The position numbers and the translations under genes are program-made. Source: Pyruvatibacter mobilis (GTDB lineage: Bacteria; Pseudomonadota; Alphaproteobacteria; CGMCC-115125). Taken from it: a stretch of 64,000 nucleotides of DNA. Position 1 is the first letter of the stretch, and the number at the start of each line of letters is the position of its first letter. The notes under the pieces are model-generated. The model was not told the origin of the DNA, did no database searches, and saw only the letters and a list, made by a program, of their open reading frames with translations. This document shows, piece by piece, positions 1 to 64,000 of the stretch. The stretch lies in NCBI RefSeq assembly GCF_012848855.1, contig NZ_CP051630.1, forward strand, positions 1,033,501 to 1,097,500. The letters run 5' to 3'.

Positions 1-221
1 GCCTTGGTCAGCTCGATGCCGTCCATCGGGTCCATCATCCAGTCCATGATGATGACGTCGATATTGCTGCCGCGCAGCTGGGACAATGCCTTGGGGCCGT
101 CAGAGGCCTCGTGAATATGTTTGCAGCCGAAGGCGACGAGTATGGCGCGCACGAGACGGCGGATGTGGGTGCTGTCATCCACAATCAAAACCGACAGGCG
201 TGAAAAGTCGTAAGTTTCCAT
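1..221 (-). CDS. Response regulator receiver domain protein (3' part outside window)
   Basis: The visible 73 codons start at an ATG on the minus strand and run off the window edge. They encode the first half of a CheY-like receiver domain: a hydrophobic strand followed by the acidic pair in VLIVDDS, a helix, and then the phosphoacceptor strand VIIMDW with its aspartate. Receiver domains of this kind are phosphorylated by a histidine kinase. The start gives only a short extension (METYDFSRLS) before the domain, so it is either a single-domain regulator or has an output domain beyond the edge. No partner kinase is in view. Confidence 0.85.
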   Translation of the reverse strand, partial: METYDFSRLSVLIVDDSTHIRRLVRAILVAFGCKHIHEASDGPKALSQLRGSNIDVIIMDWMMDPMDGIELTK

Positions 222-299
222 GGCAATCGCCACCCGGGCACCGCTAAGAATTTTCTCTGCTAGGCCCGCAGTATTGCCGCCCGTCCATAAAGTGCCGTT

Positions 300-335
300 A
301 AATCAAAAACTTAAATTCGTATCTAAATTTGATTT
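300..335. promoter_or_regulatory. AT-rich inverted repeat upstream of the response regulator gene
   Basis: AAATCAAA (300-307) and TTTGATTT (328-335) are perfect 8-base inverted repeats in an AT-rich patch lying between the response regulator start and the end of the AbrB-type gene. This is the probable promoter or operator zone of the response regulator. No binding protein can be named. Confidence 0.3.
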
Positions 336-382
336 TGGCTCGCAATTGCTGTGTTTTTCGCTCAATTGCGCGGGTTTTTGGG

Positions 383-1513
383 TCAGTCTTTCTGACCATT
401 TTTCAGTCTGAAGACCAGCGGCGCGCCGATAACGACCATCGCGATGCGCATCACATGCATGGCTGAGACGAATGCCGTGTCGATGCCCAGGATCAGGGCA
501 ATAAGGGCCATTTCGGCCAGGCCGCCGGGGGCGAAGGATAGTGCCAGCACGTCGGCAGGCCTGCCGAGAATGTCGGCGAGGCCATAGGCTGTCAATGCGG
601 CGGCGACCACCATCAAAAGCCCGGAAACCAGGCCTGCGGAGATAATCCGGCGGGCATCGCGCAAGGTCAGCCCGGCGAACCGGCAGCCAATGGATGCTCC
701 GACAACCACCTGGGCGGCGGCGACGATTTCTGCAGGCGGCTTGGCGCTGGACCAGCCCGCCAGATGCACCGCTGCACTCAGGACCATGGGGCCGATGAGG
801 GCCCCGGCCGGCACCCGGCTGACCTTGCCGATCGGGACGCCCAGCAAAGCGCAGGCGGCCAGAATGGCCCCTTCGCCCGGGTCGAGATTGATCAGCGAGC
901 CAACATCGCGCGGCAAGGCGGGGATTTCGAGCCCTTCAATGACGCGGAAGTACACAGGGATCGTTGCCACGACCACGAGGATGCGCGTCGCATGGATCAG
1001 GCTGATGGTCCGGATATCCGCGCCCAGCTCATGGCCCATGATGGCCATTTCGGACAGCCCGCCTGGCGTCGCCGAGAAATAGGCGGTGGTCGTGTCGTAG
1101 CCGGCCCCACAGTGGAACACACAAAAGCCGATAGCCGTAACCAGTGCCACGAACACGCCGAGGGCCAGCACATCCGGCCACCAGCCGGGGATCTGCGCCA
1201 GCAGGTCCGGAGTGAAAGCGCTGCCGAGCATGACGCCAAGCACGGCGATCATCGTGGTTCGCAGCCAGGCATAGACGCCGAGCGTTGCCAGCCCCGCCAT
1301 GGCAGTGCCGGTCGTCACGAACATCGCCCCGAGCATCCACGCCAGCGGTGCGCCGGCGATCGCGAACAGGGCACCGCCCGCAGTCGCGATTGTCAGGGTC
1401 AGGGCGACAGTCTTGTGGGCAGGCGGTGTCGAGCCGGGCAGGGCAAGCCCGCCGGCCGCCACGGCGGCCATGCTGTCGGCGGCTGGTTTCGTCTCGGGCG
1501 TGGAACCGCTCAT
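383..1513 (-). CDS. AbrB-family integral membrane protein
   Basis: A 376-residue, very hydrophobic protein with about ten membrane segments arranged as two similar halves. Each half carries a Gly/Pro-rich stretch of the form FSATPGGLSEMA (first half) and SFAPGGLAEMA (second half). This internal duplication is the hallmark of the Gram-negative AbrB-duplication family, often annotated as ammonia monooxygenase-like or AbrB transporter. The substrate is unknown, and despite the name it is not a DNA-binding protein. Its ATG overlaps the stop of the upstream NAD kinase gene by one base (TGATG), so the two are translationally coupled. No U-rich terminator follows it on its own strand. Confidence 0.85.
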   Translation of the reverse strand: MSGSTPETKPAADSMAAVAAGGLALPGSTPPAHKTVALTLTIATAGGALFAIAGAPLAWMLGAMFVTTGTAMAGLATLGVYAWLRTTMIAVLGVMLGSAFTPDLLAQIPGWWPDVLALGVFVALVTAIGFCVFHCGAGYDTTTAYFSATPGGLSEMAIMGHELGADIRTISLIHATRILVVVATIPVYFRVIEGLEIPALPRDVGSLINLDPGEGAILAACALLGVPIGKVSRVPAGALIGPMVLSAAVHLAGWSSAKPPAEIVAAAQVVVGASIGCRFAGLTLRDARRIISAGLVSGLLMVVAAALTAYGLADILGRPADVLALSFAPGGLAEMALIALILGIDTAFVSAMHVMRIAMVVIGAPLVFRLKNGQKD

Positions 1514-2280
1514 CAGGGCAGGAACTGCTCGGTGATGATGCGCTCGTCGAGATTGCGGTCCTTGTCGAACAGCATGTGCAGGCTGATATTGGCCGCTTCT
1601 TCGATATGGGCGCAGCGCACGGAGCGGAACTCCTGGTGGTCGGCCACTGCGCTCACCGGCCGCTTGCCGGGCTCAAGCACATCAATGCGGACGCAGGCGT
1701 CATGGCGCAGCAAGGCGCCGCGCCAGCGGCGGGGGCGGAAGGCGCTGATGGGGGTGAGCGCCAGCAATTGTGCACCCAGCGGCAGGATCGGTCCGTGGGC
1801 GGAGAGATTATAGGCGGTGGACCCGGCCGGTGTCGCCACCAGCAGTCCGTCGCAGACCAGTTCCTCCATCCGCGTCTTGCCGTCGATCGAGATGCGCAGC
1901 TTGGCGGCCTGGTAGGTCTCGCGCAGCATGGACACCTCGTTGATGGCCAGCGCCTCATGGAGGTTGCCGTCCTCATCCTCGGTGCGCATGCGCAGGGGAT
2001 GAATGGTCGTCTGTTCCGCTGCTTCAATGCGCGCGGGCAGATCCTCTTCCGAATAGTCGTTCATCAGGAAGCCGACGGACCCGCGGTTCATCCCGAAAAT
2101 GGGCCGGTCGGTGCCAAGCTGCCCGTGCAGGGTCTGCAGCATCAGCCCATCGCCACCCAGCGCCACCACGGCGTCGGCATCAGCCGGATCCACATTGCCG
2201 TAGCGGTGGGTCAGGCGTGTGAAAGCGTCCTGCGCTTCCTCATGCGGGCTGGCGACGAATGCGATTTTTGTGGATGCCAT
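1513..2280 (-). CDS. nadK: NAD kinase
   Basis: A 255-residue ATP-NAD kinase, which phosphorylates NAD to NADP in the cytoplasm. The diagnostic GGDG motif is at residues 42-45, followed by the INEVS segment and the [12 protein letters not shown] segment of the NAD-binding domain. The length matches the short alphaproteobacterial form. It is the first gene of a two-gene minus-strand unit with the AbrB-type membrane protein and is divergent from cutA. A GTGTC-ggcg-GACAC repeat (2308-2321) lies in the divergent interval. Confidence 0.95.
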
Positions 2281-2475
2281 TATTCTGCTGATCTGGGTGG
2301 CCCTCAGGTGTCGGCGGACACTATATCAGGCGGAACGGGACGGAAACGGATGAAATGCCCTGATTAGCCAAAGGTGCAGGCAGGTGATCATGGGTGAACA
2401 GCCGGCCCGCATCCCGGGGGGCAAATGGGGCATTGCCCACCGGATACAAGGCAGGGATGACCCGGAGAGCGACGA

Positions 2476-2826
2476 ATGACCGATGACGTGGCTGAAGAGA
2501 GCATCGTTTTTATCTACACCACTACACCGTCCGTGGAGGTGGCGCGGCAGCTTGCCAAAGCCATTGTGGCGGCGCGGCTTGCGGCATGCGCCAACATGCT
2601 GCCGGGGATGGAAGCGATCTATGAATGGGACGGCGCCCTCCAGCAAGAGGCTGAGGTCGCGGTGCTGTTCAAGACGCGGGCTGCATGTGTCGCCGCCGCA
2701 ATGGACATGATTGCGGCGAACCATCCATATGACACACCGGCGATCACAGCCTTCACCGCAACGGATGCCGCGCCAGATTTCGCGGCCTGGATCATGGCGC
2801 AGACCACCCGGCAATCATCCAGTTGA
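2476..2826 (+). CDS. cutA: Divalent-cation tolerance protein CutA
   Basis: A 116-residue CutA1-family protein, a small trimeric ferredoxin-like fold with similarity to PII signalling proteins. The family signatures AACANMLPGM, the YEWDG loop and HPYDTPAI near the C-terminus are all present. A GGAGAG Shine-Dalgarno lies about 9 bases before the ATG. CutA was first linked to copper tolerance in E. coli, but its molecular role is still unsettled. It is followed after about 107 bases by glpK, without an obvious terminator. Confidence 0.92.
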   Translation: MTDDVAEESIVFIYTTTPSVEVARQLAKAIVAARLAACANMLPGMEAIYEWDGALQQEAEVAVLFKTRAACVAAAMDMIAANHPYDTPAITAFTATDAAPDFAAWIMAQTTRQSSS

Positions 2827-2933
2827 CGGCAGTCGAGCGCGTGCTGCCTTCATGTTGAAGCTGCGCACGGTGTGTGTACTGTGGCGCTCAAAGGGCTCGG
2901 GCAGAGCAAGCATTTCAGCGGAGGCGGCAACGC

Positions 2934-4433
2934 ATGGCGGCGACGCATATTCTTTCCATCGATCAGGGCACCACATCGTCGCGTGCCATCCTGTTCGATG
3001 ACGCAGGCGTACCTGTCGCCAGTGCCCAGAAGGACCTCACCCAGCATTTCCCCAATGACGGATGGGTCGAGCATGACCCGATGGAGATCTGGCAGGACAC
3101 GCTCTCGGTTTGCCGCGAGGTGATTGAAGGGCAGGGCATCGATTGCATTGCCGCCATCGGCATCACCAACCAGCGTGAGACCACCGTGGTGTGGGATCGC
3201 AAGACCGGGGAGCCTCTCCACCGTGCCATCGTCTGGCAGGACCGGCGGACGGCGGAAGACTGCGCACGACTGAAGCGTGAAGGGCATGAGGCCCTGTTCC
3301 AGTCCCGCACGGGCCTTCTTCTCGATCCCTATTTCTCCGGCACCAAGGTCGCGTGGATTCTCGACAATGTGGAAGGCGCGCGGTCGCGGGCCGAGAAGGG
3401 AGAATTGTGCTTCGGCACCATCGACAGCTGGCTGGTCTACAAGCTGACAGGGGGGGAGGTGCACGCCACTGATGTCACCAACGCCTCGCGTACGCTGCTT
3501 TTCAACATCGAGACCCAGGACTGGGATGAAGATTTGCTGGAGCTCCTCCGTGTCCCGCGGGAGATGCTGCCGCGGGTGCTGGACCCGTCGGCCATGTTTG
3601 GCACCACGGCACCGGACGTGTTCGGCGCGCCGCTGCCCGTGGCGGGCATTCTGGGTGACCAGCAGGCGGCAACTGTCGGCCAGGCCTGTTTCGCACCTGG
3701 TCTGATGAAATCCACCTACGGCACCGGCTGCTTCGCGCTGGTGAACACGGGCGCGACCAAGGTGGACAGCACCAACAAGCTGCTCGGCACCATCGCCTAC
3801 CGCTTCGGCGGGGAGCCGGCCTATGCCCTTGAAGGTTCCATCTTCATGGCCGGGGCCATCGTCCAGTGGCTGCGCGACAAGATGGGGCTCATTGCAACGT
3901 CGTCCGAAAGCGAGGCGGTGGCGCGGGAGGCGGACCCCAAGTCCAACGTGTTCCTGGTGCCGGCCTTCACCGGGCTCGGCGCGCCCTACTGGGATCCGCA
4001 TGCGCGCGGTACCATCATCGGCATGACACGGAACACCGGCCGGGCTGAAATCGTGCGTGCCGCGCTTGAGGCGGTTGCGTTCCAGACACGCGACCTGATG
4101 CTGGCGATGGCGGAAGACATGAAGAATGCCGGGCTCACCGCGCCGACCGAATTGCGCGTGGACGGCGGCATGGTGGCCAATGACTGGTTCTGCCAGGTCC
4201 TGGCCGACACGTTGGGCCGCCCGATTGCCCGGCCCGCGGTGACTGAAACCACGTCGCTCGGGGCGGCCTTTGCGGCCGGGCTCACCGTCGGCCTGTTCAA
4301 ATCCACGGATGACGTGGAAGGCATCTGGAAGCTCGACCGCTGCTTTGACCCCGCGCAGGACAAGGACTGGCGGGACAGCCGTTATGCGGGCTGGCAATCC
4401 GCCGTGGCGCGCGCCCGCGTGGAGCAGAGCTGA
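2934..4433 (+). CDS. glpK: Glycerol kinase
   Basis: A 499-residue FGGY-family kinase, the usual GlpK length, converting glycerol and ATP to sn-glycerol 3-phosphate. The N-terminal phosphate-binding loop reads [35 protein letters not shown] and the C-terminal [12 protein letters not shown] and [10 protein letters not shown] segments are all diagnostic. The ATG at 2934 is chosen because GGAGG sits 9 bases upstream and the protein then begins directly at the first strand. Longer in-frame starts add a basic, unconserved tail. No glycerol facilitator or GlpD gene is adjacent. Confidence 0.96.
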
Positions 4434-4520
4434 GGTAGGGCGCTGCTCCTAATTGCGCTATAGTGACGTCAAACAATCCCGCCATCCTGGTCGGACAGGC
4501 GGGAGATGGGAGGGTGTCGC

Positions 4521-5924
4521 ATGAGCGCGTTGATCGACCAGCTCAAGGAGCTGCTGGGCCCCAATGGCTATCTCGAAGGGGCGGATGCGGAAGCCAAGGC
4601 GTCGTCGGGGTGGAGCCATCTTGGCACCCCGCCCATGGTGCTGCGCCCTGCCTCAACCGAGGAAGTGGCGGAGGTCATGCGCCTGTGCCATGCGGCAGGT
4701 CAGCCGATCGTCGCCTGGGGCGGGCTCACTGGTCTTGTCGAAAGCGCGAATGTGGAACATGGCGAGCTTGCCCTGTCCCTTGAGCGGATAAATGCCATTG
4801 AGGAAATCGACGAGATCGCAGGCACGGCGACGCTGCAGAGCGGGGCCGTGTTGCAGGCGGTGCAGGAAGAGATCGAAACCCATGGCCTGATCCTGCCGCT
4901 TGATCTGGGGGCGCGGGGGTCCGCCACCATTGGCGGCAATATCTCCACCAATGCCGGCGGCAACCGCGTCATCCGCTACGGGATGATGCGCGACATGGTG
5001 CTCGGCCTCGAAGTCGTGCTGGCAGACGGCACCGTGCTGTCGTCCCTGGGCAAGATGATCAAGAACAATGCGGGCTATGATCTGAAGCAGCTGTTCATCG
5101 GCTCGGAGGGTACGCTCGGCATCGTCACCCGCGCCGTGGTGCGTCTGCGCCGCAAGCCCGACAGTCAGGATACGGCCTTTGTGGCGGTGGAGAATTTCGA
5201 CAAGCTTCCGAAGCTGCTGGACCTTATGGACCGCCGCCTTGCGGGGACGCTGTCGGCCTTTGAGTGCCTGTGGCAGGACTTCTACAAATTGCTGACAACT
5301 GAGCCCGCGCCCCATACGCCGCCGCTCTCCCAGGACTATCCTTATTATGTTCTGATCGAGGCCATGGGGGCTGATCAGGACAAGGACACGGCGCGGTTCG
5401 AAGCCGCGCTCGAAGATGCCTTCGAGGCCGGGCTCATCAGTGACGCGGTGCTGGCCAAGAGCCAGGCGGAGCGCGACCGCATGTGGGCCATCCGCGACGA
5501 TGTGGGGCAGGTGGCGCAGAACTGGCCGATCTTCACCTTTGACGTCAGCCTCCCGGTCAAAGACATGGAAGCCTATGTGGCCGAGATGAAGGCCCGCCTC
5601 ACGGACCGCTATCCGGACCACACGGCGATGATTTTTGGCCATCTCGGCGACGGCAATCTGCATGTGGTGGCCGGTGTCGGCGATGACAGCCTTGAAGCCC
5701 GGCGCAGCGTCGAGGCGTGCGTCTACGAGCCCCTGCGTTCGCGTGGCGGGTCGGTCTCTGCCGAACACGGTGTGGGGCTTGAGAAATTGCCCTATCTGGG
5801 CTTTACACGCTCACCGGAAGAAATCGCTACCATGCGGGCGATCAAGCAGGCGCTCGACCCCAAGGGCGTTCTGAACCCGGGCAAGATTTTTGAAACTCAG
5901 CCGCTCAAATCTGCGGCTGAATGA
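4521..5924 (+). CDS. FAD-binding 2-hydroxyacid dehydrogenase (GlcD/D-lactate dehydrogenase type)
   Basis: A 467-residue flavoprotein of the vanillyl-alcohol oxidase superfamily. The N-terminal PP-loop FAD domain (about 35-215) contains GGLTGLVES and ISTNAGGNRVIRYG. The C-terminal cap domain contains the metal/substrate segment GHLGDGNLHV (about 373-382) and the closing EHGVGLEK. Members oxidise D-lactate, glycolate or D-2-hydroxyglutarate; the substrate cannot be fixed from sequence. The ATG at 4521 has a GGAGGG ribosome site, preferable to the ATG 15 bases earlier. The class II aldolase gene begins 12 bases downstream, so they form one operon, suggesting hydroxyacid or small-sugar catabolism. 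Confidence 0.88.
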   Translation: MSALIDQLKELLGPNGYLEGADAEAKASSGWSHLGTPPMVLRPASTEEVAEVMRLCHAAGQPIVAWGGLTGLVESANVEHGELALSLERINAIEEIDEIAGTATLQSGAVLQAVQEEIETHGLILPLDLGARGSATIGGNISTNAGGNRVIRYGMMRDMVLGLEVVLADGTVLSSLGKMIKNNAGYDLKQLFIGSEGTLGIVTRAVVRLRRKPDSQDTAFVAVENFDKLPKLLDLMDRRLAGTLSAFECLWQDFYKLLTTEPAPHTPPLSQDYPYYVLIEAMGADQDKDTARFEAALEDAFEAGLISDAVLAKSQAERDRMWAIRDDVGQVAQNWPIFTFDVSLPVKDMEAYVAEMKARLTDRYPDHTAMIFGHLGDGNLHVVAGVGDDSLEARRSVEACVYEPLRSRGGSVSAEHGVGLEKLPYLGFTRSPEEIATMRAIKQALDPKGVLNPGKIFETQPLKSAAE

Positions 5925-5936
5925 TTGGAGGGATCC

Positions 5937-6722
5937 ATGGCTGTACAGTTTGACGTGCCGGACGCGCACAATGTCGAGTCCGTGAAGGACAGGGTGTCGC
6001 CTGAGGAGTGGCAGGCCCGCGTGGACCTTGCTGCGCTCTACCGCATCGTGGCCGATTACGGCTGGGATGACCTGCTCTTCACTCATCTATCCGTCCGCGT
6101 TCCCGGTCCGGAGCATCACTTTCTGTTGAACCCCTTCGGCATGATGTTCGAAGAGGTCACAGCCTCGTCCCTGGTCAAGGTGGACAAGGACGGCAACAAG
6201 GTGATGGACAGCCCCTATGACATCAACCCGGCCGGCTTCACTATCCATTCAGCCGTTCACATGGCGCGCGAGGATGCCAAGTGCGTCATGCATCTGCATA
6301 CGGATGATGGCGTGGCCGTGTCCTCCATGGCTGACGGCCTGATGCCCATCACCCAGCACGCCATGCAGTGCGGCGAGATCGCCTATCATGAATATGAAGG
6401 CGTGGCGCTGGACCATGACGAGCGCGAACGCATTGTTCAGGATCTGGGCGACAAGCAGTTCATGCTGCTGCGAAATCACGGCACCCTGACGGTCGGTCCG
6501 GACGTGCCAGCTGCCTTCCTTGCCATGTATTACCTGGAGCGGGCCTGCACCATGCAGGTGCGCGCGCTGTCCGGGGGTGTAAAGGTCAATACGCCGCCGC
6601 AGGGCACGCCTGACAAGGCACATCATCAGAGCGAAGTGCTGTTCGACGGCTCCGCCAGCCCGCTCGTCTGGCCGCCGATCCTGCGCAAGCTGGACCGTAA
6701 GGACCCGAGCTATCGGACCTGA
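5937..6722 (+). CDS. Class II aldolase/adducin family protein
   Basis: A 261-residue protein of the class II aldolase/adducin family. The metal-binding histidines are visible in CVMHLHTDD (two His) and in LLRNHGTLTVG (third His). HSAVHMARED and the acidic LDHDERERI segment complete the fold. Members cleave or epimerise sugar phosphates, but many bacterial homologues of this length have no assigned substrate. An ATG at 5937 preceded by GGAGGG 5 bases upstream is preferred over an in-frame TTG at 5925. It is co-transcribed with the preceding FAD dehydrogenase and closed by a strong terminator. Confidence 0.88.
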   Translation: MAVQFDVPDAHNVESVKDRVSPEEWQARVDLAALYRIVADYGWDDLLFTHLSVRVPGPEHHFLLNPFGMMFEEVTASSLVKVDKDGNKVMDSPYDINPAGFTIHSAVHMAREDAKCVMHLHTDDGVAVSSMADGLMPITQHAMQCGEIAYHEYEGVALDHDERERIVQDLGDKQFMLLRNHGTLTVGPDVPAAFLAMYYLERACTMQVRALSGGVKVNTPPQGTPDKAHHQSEVLFDGSASPLVWPPILRKLDRKDPSYRT

Positions 6723-6748
6723 TCTGCTTGATCCATCCCAACGACGTG

Positions 6749-6787
6749 AACCGGCCGCTGCTTTCAGAGTAGCGGCCGGTTTTCTTT
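6749..6787 (+). terminator. Rho-independent terminator after the aldolase gene
   Basis: Perfect 11-bp stem AACCGGCCGCT (6749-6759) / AGCGGCCGGTT (6771-6781) with an 11-base loop, followed by TTCTTTT. It ends the FAD dehydrogenase/aldolase transcript. Confidence 0.88.
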
Positions 6788-6792
6788 TGAAT

Positions 6793-6809
6793 TGACAAAC
6801 TGTCAGACA
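6793..6809. promoter_or_regulatory. Palindromic operator candidate before the TetR gene, overlapping a -35-like TTGACA
   Basis: TGACA-aac-TGTCA (6793-6805) is an inverted repeat, and TGTC-A-GACA (6801-6809) forms a second, overlapping one. The first overlaps a consensus-like TTGACA, 33 bases ahead of the TetR start codon. An autoregulatory site for the TetR protein is likely but not proven. Confidence 0.45.
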
Positions 6810-6825
6810 AGGTGAGACTTGCCCC

Positions 6826-7476
6826 ATGAGCGATTTGACCACAACCGACACCCCGGCTGCCGACGCGACCGTGTCGCCCGAGCCGCGGGCACGGCGGGGC
6901 CAGGCGCGCGGCGACACGCGGGCGAGGCTGCTGGCAGCGGCGGAAGCGTTGTTCGTGGAAAAGGGCTTCCACGCCACGCGGCCGCAGGACATTTCCCGCG
7001 CCGCCGGGGTGGGGCACGGCACCTTCTACCTTCACTTCAAGGACAAGCAGGATTGCTTCCTCGCCTTTGCCGAGAAAGCCGCTGAAACGCTTGAAGCGTT
7101 CGTTGAGGAAGGTGTGTCCGAGAATGCGCCGCCCTATGAGTCGATCCGCGGCACGATGGAGCGCACCTATCAGTTCGCCGAAGCCAATCCCGGCCTAATG
7201 GCCGCCGCGTTGACGGATATCAGCGTCATTGATGGCGGCGAGGGTGGTGCGGTGCTCATGCAGCGCTGGGGTGAGCAGTGGGCGGAGCGTCTGGCGGGGT
7301 GGCAGGCAGAAGGGCGTTTGCGGCCTGGTGTCGACACTGCGTTCATCGGGTTTGCCATTCCCGGCATGATGCGCCAGGCGGGCCTCCGCGCGGTGCGTGA
7401 TGACACGGAGCCCGGCGCCGCCGTGGATGCGCTGATGGAATTTCTGTCGGTTGGCCTCGGCCTCACCGACGACTGA
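6826..7476 (+). CDS. TetR/AcrR family transcriptional regulator
   Basis: A 216-residue repressor-type regulator. An N-terminal disordered, Arg-rich tail (RARRGQARGDTR) leads into the TetR helix-turn-helix. It runs from ARLLAAAEALFVEKGF through TRPQDISRAAGVGHGTFYLHF to KDKQDCFLAF, roughly residues 27-78. The C-terminal ligand domain is unlike any I can assign. It lies 48 bases before an SDR gene and near a Coq4-family gene, both on the same strand, so these are its probable targets. Inverted repeats at 6793-6809 and 8472-8516 are candidate operators. Confidence 0.93.
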   Translation: MSDLTTTDTPAADATVSPEPRARRGQARGDTRARLLAAAEALFVEKGFHATRPQDISRAAGVGHGTFYLHFKDKQDCFLAFAEKAAETLEAFVEEGVSENAPPYESIRGTMERTYQFAEANPGLMAAALTDISVIDGGEGGAVLMQRWGEQWAERLAGWQAEGRLRPGVDTAFIGFAIPGMMRQAGLRAVRDDTEPGAAVDALMEFLSVGLGLTDD

Positions 7477-7524
7477 ACGGCCACAAAGGCCGACACCAAA
7501 GACTGAAGTAAGGGAGTACGGCCA

Positions 7525-8436
7525 ATGCCGATCACGGATTTTGCGGGCAAGACAGCGTTCATCACCGGCGGTGCCAGTGGCATCGGGCTCGCCATGGCCA
7601 AGAGCTTCGCAGCGCGCGGCGCCAATGTCATGCTGGCCGACATCGAGGAAGCCCCTCTCAAGGCCGCGATCGAGCTTCTCTCAAAGACAAATGCCCAGGT
7701 GGATGGCGTGGTGCTGGACGTATCCGACCGCAACGCCATGCAGGCGGCCGCGAAAAAGACCATCGACCGTTTCGGCAAGGTGCACATTGTCTGCAACAAT
7801 GCAGGCATTGGTGCCGGCGGGCCGATGGATGAAATCTCGCCGCAGGATTGGGAATGGTCCATCGACGTTAATCTGAAGGGCGTTGTCTGGGGCATTGAGG
7901 CCTTCGTACCGCTGATCAAGGAGCATGGCGAAGGCGGTCATGTGGTCAATACGGCGTCCATGGCCGGCGTGGTGCCGGTGCCGGGCTTCGGGCCCTATAC
8001 CGCAACCAAATATGCGGTGGTCGGCATGTCCGAGGATCTTTCAATGGAGCTTGATCCGTTCGGCATCGGTGTATCAGTCCTGTGCCCGGGGTTTGTCGCC
8101 ACGCAGATCGCCAATTCGCGCCGCACACGCTCCACAGACAAATATGGCGACGACGCCGTTGAGGATGACACCATCACCGCTGCCAACACGGCGGTCGCGG
8201 CCGGTATTCCTGCGGAAGTCGTAGGCGAGCGTGTCGTGGAATGCATCCTCGAAAACCGGCTTTATGCCTTCACTCATCCTGAGTTCAAGGACCCGGCCCA
8301 GGCACGGTTTGACCGCATGGCGGCGGATTTCGAGGCAGCCGCCACTAGCGCGTCGATTACCGGGGTGGATGCGGGTGTAAAGGAGCGCCAGCTCGCCGCA
8401 TCTGATGCGCTGGTCGAGGGTATGCAGCAGCAGTGA
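7525..8436 (+). CDS. Short-chain dehydrogenase/reductase (SDR)
   Basis: A 303-residue classical SDR. The Rossmann cofactor loop is TGGASGIGLA near the N-terminus. The next conserved elements are NNAGIGAG, the catalytic serine in VNTASMAGV, and the catalytic YTATK. An acidic residue after the second strand (LADIEE) favours NAD over NADP. The C-terminal extension of about 60 residues beyond the core is typical of SDRs acting on bulky hydrophobic alcohols. The substrate is unknown. It starts 48 bases after the TetR gene with an AAGGGAG ribosome site and is probably under its control. Confidence 0.92.
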   Translation: MPITDFAGKTAFITGGASGIGLAMAKSFAARGANVMLADIEEAPLKAAIELLSKTNAQVDGVVLDVSDRNAMQAAAKKTIDRFGKVHIVCNNAGIGAGGPMDEISPQDWEWSIDVNLKGVVWGIEAFVPLIKEHGEGGHVVNTASMAGVVPVPGFGPYTATKYAVVGMSEDLSMELDPFGIGVSVLCPGFVATQIANSRRTRSTDKYGDDAVEDDTITAANTAVAAGIPAEVVGERVVECILENRLYAFTHPEFKDPAQARFDRMAADFEAAATSASITGVDAGVKERQLAASDALVEGMQQQ

Positions 8437-8471
8437 CAGAGCCATTTTGCGGGCCTGTCCGTAAAATCCGC

Positions 8472-8516
8472 TTGTAAGTCGCTGCGTTAAGGCTCATCTT
8501 ACTTACAAAATTGTAT
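8472..8516. promoter_or_regulatory. Nested inverted repeats upstream of the Coq4-like gene
   Basis: TTGTAAGT (8472-8479) and ACTTACAA (8501-8508) are perfect 8-base inverted repeats separated by 21 bases. The second arm is also part of TACAA-aa-TTGTA (8505-8516). The arrangement, immediately before the ribosome site of the next gene, looks like a repressor-binding region, plausibly for the nearby TetR protein. Confidence 0.4.
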
Positions 8517-8532
8517 GGAAGGAGACGCCGCC

Positions 8533-9306
8533 ATGGCAGACAACATTTCAGGCATGGCCCCCAGGGACACCGCGCCGGAGATCAAGGACAGCAAGTGGTA
8601 TCAGCCGCGTGCCGCCATGCACGCCATCAGGGCGCTGATGCAGGACCCGGAAGACACCTCCCAGGTGTTCCGGGTCACCCGTGCCATGGGCGGTCCGTCG
8701 CAATACAAGGGGTTCCGCCGTTTCTGCACCAGCGCTGTCGGCCGGCGGGTTCTGGCCCGGCGTCAGGATCTTGCCGATGTGCTCAATGACCGCGACATGC
8801 TGCGGGCCCTCCCGGACGGCTCCCTCGGCCGCGCTTATCTCGAGTTTGTCGAGCGCGAAAACCTCAGCGCTGACGGGCTCACCGATGCCAGCGTGAAGGG
8901 CGGGCGGATCATCAAGGATCCGGACCTAGCGCTCTACGCTGCCCGCACCCGCGACATGCATGATTTGTGGCACGTCACGACCGGCTATGGCCGCGACGGG
9001 CTGGGAGAACTGTCGCTGCTGGCCTTCACCTATGCCCAACTCGGCAATATCGGTATCGCCATGATCATCTATTTCGGTGCGCGCGGCGGCGTCCGTGAAT
9101 CGGGTGACAAGCGCATCTGGAAGGCGATCTGGGAAGGCTACCGGAACGGGCGGAGCGCGACCTGGTGGGCTGCGGAAGATTGGGAAGGCCTGCTGGCTGC
9201 CCCCCTTGAAGAGGTGCGCAAGCAGCTCAAATTCGCACCGGCCTCAACCTACCGCCAGGTGTTTCAGGATCATCTGGCAGCAGCACAGGCCGCGCCAGCG
9301 GTCTAG
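8533..9306 (+). CDS. Coq4 family protein
   Basis: A 257-residue protein of the Coq4 family. The zinc signature HDxxH-x11-E is exact: H143, D144, H147 in HDLWH and E159 in GLGE, followed by the SLLAFTYAQ helix. Eukaryotic Coq4 organises the ubiquinone-biosynthesis complex and has been implicated in decarboxylation/hydroxylation of the ring. Bacterial homologues are patchily distributed and mostly uncharacterised. The ATG at 8533 is preferred because GGAAGGAG lies just upstream. Neighbours are a TetR regulator and an SDR rather than other ubiquinone genes, so a different lipid or quinone role is possible. Confidence 0.88.
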   Translation: MADNISGMAPRDTAPEIKDSKWYQPRAAMHAIRALMQDPEDTSQVFRVTRAMGGPSQYKGFRRFCTSAVGRRVLARRQDLADVLNDRDMLRALPDGSLGRAYLEFVERENLSADGLTDASVKGGRIIKDPDLALYAARTRDMHDLWHVTTGYGRDGLGELSLLAFTYAQLGNIGIAMIIYFGARGGVRESGDKRIWKAIWEGYRNGRSATWWAAEDWEGLLAAPLEEVRKQLKFAPASTYRQVFQDHLAAAQAAPAV

Positions 9307-9334
9307 GCGTCAGGTTCCTCACGCAACGACAAAG

Positions 9335-9362
9335 AGCCCGCGCCATCTGGCGCGGGCTTTTT
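9335..9362. terminator. Terminator between the convergent coq4-like and lutC genes
   Basis: Stem AGCCCGCGCC (9335-9344) / GGCGCGGGCT (9349-9358) with an ATCT loop and a run of T after it. An AAAG run precedes the stem, so it can probably act in both directions between the convergent genes. Confidence 0.85.
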
Positions 9363-10036
9363 CATGCGCTGACCAAAATGATGTGTACGGCTCGGGGGCC
9401 ATGGGCGCCCATCACCAGCGTTGCCTCGATGTCGGCGGTGCGGGAGGGGCCGCCAACGAAAATCAGCGACCGGGCCATGCCCTGGTTGTCTCGCGCGGCA
9501 CGGGCCTGCCGCCAGACATCCTCGTAGCCTCCAACCAGTTCATCTGTGGTCAGAACAATGATGTGCCGGTCCGGAAGGAGGCCAAGGCTCACCGGAAAGG
9601 TGTCGCTGGCCGCCACGGCAACGGCCCCGGTCTCCGCAACCCCTGCCAGGGCGCGGGTGATCCCCGTCCGTCCGTCCAAGGCCTCGCGGGAAAGATCGCG
9701 TGAGGCGGTGACCCCGGAACCGGCCCAGTCGAGACTGCTCAATTCGCAACTATCTGGGACCGTCACGTCCGCCGATTGCTCCTGCTCCGTGAGATAGGCT
9801 TTCACTGTGCCCGGCACCGCGTCCAGGCTGGGGCACCCCGCGGTCGTGCAGCCGAGTTCCATGGCCTTGGCGATGAAGGCCTTTGTCAGCGTGTCGGGAC
9901 TTGGTTGGGCGATTGCAGGGACCGGCTGCGGCGGGGGCGTCTCAAGCCGGGCTTTCGCCTCGGCAGGGTCGCAGGCTGTGCGGCCGGCTTCCGCCTTCCT
10001 GATCTTCGCGAAGATGGCATTGCGCGCGTCACTCAT
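9362..10036 (-). CDS. lutC: Lactate utilisation protein LutC (LUD domain)
   Basis: A 224-residue LUD-domain protein (YkgG/LutC). The conserved C-terminal core is visible in RTGITRALAGVAETGA, the PDRHIIVL strand and FVGGPSRTADIE. LutC is the small subunit of the LutABC iron-sulfur lactate oxidase system, which oxidises L-lactate to pyruvate without an FMN-type dehydrogenase. The start overlaps the end of lutB by four bases (ATGA), showing translational coupling. It is the last gene of the minus-strand operon. Confidence 0.92.
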   Translation of the reverse strand: MSDARNAIFAKIRKAEAGRTACDPAEAKARLETPPPQPVPAIAQPSPDTLTKAFIAKAMELGCTTAGCPSLDAVPGTVKAYLTEQEQSADVTVPDSCELSSLDWAGSGVTASRDLSREALDGRTGITRALAGVAETGAVAVAASDTFPVSLGLLPDRHIIVLTTDELVGGYEDVWRQARAARDNQGMARSLIFVGGPSRTADIEATLVMGAHGPRAVHIILVSA

Positions 10037-11463
10037 CGGCGGCGGCCCTCCCGGTACTGGCTCAGGAAGCTTGGCTCGGGTGGTGCAGCAAGGTCGCGCG
10101 ACTGGGTCCAGCCGCTGCCGATGAAGGGCAGCTTTGTTACCATGCGGCGCCCATTGCGGGTGTGGGCCATCAGCCGCAGGCCGATGCCCGCCAGATTGGT
10201 TGCCGTCCGATAGAGGGAAGGGTGGCGGCCGAGCCAGGCCCAGATACCGAGGCCCCAGCGTTGCCCGGCAGGTGTCAGATGCGCCTCAAACTCCTTTTCA
10301 CGCCAGTGGCGCATCATGGAGGGCAGGGGAATGCGCACCGGGCACACCTCCTCGCATTTGCCGCAGAAGCTGGATGCGTTGGGCAGCTTGGCCGCGCTTG
10401 AGACGCTTGCCAGGGCTGGTGTCCATACCGATCCCATGGGACCTGAATAAACCGACCCATAGCTCTGCCCGCCGACGGTGGTGAAAACCGGGCATGCGTT
10501 CAGGCACGCCCCGCAGCGGATACAGCGCAGCATCTCTTCCACAGGTGTGCCCAGCATGTCGGTGCGGCCATTGTCCACCAGCACGATGTCGAACTGTGCC
10601 GGTCCATCGGCGTCGCGGGCGCGGCGGGGCCCCGAATAGAGCGAGACGTAGTTCGAGGTTTCCTGTCCCGTGGCCGAGCGCGGCAGGATGCGCAGGAACA
10701 CGGACAGATCATCCAGGGTCGGGACGATTTTCTCGATACCCGTCACCACGATGTGACGCTTCGGCAGAGTGGCCGTGAGGTCAGCATTGCCCTCATTGGT
10801 GATGATCGCCACCTGGCCGGTCTCGGCCACGAGGAAATTGGCGCCGGTGATCCCCACATCCGCCTGCTTGAAGCGTTCGCGCAGGACGATACGGGCCTCT
10901 TCCACCAGCTTCACCTTGTCTTCCACCTTCTCCGTGCGTCCCAGCGGCTTGTGTGCTTCGTAGAAGGTCTCCGACACTTGGCCGGCCGTCAGGTGCAGCG
11001 CAGGGCCGACGATATGGAAGGGTTTTTCCTTGCGGAGCTGGATGATGTACTCGCCCAGATCCGTCTCGACGACGTTGTAGCCCTTGCCGATGAGGTGATC
11101 GTTGAGCTCCAGTTCTTCGGTCACCATCGACTTGGATTTGATGATGTTGCGGGCTTCGGCCTCCGCGCACAGCTTCTCAACGATGGTGTTGGCCTCTTCG
11201 GCGGTGCGGGCCCAATGCACCCGACCGCCCGCTTCCTCCACCCGTGCCTCAAATGCCTCGAGATAGGTACCGAGATTGTTGAGGGTGTGGACCTTTATGT
11301 CCTTGGCCGCATCGCGCAGGGCATCGAACTCGGGCAGCTTGCCGACGGTCGCTTCCCGCAGCAGCGGAAAGATCTTGCCGAACACAAACAGTCCCGTCTG
11401 GAGCTGCGGGTCAGCAATGGCGGCGCGGGCATTGTCGCTGAACTTGTCGGATGTCACATGCAT
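10033..11463 (-). CDS. lutB: Lactate utilisation iron-sulfur protein LutB
   Basis: A 476-residue LUD-domain plus ferredoxin-domain protein. The N-terminal two-thirds is the LUD domain, including VTGANFLVAETGQVAIITNE and HIVVTGIEKI. Two 4Fe-4S motifs follow: CIRCGACLNACP, and CGKCEEVCPVRIP with its partner cysteines. The C-terminal tail is LutB-like (W-rich, LGIWAWLGRHP). It acts with LutA and LutC as the electron-transfer subunit of lactate oxidation. The start is adjacent to the end of lutA with an overlapping single base. Confidence 0.94.
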   Translation of the reverse strand: MHVTSDKFSDNARAAIADPQLQTGLFVFGKIFPLLREATVGKLPEFDALRDAAKDIKVHTLNNLGTYLEAFEARVEEAGGRVHWARTAEEANTIVEKLCAEAEARNIIKSKSMVTEELELNDHLIGKGYNVVETDLGEYIIQLRKEKPFHIVGPALHLTAGQVSETFYEAHKPLGRTEKVEDKVKLVEEARIVLRERFKQADVGITGANFLVAETGQVAIITNEGNADLTATLPKRHIVVTGIEKIVPTLDDLSVFLRILPRSATGQETSNYVSLYSGPRRARDADGPAQFDIVLVDNGRTDMLGTPVEEMLRCIRCGACLNACPVFTTVGGQSYGSVYSGPMGSVWTPALASVSSAAKLPNASSFCGKCEEVCPVRIPLPSMMRHWREKEFEAHLTPAGQRWGLGIWAWLGRHPSLYRTATNLAGIGLRLMAHTRNGRRMVTKLPFIGSGWTQSRDLAAPPEPSFLSQYREGRRR

Positions 11464-12269
11464 CAGGCGTCATCCTCATTCCGGGGCTTGTCATCGGTCA
11501 TGCCCGCCAGCACTTCAGCCACATGGTATGCCCTCACTGGGTCATTGCGGCGGGCAAGGGCGCCTTCGATATTGAGCAGGCATCCAACGTCACCGGTCAC
11601 AACTGCGCCGGCGCCGGACTTCACCACTTCGTCTGATTTCTTGCGCACCATCTCGCCGGAGATGTCCGGATATTTCACGCAGAACAGGCCGCCGAAGCCG
11701 CAGCAGACTTCAGCATCCTCCATTTCGGTGATCTCGGCACCGGCCGCGCGTAGCAGCGTGCGGGGCTGCTGCTTCACTTTCAGTTCCCGCAGGCCAGAGC
11801 ATGAGTCGTGATAGGTCAGTGTTTCACTGGTGGCGGTACCGGTTGTACGGACGCCGGCCACATCGGTGAGGAAGGACGTCAACTCGTGGGTCCGGGCCGC
11901 CACGGCGTCCACCAGCTCCTTGTCCGGGTCGTCGGCGTCGAACAGGCGCGGGTGGTGGACACGGATCATCGCTGCGCAGGAGCCGGAGGGGGCGACCACA
12001 TGGTCGAATTGGGAGAACTCCCGCGCGAAGCGTCTTGCGAAGTCCTTTGCGGCTTCCCGGTCGCCCGCATTGTAGTTGGGTTGGCCACAACAGGTCTGGC
12101 CCGCAGGTACGGTTACCTCGAAGCCCGCCTCCTCAAGGAGCTTGAGAGTGGCAAAGCCCACACGCGGACGCATGGTATTGACCAGGCAGGTCACAAAAAG
12201 CCCTACTGACTTTCCGGTCCCAGACCCATCCTTCACTGATTTGCCCGACATCCGCCGCGGAACCTCCAT
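11463..12269 (-). CDS. lutA: Lactate utilisation protein LutA (cysteine-rich CCG domains)
   Basis: A 268-residue protein with two cysteine-rich (CCG) domains, as in heterodisulfide reductase subunit B and GlcF. The first domain ends in the GQTCCGQPNYNAG motif, and the second contains YHDSCSGLRELK and EVCCGFGGLFCVKYP. These bind an unusual iron-sulfur cluster. It is the first gene of lutA-lutB-lutC and is divergent from the MFS gene across about 100 bases. Two starts are possible: ATG at 12269, or ATG at 12251 (MSGKS) with a GGAGG sequence 11 bases ahead. No lactate permease (LctP) is adjacent. Confidence 0.94.
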   Translation of the reverse strand: MEVPRRMSGKSVKDGSGTGKSVGLFVTCLVNTMRPRVGFATLKLLEEAGFEVTVPAGQTCCGQPNYNAGDREAAKDFARRFAREFSQFDHVVAPSGSCAAMIRVHHPRLFDADDPDKELVDAVAARTHELTSFLTDVAGVRTTGTATSETLTYHDSCSGLRELKVKQQPRTLLRAAGAEITEMEDAEVCCGFGGLFCVKYPDISGEMVRKKSDEVVKSGAGAVVTGDVGCLLNIEGALARRNDPVRAYHVAEVLAGMTDDKPRNEDDA

Positions 12270-12367
12270 AGTTTTCCTGCATTACACAATGTCAGGGCAG
12301 GGTGCGCCAAGGGGTGTTCTGCCTCCCGCGCCACACAATTCCGACGATCACCAACCGACAGGCCAGC

Positions 12368-13684
12368 ATGCGAAAGAGCGTTCTTCCGATCACCGTCCTT
12401 CTCGTGTCCACCCTGCTCATGTATCTGGCCGCCGGCCAGCAGGGCCTTCTCGTGCCGATCCGCGCCAGTTTGGAAGGCTATAGCGATGTCATTATCGGCT
12501 TCATGGGCACGGCCTATGCGCTGGGTTTCGTATCGGGCTGCTACCTCATTCCGATTGCATTGCGGCGCGTAGGATATATCCGGACATTCGGTGTCATCGC
12601 CTCACTGGCTGCCGCCAGCATGCTTCTGCAAGGCATGATCATCGAAGCGGTGATGTGGTTCGCAGCGCGTTTCGTCATCGGCTTTTCCATCGCCGGGTCC
12701 GCCATGGTGATCGAAAGCTGGCTCAATTCCCGCGTCACCAATGACACGCGGGGCGGCGTCTTTTCAGTTTACATGATTATCTATCTGGGGGCGATTACCG
12801 CCGGTCAGATGTCGCTGACCCTGTTCGACCCGATGCAGATCACGCTGTTCGTGGTCGCAGGTCTTCTGTTTTCCATCTCGCACATCCCGACTGCACTTAC
12901 CCGCCTTCCGGCGCCTGAGCCGCCGGAGCAGGTGAGCCTCAATCTCCGGTCGATCATCAATTTGTCGCCGGTGGGGGCGGTCAGCGTGTTTCTCATTGGC
13001 ATGGCCAACGGGGCCTTCGGCACCCTCGGCCCGGTCTTTGCGCAGAATCTCGGTTTCGCGTCCGGCGACATCGCCATTTTCATGAGCCTGGCGCTGGTCG
13101 CCGGTGCCTTGGCGCAATGGCCGTTCGGCCGCATCTCGGATCAGATGGACCGGCGCAAGGTAATCGGCGGCGTTGCCTTCCTCGGGTCAGCGGCCGGCGT
13201 GCTCATGGCACTGTTTGCTGTGCCGGGTGCGCTAACCTTCCTGCTGGTCGTGATGTTCGGCGCCGCCGCCTATTCGCTCTACGGGCTCGCCGTTGCCCAT
13301 GCCAACGACCACGCGGACCCGTCAGACTTCGTATCCGTGTCCGGAAGTCTGCTGCTGCTGTTCGGCATCGGCTCGGCTATTGGTCCCATCTGTGCGGCCT
13401 ATCTGACAAATGTGCTCGGCATGTCCGCGGAGTTCATCTTCGTCTCTGCCATGCACTTCATCCTTGGTGCCTATGCGTTCTACCGCATTGGCCAGCGTGC
13501 TGCCGTGCCTGAGGAAGAAAAGGAAGACTTCGTCGGTATGGCGCGGCCGACATCGCCGGTTGCAGCCGAGTTCGACCCGCGCGGCGAGGAGGTGGAAGAG
13601 GGGGACACGGAGGAAGACACCGTGCCGCCTGCCTCTTCATCGGCTTCCACACCTATTGGCGGCGCAGCTTCCCCCGCAAGCTGA
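12368..13684 (+). CDS. MFS transporter (YcaD-like)
   Basis: A 438-residue major-facilitator permease with twelve predicted membrane segments. Family features include the first cytoplasmic-loop region YALGFVSGCYLIP, the helix-5 segment SMVIESWLNSRV as seen in YcaD-like permeases, and the central-loop motif FGRISDQMDRRKVIGG of motif A. The C-terminal 50 residues are hydrophilic and very acidic. The substrate is unknown. It is divergent from lutABC, so lactate or another carboxylate is possible but unsupported. The ATG at 12368 is chosen because the upstream extension is not membrane-like. Its last 32 bases overlap the end of hpnN on the other strand. Confidence 0.87.
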   Translation: MRKSVLPITVLLVSTLLMYLAAGQQGLLVPIRASLEGYSDVIIGFMGTAYALGFVSGCYLIPIALRRVGYIRTFGVIASLAAASMLLQGMIIEAVMWFAARFVIGFSIAGSAMVIESWLNSRVTNDTRGGVFSVYMIIYLGAITAGQMSLTLFDPMQITLFVVAGLLFSISHIPTALTRLPAPEPPEQVSLNLRSIINLSPVGAVSVFLIGMANGAFGTLGPVFAQNLGFASGDIAIFMSLALVAGALAQWPFGRISDQMDRRKVIGGVAFLGSAAGVLMALFAVPGALTFLLVVMFGAAAYSLYGLAVAHANDHADPSDFVSVSGSLLLLFGIGSAIGPICAAYLTNVLGMSAEFIFVSAMHFILGAYAFYRIGQRAAVPEEEKEDFVGMARPTSPVAAEFDPRGEEVEEGDTEEDTVPPASSSASTPIGGAASPAS

Positions 13685-16232
13685 GCAGGGCCGGCAGCAC
13701 GAAGACAGTCGCAACCAGCAGGTAGAGCATGGCGATGGTCAGCAGCACGCCCATGCTCGCCGTGCCTGCGTGGACCGATGCGCTCAAGGCACCGAAGGCA
13801 CCGATGGTCGTCAGCGTGCTGAGAACGATGGCGCGCGGCGTCGAGGATTTGAGCATGCCGTCAAGGGAGCCGTCACGGCGATAGCGCATCAGCACGTGGA
13901 TGCCGTTGTCGACCCCCAGCCCCATGATCAGCGGCAGCACGATGATGTTGGCCTGGTTGAACGGCATGCCGATTGCAACACCTGTGGCGGCGGTGGCCAT
14001 GGCGGCGAGCAGCAGCGGCGTCAGCACCAGTGCCGTATCCACGATGCTGCGGGTGGCGATCAGGACAATCACCGAAACAGCCGCCAGTGCCAGCAGCAGG
14101 GCCGTGATGAAGGCTTCCACCACCACATCGCCGACAGTGGCTTCCACCACGGCGCGGCCGGTGCTGTCCGGAAAGGCCTCCTTCACCTGCGCTACGAATA
14201 GGCGCAGATCCGGCGTGCGGGTCACATCGCCTTCCGGCAGGCCGATGGCCAAGGCTTGCCCGTCTTCAGCGATGAAGCGGTCACGCATGCCCTGCGGCAC
14301 TTGGTCTAGGTCGGTCACGGGTTCCGCGTCGAACACCGCCATGAGGAGGCTGATGTCGCGTGTGAGCTGGTTTGCCAGTGCACCGTTAAGTGCTGCCCGC
14401 TGTGGCTTTGAGAGGGCGGCCAGCGCTTCATTGAGAGTCGCCAGCGCCTCCCTTGATGCCGGGTCGAGTCCATCGGGGAGGGGCACGGCCAGGGTGTCGG
14501 GGAGTTCAGCTGCGGGCCGGTCCAGCATGCCGCGCAAGGCAAAGAACAGGAAACCCGTTTCCTCGATGGCGGCCAGTTTCTCGTCCTGGTCCTGCGGGAT
14601 CAGGCTTGAGGCGGTTTGTACCCGTTTGATCACCGGCAGGTCGGCCATGCGCGCTGCCGCCTGCTCGGCATCCTCCAGCGACGGCGTTACCACATAGGCG
14701 GCGTAATCCGTCACAAGGCCGCGGTTCTGCAGGTCGGCGAGTGCCTGGATGGGCTCGGAATTGCTGTTCTTGAGGGAGAGGGTCGAGAAGTCGAACCGGG
14801 CCTGGGTGGCAAGTCCGATGGATACGAGACCGATCAGACCTGCTGCCATGGCAATCCGTCCGGGCACGATGCGGCTCACACCGAACAGCCGTCCGATGGT
14901 GCGGTTGAACCGCGCGCCCGCGCTGCGCTGGTCCGGCACACCGATGAGGCTGAGCGTAGCAGGCAGCACCGTCAGTGCCGCCAGGCAGGCGAGGATCATG
15001 CCGCCGCCTGCGATCACGCCCAGATCGGCAAATCCCTTGTAGTCGGTCGGCATGAAGGACAGGAAGCCGATGGCGGATGTGACCGCGCCCATGGCGATGG
15101 CGGGTCCCACATCGCCCGCCGCTTCCGCCAGTGCCTTCGGCGTCGCCATGCCTGCTTCGACATCTTCCTGTGCGCGCAACGCGTAGTGGATGGCGAAGTC
15201 GATGCCGAGGCCGACGAACAGCACAGCGAAGCTGGCGGAGAGAATATTGACCTCCCCGATGCTGAACATCGCCCAGGCCATGGACCAGACGCCGCCGACG
15301 ATCAGGGTTAGGAACATTACCGCGACAATGCGGGTGGAGCGAACGCCGAGCCCCAGCACGAGGGCGAGCATGATGAAGGACAGGGTGCCCGCAAGCCCGA
15401 GGCTCTGCCGCACCTGCTTCAGCTCGTCGACCGACAGCGGCACATTGCCCGTAAGGCGGATGGTGATGCCGTTGTCCTCGGTCAGGCCCAGGTCGGTTGC
15501 CGTGTCGCGGATCACCTGCAGTTTGCTGCTGGGCGACATCATGTCCGTTTGATCTTCGCGGATGCGTACCGAGATGAGTTCGATGGCGGTTTCACCGGGC
15601 TCGGTGGTGGTTCCGGGCAGCTCAATACGCGGCGGAGGTGCCCCCGTTTCGGCTGTGCGCCGCGCAGCCTGCGTCAGGCTTTCGGCCAGTGCCTGCAGTT
15701 GGGCCGGCAGCGTGGCGGTGCCGTCGGCTGAAATGGTTGCAGCGTCCGCTGCACCTTGTTCGATGAGGTCCAGCAGACCGGCCAGGCCTTTCTGCCGCAG
15801 CACCAGCGCGATGCCAGGCTGGGCCTGGGCGATTGCATCCAGCTGGTCAGCGACCTCATCGGTCTTGCGGTAGAGGATGCCGTTTTTCTGGAAGAAGGGC
15901 AGTGCCGACGCGGCGAAGACCGATTGGAACACGTCCGTGCGCTGCTCCAGCGCCGCGCTCAGGTCTTGCGCCGCCGCGATGGCGGCAGGGCGTGAGGCAG
16001 CCTCCACCACAATCAGACTGGTGCGCCGATAGGCCGGAAAAGCATCGCGGAACGCGCCGAAACGGATCTGAAACGCGGAATCCGGGGCCACAAGTGATGT
16101 CTGGTCCGCATTCACACGAAATTGAGTGGCGGCATAGATGCCGGCCAGAACCGTCGCAAATGCCAGCAGCATCAGCACAATCGCCGGATGGCGGGTGATC
16201 AGGCGGGCGGAGTTGGTCAGCAATGCGGACAT
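13653..16232 (-). CDS. hpnN: Hopanoid transporter HpnN (RND/MMPL family)
   Basis: An 859-residue RND superfamily protein built as two repeats, each with one membrane helix, a large periplasmic domain and five further helices. The conserved MMPL segments are GLGIDFAIHYALR in the first half and MGLGVDNGIHVLMRYRR in the second. HpnN moves hopanoids from the inner to the outer membrane. The ATG at 16232 begins MSALLTNSARLI, which leads directly to the first helix; a TTG 39 bases upstream is less likely. It is divergent from hpnM, giving a trafficking pair at the edge of the hopanoid locus. Confidence 0.92.
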   Translation of the reverse strand: MSALLTNSARLITRHPAIVLMLLAFATVLAGIYAATQFRVNADQTSLVAPDSAFQIRFGAFRDAFPAYRRTSLIVVEAASRPAAIAAAQDLSAALEQRTDVFQSVFAASALPFFQKNGILYRKTDEVADQLDAIAQAQPGIALVLRQKGLAGLLDLIEQGAADAATISADGTATLPAQLQALAESLTQAARRTAETGAPPPRIELPGTTTEPGETAIELISVRIREDQTDMMSPSSKLQVIRDTATDLGLTEDNGITIRLTGNVPLSVDELKQVRQSLGLAGTLSFIMLALVLGLGVRSTRIVAVMFLTLIVGGVWSMAWAMFSIGEVNILSASFAVLFVGLGIDFAIHYALRAQEDVEAGMATPKALAEAAGDVGPAIAMGAVTSAIGFLSFMPTDYKGFADLGVIAGGGMILACLAALTVLPATLSLIGVPDQRSAGARFNRTIGRLFGVSRIVPGRIAMAAGLIGLVSIGLATQARFDFSTLSLKNSNSEPIQALADLQNRGLVTDYAAYVVTPSLEDAEQAAARMADLPVIKRVQTASSLIPQDQDEKLAAIEETGFLFFALRGMLDRPAAELPDTLAVPLPDGLDPASREALATLNEALAALSKPQRAALNGALANQLTRDISLLMAVFDAEPVTDLDQVPQGMRDRFIAEDGQALAIGLPEGDVTRTPDLRLFVAQVKEAFPDSTGRAVVEATVGDVVVEAFITALLLALAAVSVIVLIATRSIVDTALVLTPLLLAAMATAATGVAIGMPFNQANIIVLPLIMGLGVDNGIHVLMRYRRDGSLDGMLKSSTPRAIVLSTLTTIGAFGALSASVHAGTASMGVLLTIAMLYLLVATVFVLPALLSLRGKLRRQ

Positions 16233-16410
16233 TCGGCTATGGTGCAATCTAGGTGGGAGCGCTACATGCAACGCTAGGGATGGCGGGGCAGTGGTTCACG
16301 CGCGGTACAGCACCGCGATGAGACGCTGAAAAGCCGCCGAAATGGCGGGCATTCTGTTTAACCGCGTGGCCTTTCGCAGGCCACAAAAAGCGATCAAGCT
16401 GGACAACAAT

Positions 16411-17073
16411 ATGACCAAGGCTTTTTCCCCCTCCGCTTTCGTGAAACCCCGTTTCGGCACGGCCATGCGCATCATGCCATTGGCGGCCATGGCTTTTGCG
16501 GCCCTTTTTGCGCTGGGCTCAACTGCCCGGGCGCAGGACGCGGCAGCCGTTGCGAACAAGCTTCATGCCGGCCTCGAGCACCTGATGGCCAATGGCGAAG
16601 CCATGGGGCTTGAGGCTGCTTCAGACTATATCGGCAGAGTGGTTGACGAGACCTACGACTTGCCGGCGCTGACGGCCCAGTCCATCGGTCCGGCGTCTTT
16701 CCGGTCCTATGACGATGCGGGCAAGGCGCAGGTTGTGGCGGCCTACCGCGAATTTGTCATTGCCAATTATGTCAGCCGTTTTGCGCGGAAGCTGCCGATC
16801 ACCTTCAAGACCCTCGGCACCAGCCCCGGCCCCAAGGGGGCGACTGTCGTCAATACGGAGCTGCAGCGTCAGTCGGGCGAACCGGTCAATCTCGACTATG
16901 TGGTGCGGACGCCGGAGGAGGGACGTGCGGGTATCGCCGATGTGCTCTATAACGGCGTCAGCGAGGCAGCGCGCCGCCGGTCGGAGCTGTCGTCTCTGGC
17001 GCGTCTCGGAGCCGAGCCGCTGGCGGATGCCCTGTCGCGCAAGGCCAGCACCATTGCGGCCACGCAGCAATAA
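16411..17073 (+). CDS. hpnM: Hopanoid-associated periplasmic protein HpnM (MlaC/Ttg2D family)
   Basis: A secreted MlaC-fold protein, the family of periplasmic lipid shuttles. A signal peptide is clear: the hydrophobic stretch MPLAAMAFAALFALGSTARA followed by QDAA. The mature part contains the MlaC-like AYREFVIANYVSRF and the DYVVRTPEEGRAGIADVLYNG strands. The start is uncertain: ATG 16411 (used), ATG 16468 directly before the signal core, or ATG 16342. No start has a good ribosome site. It pairs divergently with hpnN, consistent with a joint role in carrying hopanoids across the periplasm. Confidence 0.85.
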   Translation: MTKAFSPSAFVKPRFGTAMRIMPLAAMAFAALFALGSTARAQDAAAVANKLHAGLEHLMANGEAMGLEAASDYIGRVVDETYDLPALTAQSIGPASFRSYDDAGKAQVVAAYREFVIANYVSRFARKLPITFKTLGTSPGPKGATVVNTELQRQSGEPVNLDYVVRTPEEGRAGIADVLYNGVSEAARRRSELSSLARLGAEPLADALSRKASTIAATQQ

Positions 17074-17108
17074 TCACCTGACGATCCGTTCCAGCAACTG
17101 AGTTCCCC

Positions 17109-18203
17109 ATGCATCCTCTGACCGGTAGTGACTTCGGCACGCTGACATCCGTTCTGGCTGACAGCGGCGGCATACCGGCGGGGTCGCTGGGGAGCGTTGC
17201 GGGGCTGTTGGGTGCCGTCATCGGCCGGACACCGTTTACCCTGGCTGAAAAGGCGTATACGCGGAGCCAGCTTGCCAAGGCGGGCAGCATGCCGCCGCCA
17301 GTATTCATCGTCGGCCATTGGCGCAGTGGAACCACCCATCTCTACAATCTGATGGTGCAGGATGATTTTGGCTTCGTGCCGCCGGTTGCTACCGGACTGC
17401 CTTGGGACATGCTCCTGCTCGGGCGGGCGCTGAAACCGGTCATCGACAGGGCCCTGCCGGAGACACGCTACATCGACAACATTCCCGTGCGGCCCGACAG
17501 TCCGCAGGAAGATGAGATTGCGCTGGCTAACATGTCGCCGCTCTCCTTCTACCACGGCATCTATTTCCCGCAGGCCTTCGATCATTTCGTGGGCCGCGGC
17601 CTGTTCTTCGACGGCTGCACCGACGAAGAAATCAGTCAGTGGCAAGAGACCTTCACCTATTTCATGGAGAAGCTGTGGCTGCAGCAGGGGCGTAAGCGGC
17701 TCCTGATCAAGAACCCGGTCTATACGAGCCGGGTTGAAATGCTGCACAAGCTTTATCCGGATGCGTTGTTTATCCATATCCGGCGCAATCCGTACGAAGT
17801 CTTTGAGAGCATGAAGAACTTCTACGCCAAACTGTTCCGTCAGCTGGCGCTGCAGCCTTACGACCACGTGGATATTGAAGAAGCCGTGCTATCGGTCTAT
17901 GAGCGCATCATGGGCCTGATAGATGCGCAATGGCCCGCGATTCCTGAGGCGCAACGGGTCGAAATTGCTTATGAGAATCTGGATCGGGCACCGCTCCAAG
18001 AGCTTGAGCGGGTCTATACCTCGCTCGGCCTGCCCGGTTTCGACACCGTGCGCCCGCGTTTCGAGGCCTATCTCAAATCTGTGGAAGGCTTTGAGAAGAA
18101 CCGCTTCGATTATTCGGACCGGTCAGCGCAGCTCGTGGAAAGCCGCCTCGGTGACTATCTCGTACGCGGCGGCTATCAGCGGCCCGGTAGCAAGGTCGCT
18201 TAA
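17109..18203 (+). CDS. Sulfotransferase family protein within the hopanoid locus
   Basis: A 364-residue PAPS-dependent sulfotransferase-like protein. The 5'-phosphosulfate loop is GHWRSGTTHL (residues 69-78). The 3'-phosphate-binding region is LFIHIRRNPYEVFESM, with the expected Arg and Ser. The KNPVYTSR segment is typical of bacterial Sulfotransfer_3 members. It is cytoplasmic, with no signal peptide. It begins 35 bases after hpnM and is followed by an overlapping paraoxonase-like gene and hpnA, so it is in a hopanoid operon. A hopanoid or another membrane lipid is a reasonable acceptor guess, but nothing in the sequence shows the acceptor. Confidence 0.88.
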   Translation: MHPLTGSDFGTLTSVLADSGGIPAGSLGSVAGLLGAVIGRTPFTLAEKAYTRSQLAKAGSMPPPVFIVGHWRSGTTHLYNLMVQDDFGFVPPVATGLPWDMLLLGRALKPVIDRALPETRYIDNIPVRPDSPQEDEIALANMSPLSFYHGIYFPQAFDHFVGRGLFFDGCTDEEISQWQETFTYFMEKLWLQQGRKRLLIKNPVYTSRVEMLHKLYPDALFIHIRRNPYEVFESMKNFYAKLFRQLALQPYDHVDIEEAVLSVYERIMGLIDAQWPAIPEAQRVEIAYENLDRAPLQELERVYTSLGLPGFDTVRPRFEAYLKSVEGFEKNRFDYSDRSAQLVESRLGDYLVRGGYQRPGSKVA

Positions 18204-19320
18204 GGCGCTGGTGCTGGCGGCGGGCCTCAGCCTTGTGCCGTCAGCTTATGCTGCGTCTGCCAACACAAATCCTGCCTATCAGTGCCACCGGGTCGCGGTG
18301 CTTGCGCCCGACGGCACGCCAATATCCGGGATCGAGGACTTGGCGGTGGATCAACGCCGTCAACGTCTCATCCTCAGCGCCTATGACCGTTTCGCAGTGC
18401 AGGACGCCCTGCGCCATGGTGAGGATCCGCCTCAGGGTAATCTCTACGTCACGGACATTGCGAGCCTCGTGAAGGGTACGCCTGACGAGATTGAGGCGCG
18501 TGTACTTGTCACCCGGGGTATGGAGGACGTGATCCTGCATCCCCACGGCATCGGCCTCTATGATGATGGCGAGATACAGCGACTTGCCGTGGTCAATCGC
18601 CTCGCTGACCGTCATGACCATTCAGCGGCCGATCTCCTGCTGCTTGAATTTATGGGGGACGGGCTGGTGCTGGCGGGCCGGGCGCGGGGAGACGCCTATT
18701 GCCGTGCCAATGACGTGACTTTGATTGGTCCAGACACGGCCATCTTCACGTTCGATCAGACGCAATGCGGCGCGTGGGGCGTTTGGCTTGAACGGATTGT
18801 ACAGCCGCGCCGCTCCGGCCTCAGGCTCACGCGTTTCAGGCAGGATGGTCAGGTGGAGACAAAGACGCTGGTGTCCGACGCGGCCTTTGCCAACGGTGTC
18901 GCGCTGGACAAGACCACGGACACGCTGCTGATGACCGCGTCACGAGACGGTGAGATCCGTCACTATCCTCTCGAGGATCTGCTGTCCGGTGACACGGACT
19001 TCGCGGCGGTGGAAGTCGATGGCGGGCCGGACAATATCAGTGTCACGGGCCAGGGTGATGTCAGCCTCGCGGCCCACCCTGTGCCGTTTGATCTCTTTCT
19101 CTACATGAACGGTCTCGGTGAGTTGCCTGGCAGCCGGGTGTTGTTGCGGCGGGCGGGCCAGGACAATTTCGTCATGATCGATCCGGATGCGGAGGAACTA
19201 CCGGGCGCGGCTACGTCCGCCGTCTTTCTGGGTGAGCGGGTCGTGGTGTCGTCGGCATGGGACGAGGGGCTGGGTTTGTGTGTCCCCACTGGACCCCAAG
19301 CTGATGGGGATCGGAAGTAA
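18151..19320 (+). CDS. Paraoxonase/arylesterase-like secreted beta-propeller
   Basis: About 389 residues with a GTG start (uncertain) that overlaps the sulfotransferase gene by 53 bases. A signal peptide core LKALVLAAGLSLVPSAYA is followed by a six-bladed propeller. Alignment by eye to mammalian PON1 preserves the catalytic calcium ligands: E62 (GIEDL), N187 (RANDV), N248 (FANGV), D294 and N295 (GPDNIS). It also keeps the His of HPHGIG (H132, PON1 H115) and the cysteine pair C45/C377 that closes the propeller. The second PON1 histidine (H134) is Arg150 here. PON-family enzymes hydrolyse lactones and aryl esters. The stop overlaps hpnA (TAATG), so it is coupled to hopanoid expression. Confidence 0.82.
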   Translation: MTISYAAAISGPVARSLKALVLAAGLSLVPSAYAASANTNPAYQCHRVAVLAPDGTPISGIEDLAVDQRRQRLILSAYDRFAVQDALRHGEDPPQGNLYVTDIASLVKGTPDEIEARVLVTRGMEDVILHPHGIGLYDDGEIQRLAVVNRLADRHDHSAADLLLLEFMGDGLVLAGRARGDAYCRANDVTLIGPDTAIFTFDQTQCGAWGVWLERIVQPRRSGLRLTRFRQDGQVETKTLVSDAAFANGVALDKTTDTLLMTASRDGEIRHYPLEDLLSGDTDFAAVEVDGGPDNISVTGQGDVSLAAHPVPFDLFLYMNGLGELPGSRVLLRRAGQDNFVMIDPDAEELPGAATSAVFLGERVVVSSAWDEGLGLCVPTGPQADGDRK

Positions 19321-20318
19321 TGAGCGCACTCACCCTTGTTACCGGGGGCGCCGGTTTTCTCGGCAGCCATGTGGTTCAACAGCTTGCTGATGCAGGTGCA
19401 AGGGTCAGGGTGCTGGATGTGGCGCCGGCGCCGGATGGCTCTCCGGCTGAATGGGTGTGCGGGTCTGTCGCCGATGAGGGGCGTGTCGCAACAGCCATGC
19501 AGGGGGTCTCCAGGGTCATCCATCTGGCGGCCATACCCCATCTGTGGGTTTCTCCTTCCAGCCGGTTTGACGATGTCAACTGGCACGGGACGCAGGTGAT
19601 GCTCGCGGCAGCGCGGTCTGAAGGCGTCGGGGCCTTTGTGCATGTCTCCTCGCTCACCACTCGCATTGGCGGAACCTCAGGGGGGGAGGTGCGGCTCGTG
19701 CGTGAGGTGGATCGTTTGCCGCTTGAGGCCATGCTGGGGCCCTATCCCCGGTCGAAGTGGCGAGCGGAGGATGCGGCCCGACAGGCCCGCGCGGCCGGGA
19801 TGCCAGTCCGCATTGCCATCCCGACCATGCCTCTGGGGCCGGGGGACCGGGGCCTCACGCCACCGACCCGCATGGTGCTGGATTTTCTGTGCGGCCGCAC
19901 GCCCGCCTATCTGGAAAGTTGGATGAACATTGCCGATGTGCGGGACATGGCGGCGGGGCTCATAGCCTGTCTTGATATCGAGACAGGGGCTGACGGGGTG
20001 TTCCTCGGCGGTGACAACATCCTGCTTGGTGACCTGCTGGCGCGGCTACAGCACCGCAGCGGTGTCACCATGCCGTCGGCTACGGTGCCCGGCTGGCTGG
20101 CGGAGGCGGCGGCATTGGTGGATGAGGGGATTCTCAGTCGCTTGACGAACCGCCCGCCCAAGGCGCCACTCACGGGCGTGCGGCTTGCACGCCGTCCAGT
20201 CAGTTTCGATCTCGCCAAGGCAAGCGATCTGCTGCCGGAGCGGCGCCACACGCTCAACCAGACCCTGAGTGATCTCTTTGCGTGGTTCGAGGCGGAAGGC
20301 TTGTGGAGGCGTGCGTAG
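19320..20318 (+). CDS. hpnA: Hopanoid-associated sugar epimerase HpnA
   Basis: A 332-residue extended SDR (NAD-dependent epimerase/dehydratase). The cofactor loop is TGGAGFLGSH. HVSSLTT carries the catalytic Ser region, and PYPRSKWRAE the YxxxK pair. NWHGTQVMLAAA is the familiar helix. HpnA family members are tied to hopanoid clusters and proposed to modify sugar-type head groups. It is the last gene of the hpnM-sulfotransferase-paraoxonase-hpnA unit. The C-terminus ends 7 bases before the convergent hpnB. Confidence 0.9.
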   Translation: MSALTLVTGGAGFLGSHVVQQLADAGARVRVLDVAPAPDGSPAEWVCGSVADEGRVATAMQGVSRVIHLAAIPHLWVSPSSRFDDVNWHGTQVMLAAARSEGVGAFVHVSSLTTRIGGTSGGEVRLVREVDRLPLEAMLGPYPRSKWRAEDAARQARAAGMPVRIAIPTMPLGPGDRGLTPPTRMVLDFLCGRTPAYLESWMNIADVRDMAAGLIACLDIETGADGVFLGGDNILLGDLLARLQHRSGVTMPSATVPGWLAEAAALVDEGILSRLTNRPPKAPLTGVRLARRPVSFDLAKASDLLPERRHTLNQTLSDLFAWFEAEGLWRRA

Positions 20319-20324
20319 GCGGGG

Positions 20325-21518
20325 TCAGCCTGCCGCGTAGCTGCGGCCCTTCCAGCGCGCGCCGGAGCCGCGGGCATGCCGGAATGCCGAGGTAATGGTC
20401 GCACCGCAATAGATCACGGCAGCGCCGGGCAGGCTTAACGCCCACGCAGGGGACAGCCCATAGAGTCTGACGGTCGGCCAGTATGTCCGAGCCATGAGCA
20501 AAAGCGCAGCACATCCCATCAGGCCGTCATGCCAGGGTGCGGATCCCGTGACCCATGCGAACAGCGCCCAAACGGGTACGATGAAGGTCAACATCAAGCC
20601 AAGGAGGGTGCCTGCCAGCGCCAACCAGCTATGGGCAAGCTGCGTGAAAGCCGTGCGGGCCACCATGTTCCAAATGCTATCCAGCGCCCTGTTGTCCCGC
20701 AGGGAGGTCACGTCATGGGTGAGGGTGGTCAGCGTGTCATGGGCGGGGCGGGCATGCTTCAGGGCGCGGGCCAATTGGCAGTCGTCAATGATTTCACCCT
20801 TGATGGCCGCCAGGCCGCCCATGGCATCCAGCGCCTCGCGCCGCACCAGGAAACAGCCCCCTGCTGCCGCGGCAAGGCTGTCATATCGGGTGTTGGCGCG
20901 CTTGAACGGGTAGATGAGCTGGAAAAAGTAGATGAATGCCGGGATCAGCAGCTTGCCCCAGATCCCGCGGGCATCCAGCCGCGCCATGAACGAAACAAAG
21001 GTCAGGCCGTCCGCGTCGGCCTTACGCACCATCTTGTCGAGTGTCGCAGGCCGATACTCGATGTCCGCATCGGTAAAGAGAATGTAGTCGGGCTGTTGCG
21101 CGTCGGATGTGGCGCGTTCCAATCCCTGTGCCATGGCCCATACCTTGCCGGACCAGCCGGGCGGAAGCGCCGTGCCGGATACGGTTTCGACCGGCACATG
21201 ATTGGTGGCAGCGCCTTCCGCCTCCGCTGCCGTGGCATCCGTGCTCTGGTCGTCGACGACGATGATCCGCAAGGGGCCGGAAAAAGTCTGGTGCGTCAGG
21301 GAAGACACTGTCCGGGCGATCGTCTCCGCCTCATTCCGGGCCGGGATGACGACTGTCACCGAACTGGTCATCGCGGTGGGCGATGCAGGCTCCGGTGCAA
21401 GCCATACATCCGCCTTCCAGAAATCCGCCCGTCCCCATGTCAGGAAAAGCCATGCGGCCAGGGCAAGAAGGGCAAGGGCGGTCAGATCCAGCGAGACGAG
21501 ATCGGTCAGGAAGGACAT
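20325..21518 (-). CDS. hpnB: Hopanoid-associated glycosyltransferase HpnB
   Basis: A 397-residue family-2 glycosyltransferase anchored by one N-terminal membrane helix and three or four C-terminal helices. The GT-A core shows VVIPARNEAETI, VVDDQSTDAT, the metal-binding DADIEY, and the acceptor motif EIIDDCQLARALK. This architecture is diagnostic for HpnB, found next to HpnA in hopanoid loci. It probably transfers a sugar to the hopanoid side chain or to a lipid carrier at the inner membrane. It is divergent from hpnC; a perfect TATAAT box lies 86 bases upstream on its strand. Confidence 0.92.
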   Translation of the reverse strand: MSFLTDLVSLDLTALALLALAAWLFLTWGRADFWKADVWLAPEPASPTAMTSSVTVVIPARNEAETIARTVSSLTHQTFSGPLRIIVVDDQSTDATAAEAEGAATNHVPVETVSGTALPPGWSGKVWAMAQGLERATSDAQQPDYILFTDADIEYRPATLDKMVRKADADGLTFVSFMARLDARGIWGKLLIPAFIYFFQLIYPFKRANTRYDSLAAAAGGCFLVRREALDAMGGLAAIKGEIIDDCQLARALKHARPAHDTLTTLTHDVTSLRDNRALDSIWNMVARTAFTQLAHSWLALAGTLLGLMLTFIVPVWALFAWVTGSAPWHDGLMGCAALLLMARTYWPTVRLYGLSPAWALSLPGAAVIYCGATITSAFRHARGSGARWKGRSYAAG

Positions 21519-21603
21519 GGGTCTGTTCAGTGTGTCTTGGCAGGTGAGAAGCCGATTTCCCGTCTGGGGATAGGCTGTGCAAGTGGAGGTGGTATTTGCC
21601 CTG

Positions 21604-21609
21604 ATTATA
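21604..21609 (-). promoter_or_regulatory. hpnB: -10 box candidate for hpnB
   Basis: TATAAT on the minus strand, 86 bases before the hpnB start. The region at -35 is poor (about TCACGA with a 17-base spacer), so an activator or an alternative arrangement may be needed. The 197-base hpnB-hpnC divergent interval otherwise shows no clear motif for hpnC. Confidence 0.4.
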
Positions 21610-21715
21610 GAGGAAACCGGCGCAAATCGTGATCACGCCTGCGTTTCTTGCCGCCGGACGGGGGACGCGATAGCGTGCGCCTGCGTTGACTCGCCTTGGG
21701 GGTTCAGACGGCCGC

Positions 21716-22648
21716 ATGGTTGTGGAAAGTCAGGATGCTGGAAGCTCTGCGCTGCGGGCAGACGCGGCCAATGCCGCGCGTCTTGCTGCGACCGGTGTGG
21801 AGACTCCGTCCGGCAAGGATGCAGGGGACGAAAATTTTCCGGTCGGATCCTTCCTGCTGCCGGCACATCTGCGGCCAGTGATTGCGACATATTACGGGTT
21901 CGCCCGTGCGGCAGATGATATTGCCGACAATCCCGCCCTGTCACCGACCGCCAAGGTCGAGCGGCTGGACGTGATGGGCGAGAGCCTGTCCATCGACGGG
22001 CCCGAGAGCCGTGGCCGTCAGCTTGCGCGCCAGATGGCCGATCTCGCTCAGGACACGCGGCATGCGGCACGCCTGCTTGATGCGTTCCGCCAGGACGCCA
22101 TCAAGACGCGATATGCCACACTCGCGGAACTGCATGGCTACTGCACCATGTCGGCTGACCCCGTGGGCCGCTTTCTCGTCGATTTGCATGAAGGCGGACC
22201 GGATGCCGGATCGCCGCTCTATCCTTATGCGGATGGTCTGTGCACCGCATTACAGATCCTCAATCACCTGCAGGATTGTGGCAAGGACCTGATGGTCATG
22301 GACCGGTGCTATCTGCCGGAAGAGTGGCTGGCGGAAGAGGGGGCGGCGGTGTCTGATCTCCGGGGCGAAGGGCTGACGCCGGGTCTGCGCCGGGTCATTG
22401 ATCGCCTGCTTGACGATGTGGATGCACAGCTCGCCCTTGCCCGGCGGTTGCCCCCAGCGCTCACCTCTACCCGGCTGGCGATGGAAAGCGAGATCATCAT
22501 CCGTCTTGCCTCGCGGCTGGCGGCCCGGCTGCGCGCTGGCGACCCGCTGGCGACGAGGGTGAAGCTGAGCAAGGTGGATTTCATCGTTGCGGGGGTGGTT
22601 GGCGCGGTTGTCGGGTTCTTCCGAGGCGGGAAAGGGATGCGCCCGTGA
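21716..22648 (+). CDS. hpnC: Hydroxysqualene dehydroxylase-pathway protein HpnC
   Basis: A 310-residue squalene/phytoene synthase-fold enzyme. HpnC, HpnD and HpnE together make squalene from two farnesyl diphosphates; HpnC converts the presqualene diphosphate made by HpnD to hydroxysqualene. The first aspartate-rich motif is DDIAD, and the second region is NHLQDCGKD. YCTMSADPVGR matches the family. The ATG at 21716 is used; an in-frame TTG 30 bases earlier is possible. The stop overlaps the GTG of hpnD (GTGA), so the genes are coupled. Confidence 0.93.
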   Translation: MVVESQDAGSSALRADAANAARLAATGVETPSGKDAGDENFPVGSFLLPAHLRPVIATYYGFARAADDIADNPALSPTAKVERLDVMGESLSIDGPESRGRQLARQMADLAQDTRHAARLLDAFRQDAIKTRYATLAELHGYCTMSADPVGRFLVDLHEGGPDAGSPLYPYADGLCTALQILNHLQDCGKDLMVMDRCYLPEEWLAEEGAAVSDLRGEGLTPGLRRVIDRLLDDVDAQLALARRLPPALTSTRLAMESEIIIRLASRLAARLRAGDPLATRVKLSKVDFIVAGVVGAVVGFFRGGKGMRP

Positions 22649-23583
22649 GCTCTCCCGCCGCCACCACAAATCCGGCGATTGATCGGGTCATCAACGCCAC
22701 GACGCCCGGCATGTCACCGAGAGAAGCGGCTGTCTATGCGGCGGATATCGTCTCCCGGTCCGGTACCTCTTTCGCCGCGGGCATGAAGATCCTGTCGCGG
22801 GAGCGGCGGGAGGCGATGTTCGCCATCTATGCCTTCGCCCGTGAGATTGACGATATCGCCGATGAGGGCGGTACCCATGATGAGCGTATCGCGGCCCTGT
22901 CAGAATGGCGGCGGGAGATTGCCCGTTGTTACGAGGGCGCACCGCGCACGCCGGTTGGCCTTGCCCTGGTGCCGGCCATCCGCCGCTTTGACCTCGACCA
23001 GCACGAATTCGAGATGCTGATCGAGGGGATGGAAATGGATGTGGAAGGCCCGCTGGTGGCGCCAAGCCATGAGCGGCTGATGGCCTATTGCCGCCGGGTC
23101 GCGGGCGCAGTCGGCCTCCTGTCGATGCCGGTCTTCGGTGCGGGGCGGGGTGATTACGAGGACAGGTTTGCCCTGGCCCTGGCCAATGCCCTGCAGCTGA
23201 CCAACATACTCCGCGACATTGCTGAAGACGCAGAGATGGGACGGGTCTATCTGCCTCATGAGCTTCTTGAATCGCACGGCATAACATCCCGTGATGCAAC
23301 GGAAATCGCCGTTGATCCCCGCGTTCAGGATGTGGCGCGGGAGATGGGGCGTGAGGCGCGGGGCTGGTTCGGCGAGACACAGGCGCTTTTGACGCATCTG
23401 AACTGGCGTGAGCTGCGGCCGGCCCTCTTGATGATGGGCGTCTATGAGCGCTATCTGCGCGTTATGGAAGATCGTGATTTTGCTATCGGCGCGCCCCTGA
23501 AGCTTGGCAAATGGACCAAGCTGGGCATTGCCTGTCGTTATCTGCTCGCCCCTCCGCGCGGCGTACGGTCCAAGGGGGCGTGA
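22645..23583 (+). CDS. hpnD: Presqualene diphosphate synthase HpnD
   Basis: A 312-residue squalene/phytoene synthase-fold enzyme starting at GTG, overlapping hpnC by four bases. The two catalytic aspartate motifs are EIDDIADE and NILRDIAEDAEMGR. YCRRVAGAVGLLSMPVFG is the central family signature. It condenses two farnesyl diphosphates to presqualene diphosphate. The next gene, hpnE, begins 4 bases after its stop, giving a compact hpnC-D-E operon. Confidence 0.94.
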   Translation: MSSPAATTNPAIDRVINATTPGMSPREAAVYAADIVSRSGTSFAAGMKILSRERREAMFAIYAFAREIDDIADEGGTHDERIAALSEWRREIARCYEGAPRTPVGLALVPAIRRFDLDQHEFEMLIEGMEMDVEGPLVAPSHERLMAYCRRVAGAVGLLSMPVFGAGRGDYEDRFALALANALQLTNILRDIAEDAEMGRVYLPHELLESHGITSRDATEIAVDPRVQDVAREMGREARGWFGETQALLTHLNWRELRPALLMMGVYERYLRVMEDRDFAIGAPLKLGKWTKLGIACRYLLAPPRGVRSKGA

Positions 23584-23587
23584 GAGA

Positions 23588-24850
23588 GTGCCAACGGTTC
23601 ATGTCATCGGGGCGGGGCTGGCCGGCCTTTCCGCGGCTGTCGCGCTCGAAAATGCGGGCGTGCCGGTGCAGCTTTATGAGGCGGCGGGTCATGCGGGCGG
23701 CCGCTGCCGGTCCTTCCATGACAAGACCCTCGATCACGTCATCGACAATGGCAACCACCTGGTCCTGAGCGGCAACAAGTCAGCGCTGGCCTATCTGGAT
23801 GCGATTGGGGCAGGGGACGCCATGTTCGGCCCGCCCAAGGCCGCGTTCCCCTTCATCGATGCCAAGACCCGCGAGCGCTGGACCCTGCGCCCCAACTGGG
23901 GCCCCCTGCCGTGGTGGGTCATGTCGCAGGACCGGCGGGTGCTGAACACGCGCCTGTCGGATTACCTGCCTGGATTGAAACTGCCCTTTGCCAAGCCGGA
24001 TCAGACGGTTGCGGACATCATTTCATCCAAGGGCACCCTCTATCAGCGATTCTGGGAGCCGCTGGTGGTTGCGGTGCTCAACACTGTCCCGGAGAAGGGG
24101 GCGGCAAAGCTCATGTGGCCGGTGATGAAGGAGACCTTCCTAAAGGGTGAGCAGGCGTGCCGTCCGCTCACTGCCAAGAAGGGGCTGGGTGCAGCTTTCG
24201 TCGATCCCGCCGTGCGGCTGTTCTCCCGCACCAACCGGCCCATCCGGTTCAATACGCGCCTGCGCGGCCTGACCTATGAGAATGGGCGCGTAACCTCCCT
24301 GTCCTTCGGGGATCAGGAGGTGAAAGTTGAGGCAAACGATTCGGTTGTTCTGGCGGTTCCACCGCAGCGGATGAAGGACCTGATGCCGGCGCTGGATGTG
24401 CCGGAAGAGGGTGAGACCATCCTCAATGTCCATTTCCGCCTGCGGCGCCCGGCACCCAAGCCGGATGGGGTGGGCGTCATTGGTCTCATCAACGCCCATG
24501 CGCATTGGGCCTTTGTACGTGGTCACATCGTCAGCCTGACGGTGTCCGCCGCCGGCGACCTTGCCGACAAGCCTGCCGAGGAATTGCTGCCCATCTTCTG
24601 GGAAGAAACCCGCTTCGCCCTTGGTCTCATCGACAAGGATTATGTGGCCGGGAAGGTCATCAAGGAGAAACGGGCAACGTTCGATCAGTCGCCTGCCAGC
24701 GTTGCCAAGCGGCCGGGCATGACCACCGAGTACGACAATCTGCTGCTCGCCGGTGACTGGACCGATACGGGCCTTCCCGCCACCATTGAGGGGGCGATCC
24801 GCTCCGGCAAGAAGGCTGCCGACCACATCCTGGCGCATATCGACCGCTGA
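23588..24850 (+). CDS. hpnE: Hydroxysqualene dehydroxylase HpnE
   Basis: A 420-residue FAD-dependent amine oxidase/phytoene desaturase-type protein. The dinucleotide-binding loop is VIGAGLAGLSAA, starting three residues after the GTG. GGRCRSF follows, and the C-terminal FAD contact is LLLAGDWTDTGLPATIEGA. HpnE reduces hydroxysqualene to squalene. GTG at 23588, 4 bases after hpnD, is chosen because the Rossmann strand starts immediately. An upstream ATG in the same frame would overlap hpnD by 80 bases. shc follows after 144 bases. Confidence 0.94.
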   Translation: MPTVHVIGAGLAGLSAAVALENAGVPVQLYEAAGHAGGRCRSFHDKTLDHVIDNGNHLVLSGNKSALAYLDAIGAGDAMFGPPKAAFPFIDAKTRERWTLRPNWGPLPWWVMSQDRRVLNTRLSDYLPGLKLPFAKPDQTVADIISSKGTLYQRFWEPLVVAVLNTVPEKGAAKLMWPVMKETFLKGEQACRPLTAKKGLGAAFVDPAVRLFSRTNRPIRFNTRLRGLTYENGRVTSLSFGDQEVKVEANDSVVLAVPPQRMKDLMPALDVPEEGETILNVHFRLRRPAPKPDGVGVIGLINAHAHWAFVRGHIVSLTVSAAGDLADKPAEELLPIFWEETRFALGLIDKDYVAGKVIKEKRATFDQSPASVAKRPGMTTEYDNLLLAGDWTDTGLPATIEGAIRSGKKAADHILAHIDR

Positions 24851-24994
24851 TCATTCAGAGGCTGATCACACCGGCGTGTATGGCCTCCGCCGGGGCAGAT
24901 TTGGCGGGTGCGCGCGCTTGCAGCGGCTGGTCCGGCCCCCTTATTATTGCGCCGCAAAAAATGGCGTCAGAAACAGCCTAACGGGTGAAGAACA

Positions 24995-26962
24995 GTGAGC
25001 GTTGTTGAGTTTGGTCCCGATGCGAACGGTGCTGCGAGCGTGGATTCTCCGGAGGCCCGCGCGGCGCGTGAGGAGCTGATCCGCACTCAGAAGGACCGCC
25101 TTCTGGACATGCAGCGTGATGACGGCCACATCGTCTTCGAGCTTGAGGCGGACTCAACGATCCCGTCCGAATATGTGCTCCTGCGCCATTATCTGGACGA
25201 GATCGACACCGCCAAGGAAGCCAAGATCGGCAACTATCTGCGCCGCATCCAGAATGACGACGGCAGCTGGCCTCTGTTCCACGATGGCGACGGCGACATC
25301 TCCGCCACCATCAAGTCCTATTGGGCGCTCAAGCTGATCGGTGACGACATCGATGCACCGCACATGGTCAAGGCGCGCGACTGGGTTCTTGAGCGGGGTG
25401 GGGCGGCCAAGGCGAATGTTTTCACCCGCATCATGCTGGCCATCTTCAAACAGATTCCCTGGCGCGGCGTGCCGGTGATCCCGGTTGAAGTGATGCTGCT
25501 GCCGCAGTGGTTCCCGTTCCACATGTCGAAGATCGCCTATTGGTCGCGCACGGTGATCGCGCCCCTGCTGATCCTCTGCTCGCTTAAGGCGGAAGCCCGC
25601 AATCCGACCGGCATCGACATCCGCGAGCTCTTCGTGACGCCGCCGGAAAAGGAAAAGGTCTACAACATCAATCCGACCGGTGACTTCGTCGGGGATTGCT
25701 TCCTCGTGCTCGACAAGGTCCTGCGCTTCTGCGAGCCGGCTTTCCCGAAGGTCCTGCGCGAGAAGGCAGTCAAGAAAGCCGTCGATTTCTATACCGAGCG
25801 CCTCAATGGCGAAGACGGGCTGGGTGCCATCTACCCGGCCATGGCGAATTCCGTCATGGCCTATGACCTGCTTGGCTACCCCAAGGATCACCCGGATCTG
25901 GTCATCGCAAAGAAATCGATCGAGAACCTGCTGATCGAGACCGATGACGAGCTGTACTGCCAGCCCTGCGTCTCGCCGGTCTGGGACACGTGTCTGGCGT
26001 CGCACGCGCTGATGGAAGCGGGGCTTGAGGCGGGCGATGAGGAATTGGATGGCGCGCTGGACTGGCTGAAGGACCGGCAGATCCTAGATGTCGTCGGCGA
26101 CTGGTCCGTGCGCCGGCCCGACGTCCGGCCGGGCGGCTGGGCGTTTCAATACAACAACGACTACTACCCGGACGTGGACGATACGGCCGTTGTGGCCATG
26201 GCGATGCATCGCACGGGCAAGGAAAAATACGCCGAGAGCATCGAGCGCGCGGCGGAATGGGTCATCGGCATGCAGTCATCGTCCGGCGGCTGGGGGGCCT
26301 TTGAGCCGGAGAACGAGCATTTCTATCTCAACTCGATCCCCTTTGCGGATCACGGTGCCTTGCTCGATCCGCCGACGGAAGATGTGACCGCACGGTGCCT
26401 GTCCTTCCTGGCGCAGCTCGACAAGGAGCGGTTCGCCAAGGAGATTGCCCTGGGGATCGGCTTCCTGAAGCGTGAGCAGCAGGATGACGGGTCTTGGTGG
26501 GGGCGTTGGGGGGCCAACTACATCTACGGCACCTGGTCCGTGCTCTGCGCCCTGAATGCAGTTGGTGAAGACATGACCCAACCCTACATCCAGCGGTCGG
26601 TGGCGTGGCTCAAGGCGCGTCAGCGGCCTGATGGCGGCTGGGGGGAAGACCTTGCGACCTATTACGAGGACCGCAAGAGCGAAGTGAAGGAGTCTACCGC
26701 CTCTCAAACGGCTTGGGCCGTGCTCGGCCTGATGGCGGCCGGTGAGGTGGATACGGATGAAGTTCGCAAGGGCATCGCTTATCTCGATGCTGCCAAGCGC
26801 GATGGCGCGCGCTGGGAAGAGAAGCTCTATACCGGCACCGGGTTCCCGCGCGTCTTCTATCTCAAATATCACGGCTATGCGGCCTACTTCCCGCTGTGGG
26901 CGGTCTCGCGCTATGAGAACCTGATGAAGAGCAACGACCGGACCGTCGCTTACGGCATGTAA
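24995..26962 (+). CDS. shc: Squalene-hopene cyclase
   Basis: A 655-residue cyclase, the usual family length, beginning at GTG. The catalytic acid motif DVDD is at residues 393-396, followed by TAVVAMAMHR. QW repeats are visible throughout, for example QDDGSWWGRW, SSSGGWGAFE and RPDGGWGEDL. The C-terminal GTGFPRVFYLKYHGY is conserved. It converts squalene to hopene/hopanol at the inner membrane by a single cationic cascade. A 52-base gap separates it from hpnG. Confidence 0.97.
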   Translation: MSVVEFGPDANGAASVDSPEARAAREELIRTQKDRLLDMQRDDGHIVFELEADSTIPSEYVLLRHYLDEIDTAKEAKIGNYLRRIQNDDGSWPLFHDGDGDISATIKSYWALKLIGDDIDAPHMVKARDWVLERGGAAKANVFTRIMLAIFKQIPWRGVPVIPVEVMLLPQWFPFHMSKIAYWSRTVIAPLLILCSLKAEARNPTGIDIRELFVTPPEKEKVYNINPTGDFVGDCFLVLDKVLRFCEPAFPKVLREKAVKKAVDFYTERLNGEDGLGAIYPAMANSVMAYDLLGYPKDHPDLVIAKKSIENLLIETDDELYCQPCVSPVWDTCLASHALMEAGLEAGDEELDGALDWLKDRQILDVVGDWSVRRPDVRPGGWAFQYNNDYYPDVDDTAVVAMAMHRTGKEKYAESIERAAEWVIGMQSSSGGWGAFEPENEHFYLNSIPFADHGALLDPPTEDVTARCLSFLAQLDKERFAKEIALGIGFLKREQQDDGSWWGRWGANYIYGTWSVLCALNAVGEDMTQPYIQRSVAWLKARQRPDGGWGEDLATYYEDRKSEVKESTASQTAWAVLGLMAAGEVDTDEVRKGIAYLDAAKRDGARWEEKLYTGTGFPRVFYLKYHGYAAYFPLWAVSRYENLMKSNDRTVAYGM

Positions 26963-27013
26963 GAACGGGCCGGTGCGGGCGGCCCTGCCGCTCCTTCCGC
27001 GAAAGGGTATCTC

Positions 27014-27709
27014 TTGAAGCGTCTTGGCATTGTGTGCGGCGTCAAAGCCGAAGAGGCGGCGCTCGGCCCGCTTCTGGACGACGCGTCTGTAGTGGTCGCG
27101 GTCTCCGGTGCGTCGCCTGCCAGGGCTGAAGATCTCGCGCGTGAGCTGGTTGAGCAGCATGGCTGCACCGCGTTGCTCAGCTTTGGTGTGTCGGGCGCCA
27201 TCACGGAAACGCTCAAGCCGGGTGACGTGGCGCTCGCAAAGTCCATCGTCATGCATGACGGGGAGCGCATCGCGGCCGACAGGGTCTTCACCCCCTATCT
27301 CAGCGAAGCGGCCATCTGGGCAGACATCACGCTGCGCCATGTGGACATGGCCGAGGCGGGGGATGTCATTGCCGACGTCGCCGCCAAGAAAGAGCTTGGG
27401 CGGCGCACCGGCGCGCATGCAGTGGATATGGAGAGCGGGGCGGTGGCGCATGTAGCACGGCAGACGGGCGTGCCTTTCACGGCGCTGCGGACGATCTCCG
27501 ACGGGGTGGATCACGCCCTGCCGCATGCAGCGCTGGGTGCCATCGGGCCGGGCGGGGATGTCCGTGTGCTGACAACTGTGTTGCGGCTGATGGTCCGGCC
27601 GCAGGACCTGCCGGCGATGATGCGTCTCGCCGCCGGCAGTTCCAAAGGGTTCAAGAGCCTACGCGGCTGTGCCCGACACCTCGTCCCGGCCCTTCTTGGC
27701 GTCGTGTAG
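27014..27709 (+). CDS. hpnG: Adenosylhopane nucleoside phosphorylase HpnG
   Basis: A 231-residue purine-nucleoside phosphorylase superfamily protein, starting at TTG with AAAGGG upstream. VDMESGAVAHVARQ is the hallmark of MTA/SAH nucleosidase-like enzymes, with the catalytic environment around ALRTISDGVDHALP. HpnG removes adenine from adenosylhopane, giving ribosylhopane. The last 51 bases overlap the end of hpnH on the opposite strand, an unusual tail-to-tail arrangement for two enzymes of one pathway. Confidence 0.92.
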   Translation: MKRLGIVCGVKAEEAALGPLLDDASVVVAVSGASPARAEDLARELVEQHGCTALLSFGVSGAITETLKPGDVALAKSIVMHDGERIAADRVFTPYLSEAAIWADITLRHVDMAEAGDVIADVAAKKELGRRTGAHAVDMESGAVAHVARQTGVPFTALRTISDGVDHALPHAALGAIGPGGDVRVLTTVLRLMVRPQDLPAMMRLAAGSSKGFKSLRGCARHLVPALLGVV

Positions 27710-28840
27710 GTCCTTAAGGCGCTCTTCTTCTTCCATCTTCTTCTGCACCAGCTCGTCGTGGATGTATTTCGCACGGCGCTGGTTCGTCAGATCGATTTCA
27801 GGGGCGAAGTCACCCTTGGTCTTCGGCCCGCGCAAGGACACCATCAGGGTCTTCAGCGGGTGGGCGGCGGCATCGGCTGCAGCCGTCGGCTCATAGCCGC
27901 AATGGGCCATGCAATCGGCGCATTTTTCGTAATTGCCGGTGCCGTACTGATCCCACTCGGTCTCTTCCATCAGCTCCTTGAAGCTGGAGGCATAGCCCTC
28001 ATTGAGCAGGTAGCAGGGGCGCTGCCAGCCGAAGATGTTGCGGGTGGGCATGCCCCAGGGCGTGCACATGTATTGCTGGTTGCCGGCAAGGAAATCCAGG
28101 TAGAGGGACGAGTGATTGAGGTCCCACTTGGTCTTGCCTGCCTTCACACGCTCTTCGCCCATCCGGAACACGTCGCGGAACAGTTCCTTGGTGCGGCGGC
28201 GTTCCAGGAAGTGCTCCTGGTCCGGCGCACGCTCATAGGCATAGCCCGGCGATATGGTGATGGAGACACCCATATCCGTGCAGTAATCGAGATAGGCAGC
28301 CACCTGCTCGGCTGACATGTTGTCGAAAATCGTGGCGTTGACGTTGACTTGGAAGCCCGCGTCCTGCGCGGCCTTGATGGCCTTCACGGCGCGCTTGAAC
28401 ACTCCCTTCTGGTCCACGGCCTTGTCGTGTTCCTCCTCGAGGCCGTCCAGGTGGACGGAGAAGAAGAGGTAGGGCGACGGCTTGAAGAGATTGAGCTTCT
28501 TCTCAAGCAGCAGCGCGTTGGTGCAGAGAGACACGAACTTCTTGCGGGCCACGATGCCTTCGACGATCTCGCCGATCTCCTTGTGGATCAGCGGCTCACC
28601 GCCCGGAATGGCCACCACGGGGGCGCCGCATTCATCCACGGCGTCGAAGCATTCCTGCGGCGACAGGCGCTTGTTCAGGATGGCATCCGGATAATCGATC
28701 TTGCCGCAGCCGGGGCAGGCGAGGTTGCAGCGGAACAGCGGTTCCAGCATCAGGACAAGCGGGTAACGCTTTCGACCCAGCATGCGCTGCTTCATCACAT
28801 AGGCGCCAACCATGGCCATCTGTCTTACGGGTACGGACAC
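27659..28840 (-). CDS. hpnH: Adenosylhopane synthase HpnH (radical SAM)
   Basis: A 393-residue radical SAM protein. The cluster motif CNLACPGC binds a 4Fe-4S centre. IPGGEPLIHKEIGEIVEG and FFSVHLDGLEEEHDKAVD are core elements, and a C-terminal SPASM-like cysteine cluster (CADCMAHCGYEP) is visible. HpnH joins the 5'-deoxyadenosyl group of SAM to hopene, making adenosylhopane. The gene is minus strand, 65 bases downstream of ispH, so the two are probably co-transcribed. Confidence 0.95.
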   Translation of the reverse strand: MSVPVRQMAMVGAYVMKQRMLGRKRYPLVLMLEPLFRCNLACPGCGKIDYPDAILNKRLSPQECFDAVDECGAPVVAIPGGEPLIHKEIGEIVEGIVARKKFVSLCTNALLLEKKLNLFKPSPYLFFSVHLDGLEEEHDKAVDQKGVFKRAVKAIKAAQDAGFQVNVNATIFDNMSAEQVAAYLDYCTDMGVSITISPGYAYERAPDQEHFLERRRTKELFRDVFRMGEERVKAGKTKWDLNHSSLYLDFLAGNQQYMCTPWGMPTRNIFGWQRPCYLLNEGYASSFKELMEETEWDQYGTGNYEKCADCMAHCGYEPTAAADAAAHPLKTLMVSLRGPKTKGDFAPEIDLTNQRRAKYIHDELVQKKMEEEERLKDLHDAKKGRDEVSGTAA

Positions 28841-28905
28841 TTGCAGTCTCTCCTGGCTTAAAGCTCTTGCTGTTCAGGTCGCGGGCGAAGCGTGGTGTTT
28901 ACGCC

Positions 28906-29901
28906 TCAAGCGCCGGCGGCCTGACTTGGTTGCGGGTCGTCCAGCAATTCACGGGGCAGTTTGAAGGTCACGTTTTCGCGGATGACATTCAACGTCTTCA
29001 CGTCAACTTCGCACTGCCCACGCAGTCGTTCGATTACGCCCTGGACGAGGGTTTCGGGGGCGGAAGCCCCGGCCGTCAGGCCCACGCGGCCAGCGTCCTT
29101 CAGCCACTCCATATCCATCGCGTCGGCATCGGCGATCAGATAGCTCGGCACGCCGATATTTTCACCCAGTTCGCGCAGGCGGTTGGAGTTGGAGCTGTTC
29201 TTGGCGCCCACCACCAGAATCACATCCACATGCTTGGCCATTTCGGCCACGGCAGTCTGGCGGTTTTGTGTCGCATAGCAGATGTCGCGCACATCCGGGC
29301 CGACAATGGACGGGAATTTGCGCTTGAGGGCGTCGATCACGTCGCGGGTGTCATTCACCGAAAGGGTCGTCTGGGTCACGAAGGCGACCTTGTCCGGGTG
29401 GTCGAGGTTGAGGCCGTCCACGTCCTCCGGTTCGGAGATGACATGCACCTTGCCGGGGATGCGCCCAAGCGTGCCTTCGACTTCCGGGTGACCCAGATGG
29501 CCGATCATCACAACGTGGTAGCCCTTTTCCGCATAGCGGCGGCCTTCCCGGTGAACCTTGGTGACAAGCGGGCAGGTGGCGTCGATGGCCTTCAGGCCGC
29601 GTTCGCCGGCATGTTCTTCGACCCGCTCGGCTACCCCATGGGCGGAGAAAATGGTGACGGCGCCGGTCGGCACCTCGTCCACCTCTTCTACGAAAATCAC
29701 GCCGCGGGCCTTGAGGGTTTCGACCACGTGCTTGTTGTGGACGATTTCGTGGCGCACGTAGATCGGCGCACCGAAGCGATCCAGTGCGCGTTCCACCACG
29801 TCGATCGCCCGTTCCACGCCGGCGCAGAAACCGCGCGGCTCCGCCAGAACGACGGTCAGGCCCGGCTTGGTCCCGGGTGAAGTCATCTCAGTGGTTGTCA
29901 T
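28906..29901 (-). CDS. ispH: 4-hydroxy-3-methylbut-2-enyl diphosphate reductase
   Basis: A 331-residue IspH, the last enzyme of the MEP isoprenoid pathway, making IPP and DMAPP. The three cluster cysteines are seen in [23 protein letters not shown] and [23 protein letters not shown] and the catalytic [10 protein letters not shown] are also present. The ATG at 29901 is preceded by GGCGGGG and gives the family length. A start 75 bases upstream adds an unconserved tail. It heads the minus-strand ispH-hpnH unit and is divergent from ispG. Confidence 0.95.
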
Positions 29902-30075
29902 TGCCCCGCCGTTCGAAAATAGGCCCCGTTTATCCGTGGACGGCCTGTCAAACAGGCCGCTGCGCAAAGCCCCCAAAGTGTGGGGTGTTGCCAGTGCTGG
30001 TGCAAGTCAGCATCAGTCAAAAAGCGTAGAAAATGAAAGCCTTAACCACACCTGTTGCGGGGTCTTCTGTCATGA

Positions 30076-30095
30076 GCGTTGCTCATTGGCAACGC
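30076..30095. promoter_or_regulatory. Hairpin/operator candidate in the ispH-ispG interval
   Basis: GCGTTGC (30076-30082) and GCAACGC (30089-30095) form a perfect 7-bp inverted repeat with a 6-base centre. An overlapping GAGC-gtt-GCTC palindrome is at 30074-30084. It lies near the middle of the 324-base divergent region between the last two MEP-pathway genes, so a shared regulator is possible. Confidence 0.35.
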
Positions 30096-30151
30096 CTGTT
30101 TGAATCACAGTTTCGCCAAGAAAAGTTGATTTGTGGCCTGTCACTCAGGCA

Positions 30152-30180
30152 CTGACCATATTACTTTGCGGGCGTATAAA
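30152..30180 (+). promoter_or_regulatory. ispG: Promoter candidate for ispG-ispA-dxs
   Basis: CTGACC (30152-30157), a 17-base spacer and TATAAA (30175-30180) give a sigma-70-like promoter. Its start site would fall some 40 bases before the ispG ATG. The remainder of the interval back to ispH is plain, apart from the palindrome at 30074-30095. Confidence 0.5.
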
Positions 30181-30225
30181 ACCGCCGCTTTGTTGACGAG
30201 ATGACGCGAAGCGGGGATATGCATC

Positions 30226-31440
30226 ATGAGGCCGCCGACGCGGCGTCATTTCGGGATCCAATCTGGAGCGGCAGCTTTGAGCAGCGTTCGACCCTATCGC
30301 GACATTTACCGGCGAGAATGCCGGCAGATCCACGTGGGCAATGTGCCCGTGGGGGGCGGTGCACCCATCACCGTCCAGTCGATGACCAATACGCTGACGC
30401 ATGACGTCAACGCGACGATGAACCAGATCCGCGCGCTTGAAGAGGCTGGCGCGGACATCGTGCGTGTGTCGTGTCCGGACGAAGAATCGACGGCTGCGCT
30501 TAAAGAGATCGTGCGCCAGTCCAACGTGCCGATCGTTGCGGACATCCATTTCCACTACAAGCGTGCGATCGAGGCTGCCGAGGCGGGGGCCGCGTGCCTG
30601 CGCATCAATCCTGGCAATATCGGCAATGCGGACCGTGTGCGCGAAGTGGTGCAGGCTGCCAAGGACCATGGCTGTGCCATGCGCATCGGCGTGAATGCGG
30701 GCTCGCTTGAACGGGACCTGCTGGAGAAGTATGGCGAGCCCTGCCCGGAAGCGATGGTGGAAAGCGCGCTCGACCATGCGCGTATCCTTGAAGACAACGA
30801 CTTCTTTGAATTCAAGATCTCGGTGAAGGCATCAGACATCTTCCTCGCGGTTGCCGCCTATCAGGGCTTGGCTGAAGCGTGTGACTACCCGCTGCATCTC
30901 GGGATCACCGAGGCCGGCGGCCTGATGTCCGGCACCATCAAGTCGTCCATCGGGATGGGCATGCTGCTGTGGTCGGGGATTGGCGACACCATCCGCGTGT
31001 CCCTGTCTGCTGATCCGGTGGAAGAAATCAAGGTTGGGTACGACATTCTTAAGTCGCTCAATCTGCGCCATCGTGGGGTGAACATCATTTCCTGCCCGTC
31101 CTGCGCGCGACAGGGCTTTGAGGTCATCAAGACCGTCGAAACGCTGGAGAAGCGGCTGGCGCATATTTCTACACCGATGACCCTGTCGATCATCGGCTGC
31201 GTGGTGAATGGGCCGGGTGAGGCCATGATGACCGATGTGGGGTTCACCGGCGGTGGCTCCGGCAAGAATACAGGCATGGTCTATGTGTCCGGGGTGGCGG
31301 ACCACAAGATCGAGAATGACGGCATGGTCGACCACCTGGTCGAACTCGTCGAGAAGAAAGCGGAAGAGATCGAGGCGGCCCGCGCAGCGGAAGAAGCCGC
31401 ATCGGAAGCCGCTGATACCCGCGTCAGCGCGGCAGAGTAG
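30226..31440 (+). CDS. ispG: 4-hydroxy-3-methylbut-2-en-1-yl diphosphate synthase
   Basis: IspG (GcpE), 404 residues from the ATG used, or 387 from an in-frame TTG at 30277. The TTG has GGAG eight bases ahead and gives the usual alphaproteobacterial beginning ([12 protein letters not shown]). Cluster cysteines are in [10 protein letters not shown] and [25 protein letters not shown] and RINPGNIG are core barrel segments. It performs the penultimate MEP step using a 4Fe-4S cluster. The Ala/Glu-rich tail is unconserved. ispA starts 10 bases downstream. Confidence 0.95.
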
Positions 31441-31450
31441 GGGGAGCACC

Positions 31451-32410
31451 TTGGGTAGTGAAGCAGCGGCGCCGGCGTCCGTAGCACAGGGCGCAGGCGA
31501 TGCGCAGTCCGGTATGGCGCATGCACGGTCAGATGACCTGATCGCGCAGATGACGCGATCGGCAGATGCTGTTACGCGCGAACTCGACCGGCTGATCCCT
31601 GCCGTCACCGGACCGCGCGGTCCGGTGGTCGAGGCCATGCGCTATTCGGCTCTGTCCGGCGGCAAGCGGCTGCGGCCCTTTCTGGTGCTGGAGAGCGCCG
31701 GGCTGTTTGGTGTGCCTGATGCGCAGGCCCTGCGTGTCGGCAGTGCCGTTGAAATGGTGCACTGCTACTCTCTCATCCACGACGATCTTCCGGCGATGGA
31801 CGACAGCGATACACGGCGTGGCCGTCCGGCCGTCCACAAGGCGTTCGACGAGGCAATCGCCATTCTGGCTGGCGACGCACTTCTGACCCAGGCATTCGAG
31901 GTTCTGGGCAGCTTCGAGACCTCCCGTGACGCCTCCGTGCGTGCGGCGCTGGTTGTCGAGCTTGCCAAGGCATCCGGTGCTGCCGGTATGGTCGGCGGGC
32001 AGATGATCGATATCTCGCCCGCGCGGGAGTCCATGGGCTTTGATGAAATTGCCGAGCTTGAGGCTCTGAAGACCGGCGAGTTGATCCGCTTTTCCTGCGT
32101 TGCCGGGCCGATCCTTGCCAATGCGGCTGAAGGAGAGCGTCAGGCACTGGCGGCCTATGCAGCGGATCTCGGTCTTGCCTTTCAGGTGGCCGACGACATC
32201 CTTGATGTGACAGGAACAGAAGAAGAGGTGGGCAAGCCTGTCGGTCAGGACGACGGCCTTACCACCTTCGTTACGCTCCTTGGCCTTGAGGGAGCGCGCA
32301 AGAAGGCCGATGAACTGGTGGAGAGCGCGTGCGCGCATCTGGCACCATTTGGAGCCAGTGCGGACACGCTGCGTGCTGTGGCACGCTTTGTTGTCGAGCG
32401 TAATCAGTAA
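31451..32410 (+). CDS. ispA: Farnesyl diphosphate synthase (IspA)
   Basis: A 320-residue short-chain trans-prenyl transferase. The first aspartate-rich motif is DDLPAMDD with RRGRPAVH after it, and the second is DDILD. The GGKRLRP substrate motif is present. The start is TTG at 31451, supported by a GGGGAG ribosome site just after the ispG stop. An ATG at 31514 would leave a poorer context. It supplies farnesyl diphosphate to HpnD. It sits between ispG and dxs in one plus-strand unit. Confidence 0.9.
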
Positions 32411-32447
32411 TCCGGCAGATCATCTGCACGTGATGGAGAATATGAGA

Positions 32448-34343
32448 ATGGCCGAAGGTCACACCCCTGCTAAGCCGACCGAATTTCTGAGCCGCATCGA
32501 CATGCCGGCCGACCTGCGCCAGATCGCGCAGGAAGATCTGGGCCATGTGGCGGAAGAAGTCCGGCAGGCGGTTATCGAGGCGGTGTCTCAGACCGGCGGC
32601 CATCTCGGGGCAGGGCTCGGCGTGGTCGAACTGACCGTGGCGCTGCACTACGTGTTCAACACGCCCGACGACAAGCTGATCTGGGATGTGAGCCACCAGT
32701 GCTACCCGCACAAGACATTGACTGGCCGCAAGGGCCGCCTCAACACCCTGCGTACGGGCGGTGGTCTGTCAGGCTTCACTTCACGGGCGGAAAGCGAGTT
32801 CGATCCGTTTGGCGCGGCCCATTCGTCCACGGCGATTTCTGCCGGGCTCGGCTTTGCTGCCGGTCGTGATTTCATGAAGCGCGACAATCAGGTGGTGGCG
32901 ATTGTCGGTGACGGCGCCATGTCCGCCGGCATGGCCTTCGAAGGTCTCAACAATGTCGGGTCTGAGAAGCGCCGCATGGTGATCATTCTCAATGACAACC
33001 ACATGTCGATCGCGCCTCCGGCCGGTGCTCTGTCCGAATATCTGACGGAGCTGCGCGCTTTTATGCCGGATGAGGCAACGCGCGATGCCGGTATCGCCAA
33101 GGAAGGCCTGCCCAGCTTTGTTGACCGTCCGACCATGTTCGATGATCTCGGGGTCCCCTATGCCGGTCCGTTCGATGGGCATGACGTTGATGAAATGGTT
33201 CGTGTGCTGACGGCTGCGCGGGATCACGATGGTCCGATCCTGCTGCATGTCATCACCCGCAAGGGCAAGGGGTATGCTCCCGCTGAAGCCTCTGCTGATT
33301 GCTATCACGGTGTGTCCAAGTTCAATGTGGCCGATGGCAAGCAGGACAAGGCAGCCCCCAAGGCACCGAACTACGCCAAGGTTTTTGCCGGGACGCTGAT
33401 CGACCTCGCAAAGGAAGACGAGCGCATTGTCGCCGTCTCTCCGGCCATGCCGGACGGGTCGGGCCTTACGCAATTCGGTGAGATCTATCCGGACCGGCAT
33501 TTCGACGTTGCGATTGCAGAGCAGCATTGCGTCACCTTCTGCGCCGGCATGGCGGCGGAAGGTATGCGCCCGTTTGCAGCGGTCTATTCCACCTTCCTGC
33601 AGCGCGGATACGACCAGGTCATCCACGATGTGGCGATCCAGAAGCTTCCAGTCCGCTTCGCTATCGACCGGGCAGGCATGGTGGGCGCCGACGGCGTGAC
33701 CCATCAGGGCGCCTATGACATTGCCTATCTCGCCTGTGTGCCCAACATGGTGCTGATGGCCTCCGGCAACGAAGCTGAACTCGTGGACATGGTCACGACG
33801 GCGGCTGCGTTCGATGAGGGCCCCATCGCCCTGCGGTATCCGCGTGGCGAAGGTGCCGGCGTCGATATGCCGGAGAAGGGCCGGGTGCTGGAAATCGGCA
33901 AGGGCGAAGTCCTGCGTGAAGGCAGCAAGGTGGCCATTCTCAGCTATGGCTCCCGCCGCCACGACGCACTGGCGGCAGCCGACAAGCTCGCGGCCATGGG
34001 CCTGTCCACCACCGTGGCCGATGCCCGCTTCGCCAAGCCGATGGACGATGATCTGGTGCGCGATCTCGCCACCAATCATGAGTTGCTAGTGACGGTCGAA
34101 GAAGGTTCGATCGGCGGCTTCTCGGCACTGGTGTTCGACAGCCTCGTGCGCCAGAAGCTCGACCAGGGGCACGCCCGCCTGGTGCCGGTGTTCATGCCGG
34201 ATATCTTCATTGATCACGACAAGCCGGCTGTGCAGGTGACGGCGGCAGGCCTTGATGCCGCGGGCATCGTGGCGCGGGTTCTGGATGCGTTGGGCATGGA
34301 CGCCCAGCGCGCCATGGCCGCGGCTGCGGCTGGCGCTGAATAG
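32448..34343 (+). CDS. dxs: 1-deoxy-D-xylulose-5-phosphate synthase
   Basis: A 631-residue thiamine-diphosphate transketolase-like enzyme, the entry step of the MEP pathway. The ThDP motif is [42 protein letters not shown] and the central [14 protein letters not shown] region match Dxs. GGAG 9 bases before the ATG at 32448 decides that start among three close ATGs. With ispG, ispA and ispH it makes this locus a nearly self-contained C5-to-C30 supply line for hopanoids. The next gene converges 8 bases away with no visible terminator. Confidence 0.96.
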
Positions 34344-34351
34344 GCGCTGCT

Positions 34352-35677
34352 CTACTTCAGCTTGAAAGGCAGGTCCTTGCTGGTGCAGCGGACCATGTTG
34401 CCGGGCAGGTCTTCCGGCATGCCGACACCTGTGCCGGTGAGGAACGTGATGCCTGCATTCACAGCCATGTCGATTTCGGCATGGTTGTGGAGTTGAACGG
34501 CCGCCGGCAGCTTTTTCATCTTGTGAACAGCCTGCGTAAAGGTGGGCAGGTTCTGCAGAAGACGCGTCCGCAGTGGGCCGGGCTTGGGCAGGAACAGGGC
34601 GACGGCGGACACACCGGGGCAGGCCGCAAGCCGCATGGTGGCTGCGTTCCAGTTCTCAATGCTCAGAACGATGTTGCGGCTATAGGGTTTGATCTGGCTG
34701 ATGCGGTCAGCCAGCAGGCTTGTGCCCATGTCTTCCGGTGTTCCCAGAATCTCCACTGTGAAGATTTTGCGCAGATCCTCCGGGATCTCACGAAGGGCGT
34801 CGATCACGGTTTCGCGGCCTGCCTGCGTGGACAGGCTTGTGAAATGAACGGGCAGAAGCACGAGAAGCGCAAATTTGTTCTGAAACAGTTCCTGAAGAAT
34901 CTCCGTGGTCTGACGAATGACCTGGGCGTCGAGTTCGGCAAGGGCAGCATGGTTGCCGCCTGATATCTCGGCAATGCAGTCCTGGAACTGCCCGTTCTCC
35001 AGTGCTCGCCAGTCCCCTGCGGTAAAAGTCGACAGCACTTTGCGGGTCGCGTCCCACGTCGGCACGAAGTTCAAGTCGAGCTCCAACGCCTCGTCCACCA
35101 TGTTCGACATGGAGACCCAGTTGCGCTGGCTTTTCGCTTTTTGATTGATCGGCACAAGACTGATGCCGGATTTTGCTTTCGGTCGGTCCTCGAGCTTGAT
35201 CTCGGTCAGCTTTGCCGTTGGCTCTTTCGGGGTTGCTGTGATTTCGAACCGCCGCGGTTCCCGGCTGCCGTCGGTGACGATCTCGGTGACCTCAGCTTTC
35301 ACCATGATGTCGCCGTACTCTTCCTGACCGAAGAACATCTTGGCGAGTGTCGTACACCCCTGTTGAATCAGGGTCTGAGCCTTGTCGATATCCATGGAAC
35401 CGACGATGACAACATATGTCTCTTCACCGATCCGGAAGAGCTTGTCGCCCGAGCCCAGCAATTTGCCGATGACGGTCTGCACGGCAAGATGAACCCGGCG
35501 CTGTACGCGGGTGAACTCAGCATCGCCGATCTTGTCGCGAATGTGGGTAAGCGACAGGATCGCGAGCTTCGCGGATGCACCCTGACCGCCTGCCATGACG
35601 TCTGCGAGGGCGCGTTCCCACTCTTCTGAGGCCTGAGGTTTCGGAGGTGTTGGTGTGGCTGCCTGTTGGGGGTGCAT
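34352..35677 (-). CDS. Degenerate GGDEF-EAL-like protein (first of two paralogues)
   Basis: A 441-residue soluble protein. Residues 35-130 follow the GGDEF pattern (AKLAILSLTHIRDKIGD, then LGSGDKLFRIGEETYVVIV), but the active-site GG[D/E]EF is replaced by GEETY (84-88). From about 200 the order FVPTWD...VLST, LAELDAQVIRQT, LLVLLPVHF follows an EAL domain, but the EAL motif and the metal ligands are absent. It therefore probably binds a partner or nucleotide without making or breaking cyclic di-GMP. It is about 200 bases downstream of its paralogue. AGGT lies 5 bases before the ATG. I do not recognise a named family. Confidence 0.7.
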   Translation of the reverse strand: MHPQQAATPTPPKPQASEEWERALADVMAGGQGASAKLAILSLTHIRDKIGDAEFTRVQRRVHLAVQTVIGKLLGSGDKLFRIGEETYVVIVGSMDIDKAQTLIQQGCTTLAKMFFGQEEYGDIMVKAEVTEIVTDGSREPRRFEITATPKEPTAKLTEIKLEDRPKAKSGISLVPINQKAKSQRNWVSMSNMVDEALELDLNFVPTWDATRKVLSTFTAGDWRALENGQFQDCIAEISGGNHAALAELDAQVIRQTTEILQELFQNKFALLVLLPVHFTSLSTQAGRETVIDALREIPEDLRKIFTVEILGTPEDMGTSLLADRISQIKPYSRNIVLSIENWNAATMRLAACPGVSAVALFLPKPGPLRTRLLQNLPTFTQAVHKMKKLPAAVQLHNHAEIDMAVNAGITFLTGTGVGMPEDLPGNMVRCTSKDLPFKLK

Positions 35678-35876
35678 GGATTACCTGTTTCTCTCGGCTT
35701 TGCCGCCTGTAATGAGACCTTGCACCAAATGGGGTTAACAAGCTTTTACACCCAATGCGTGTGAAGTTTGGGATCATTCCATCTGTTCATGCACCGGTGG
35801 TACGGCTGCTGCAGCCCATGGTTGCGGTCCGCGTATCGGGAGATACGCTTTCGATATCCGGAGATTTCCCGGTGGA

Positions 35877-37238
35877 TCAGGACGCTTGTGCCGCCGGACG
35901 GTCCTCAGCAGCCTCTGCGGCCTGCTTCGGTTTATGAGGCAGATCGCTGATTCCGCAGCGGACCATGTGGCCAGGGGAGGTGCGGGGCAGGCCTATGGCG
36001 CCGCCGATCAGGTGGCGGATGCCTCCCTGCACCGCGCGCGTGAGTTCCTGCGCTGAATTGAGATGCACCACGGCGGGGAGTTTCTTCTGCTTGAGTGTTC
36101 TGGACGCGAAGTCAGGTAGGGCATCCAGCATCTTCTGGCGGCTGGGACCTGCAGGCGGGAGCGTCAGGCTCACCGCCTTGATGCCTGGATATGACGCAAG
36201 CTCGGCCGTTTTCGGTGTCCAGGTGGCGATCGTCAGTATGGCGGCGCGCACCAGCGTGCAGAGTGACCCGATGCGCTGGGCCAGGATGCCGGGAGCCATG
36301 TCTTCGGTTACATCAAAAATCTGTACACTGAACAGCTTGCGGATATCTGCGGGAATATCGCGCATGGCGCCGATAACCACTTCCTTGCCGCGAGGTGTGC
36401 TCAGGGCATCCACATGCACGGGGACGATCACCAGCAGGGGCTGGCCGTTGTCGTTGCGTTCGCGCACGATCTTTGTCGTCTGGCGAATGACATGGGCGTC
36501 GAGTTCCGCCAGCTTCAGTTCATCGCCGTCGGCGCGGGCGCGGATGCCGTCCTGGATCTGGCCGTCCGACCCGATTGACCAGTAGCCGGCGCAATAGGTG
36601 GAGAGTACCTGGTTGGCGGCATCCCAGACGGGAATGAAGTTCAGGGATATCTCGTCAGGCGTCGCGTGGGTGCGCTGCATGGGGCGCCAGCGGCTCAACT
36701 CGTCGGACGGTGCCGCCGGTGCCGCGGGCTTGTCCGGTGCTTTCTGCGCGGCCTTTGATGGCGCGACAGGCATCTTCTCGGTGGTCGAGGCGATGATCTC
36801 GAAGGTGCGGGCGGCCACCACGCTGCCTGACGGGATCACTTCCTTGCCGTTGGCCTTGAAGGCCAGGTTGCCGAACTGGTCCTGGCCGAAAAACAGGTCC
36901 GCCAGCGAGCGGCAGCCATGGGAGATGAGTTTCTCCGCTTCTTCGTAGCCGGTGGACCGGATCAGGATCACATAGGTGTCGTTGCCCGCGGGCACGATCT
37001 GGTCGCCTGACCCCAGCAGCTTGCCGATAACGCTTTGAATGGCGATGTGGATGCGCTTGTGGACGCGCTTGAATTCTTCGTCGCCGATCTTCTCTCGGAT
37101 GGACGCAAGCGACAGCACAGCGAGCTTCGCGGTCGTACCGCGGCCTTCTGCAGCCATGTCGGACATGGCGTCTTCCCACGGCGCTGTCTGCCGGGAAGCG
37201 GAGGAGGAGGGCGTGTCTTGCATTGCGGTGCCGTGCAT
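35877..37238 (-). CDS. Degenerate GGDEF-EAL-like protein (second of two paralogues)
   Basis: A 453-residue soluble paralogue of the downstream gene. Shared segments include VIGKLLGSGD, an AKLA-LSL-IR-KIGD helix and the closing PGHMVRCGISDLP. The GGDEF site is replaced by GNDTY (85-89), and the FIPVWD start of the EAL-like half (201-206) lacks the EAL motif. A Pro/Ala/Lys-rich linker (about 155-185) joins the halves. Start ATG 37238 has AGGA close upstream; ATG 37223 is possible. Products of a tandem duplication, probably regulators or scaffolds. No catalytic c-di-GMP gene is nearby. Confidence 0.7.
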   Translation of the reverse strand: MHGTAMQDTPSSSASRQTAPWEDAMSDMAAEGRGTTAKLAVLSLASIREKIGDEEFKRVHKRIHIAIQSVIGKLLGSGDQIVPAGNDTYVILIRSTGYEEAEKLISHGCRSLADLFFGQDQFGNLAFKANGKEVIPSGSVVAARTFEIIASTTEKMPVAPSKAAQKAPDKPAAPAAPSDELSRWRPMQRTHATPDEISLNFIPVWDAANQVLSTYCAGYWSIGSDGQIQDGIRARADGDELKLAELDAHVIRQTTKIVRERNDNGQPLLVIVPVHVDALSTPRGKEVVIGAMRDIPADIRKLFSVQIFDVTEDMAPGILAQRIGSLCTLVRAAILTIATWTPKTAELASYPGIKAVSLTLPPAGPSRQKMLDALPDFASRTLKQKKLPAVVHLNSAQELTRAVQGGIRHLIGGAIGLPRTSPGHMVRCGISDLPHKPKQAAEAAEDRPAAQAS

Positions 37239-37389
37239 CGTCCTAACCAGATTGCGCCGAATACCCACCCCTAGGTGCGCCTATCAGTAGGGCAAGGGGG
37301 TTAACAGCCAGCTAGAAAATGCTCTCGAATTGTCGCTAACCCGTACTTGCGGCGGGTTCTCTTTTGCCGGGCGTTCACATGCTCCGCCT

Positions 37390-37424
37390 CTGTGACAAAA
37401 CCGTCATCGGTCGCCTGCTATGGA
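37390..37424 (+). promoter_or_regulatory. btaA: Pho box and -10 region of btaAB
   Basis: CTGTGAC (37390-37396), four bases AAAA, then CCGTCAT (37401-37407) form two 7-base half sites at 11-base spacing, matching CTGTCAT at 5/7 and 6/7. The -10-like TATGGA (37419-37424, with an upstream TGC) begins 11 bases later, the classical distance for PhoB activation. The rest of the 321-base interval between 37239 and 37559 shows only a weak AACCCG/CGGGTT hairpin (37338-37358) and a 130-base leader. Confidence 0.65.
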
Positions 37425-37559
37425 GCAGGATCAGCGGCCCCAATTGATGATTCACGTGCCATACGCGCCGGGGTGCCGCCGCCACAGCCGGGGCCGCAGG
37501 CAGGCCGTATCCCCCGGAGATGTGGCGATCCGTGAGCCGCCTGCCTTGGGAGTGCGCCC

Positions 37560-38795
37560 GTGCCGCCGTCAGCCATTCAACAGACCCGCAAAAATCTCCA
37601 GTCCGCAGTTCATCAGAACAGCGCCGGCACGCGGGCGGGCTTTCTTGAACGCATGTTCACCTTTGCCTTCAAGGGGCTGGTCTATCCGCAGATCTGGGAA
37701 GACCCGGAAGTGGACCTCGATGCGCTCAAGCTCACGCCGCAGTCGCGGATGCTCACCATCGCGTCCGGCGGTTGCAACGTGCTTTCCTATCTCACCGCTG
37801 ACCCGAAAGAAATTATCGCGGTCGATCTCAACCGGGCGCATCTGGCGCTGACGCGGCTCAAGCTGGCAGCGGCCCAGGGTGTGCCAACCTATGAGGCCTT
37901 CTACCGGTTCTTTGGTGAAGCGGACGAGCAGGCCAACATCAACACCTACAAGCGTTTTGTGCGGGATCGGTTGGACAAACAAAGCAGGGCCTACTGGGAA
38001 GGCCGTGACTGGATGCTGCAGCGGCGCATCTCACTGTTCTCCCGCGACCTATATCACCATGGTTTGCTGGGATACTTCATAGGTGCAGCCCACTGGATGG
38101 CCCGGCTGCACGGCACGGATCCGCGCCAGATTGTCTTTGCACGGACGATTGATGAGCAACGCTCGTTTTTCGACAAGGCGCTCGCGCCCCTGTTTGACCG
38201 CCGCATGGTGCGCTGGGTCACGTCCAAGAAGATGTCACTTTATGGTCTCGGTATTCCACCGGCGCAATATGAGGCACTGGCAGCTGATGGGGGCGGGGAC
38301 ATGGCGGCCGTGCTCAAGGCACGACTCGAGAAATTGGCTTGCGGCTTTCCAATGGCGGACAATTATTTTGCCTGGCAGGCCTTTGGCCGCGGCTACGCGT
38401 CAGGCCCGTCCGGTCCGTTGCCGCCCTATCTGCAGAGTGCCCATTTTCACGAAGTGCAGGACCGCGCTCATCGCGTGACGGTCAATCATCGCTCCGTCAC
38501 CGAGCAGCTGCAGCGTGAAGCGGATGGCAGCATGGATGCCTATGTGCTGCTGGATGCGCAGGACTGGATGACGGATTCCCAACTCACCGAGCTTTGGGCA
38601 GAGATCACCCGCACAGCCCAGCCCGGCGCGCGGGTCGTTTTCCGGACCGCTGGCCAGCTGTCGATCCTGCCGGGGCGGGTGGATGATGACATCATGGCGC
38701 GCTGGGAGTACAGGGCTGACGAAAGCCTCGGCTACACGGCGCGGGACCGGTCAGCCATCTATGGCGGTGTTCACCTCTACGTATTCAAGGGCTGA
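37560..38795 (+). CDS. btaA: SAM:diacylglycerol 3-amino-3-carboxypropyltransferase BtaA
   Basis: A 411-residue BtaA-family (DUF3419) protein, beginning at GTG with GGGAG seven bases ahead. The N-terminal FAFKGLVYPQIWEDPEVD and the SAM-binding segment MLTIASGGCNVLSYL followed by IIAVDLN are diagnostic. So are the C-terminal LLDAQDWM and TAGQLSILPGR strands. BtaA transfers the aminocarboxypropyl group of SAM to diacylglycerol, the first step of the betaine lipid DGTS. btaB starts 6 bases downstream. A Pho box upstream points to induction by phosphate starvation. Confidence 0.94.
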   Translation: MPPSAIQQTRKNLQSAVHQNSAGTRAGFLERMFTFAFKGLVYPQIWEDPEVDLDALKLTPQSRMLTIASGGCNVLSYLTADPKEIIAVDLNRAHLALTRLKLAAAQGVPTYEAFYRFFGEADEQANINTYKRFVRDRLDKQSRAYWEGRDWMLQRRISLFSRDLYHHGLLGYFIGAAHWMARLHGTDPRQIVFARTIDEQRSFFDKALAPLFDRRMVRWVTSKKMSLYGLGIPPAQYEALAADGGGDMAAVLKARLEKLACGFPMADNYFAWQAFGRGYASGPSGPLPPYLQSAHFHEVQDRAHRVTVNHRSVTEQLQREADGSMDAYVLLDAQDWMTDSQLTELWAEITRTAQPGARVVFRTAGQLSILPGRVDDDIMARWEYRADESLGYTARDRSAIYGGVHLYVFKG

Positions 38796-38801
38796 CACCG
38801 C

Positions 38802-39440
38802 ATGACCGATGCTGCGTCTTCCACCAGCGAGTTGATGGATTCCATCTACCGTACCCAGCGCCACATCTACGACCTGACACGCAAATACTATCTGCTCGGG
38901 CGTGACCGGCTGATCCGGGAACTGGCACCGCCGGACGATGGCTGCGTGCTGGAGGTCGGCTGCGGCACAGGGCGCAACCTCATCAAGGCCGCGCGGCGTT
39001 ATCCCCGGGCGCGCTTTTACGGAATCGATATCTCCGAAGCGATGCTGGAGAAGGCGCGGGCTGAAATCATGCGCGCCGGGTTCGCCCATCGCATTGAGTT
39101 GGCCCGCGCGGATGCTGCGAGCTTCGAAGCGCACTCCCTTTTCGGGCGGTCGGATTTTGACCGGGTCTTCTTTTCCTACAGCCTGTCGATGATCCCTCAA
39201 TGGCGGGAAGCGCTGGGGCAGGGCTTCAGCGTCACGGGTGCGGGCGGCCGGTTGCTGGTCGTGGATTTCGGCATGCAGCAGCGACTGCCGGCATGGTTCC
39301 GTCGCCTGCTCATGTGGTGGCTGAAGCAGTTTCACGTCGCTCCGCGCGCGGAGCTTGGTGCTGCTATCGACACATTGGGCAAGGGCCGCACGCAGGAACT
39401 CTACGGAGATTATGCCCGCATCGCCGAAGTTGTTCGGTAA
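38802..39440 (+). CDS. btaB: Diacylglyceryl-homoserine N-methyltransferase BtaB
   Basis: A 212-residue class I SAM methyltransferase. Motif I is LEVGCGTGRNL, and the acidic end of strand 2 is YGIDISEAML. The FFSYSLSMIP segment is typical of BtaB. It adds three methyl groups to the homoserine head group to yield DGTS, a phosphorus-free membrane lipid. It is six bases from btaA and under the same promoter. Such lipids replace phospholipids when phosphate is scarce. Confidence 0.92.
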   Translation: MTDAASSTSELMDSIYRTQRHIYDLTRKYYLLGRDRLIRELAPPDDGCVLEVGCGTGRNLIKAARRYPRARFYGIDISEAMLEKARAEIMRAGFAHRIELARADAASFEAHSLFGRSDFDRVFFSYSLSMIPQWREALGQGFSVTGAGGRLLVVDFGMQQRLPAWFRRLLMWWLKQFHVAPRAELGAAIDTLGKGRTQELYGDYARIAEVVR

Positions 39441-39488
39441 GTCCGCGAAAGGGAGCTGTTGGGGACGGCATTTCCCTCTGCAAGGTAA

Positions 39489-39520
39489 AACCTGCTATTA
39501 ACTTGCAATATTAGTAGGTT
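39489..39520. promoter_or_regulatory. Inverted repeat before the ATP-grasp gene
   Basis: AACCTGCTA (39489-39497) and TAGTAGGTT (39512-39520) can form a 9-bp stem with one G-T wobble around a 14-base loop, ending 20 bases before the start codon. It could be an operator or a translation-control hairpin. No U-run follows, so it is not a terminator. Confidence 0.35.
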
Positions 39521-39540
39521 GCCTGCGGATGTGAAAAGCG

Positions 39541-40557
39541 ATGACGCCTGCCTTGGCGATTGCCGGACGTGAGACCCCTTGGTTTGATGATGTGCTCCTG
39601 GCCGAAGAGCTCCGCTCGCGGGCGGTCGAAGTGGACCTTGTTGATTGGCGGTCCACAGATTTTGAACCAGGGCGGTATGACGCGATCTATGTCAGCTCGA
39701 CATGGAATCTTCGGGAAGAGCCGGATGCGTTCCTCCGCTGGCTGACGAAATGCGAAGAGGACGGCCGTCGTCGGTTGATCAATGACGCGCGGGTTCTGCG
39801 CGACGGCGTTATCAAGTCGGTGTACTTGTCTGAGCTGGCCGCGGCGTTTGGCGAAGACGATAAACGCTCAGGGTCAATCACGCCCTCACGGTTCTTCAGC
39901 CGGGATGGAAGTCCTGAACACCACACGCAAGCTGCGGCGGCTAGAGCCTTTGCGGACATCGTCGGCGAGCTGGAAGAGCAAAGAGCCTGGCGTGGACGCG
40001 ATCTGGTTCTGAAGCCGATTGTCTCGGCGGATGGGCACAACACGTTCGTAGTCGCGCGAGCAGCCCCGATCCCAACAGTGCGTCCGGAGCATCTATTGGA
40101 CGAATGCGGGGCAGAGCGTGTTTTCCGGTCGATCATCCAAGCGGATGGCGGCTATGGCGCTATTCTTCAGTCCTATCAGGCTGGGATTGAGCGCGGGGAG
40201 TACTCGCTGGTTTTCCTGCGCGGGGTGTTTAGTCACGCCATTCTAAAGCCGCCGGGGTTCCGGTCATCGGACACATCAAAGCGGCGCGCGCTCGTGCGCC
40301 AGGATCTTCCGCCGGGCATGCTTTCTTTCGCTCAGGATGTGGTCGACTGGGCATTAGGGCATTACGGGGATGGGGCAGTCACCCGTGTCCGGATTGACCT
40401 GATCCAGGCGGATCGCGGGCCAGTTTTGTGCGAGATGGAGTGCGTCGAGCCCAACACCAATCTGCGGTCGTTCGGCGAAAGCGCGCAGGCAATGATCGTG
40501 GCGGTTTATGCAGATGCTGTGCAGGCGCGCTTGGGCGAACTGAGGCAGGTTATCTGA
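39541..40557 (+). CDS. ATP-grasp domain protein of unknown substrate
   Basis: A 338-residue protein with an ATP-grasp fold (glutathione synthetase/RimK-like). The N-terminal domain recalls the YVSSTWNLRE segment of bacterial glutathione-synthetase-like ligases. The ATP-binding strand is DLVLKPIVSADGHNTF. Metal-binding residues appear in VRIDLIQADRGPVLCEMECVEPN, whose E and N would hold magnesium. Such enzymes join a carboxylate to an amine through an acyl phosphate. No partner gene identifies the substrate; it is a stand-alone gene after btaAB and before tRNA-Thr, whose 3' end converges on it. Confidence 0.75.
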   Translation: MTPALAIAGRETPWFDDVLLAEELRSRAVEVDLVDWRSTDFEPGRYDAIYVSSTWNLREEPDAFLRWLTKCEEDGRRRLINDARVLRDGVIKSVYLSELAAAFGEDDKRSGSITPSRFFSRDGSPEHHTQAAAARAFADIVGELEEQRAWRGRDLVLKPIVSADGHNTFVVARAAPIPTVRPEHLLDECGAERVFRSIIQADGGYGAILQSYQAGIERGEYSLVFLRGVFSHAILKPPGFRSSDTSKRRALVRQDLPPGMLSFAQDVVDWALGHYGDGAVTRVRIDLIQADRGPVLCEMECVEPNTNLRSFGESAQAMIVAVYADAVQARLGELRQVI

Positions 40558-40572
40558 TCTTGAAAAAAGTGG

Positions 40573-40645
40573 TGCCGGCTGAGGGACTTGAACCCCCGAC
40601 CCCCTGATTACAAATCAGGTGCTCTACCAGCTGAGCTAAGCCGGC
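40573..40645 (-). tRNA. tRNA-Thr (TGT anticodon)
   Basis: Read on the minus strand it folds as a standard cloverleaf. Acceptor GCCGGCT pairs with AGCCGGC; the anticodon stem CCTGA/TCAGG encloses TTTGTAA, anticodon TGT; the T-arm loop is GTTCAAGTC. CCA is encoded at 40572-40570. It lies downstream of rlmB on the same strand. Confidence 0.97.
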
Positions 40646-40759
40646 ACTCTGGGACGCGGGCAGCAGTAGCCCTAGCGTCGGATCGTCTGGATTCCGCAGG
40701 AATCGCGGGACATATAGCGCGCATGCGGCGCTGTGGCGAGGCGGAAATCGCGCCTTCCG

Positions 40760-41749
40760 TCATGCACCGCGCTGACGGCTGATTTCATACAGGGTCACGG
40801 CGGTTGCGTTCGACACGTTGAGGGACGCAAAGCCCGGTTCACCGGGTATGCGGGCCAGCATGTCGCAGCGCTCGGCAGTGAGGCGGCGCAGGCCCGTTCC
40901 CTCGGCTCCCATCACGATGGCGATCTTTCCAGTCAGGTCCATCTGCGACAGGGATTTGTCGCCCGTGCCTTCAAGGCCGACAGCAAACCAGCCTTCGGAC
41001 TGCAACACCGCAATTGCCTGCGCGACATTGGGGACCTGCACCAGCTGCATCTGCTCAACGGCGCCGGATGCAGCTTTGGCAAGGGCACCGGTGACCGGTG
41101 GGGAGTTGCGGCGGGTGACGATAACCGCGCGTGCGCCGAAGACGGCGGCTGAGCGCAATACCGCGCCTACGTTCTGTGGGTCGGTGACCTGGTCAAGGAT
41201 GACGACCGGACGCGCGGTTTCGCCAGCGGCCTCCGCAGCCTTGGTTTGCTCGATGATGTCGGCCAGCACGGGCTCGGGCAGGGGGGCAACGCGCAAGGCC
41301 AGCCCCTGATGCACGGCACCTGCCGGGAACATCTGGTCCAGCTCCCGGGCATCGGCCTTCTCTACCTGTAGGCCTCGTTTGCGGGCGGGTTCGGCGATGG
41401 TTTCGAAGGCTTTTTCAGTCGCGATGATGCGCAGGATCCGGCGCTTTGGGTTCAGCAGCGCTGCGCGCACCGCGTGGATGCCGTAGAGCCAGTCCGGTCC
41501 GTCTGCGACCGGGGCCGTGGCCCGGCCACCGCCACGGGGAGCCTGGGGCTTGGCCGAGCGGCCTTTTGCCATGCTTCCCTTGGCCGGTCGGCCACCGGTG
41601 CCGCCACTGCGCCTTTCGCTGCGGGAATCGCCGTGGCGCGGGCCGTTCGGTCCCTGGCCGCGTCCGCCGCCGCGATTGTTGCCGCGCGGGCCCTTGCGGG
41701 CCGGGCCGCGGGGCGGTCTGCCGCCGGATTTGGTGCTCTCATCGCTCAT
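40760..41749 (-). CDS. rlmB: TrmH/RlmB-type rRNA 2'-O-methyltransferase
   Basis: A 329-residue SpoU-family methyltransferase. The C-terminal SPOUT knot shows VVILDQVTDPQNVGAVLRSAAVFGA, VMGAEGTGLRRL and LNVSNATAVTLYE, with the three classical motifs. The middle domain (about 85-160) is the substrate-binding domain of RlmB, which methylates G2251 of 23S rRNA. The first 80 residues are an unusual Arg/Gly/Pro-rich, strongly basic disordered tail, probably for RNA binding. E. coli RlmB lacks such a long tail. Confidence 0.9.
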   Translation of the reverse strand: MSDESTKSGGRPPRGPARKGPRGNNRGGGRGQGPNGPRHGDSRSERRSGGTGGRPAKGSMAKGRSAKPQAPRGGGRATAPVADGPDWLYGIHAVRAALLNPKRRILRIIATEKAFETIAEPARKRGLQVEKADARELDQMFPAGAVHQGLALRVAPLPEPVLADIIEQTKAAEAAGETARPVVILDQVTDPQNVGAVLRSAAVFGARAVIVTRRNSPPVTGALAKAASGAVEQMQLVQVPNVAQAIAVLQSEGWFAVGLEGTGDKSLSQMDLTGKIAIVMGAEGTGLRRLTAERCDMLARIPGEPGFASLNVSNATAVTLYEISRQRGA

Positions 41750-41899
41750 GACAGCGCTGTAGCTCCTTCCTCGGGCCGCTGCAACGAAATCCGTATGCCA
41801 AGGGGGCTACCGAGCCCACGGCAGGGGTGAATTTCAGGGCGTGTTGCTGCCGGGAGGCGGTTTTGGCCGCGGACGGGGGTACTCAAGGGAAAACCGGCA

Positions 41900-41929
41900 T
41901 TGACACGGGGGGCGAAAACCGCCTATTTC
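41900..41929 (+). promoter_or_regulatory. Promoter candidate for the tRNA-Tyr/tRNA-Gly/tuf operon
   Basis: TTGACA (41900-41905) with an 18-base spacer and TATTTC (41924-41929) lies about 190 bases before tRNA-Tyr in the otherwise open 372-base interval after rlmB. A strong -35 is as expected for a stable-RNA promoter. Nothing else in this stretch is recognisable. Confidence 0.5.
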
Positions 41930-42121
41930 CACGCCACCAGCGGCGCACGGAGCCGGGGTTTTCCATACCAAGCGACAGCCTGAACATGTCGGCTTTTCCT
42001 CACCAGGTTGGGCCGGATGAGATAAGCTGTCTCTTGAAACGGGATCGCCAGGCGCTGTTCGTTTCGCCAGGGACTTCTTGAAGGACCCGCTGATGCTTAT
42101 GTGGCAGCGGGTGCGGATTAA

Positions 42122-42206
42122 GGAGGGATGCCCGAGTGGTTAAAGGGGACGGACTGTAAATCCGTTGGCTATGCCTACGTTGGTTCAAATCCAACTCCCT
42201 CCACCA
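42122..42206 (+). tRNA. tRNA-Tyr (GTA anticodon)
   Basis: Acceptor GGAGGGA pairs with TCCCTCC. The anticodon arm CGGA-CTGTAAA-TCCG gives anticodon GTA. A long variable arm as expected for a class II tRNA is present, and the T-loop is GTTCAAATC. CCA is encoded at 42204-42206. Confidence 0.97.
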
Positions 42207-42284
42207 TCCCCTTCAGGAAGGCAACAAGACGAACGGTTCGCAGGTGTCCCCCATGGGGCCCAGCTCGAAAAAGGACCGGTTCTG

Positions 42285-42358
42285 GCGGGTGTAGCTCAAT
42301 GGTAGAGCAGCAGCCTTCCAAGCTGACGACGAGGGTTCGATTCCCTTCACCCGCTCCA
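42285..42358 (+). tRNA. tRNA-Gly (TCC anticodon)
   Basis: Acceptor GCGGGTG pairs with the 3' CACCCGC. The anticodon arm GCAGC-CTTCCAA-GCTG(A) gives anticodon TCC. The T-loop is GTTCGATTC, and CCA is encoded at 42356-42358. The order tRNA-Tyr, tRNA-Gly, tuf recalls the E. coli tyrU-glyT-thrT-tufB cluster. Confidence 0.97.
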
Positions 42359-42476
42359 GCTTGGATGCTGGACAACCAGGGCGCTGCGTCGCGAGATCTG
42401 CCCGATTTTGAGTGTTTGACTGACGACATGACTGACTGCCTTTTGGCGAGGCAGCAACAAGAGGTCCGAGAGAGAG

Positions 42477-43667
42477 ATGGCCAAGGAAAAGTTTGAGCGC
42501 ACGAAGCCGCACGCGAATATCGGCACGATTGGTCACGTTGACCATGGCAAGACGACGCTGACGGCTGCGATCACGAAGGTGCTTGCCGAGAGCGGCGGTG
42601 CTGAATTTTCGGACTATGCCGACATCGACAAGGCGCCTGAAGAGAAGGCGCGCGGCATCACCATCTCGACGGCGCACGTTGAGTACGAGACGGAAAACCG
42701 TCACTACGCCCACGTCGACTGCCCGGGCCACGCTGACTATGTGAAGAACATGATCACGGGTGCGGCGCAGATGGACGGTGCGATCCTGGTGGTGAATGCC
42801 GCTGACGGCCCGATGCCGCAGACCCGCGAGCACATCCTGCTTGCCCGTCAGGTTGGCGTGCCGGCGCTGGTGGTGTTCCTGAACAAGGTCGACCAGGTTG
42901 ACGACGAAGAGCTTCTCGAGCTCGTGGAAATGGAAGTGCGTGAGCTTCTGTCGTCCTACGAGTTCCCGGGCGACGATATCCCCATCGTTGCCGGTTCGGC
43001 TCTCGCGGCGCTTGAAGGCCGTGACGACAATATCGGCAAGGAAAAGATCCTCGAGCTGATGGCTGCGGTTGACGAGTTCATCCCGACGCCGGACCGTCCG
43101 AAGGACCAGCCGTTCCTGATGCCGGTGGAAGACGTGTTCTCGATCTCCGGCCGCGGCACGGTTGCCACGGGCCGTATCGAGCGCGGTGTTGTGAATGTGG
43201 GCGAGGAAATCGAGATCGTCGGCATCAAGGACACCACGAAGACGACCGTCACGGGCGTCGAGATGTTCCGCAAGCTGCTGGACCAGGGCGAAGCCGGCGA
43301 CAATGTGGGCTGCCTGCTGCGTGGTGTGGACCGCAACGACATCGAGCGCGGTCAGGTTCTCTGCAAGCCGGGTTCGATCACGCCACACACGAAGTTCAAG
43401 GCCGAGGCCTACATCCTGACCAAGGATGAAGGTGGCCGTCACACGCCGTTCTTCACGAACTACCGTCCGCAGTTCTACTTCCGGACGACGGACGTGACGG
43501 GTGTTGTGACGCTGCCGGAAGGCACGGAAATGGTGATGCCGGGCGATAACTGCGAGATGGAAGTCGAGCTGATCGTGCCGATCGCGATGGAAGAGAAGCT
43601 CCGCTTCGCCATCCGTGAAGGCGGCCGCACCGTCGGTGCAGGCGTCGTCTCCGCTATCATCGAGTAA
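42477..43667 (+). CDS. tuf: Elongation factor Tu (first copy)
   Basis: A 396-residue EF-Tu, delivering aminoacyl-tRNA to the ribosome. Standard G motifs: GHVDHGKTT (P-loop), DCPGHADY and NKVD. A GAGAG ribosome site precedes the ATG. It follows two tRNA genes and is followed by tRNA-Trp and secE. The protein is identical to the second copy at 60848-62038, and the genes differ only by scattered silent changes, mainly in the second half. This is the usual result of gene conversion between tuf copies. Confidence 0.98.
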
Positions 43668-43717
43668 ACAGTTGCGTATGGGGGCTGTCCTTCAGGACGG
43701 TCCCCGTTCGCCGGTTT

Positions 43718-43793
43718 AGGAGTGTAGCTCAACTGGCAGAGCACCGGTCTCCAAAACCGGGGGTTGGGGGTTCGAGTCCCTCCACTCCTGCCA
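43718..43793 (+). tRNA. tRNA-Trp (CCA anticodon)
   Basis: Acceptor AGGAGTG pairs with CACTCCT. The anticodon arm CCGGT-CTCCAAA-ACCGG gives anticodon CCA. The T-loop is GTTCGAGTC, discriminator G, with CCA encoded at 43791-43793. tRNA-Trp before secE is common in this class of bacteria. Confidence 0.97.
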
Positions 43794-43957
43794 GCCCGGC
43801 CCGATAGGGGAAGGGCGGCAGGCAGCGCCGGCACCGGGTCCGATCGGACCGCGTTTCAGGTGTTCGGCGCGTCATTTTATCTGGCGTTTGGTGGTGGCAT
43901 GGTCATGCCGCTATGGTGACGCTGACAGGGTACAAGCGATAAGGGCGCGATCCGGCC

Positions 43958-44176
43958 GTGGCAAAGGACGTTACCAAGAAGAAGAAAACCTCTCCCGTGG
44001 AGTTCACCCGGCAGGTCCGGTCTGAAGTCTCCAAGGTGACGTGGCCGACCCGCCGTGAGACCATGATCACGACGATCATGGTGTTCATCATGGTGGCACT
44101 GGCGTCGATCTTCTTCTTCGTCGCTGATCAGATCATGAGCTGGGGTGTGCAGCTCCTGCTGAGCGTGAGCCTCTAG
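43958..44176 (+). CDS. secE: Preprotein translocase subunit SecE
   Basis: A 72-residue SecE, with a GTG start. A basic N-terminus (KDVTKKKKTSP) leads to the conserved amphipathic helix VRSEVSKVTWPTRRE and one membrane helix. It is the small clamp subunit of the SecYEG channel. Single-helix SecE is normal in alphaproteobacteria. It lies between tRNA-Trp and nusG as expected. Confidence 0.96.
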   Translation: MAKDVTKKKKTSPVEFTRQVRSEVSKVTWPTRRETMITTIMVFIMVALASIFFFVADQIMSWGVQLLLSVSL

Positions 44177-44261
44177 TCCAGGCCGCGGCAGAAAAAGCAA
44201 CACCGGGCCAGATGGCCGGACGTCATGTCCGCCGGCCCGCAGATTGAAGGATTAGGGTGCG

Positions 44262-44792
44262 ATGGCGCATCGGTGGTACATCGTTCACAGCTATTCCAAC
44301 TTCGAAAAGAAAGTTGCGGAGAGCATCAAGGAGCAGGCCGAACAGCAGGGGCTGGAGGATTGCTTCGAGGAAATCCTTGTGCCGACCGAAGAGGTGGTGG
44401 AAGTCCGCCGCGGCCAGAAGGTGAAGTCGGAACGCAAGTTCTTCCCGGGCTATGTGCTGGTGAAGATGGACCTGACCGACCAGGCATTCCACCTCGTGAA
44501 GAACACGCCGAAGGTAACCGGCTTCCTCGGGTCGGAAACCCGCCCGCAGCCGGTGAGCCAGGCGGAAGTCGACCGCATTCTCAACCAGGTTCAGGAAGGC
44601 GTGGACAGCCCGCGTCCGTCCGTTTCCTTCGAGGTTGGCGAGCAGGTGCGCGTGGCCGATGGTCCGTTTGCCTCCTTCTCCGGTGTGGTCGAGGAAGTCG
44701 ACGAAGATTCCGCGCGCCTCAAGGTTGCGGTGTCGATCTTCGGGCGTCCGACACCCGTCGAGCTGGAATACGGCCAGGTCGACAAGGTCTAG
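44262..44792 (+). CDS. nusG: Transcription antitermination factor NusG
   Basis: A 176-residue NusG. The N-terminal NGN domain (WYIVHSYSNFEKKVAE, and FFPGYVLVKMDLTD) binds RNA polymerase, and the C-terminal KOW domain (GEQVRVADGPFASFSGVV) contacts Rho or ribosomal protein S10. It begins 85 bases after secE. Its usual downstream neighbour rplK is 668 bases away because a gdx-type gene with its own riboswitch is inserted between. Confidence 0.97.
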   Translation: MAHRWYIVHSYSNFEKKVAESIKEQAEQQGLEDCFEEILVPTEEVVEVRRGQKVKSERKFFPGYVLVKMDLTDQAFHLVKNTPKVTGFLGSETRPQPVSQAEVDRILNQVQEGVDSPRPSVSFEVGEQVRVADGPFASFSGVVEEVDEDSARLKVAVSIFGRPTPVELEYGQVDKV

Positions 44793-44862
44793 GGCCTTTA
44801 GGGATGGCCGGTCAGGATTGAGGCCGGATCATTCTCAGGTAGCCGCTTAGAGCTGCCTTCCA

Positions 44863-44921
44863 GGAGGACGACCTCCCCCATTTCGGGAATTTCAGACGGG
44901 ACGGCCCGGATGTGAGGTGTC
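44863..44921 (+). ncRNA. Guanidine-II (mini-ykkC) riboswitch candidate
   Basis: Two short hairpins each carry the diagnostic ACGR tetraloop: GGAGG-ACGA-CCTCC (44863-44876) and CGGG-ACGG-CCCG (44897-44908), joined by a 20-base linker. GAGGT (44914-44918), the ribosome site of the next gene, is exactly complementary to ACCTC (44871-44875) in the first hairpin. Thus the leader can hide the ribosome site when the hairpin is open and free it when guanidinium holds both loops together. This is the known mini-ykkC mechanism, and the gene controlled is a guanidinium exporter. No other RNA class fits. Confidence 0.85.
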
Positions 44922-45233
44922 ATGTCCTGGGTCCTGCTGATTGTCGCCGGCACTCTCGAGGTCGTCTGGGCCTTTGCGATGAAGGAATCCCAAGGTTTTA
45001 CGAAAGTGATGCCGGTTATCGTCATGGTAGCCGCCATGGCCGGGTCCTTCACGTTGCTGGCGATGGCCATGCGCTCCCTGCCGTTGGGCACGGCCTACAT
45101 GGTCTGGACAGGCATTGGGGCTGTGGGTGCGTTTGCGGTCGGTGTCTGGTTCCTTGGAGAGCAGTTTACCGTGCAGCGGGGAATTGCCGCCGCGCTGATC
45201 ATTGCCGGCATGGTGACAATGAAAATGTCCTGA
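44922..45233 (+). CDS. gdx: Guanidinium exporter (SMR family, SugE/Gdx type)
   Basis: A 103-residue, four-helix small multidrug resistance protein. Glu13 in helix 1 (AGTLEVVWAFAMK) is the proton/substrate-coupled glutamate. GTAYMVWTGIGAVG and the closing helix [16 protein letters not shown] are typical of the SugE (Gdx) subgroup rather than EmrE. Gdx exchanges guanidinium for protons across the inner membrane. The upstream mini-ykkC-type leader supports this assignment independently. It is unusual here because it splits nusG from rplK. Confidence 0.9.
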   Translation: MSWVLLIVAGTLEVVWAFAMKESQGFTKVMPVIVMVAAMAGSFTLLAMAMRSLPLGTAYMVWTGIGAVGAFAVGVWFLGEQFTVQRGIAAALIIAGMVTMKMS

Positions 45234-45460
45234 GGTGAGGCGGGGGCAGGGTGCCTGCAAAAAAAGCCCGTACCCTCTGGCAATCAGGGAAGGTTTGGGT
45301 TATGTGTCCCGCCTTCTGAACAGGCGTCCCGTTCGGGCCCGGGTCAACCGGGCAGGTTCGGGGCGTTTTCCGTGGGAGGTGCTGCCAGCGCCGGACCACG
45401 GTCCTTCAACTGCTAAATGTCAGGCATTCCGCGCATTCGGGACGTCTGGAAGGAGCAAAA

Positions 45461-45889
45461 ATGGCAAAGAAGATCATCGGCTACCTGAAGCTTCAGGTGC
45501 CGGCGGGGCAGGCCAATCCGTCGCCCCCCATCGGTCCGGCGCTGGGTCAGCGCGGCCTCAACATCATGGAATTCTGCAAGGCGTTCAACGCCAAGACGCA
45601 GGGCATGGAACAGGGCATGCCGCTGCCGACGGTCGTGACCATCTTCCAGGACAAGTCCTTCACCTTCATCACCAAGAAGCCGCCGGCAAGCTACTACCTC
45701 AAGAAGGCAGCCAAGCTTAACAAGGGCTCCCAGAAGCCGGGCACCGATGTGGCCGGCAAGGTGACCATGAAGCAGGTTCGCGAGATCGCCGAAGAAAAGA
45801 TGTCCGACCTGAACGCCAACGACGTGGATGCAGCCGCCCTGATCATTGCAGGGTCCGCGCGCTCCATGGGTATTGAGGTTGTGGGGTAA
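45461..45889 (+). CDS. rplK: 50S ribosomal protein L11
   Basis: A 142-residue L11, the base of the GTPase-associated stalk. [33 protein letters not shown]-like FCKAFNAKT, and [15 protein letters not shown] are characteristic. GGAGCAAAA precedes the ATG. A 227-base interval upstream holds a GCCCGG/CCGGGC hairpin (45337-45353) and probably the promoter of rplKA. rplA begins 5 bases after its stop. Confidence 0.98.
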
Positions 45890-45894
45890 GGATC

Positions 45895-46596
45895 ATGGCA
45901 AAAGCAGGTAAGAAGATCACCGCAGCCCGCGCGGCCGTCGATCGCAAGAAGCTCTATGGCCTCGATGAAGCCGTGAAGATCATCAAGGACAACGCCAAGG
46001 CGAAGTTCGATGAGACGGTTGAAGTGGCCCTGAACCTGGGCGTCGATCCGCGTCACGCTGACCAGATGGTCCGCGGCGTGTGTCAGCTGCCCAACGGGTC
46101 CGGACGTGCGGCCCGCGTGGCTGTGTTCGCCAAGGGCGACAAGGCCGATGAAGCCAAGGCAGCAGGGGCCGACATCGTGGGCGCCGAAGACCTGATGGAA
46201 ACCATCCAGGGCGGCACCATTGATTTCGACAAGTGCATCGCCACACCGGACATGATGCCGCTCGTCGGCCGTCTGGGTAAGGTGCTTGGTCCGCGCAATC
46301 TCATGCCGAACCCGAAGGTCGGCACGGTGACGCCGGATGTGGCCGAAGCCGTGAAGGCCGCCAAGGGCGGTGCTGTGGAGTTCCGCGTCGAAAAGGCCGG
46401 TGTGCTGCATGCCGGCGTCGGCAAGGCGAGCTTCACCGAGGAGCAGATCAGCCAGAACATTTCCGCGTTCATTGATGCGGTGCAGAAGGCAAAGCCCTCG
46501 GGCGCCAAGGGTACCTTCATCAAGCGCGTGAGCGTCAGCTCCACGATGGGGCCGGGCGTGAAGGTTGATCCGTCCAGCCTGGCGGCCGAGGCCTAA
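45895..46596 (+). CDS. rplA: 50S ribosomal protein L1
   Basis: A 233-residue L1, an rRNA-binding protein of the E-site stalk that commonly represses its own operon. [33 protein letters not shown] and [17 protein letters not shown] are conserved family segments. It follows rplK by 5 bases. After it comes a 396-base interval carrying strong hairpins before rplJ. Confidence 0.98.
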
Positions 46597-46634
46597 AGAC
46601 TTCCGGGCAACCTGTTAGGGGCCCGACATGATTT

Positions 46635-46685
46635 CCCGCCATCCACAGTCCGTGGATGGCGGGAGAAGCCGGTTCATCCGGCTTC
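46635..46685 (+). promoter_or_regulatory. Tandem hairpins in the rplA-rplJ interval (candidate L10 leader)
   Basis: CCCGCCATCCAC (46635-46646) / GTGGATGGCGGG (46652-46663) is a perfect 12-bp stem. An 8-bp stem GAAGCCGG (46665-46672) / CCGGCTTC (46678-46685) follows at once. No U-run follows either one, so these are not simple terminators. The 396-base region up to rplJ is where the L10-L12 complex typically binds its mRNA leader to repress translation. The remainder of the interval has no recognisable promoter. Confidence 0.5.
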
Positions 46686-46992
46686 GACCTGTCCGTGACT
46701 GCAGGTGTTCCACCGGTCCGGCCCTGTTCCAGGAGCCCAGCCGGGGAGCTTAAAGCCCGCCTGCACTAGACGGGAACGACCTGATTTTCCCGGTATATCC
46801 ACGCCGGGCTCTTCGGGCCGCTTCTGGCCGGTGTTTGTGCGAGGGGTCATCCCCGACACGGGCGGACAGGCAACGAGCGTCGCTGGTTTCCTCTTGAGGG
46901 CCGGCGGCTATTGCCACCGGGTTCTGCCGGTCGGTGTGCCATCGTCTGATGGGACAGTCGGCGGGCGGGGCCCAAAAGTTGGAGAAGAGCAA

Positions 46993-47511
46993 GTGGAACG
47001 CGCTGAAAAAGATGCGCTCGTCTCGACGCTCAACGGTGTCTTCGCGGATGCCGGTGTCGTCGTGGTGACCCACTATTCAGGCCTGAACGTGGCGGAGCTT
47101 TCTGATCTCCGTCGCCAGATGGCCGAGGCTGGTGCGAGCTTCAAGGTTACGAAGAACCGCCTGGCCAAGCGTGCTCTGGAAGGTACGCCGGCTGCCGAGA
47201 TCGCAGATCTCTTCACCGGCCCGTGCGCCATCGGTGTCTCTGAAGACCCCGTGGCCGCGCCTAGGGTTCTCGCCAAGTTTGCCAAGGATAACGAGAAGCT
47301 CGTAATCCGCGGCGGCGCCATGGGCGAAACCGTGCTTGACGAAGGCGGCATCAAGGCTCTGGCCGATCTGCCGTCCCTCGACGAGCTCCGGGGCAAGATT
47401 GTGGGAATGCTCAACACGCCGGCGACCCGTATCGCCCAGGTGCTCTCCGCGCCTGGCGGCCAGGTGGCCCGCGTCATCGCAGCAAAAGCCGAACAGGGGG
47501 ATGCCGCCTAA
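46993..47511 (+). CDS. rplJ: 50S ribosomal protein L10
   Basis: A 172-residue L10, the stalk base that carries L7/L12 dimers. The start is GTG at 46993 with GGAG 8 bases ahead, giving a conserved beginning (VERAEKDALVSTLNGVF). HYSGLNVAELSDLRRQM and KVTKNRLAKRAL are family segments. The C-terminal helix binds L7/L12. rplL begins 67 bases later. Confidence 0.97.
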   Translation: MERAEKDALVSTLNGVFADAGVVVVTHYSGLNVAELSDLRRQMAEAGASFKVTKNRLAKRALEGTPAAEIADLFTGPCAIGVSEDPVAAPRVLAKFAKDNEKLVIRGGAMGETVLDEGGIKALADLPSLDELRGKIVGMLNTPATRIAQVLSAPGGQVARVIAAKAEQGDAA

Positions 47512-47578
47512 GGCGGTCCTCGCTCACCTCGATTTTTACCGTTCAGAAGCGGTACTACGAAGCTAAGGAACTTTGAAA

Positions 47579-47959
47579 ATGGCTAATCTCGACCAGATCG
47601 TCGAAGACCTGTCCAACCTGACCGTCCTGGAAGCCGCCGAGCTGTCCAAGATGCTCGAAGAGAAGTGGGGCGTGTCCGCCGCTGCTCCGGTGGCCGTGGC
47701 CGCCGCTCCGGGTGCCGGTGGCGACGCCGGAGGCGCCGCTGAAGAGAAGGACGAGTTCTCCGTCGTTCTCACGTCCGCTGGTGACAAGAAGATCAACGTC
47801 ATCAAGGAAGTCCGCGCCATCACCGGTCTCGGCCTGAAGGAAGCCAAGGAGCTCGTCGAAGGTGCTCCCAAGGAAGTGAAGGCTGACGTGCCGAAGGCCG
47901 AAGCCGAAGAAATGAAGAAGAAGCTGGAAGAAGCCGGCGCTGGCGTCGAACTCAAGTAG
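47579..47959 (+). CDS. rplL: 50S ribosomal protein L7/L12
   Basis: A 126-residue L7/L12. The N-terminal dimerisation helix ([19 protein letters not shown]), an Ala/Gly/Pro hinge, and the C-terminal domain with [20 protein letters not shown] are present. The protein recruits translation GTPases. The start MANLDQ at 47579 is preferred over an ATG two codons earlier (47573) because it matches the family start. A hairpin GGCAGGC/GCCTGCC (47972-47997) follows the stop. Confidence 0.98.
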
Positions 47960-48065
47960 TTCGGCGGCGAGGGCAGGCGGGTCTCTCAGGGCCTGCCGCC
48001 ATGCCCTTGCAAACGACTATCGGGTAGGCCATATTCGGCGTTACCCAAATATACCGAGTGACCGT

Positions 48066-48096
48066 GCGCCGGAGCTGCTGATAGTGGCTCCGGCGC
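48066..48096 (+). promoter_or_regulatory. Strong hairpin in the rplL-rpoB interval (attenuator or processing site)
   Basis: GCGCCGGAGC (48066-48075) and GCTCCGGCGC (48087-48096) form a perfect 10-bp stem with an 11-base loop, with no T-run after. In E. coli the rplL-rpoB interval holds a partial terminator and an RNase III site that set the ratio of L12 to RNA polymerase. A similar role is likely here. The other part of the 342-base interval contains only the weak 47972-47997 hairpin. Confidence 0.5.
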
Positions 48097-48301
48097 GCGC
48101 GTCACTTTCGTGCATGCCGGGTTTCGGGAGTGAGGGCAACCTCATAGGAATTGGACCCGTCGGCGCTGGTGGACTGCTCCGGATTGCCTGGCATTCGATG
48201 CCGCGCACCCGTGATGCCCGTCTGCCGCCCCCAAACCGTGGCGCACGCTGTCTCCAAACCGTGTCGTCATGCCCTGATTCGCTTGTGAGCGAGGAACCTT
48301 G

Positions 48302-52390
<4,089 letters not shown>

Positions 52391-52509
52391 CAGCAAACGG
52401 CATTCGCGGTGCGGGCCTGAACCTTGGTCCGCACCGCCAACCCTTTTGATTTTCCTTACCCGAGCCCGCGCAACCCAAAGCGGGCAGGGGCACCCTGAAG
52501 AGGCGGTTC

Positions 52510-56706
<4,197 letters not shown>

Positions 56707-56730
56707 GCCGATAGCTGCTACGTAAATGAC

Positions 56731-56767
56731 AGGGCCGCGGGACAGATGTTCCGCGGCCCTTTCTTTT
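56731..56767 (+). terminator. Rho-independent terminator of rpoBC
   Basis: Perfect 10-bp stem AGGGCCGCGG (56731-56740) / CCGCGGCCCT (56751-56760) with a 10-base loop, followed by TTCTTTT. Confidence 0.92.
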
Positions 56768-56791
56768 GACAATTCGTCTCTATCCACGATT

Positions 56792-57160
56792 TCAGACGAA
56801 GAAGGCTATCTTGTTCCCGTCCAGATCCCTTGCATAAGCCGAATAGCGTGGTCCTCGTTGACCGGGCTCGCCTTCGCAGGTGCCGCCAAGCTCAATTACC
56901 CTCTTGTGGAGGCTTTTCACCTCGTCCGGCGAGGCAGCACTGAAGCCGATCATTGATCCGTTTCCTGTGGTTGCAGGCTGCCCGTCGAATGGCTTTGCCA
57001 CCGCGAAGGCAAAGTCTGCCCCATGGTTTCCGCTCTGCCAGAAAGTCATTCTGTCCGTAGCGTGGACGATTGCGAGATCGGTTTTCTCGAAAAGGGCTTC
57101 ATAGAACCTGACTGAAGCCTCCATGTCATTGGTGCCCAGGACGATGTAATCAGGCTTCAT
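56792..57160 (-). CDS. VOC-family (glyoxalase/bleomycin-resistance fold) protein
   Basis: A 122-residue single VOC domain: DYIVLGTNDMEASVRFYEALF, the central DFAFAVAKPFDG and the closing YARDLDGNKIAFF. Such proteins bind a metal with an acid/His triad; here the last glutamate position of the classical metal site is Ala/Phe, and only the N-terminal Asp region remains, so a catalytic role is uncertain. It is a lone gene on the opposite strand between the rpoBC and rpsL operons, and it ends near the rpoC terminator, which may also stop it. Confidence 0.8.
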   Translation of the reverse strand: MKPDYIVLGTNDMEASVRFYEALFEKTDLAIVHATDRMTFWQSGNHGADFAFAVAKPFDGQPATTGNGSMIGFSAASPDEVKSLHKRVIELGGTCEGEPGQRGPRYSAYARDLDGNKIAFFV

Positions 57161-57395
57161 TGTTATCTCTCTTGAGTGTGGTTCGCGTTAAGTGGGAGAT
57201 TCGGATGTTCTCAGTTGGCAGAGGTGTGACACAGGGCTCCTGACAGGGTGGTGTCAGGATGGAAGCTCGCCTTGTTGATGGGCGGTCACCCGCTGAAAAC
57301 AGCCTCGGCTCGGCCGCTTTAGGCCGTTACCTGCGGTCCACAGGGCTGGCATGCGTGCTGGAAGGGGAAAACCGGGGGATTTTGCAGCATTGCCC

Positions 57396-57424
57396 TTGAC
57401 GTGGCGGGGGCACGTCGGTAGTTT
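57396..57424 (+). promoter_or_regulatory. rpsL: Promoter of the rpsL-rpsG-fusA-tuf operon
   Basis: TTGACG (57396-57401), a 17-base spacer and TAGTTT (57419-57424). It would start transcription about 345 bases before rpsL, giving a long leader. Confidence 0.55.
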
Positions 57425-57776
57425 CCGCGCACTTTTTGAGGCAGGCAGTAGGTGAATCAGGCGGCTCGAGCCCCGGCCTAAACGCTGTTAAAGAAAGCCA
57501 ATGAGCACTCTACCGGAGCACGAACCGGGGCTAACCCCTTGGTTCCTCTGCGTTTTTGGGCCTTCGGATGTATGTCCGTCTGGTCCAATTTGGCGTGCCG
57601 CTGGATCATCCACTCTTCTGGGTGGACCAGCGAGGCGCGCCGATTCTTATTCGGTTGCCGTGTTTTAAGGTTTTCTTCAAAGAGAAGATTTTTTGCCTGT
57701 TTCCGGTAACGGGGCAGGGTGGATCAAGTGCCCGTATTGGCGGGCGACACAACAGAGAAGGCGTCGAAAAGCTCTT
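57425..57776 (+). promoter_or_regulatory. Long structured leader of rpsL
   Basis: Several elements suggest a folded mRNA leader. GAACC-GGGG-CTAA-CCCC-TT-GGTTC forms a bulged hairpin (57522-57545). CTGGTCCA (57580-57587) and TGGACCAG (57623-57630) can pair over a 35-base loop. TCTTC-AAAGA-GAAGA (57674-57688) is followed by a run of six T, which looks like a weak attenuator. No tRNA, riboswitch class or ORF with a clear ribosome site is recognisable. The part before the promoter, 57161-57395, shows nothing specific. Confidence 0.45.
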
Positions 57777-58148
57777 ATGCCGACGATTAACCAGCTCATC
57801 CGCAAGCCGCGCCAGCCGCAGCTGAAGCGGAACAAGGTGCCGGCGATGGAAGCCTGCCCGCAGAAGCGTGGCGTGTGCACCCGCGTCTACACCACCACGC
57901 CGAAGAAGCCGAACTCGGCCCTTCGTAAGGTCGCCCGCGTGCGCCTGAACAATGGTTTCGAAGTCACCAGCTACATCCCGGGTGAAGGTCACAACCTCCA
58001 GGAGCACTCCGTGGTGATGATCCGCGGCGGCCGTGTGAAGGACCTTCCGGGTGTGCGTTACCACATCATCCGCGGTGTGCTGGATACCCAGGGCGTCAAG
58101 GACCGCAAGCAGCGCCGTTCGAAGTACGGCGCGAAGCGTCCGAAGTAA
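57777..58148 (+). CDS. rpsL: 30S ribosomal protein S12
   Basis: A 123-residue S12 of the decoding centre. [17 protein letters not shown] carries the lysine that is altered in streptomycin resistance, and it is wild type here, as is [12 protein letters not shown]. The start [12 protein letters not shown] is the family start. rpsG begins 18 bases after its stop. Confidence 0.98.
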
Positions 58149-58637
<489 letters not shown>

Positions 58638-58695
58638 TTCCCGGCACCGTTTACTGACTGACCAATTCGGCTCCAGGTTTTAGAGGCTTCATCCA

Positions 58696-60774
58696 ATGGT
58701 TGCGCGTACGACACCGCTCAAGGACTATCGCAATATCGGCATCATGGCGCACATCGATGCTGGTAAGACGACGACGACTGAGCGCATCCTTTATTACACC
58801 GGCCGGTCTCACAAGATCGGTGAGGTGCATGATGGCGCAGCCACCATGGACTGGATGGAGCAGGAGCAGGAACGCGGCATCACCATCACGTCCGCCGCGA
58901 CGACTTGCTTCTGGAATGACCACCGGATCAACATCATCGACACCCCTGGCCACGTGGACTTCACCATTGAGGTCGAGCGTTCCCTGCGCGTGCTCGATGG
59001 CGCCGTTGCCGTGTTTGACGGTGTGGCCGGTGTGGAGCCGCAGTCTGAAACCGTGTGGCGTCAGGCCGACAAGTACAGCGTTCCGCGCATGTGCTTCGTC
59101 AACAAACTGGACCGCATGGGTGCCGACTTCTTCCGTTGCGTGGACATGATCGTCGACCGCCTCGGCGCAACCCCGCTCGTGACGCAGTTGCCGATCGGTG
59201 CCGAAGCTGATTTCGTGGGTGTCGTTGATCTTGTGAAGATGCAGGCCATCGTCTGGAAGGACGAGAGCCTGGGCGCCGAGTTCGAGTACACCGACATTCC
59301 GGCTGATCTGAAAGACCAGGCTGACGAGTATCGCTCCAAGCTCATCGAAACTGCCGTTGAGGCAGACGATGATGCCATGGAAGCCTATCTCGAAGGCAAC
59401 GAGCCGGATGAGGCCGGTCTCATTGCGCTGATCCGCAAGGGCACCATCGATCAGGTGTTTGTGCCGGTGCTGTGCGGCACTGCCTTCAAGAACAAGGGTG
59501 TGCAGCCGCTGCTGGACGCCGTCGTGAACTTCATGCCGTCGCCGCTGGACGTGCCGGCCATTAAGGGTATCGACCCGAAGACGGAAGCTGACACGACCCG
59601 CAAGTCTGACGATGACGAGCCGTTCGCTGCGCTTGCCTTCAAGATCATGAACGACCCGTTCGTCGGCTCGCTGACCTTCGCCCGCATCTATTCGGGCAAG
59701 CTCGAGACCGGTTCCTCGGTTCTCAACACCGTGAAGGACAAGCGCGAGCGCGTTGGCCGCATGCTGCTCATGCACTCCAATTCGCGTGAGGACATCAAGG
59801 AAGCCGCAGCTGGTGACATCGTCGCCATCGCTGGCCTCAAGGACACCACCACCGGTGATACGCTGTGCGATCCGAACCGTCCGGTGATCCTCGAGCGCAT
59901 GGAATTCCCGGAGCCGGTGATTGAGGTTGCCGTTGAGCCGAAGACCAAGGGCGACCAGGAAAAGATGGGGCTGGCCCTGTCGCGCCTGGCGCAGGAAGAC
60001 CCGTCCTTCCGTGTGACGTCGGATGAAGAGTCCGGTCAGACGGTGATCAAGGGCATGGGCGAGCTTCACCTCGACATCATTGTCGACCGCCTGAAGCGCG
60101 AGTTTAAGGTGGAAGCCAATGTCGGCGCGCCGCAGGTGGCTTATCGTGAGACGATCACCAAGCCGGCAACCGTCGACTACACCCACAAGAAGCAGACCGG
60201 TGGTTCGGGCCAGTTCGCCCGCGTGAAGCTCGACTTCACGCCATGCGAGCCGGGCGAGGGCTACGAGTTCTCCAGCAAGATTGTCGGTGGTTCGGTGCCG
60301 AAGGAATACATCCCGGGTGTCGAGAAAGGCATCGAGAGTGTCCGTGAAGGCGGCATCCTTGCCGGCTTCCCGATGCTGGACTTCAAGGTGCAGCTGGTTG
60401 ACGGCGCCTACCATGACGTTGACTCCAGCATCATGGCCTTCGAAATCGCTGCCCGCGCCGCGTTCCGCGAAGCGTCTGACGAGCTCGGTGTCGTGCTCCT
60501 CGAGCCGGTGATGAATGTCGAGGTCGTGACGCCGGAAGACTACATGGGCGACGTGATCGGTGACCTGAACTCCCGTCGCGGTCAGATTTCCGGCACGGAA
60601 GCCCGCGGCAACGCCACGGTGATTTCCGCCATGGTTCCGCTGGCCAACATGTTCGGTTACGTGAACACGCTGCGGTCCATGTCCCAGGGGCGTGCCCAGT
60701 ACACCATGCAGTTCGACCACTACGAGCAGGTGCCGCAGGCGGTGTCTGACGAAGTCCGCGCAAAGCTCGCCTAA
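58696..60774 (+). CDS. fusA: Elongation factor G
   Basis: A 692-residue EF-G translocase. G1 is [16 protein letters not shown]3 is [10 protein letters not shown]4 is NKLDRMGAD. The C-terminal domain IV/V segments include [12 protein letters not shown] and YEQVPQAV. The gene is between rpsG and the second tuf as in most bacteria. It ends 73 bases before tuf. Confidence 0.98.
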
Positions 60775-60847
60775 GGGCTTAACGCAATACCAAGGATCAG
60801 AACCGGTAACGGTTTGGAACCAGGCTCATCAGAGGAAGATAGAAGAG

Positions 60848-62038
<1,191 letters not shown>

Positions 62039-62130
62039 CTTACACTTCACGCGGGCGCGCCCGACGAGGGCGCGCCTGCCAGTTCTTTCTAAGGCCCATT
62101 CCGGGCCGACGTATACGGGATAAGGGTTCC

Positions 62131-62439
62131 ATGCAGAGCCAGAATATTCGCATTCGTTTGAAAGCATTCGATCATCGCATTCTCGATGCATCGACGCTGG
62201 AGATCGTGAATACCGCGAAGCGGACGGGTGCTACGGTGCGTGGGCCGATCCCGCTGCCGAACCGGATCGAGAAGTTCACCGTGCTTCGTGGTCCGCACAT
62301 TGACAAGAAGAGCCGTGAGCAATTCGAGATCCGGACGCACAAGCGTCTTCTCGACATTGTCGACCCGACTCCGCAGACCGTGGACGCGCTGATGAAGCTC
62401 GACCTCGCTGCCGGCGTTGACGTCGAAATCAAGCTCTAA
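62131..62439 (+). CDS. rpsJ: 30S ribosomal protein S10
   Basis: A 102-residue S10, first gene of the S10 operon. [38 protein letters not shown] and the C-terminal [14 protein letters not shown] are conserved. S10 also joins NusB/NusA antitermination complexes. A 93-base gap separates it from tuf, and rplC follows after 30 bases. Confidence 0.98.
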
Positions 62440-62468
62440 GGGTTCATTTGTAGGAAGGGGTGCGAAAG

Positions 62469-63224
62469 ATGCGCGCAGGCGTGATCGCACAGAAAGTTGG
62501 CATGACGCGGGTCTTCACGGACGAGGGGAAGCATATTCCCGTCACCGTGCTGAAGCTCGAAGGTTGCCAGGTTGTCGGACAGCGCACGGAAGAGAAGAAC
62601 GGCTACACCGCCGTCCAGCTCGGTGCAGGCTCCGTCAAGGTCAAGAATCTCACCCGTGCCGAACGCGGCCACTTCTCGAAGGCGTCGGTTGAGCCGCGCC
62701 GTCGTCTGGTGGAGTTCCGTGTGAGCCCGGAAAACCTCATCGATGTGGGCGCCGAACTGCAGGCCGACCATTTCGTTGCGGGGCAGTATGTGGACGCCTG
62801 TGGCGTCTCCATCGGTAAGGGCTTCGCCGGTGGCATGAAGCGCCATAACTTCGGCGGTCTGCGTGCGACCCACGGTGTGTCGATCTCTCACCGTTCGCAT
62901 GGTTCGACCGGTCAGTGTCAGGACCCGGGCAAGGTCTTCAAGGGCAAGAAGATGGCCGGTCACATGGGCCAGGTGCGCGTGACAACGCAGAACCTGGAAG
63001 TTGTGTCGACCGACGTTGAGCGTGGCCTGATCCTGGTGAAGGGCGCAATTCCGGGCTCCAAGGGCGGCTGGGTGCAGCTGCGCGACGCGGTGAAGAAGCC
63101 GCTGCCGGATGGTGTGCCGATGCCGGGCGCGTTCCGCTCCGCCGGTGCGCCGGCTGAAGCTCCTGCCGAGGCTCCCGCTGAGGAAGCCGTGGCCGAGGAA
63201 GCAACGAACAAGGACGAGGCATAA
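62469..63224 (+). CDS. rplC: 50S ribosomal protein L3
   Basis: A 251-residue L3. The start [16 protein letters not shown] at ATG 62469 is chosen over a GTG three codons upstream because the family begins here and AGGAAGGGG precedes it. [12 protein letters not shown] and the [20 protein letters not shown] region are the conserved rRNA-contacting loop. The Ala/Glu-rich tail of about 40 residues is a variable extension. rplD starts 4 bases later. Confidence 0.97.
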
Positions 63225-63227
63225 ACG

Positions 63228-63848
63228 ATGAAGCTGGACGTCCAGACCCTCGACGCCAAGAAGGCGGGCAGCGTTGAGCTGTCGGATGACGTGTTCGCGC
63301 TTGAGCCGCGCGCCGACATCCTGCACCGCATGGTGACCTACCAGCTGGCAAAGCGCCGCGCTGGTACCCACAAGACGAAGGGCCGTTCCGAAATCTCCGG
63401 GACGACCAAGAAGATGTACAAGCAGAAGGGCACCGGTGGTGCTCGTCACGGCAACAAGAAGGTTCCGCAGTTCCGTGGTGGCGGCAAGGCCTTCGGTCCG
63501 GTCGTGCGCGATCATGCGACGGGTCTCAACAAGAAGATCCGCCACCTGGCGCTGAAGCATGCCCTGTCGACCAAGGCACAGGCCGGTTCGCTGATCGTGC
63601 TTGATGAAGCCAAGCTGGCCGAGCCCAAGACCAAGACCGTGAAGGACGCCTTCGCGAAGCTCGGTCTCAACAAGCCGCTCATCATTGATGGTGCGGAGCT
63701 GGACCAGAACTTCGCTCTGGCGGCACGCAACCTGCCGTATACAGACGTTCTGCCGGTGCAGGGCATCAATGTGTACGACGTGCTGCGCTGCGAAACTCTC
63801 GTGCTGACCAAGTCGGCCGTTGAAGCATTGGAGGCCCGGTTCGCATGA
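63228..63848 (+). CDS. rplD: 50S ribosomal protein L4
   Basis: A 206-residue L4. The loop [18 protein letters not shown] lines the exit tunnel, and the core segments [13 protein letters not shown] and [11 protein letters not shown] are conserved. In many bacteria L4 represses the S10 operon by binding its leader; no such leader test is possible here. Its stop overlaps the rplW start (ATGA). Confidence 0.97.
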
Positions 63849-64000
63849 AGACCGAAGATCTCTATCAGGTTCTCGAAGCGCCGGTGATCACCGAAAAGTC
63901 CACCCTTGCGGGTGAGAACAACCAGGTGGTGTTCCGTGTGCCGCTCGAGGCAACCAAGCCGCAGGTGAAGGAAGCTGTGGAAACGCTGTTCAAGGTCGAG
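63845..64000 (+). CDS. rplW: 50S ribosomal protein L23 (5' part)
   Basis: The first 52 codons of L23, cut by the window end. [19 protein letters not shown] and [19 protein letters not shown] are the family N-terminal half. Its start overlaps rplD by four bases. It continues the S10 operon (rplB should follow). Confidence 0.95.

Follow-up and report, generated by a model that had tools for sequence, protein, structure and literature searches.

A PAPS-type sulfotransferase (ST), a PON1-like calcium propeller, and an HpnA-like short-chain dehydrogenase/reductase (SDR) are encoded together in many families, and almost all of the genomes concerned have HpnH. The linkage of ST and the propeller to hopanoid genes is strong, and no earlier description of it was found in the literature searched. 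We are highly confident that the three proteins serve hopanoids; our working hypothesis, which we hold with moderate confidence, is that they act as one tailoring unit in the biosynthesis of extended hopanoids, in which ST would sulfate inside the cell and the propeller would act outside, together with the HpnA-like dehydrogenase. Based on linkage and kinship, ST itself probably sulfates a hopanoid. Hopanoids take the place of sterols in bacteria, and ancient ecosystems are reconstructed from their fossils.

Organization of the hopanoid cluster

The stretch of DNA analysed here (the window; 64,000 nucleotides) comes from an alphaproteobacterial genome of 3.33 Mb in a single contig, its class being apparent from its relatives, and contains a full hpn cluster at about 13.6–28.8 kb, in the order hpnN, hpnM, ST, propeller, hpnA-like, hpnB, hpnC, hpnD, hpnE, squalene-hopene cyclase (SHC), hpnG, and hpnH. 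The gene for the RND-type hopanoid transporter, hpnN (13653–16232, minus strand; TIGR03480, 671 bits, under the cut-off of 751.85), is followed by hpnM for an MlaC-type carrier (16342–17073, plus strand; TIGR03481 at E 1.9e-31, below cut-off; PF05494 MlaC). Between hpnM and the hpnA-like gene sit ST (17109–18203, plus strand; 364 residues; PF13469), in which the PAPS 5'-phosphosulfate loop GHWRSGTT (residues 69–76) is encoded at 17313–17336 (plus strand), and the propeller (18151–19320, plus strand; 389 residues from a GTG start that we chose; assigned by family profile, fold, and calcium ligands). The HpnA-like SDR (19320–20318, plus strand; TIGR03466, below cut-off) adjoins the hpnB glycosyltransferase (20325–21518, minus strand; TIGR03469, 433 bits, over cut-off). 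Next come the squalene synthesis genes hpnC (21686–22648; TIGR03464, below cut-off), hpnD (22645–23583; TIGR03465), and hpnE (23504–24850; TIGR03467), SHC (24995–26962; TIGR01507, 809 bits against a cut-off of 431), and hpnG (27014–27709; TIGR03468, 161 bits, below cut-off), all on the plus strand, and finally the adenosyl-hopene transferase gene hpnH (27659–28840, minus strand; TIGR03470, 540 bits against a cut-off of 225). While HpnA, HpnM, HpnN, HpnC, and HpnG of the window are all under the NCBI curated cut-offs, HpnH and SHC both exceed theirs, and this pair marks the locus as a hopanoid biosynthetic cluster.

The ST frame runs from the ATG at 17109 to the stop at 18203 and the propeller frame from the GTG at 18151 to the TAA ending at 19320, giving an overlap of 53 bases with this start; the open frame of the propeller extends back to 17923, and we chose the GTG at 18151 as its start. 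A TAATG overlap at 19318–19322 joins the propeller to the hpnA-like gene. The original prediction took both overlaps as tight coupling. Both are present in the window, but in two sister genomes the listed propeller frames begin 24 and 18 bases past ST without overlapping it, and we dropped the 53-base overlap as a sign of conserved coupling. The gene order hpnN, hpnM, ST, propeller, hpnA, and hpnB is nevertheless preserved in both sisters. A third sister genome, which is 81% complete and in 740 contigs, yielded neither ST nor propeller. Because the propeller diverges fast (51% identity between the window and its two sister species, compared to 82–83% for ST), we took ST as the bait for searches across genomes; a genome scan with the propeller alone as query found no relatives.

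Linkage of the three genes across genomes

We first consider 387 genomes drawn evenly from the class, in which ST was counted at 386 bits or more, leaving a 43-bit match in genome G290 uncounted. ST was present in 10 of the 387 genomes, from six families, with three of the ten belonging to the genus of the window. HpnH was found in all ten, as compared to 98 of the 387 genomes overall (Fisher p 7.6e-7, uncorrected for kinship). An HpnA-like gene lay within 1.3 kb of ST in every one of the ten genomes, and a propeller was beside ST in eight. Other hpn genes were near ST in G092, G185, G120, G308, and G097; G386 had no hpn gene in the 20 kb around ST and HpnH 32 kb away, and in G205 the contig ends. 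In G308, ST occurs twice, and the second copy (326 bits) is without hpn neighbors. Because only 10 of the 98 HpnH-bearing genomes in this sample carry ST, ST is an accessory component.

For a broader view, 84,980 species' genomes were scanned with an alignment of 11 STs, with 512 relatives as the outcome; our linkage counts cover the best 80 of them. Among these best 80 of 512, an HpnA-like gene was within 4 kb of ST in 76 loci, a propeller was present in 67, and both were present in 66, counts that rest on HpnA-like and propeller profiles built from the same loci. At least one core hpn gene (hpnB–H, M, N) was found in 63 of the 80 loci and at least two in 56, in a search that was baited mostly with window proteins and may miss distant hpn genes. 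Altogether, 77 of the 80 loci have the HpnA-like gene or a core gene; of the remaining three, L103 sits at the end of a contig and L123 on one of 6.9 kb, leaving L129 as the true exception. Wherever the propeller was found, it was downstream of ST and on the same strand (76 of 76, among 91 loci; 73 among 86 without duplicates). The duplicates are five loci (L065–L068 and L070, the same contigs as L114, L092, L086, L093, and L131), which were excluded from residue counts and trees and included in the 76-of-76 and 76-of-91 counts. In the 13 of the 80 loci in which the propeller was not found, the HpnA-like gene is still beside ST in ten; loci of this kind include those of Defluviicoccus, Caenispirillum, and the G120 type. 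One of the 13, L103, is cut off by the contig edge.

By record taxonomy, the best 80 comprise Parvularculaceae (31), Azospirillaceae (7), Rhodospirillaceae, Paracoccaceae, Hyphomonadaceae, Sphingomonadaceae, Sphingosinicellaceae, Novispirillaceae, Roseomonadaceae, Iodidimonadaceae, and Rhodothalassiaceae, together with 17 records that lack a family or order and one MAG each under the names Phycisphaera, Verrucomicrobia, and Gammaproteobacteria; these MAGs may have been mis-binned. HpnH was present in 13 of 14 checked genomes of the 80 and a cyclase in all 14; the one ST genome in which HpnH was not found is the Verrucomicrobia MAG (L141). Where core hpn genes were not found around ST (17 loci), HpnH was present in eight of nine genomes checked, and also in the genome of L093 (G205); L077, L089, L095, L102, L103, L121, and L123 stood outside this check. 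In Iodidimonas and Rhodothalassium, no core hpn gene was found within 21 kb around ST, and the check for HpnH and cyclase covered both. We had also considered that a cyclase might be absent altogether from ST genomes whose locus has none, and rejected this because a squalene-hopene-type cyclase was present in 21 of 21 ST genomes checked.

These distributions bear on whether the three genes are mere passengers without a hopanoid role, placed beside hpn genes by chance or by an old co-transfer. The rarity of ST among HpnH-bearing genomes of the class sample would suit such passengers, but ST is paired with the HpnA-like gene in 11 families by record taxonomy, in loci of differing layout, among the best 80 of 512, and several genomes hold the trio apart from other hpn genes yet keep HpnH elsewhere. 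We consider this explanation extremely unlikely. The original prediction, which was made from the window and called for a neighborhood analysis, is borne out to the extent that the sulfotransferase and propeller genes co-occur with the hopanoid genes well beyond this genome and form a recurrent branch of hopanoid clusters; the refuting outcome that it had named, co-occurrence confined to a single genome, did not come about.

Properties of ST, the propeller, and the HpnA-like protein

ST matches the Pfam profile PF13469 Sulfotransfer_3 with 109.3 bits (gathering threshold 27; E 4e-31) over profile positions 1–214 of 216, confirming the predicted PAPS-type sulfotransferase with its GHWRSGTT loop in coordinates, frame, and family. 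Across 86 ST rows, each of the residues G69 to T76 is identical in at least 97%, and three outside relatives have them as well; the same applies to R226, P228, and S234; we take R226 and S234 to be part of the 3' phosphate site of PAPS. By eye, ST has no signal peptide. APS kinase was over cut-off in 15 of 15 ST genomes checked, including that of the window, documenting that a supply of PAPS is present. The AlphaFold model of ST (pLDDT 81.7) has the mycobacterial sulfotransferases STF1 and STF9 as nearest folds, and weaker matches (TM 0.35–0.53) to retinol dehydratase, CurM, and the sulfotransferase domain of olefin synthase. In the latter three enzymes, sulfate serves as a leaving group.

The leaving-group matches raise the alternative that sulfation of a side-chain hydroxyl is transient and that departure of the sulfate drives an elimination, ring closure, or substitution, with anhydro or ether-type side chains as example products and no stable sulfated lipid. 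The tight ST–SDR pairing (76 of the best 80 of 512) would suit such a multi-step conversion. However, fold matches at this distance are expected of any sulfotransferase, and the relative with a described product yields a stable sterol sulfate (PMC9417993, accessible part). We regard transient sulfation as unlikely.

That relative comes from outside the hopanoid loci. In a plasmid collection, the next relatives of ST are from Azospirillum oryzae, A. ramasamyi, and A. lipoferum (41–42% identity), followed by Bacteroides, Parabacteroides, and Phocaeicola records at 32–36% identity. In the one Bacteroidales locus that we opened, from Bacteroides finegoldii, the gene order is cysQ, SLC13 permease, cysC, cysD, cysN, and the ST relative, which is 32% identical to the window ST (E 2e-55). 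The hopanoid-locus STs and the B. finegoldii protein have in common, among other residues, GHWRSGTT, R120, D123, E134, E136, K201-N202-P203, and R226. As described in the accessible part of PMC9417993, BT_0416 converts cholesterol to cholesterol sulfate in vitro and, based on a knockout, in vivo; BT_0412 is a putative sulfate importer, BT_0413 to BT_0415 are PAPS enzymes, and the BT_0412–BT_0416 cluster is also present in other Bacteroides. Judged by gene order alone, the B. finegoldii gene would be the counterpart of BT_0416, and because of this putative correspondence members of the wider ST family probably act on isoprenoid lipids.

ST might alternatively sulfate another isoprenoid or a glycolipid with genes in the same locus, such as a carotenoid, a triterpenoid derived from squalene, or an HpnB-glycosylated lipid. 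In favor of this, the A. oryzae relative adjoins two crtI genes, a glycosyltransferase gene, and an acyltransferase gene, so that the wider family extends beyond hopanoids. In the ST tree, however, the 86 hopanoid-locus STs lie on one side of a branch and five outside relatives on the other, with a moderate support of 78; the near-constant partner of ST is the HpnA-like gene (76 of the best 80 of 512), and HpnH accompanies ST in 13 of the 14 checked genomes and in all ten of the class sample. A different isoprenoid or glycolipid substrate thus appears improbable, and we retain a hopanoid as the probable substrate.

For the propeller, a profile of eight family members matches PON1 in the PDB at E 1.3e-26. 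The AlphaFold model of the propeller (three sequences) has a mean pLDDT of 79.1, with the four other models at 58 or less, and its top ten PDB fold matches are all PON1 (E 2.5e-18 to 7e-17) at about 18% identity in the fold alignment. N187, N248, D294, N295, C45, and C377 are kept in 73 of 73 propellers and E62 in 71. These ligand and disulfide positions correspond to the catalytic calcium site of PON1 and its C42–C353 disulfide (PON1 numbers). The calcium-ligand motifs of the family also align with PON1 itself in the family-profile alignment. The five ligands and closing disulfide that had been predicted for the window hold in nearly all of the family. Two further cysteines, C184 and C206, are conserved in 72 of 73 propellers each. 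As also predicted, the propeller is probably exported: by eye it has an N-terminal signal peptide in the window, and a lipobox-like motif precedes the first conserved cysteine in 47 of 73 propellers, which by this motif would often be lipoproteins.

The same family is less favorable to paraoxonase chemistry. The equivalent of PON1 His115 is kept in 63 of 73 propellers and lost in ten, and that of His134 is Arg in 71 of 73, including the window, so that the His115–His134 dyad is absent; both positions were fixed in the alignment by the row for 4hhq, the H115Q/H134Q mutant of PON1. Because the dyad partner is Arg in nearly all members, we do not call the propeller a paraoxonase or lactonase. Along the same line, the window propeller alone had no NCBIfam match, only sub-threshold Pfam matches, below the SGL cut-off, and no Pfam Arylesterase match (E up to 1); one of eight family members matched Arylesterase at E 0.01 or better. 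SDR and lactonase are a usual pair in sugar oxidation, and this pairing, together with the conserved PON1 fold and calcium site and the frequent lipobox-like motif, speaks for an alternative in which the propeller is a PON1-type lactonase or esterase that opens a lactone made by the HpnA-like enzyme from the ribosylhopane hemiacetal. The branch product would then be a carboxylated, perhaps also sulfated, hopanoid, which is compatible with our preferred explanation. Nonetheless, the replacement of His134, the loss of His115 in some members, the missing Arylesterase and SGL assignments, and the 13 of the best 80 of 512 loci in which the propeller was not found make this reading rather unlikely. 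The lactonase chemistry originally predicted, in which the change of His134 to Arg had been missed, is accordingly weakly supported. The propeller is just as compatible with a role as a lipid-binding shuttle or with calcium-dependent hydrolysis of some other ester.

The original prediction also treated the gene next to the propeller as an ordinary hpnA. The best NCBIfam match of its product is indeed HpnA (TIGR03466), but with 249.1 bits against a curated cut-off of 367.65, and the second best is the sterol-acting SdmB (83 bits for the window protein and 152 bits for that of A. brasilense). In a tree, 82 ST-linked HpnA proteins separate from 30 top-scoring HpnA, which were picked by score. When 12 hand-chosen low-scoring HpnA from ST-less genomes were added, the ST label needed five changes; the HpnA group is wider than ST, and we softened ST linkage as the defining mark of this clade. 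The function of HpnA is called not yet established in the accessible part of a 2025 survey (PMC12583986).

A proposed sulfated-hopanoid branch and its relation to known systems

The simplest product of ST would be a sulfated hopanoid, a suggestion supported by the kinship to the cholesterol sulfotransferase type of Bacteroides. Of the modification branch as originally proposed, it is the sulfated product that gains from this kinship, while the lactone remains weak. In the branch that we envision, HpnH and HpnG would generate the C35 side chain from ribose, and the HpnA-like enzyme would act on one of its alcohol or carbonyl groups. ST, which would work in the cytosol alongside HpnH, HpnG, and HpnA, would next move sulfate from PAPS onto a hydroxyl, presumably of the side chain, giving an anionic hopanoid. 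HpnM and HpnN could carry this lipid toward the outer membrane, where the exported and often lipid-anchored calcium propeller may bind or hydrolyze it. More tentatively, at somewhat less than an even chance, we propose that stable anionic sulfated extended hopanoids, made by the ST–HpnA-like pair and handled outside by the propeller, are a class widespread in alphaproteobacteria, with Parvularculaceae, Azospirillum, Iodidimonas, Rhodothalassium, Paracoccaceae, and others as possible carriers.

We know of no sulfated hopanoid. A literature search, which had most subscription journals outside its coverage, found no report of one, and no link between hopanoids and a sulfotransferase was found in literature judged mainly on titles and abstract openings. 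Hopanoid work depends largely on positive-ion detection, and because of this detection mode and of periodate cleavage, sulfated hopanoids, if real, would have been missed. Periodate cleavage needs two vicinal hydroxyls (PMC12583986). In its accessible part, the same survey of 54 alphaproteobacteria names no obvious candidates near the cluster besides hpnA, B, L, and M; its strain list has A. brasilense Sp 7, and an Sp 7 replicon (of a different assembly) carries ST and propeller.

In A. brasilense Sp7, hpnA, hpnM, ST, propeller, hpnN, cyclase, hpnG, and hpnH lie in one 11 kb block, and the survey, as far as accessible, reports adenosylhopane as the sole BHP and no Rohmer products (PMC12583986). 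This profile may reflect hidden derivatised end products, or a block after HpnH or products that are simply not made. Another accessible passage of this source gives under 0.5% for the four Rhodospirillales with adenosylhopane, which is hard to square with the adenosylhopane-only profile of Sp7. Rhodothalassium salexigens also has ST (locus L144), and for Rhodothalassium mainly a C32 BHP is cited in the accessible part of PMC11762602. Assuming that the C32 BHP is a product of periodate cleavage, the Rhodothalassium polyol is partly present with free vicinal diols, and any sulfate would therefore leave a vicinal diol free. These two species cannot decide the question of sulfated hopanoids.

If sulfation holds true, a conserved branch of this kind would give these cells a different membrane charge and could explain the adenosylhopane-only profile of A. 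brasilense Sp7. Hopanoid inventories would then be incomplete, and sulfated hopanoids would be bacterial counterparts of cholesterol sulfate. The linkage also provides a first handle on an HpnA-type protein, in a small gene set that is testable in cultivable strains.

Compared to described hpn clusters, the window has the same block of hpnN, M, A-like, B, C, D, E, SHC, G, and H; its additional genes, those for ST and the PON1-like propeller, are flanked by hpnM and a divergent hpnA. The HpnA-like gene resembles that of the hopanoid-associated sugar epimerase HpnA in its best match and in adjoining hpnB, and differs from it in scoring under the curated cut-off and in lying on the opposite side of the tree from the 30 top-scoring HpnA. 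With serum paraoxonase PON1, the propeller has in common the fold, the calcium ligands, the closing disulfide, and, in 63 of 73 members, the His115 equivalent; the exchange of His134 for Arg, the additional C184 and C206, the identity of about 18%, and the frequent lipobox-like motif set it apart. Finally, the putative resemblance of ST to BT_0416 and its PAPS cluster lies in an identity of 32–36% over most of the length to Bacteroidales copies, one of which shows the described cluster arrangement, and in shared PAPS-site and acidic motifs. Whereas BT_0416, to which ST is likened via gene order, has PAPS genes as neighbors, ST has hopanoid genes, and unlike BT_0416, ST would, if our inference holds, act on an endogenous hopanoid.

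Propeller paralogues and genes beside the hopanoid transporter gene

Outside the window, the same genome encodes two tandem paralogues of the PON1-like propeller with 27-31% identity (G000:C1:413856-416069); a tandem pair was also found in one sister genome and a single paralogue was seen in the other. In genome G291, an HpnA-like gene adjoins a propeller gene with no sulfotransferase gene beside them (locus L176, 7458-9538). Adjoining hpnN, an MFS-type transporter gene and genes resembling a lactate-utilisation set (window 9362-13684; names assigned by eye) are kept at least partly in the sister genomes.

Other sulfotransferase copies

G308, a genome with an hpn-linked sulfotransferase, carries a divergent second copy in surroundings without hpn genes (L072, 9451-10410; G308:C1:1732331-1733401). 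On an Azospirillum oryzae plasmid, a relative (L167, 7962-9074) lies beside two crtI genes, a glycosyltransferase gene and an acyltransferase gene; it is a candidate carotenoid-glycolipid sulfotransferase.

Squalene-hopene cyclase outside the locus

No cyclase gene was seen at many Parvularculaceae hpn loci (L073-L120) in a search confined to the locus stretch. The genomes of L076, L085, L105, and L144 (the last from Rhodothalassium salexigens) encode a squalene-hopene-type cyclase outside the locus (PF13249, E 1e-94 to 1e-104). PMC12583986 places Amphiplicatus, Marinicaulis, and Rhodothalassium among genera lacking shc, so the number of hopanoid producers may be underestimated.
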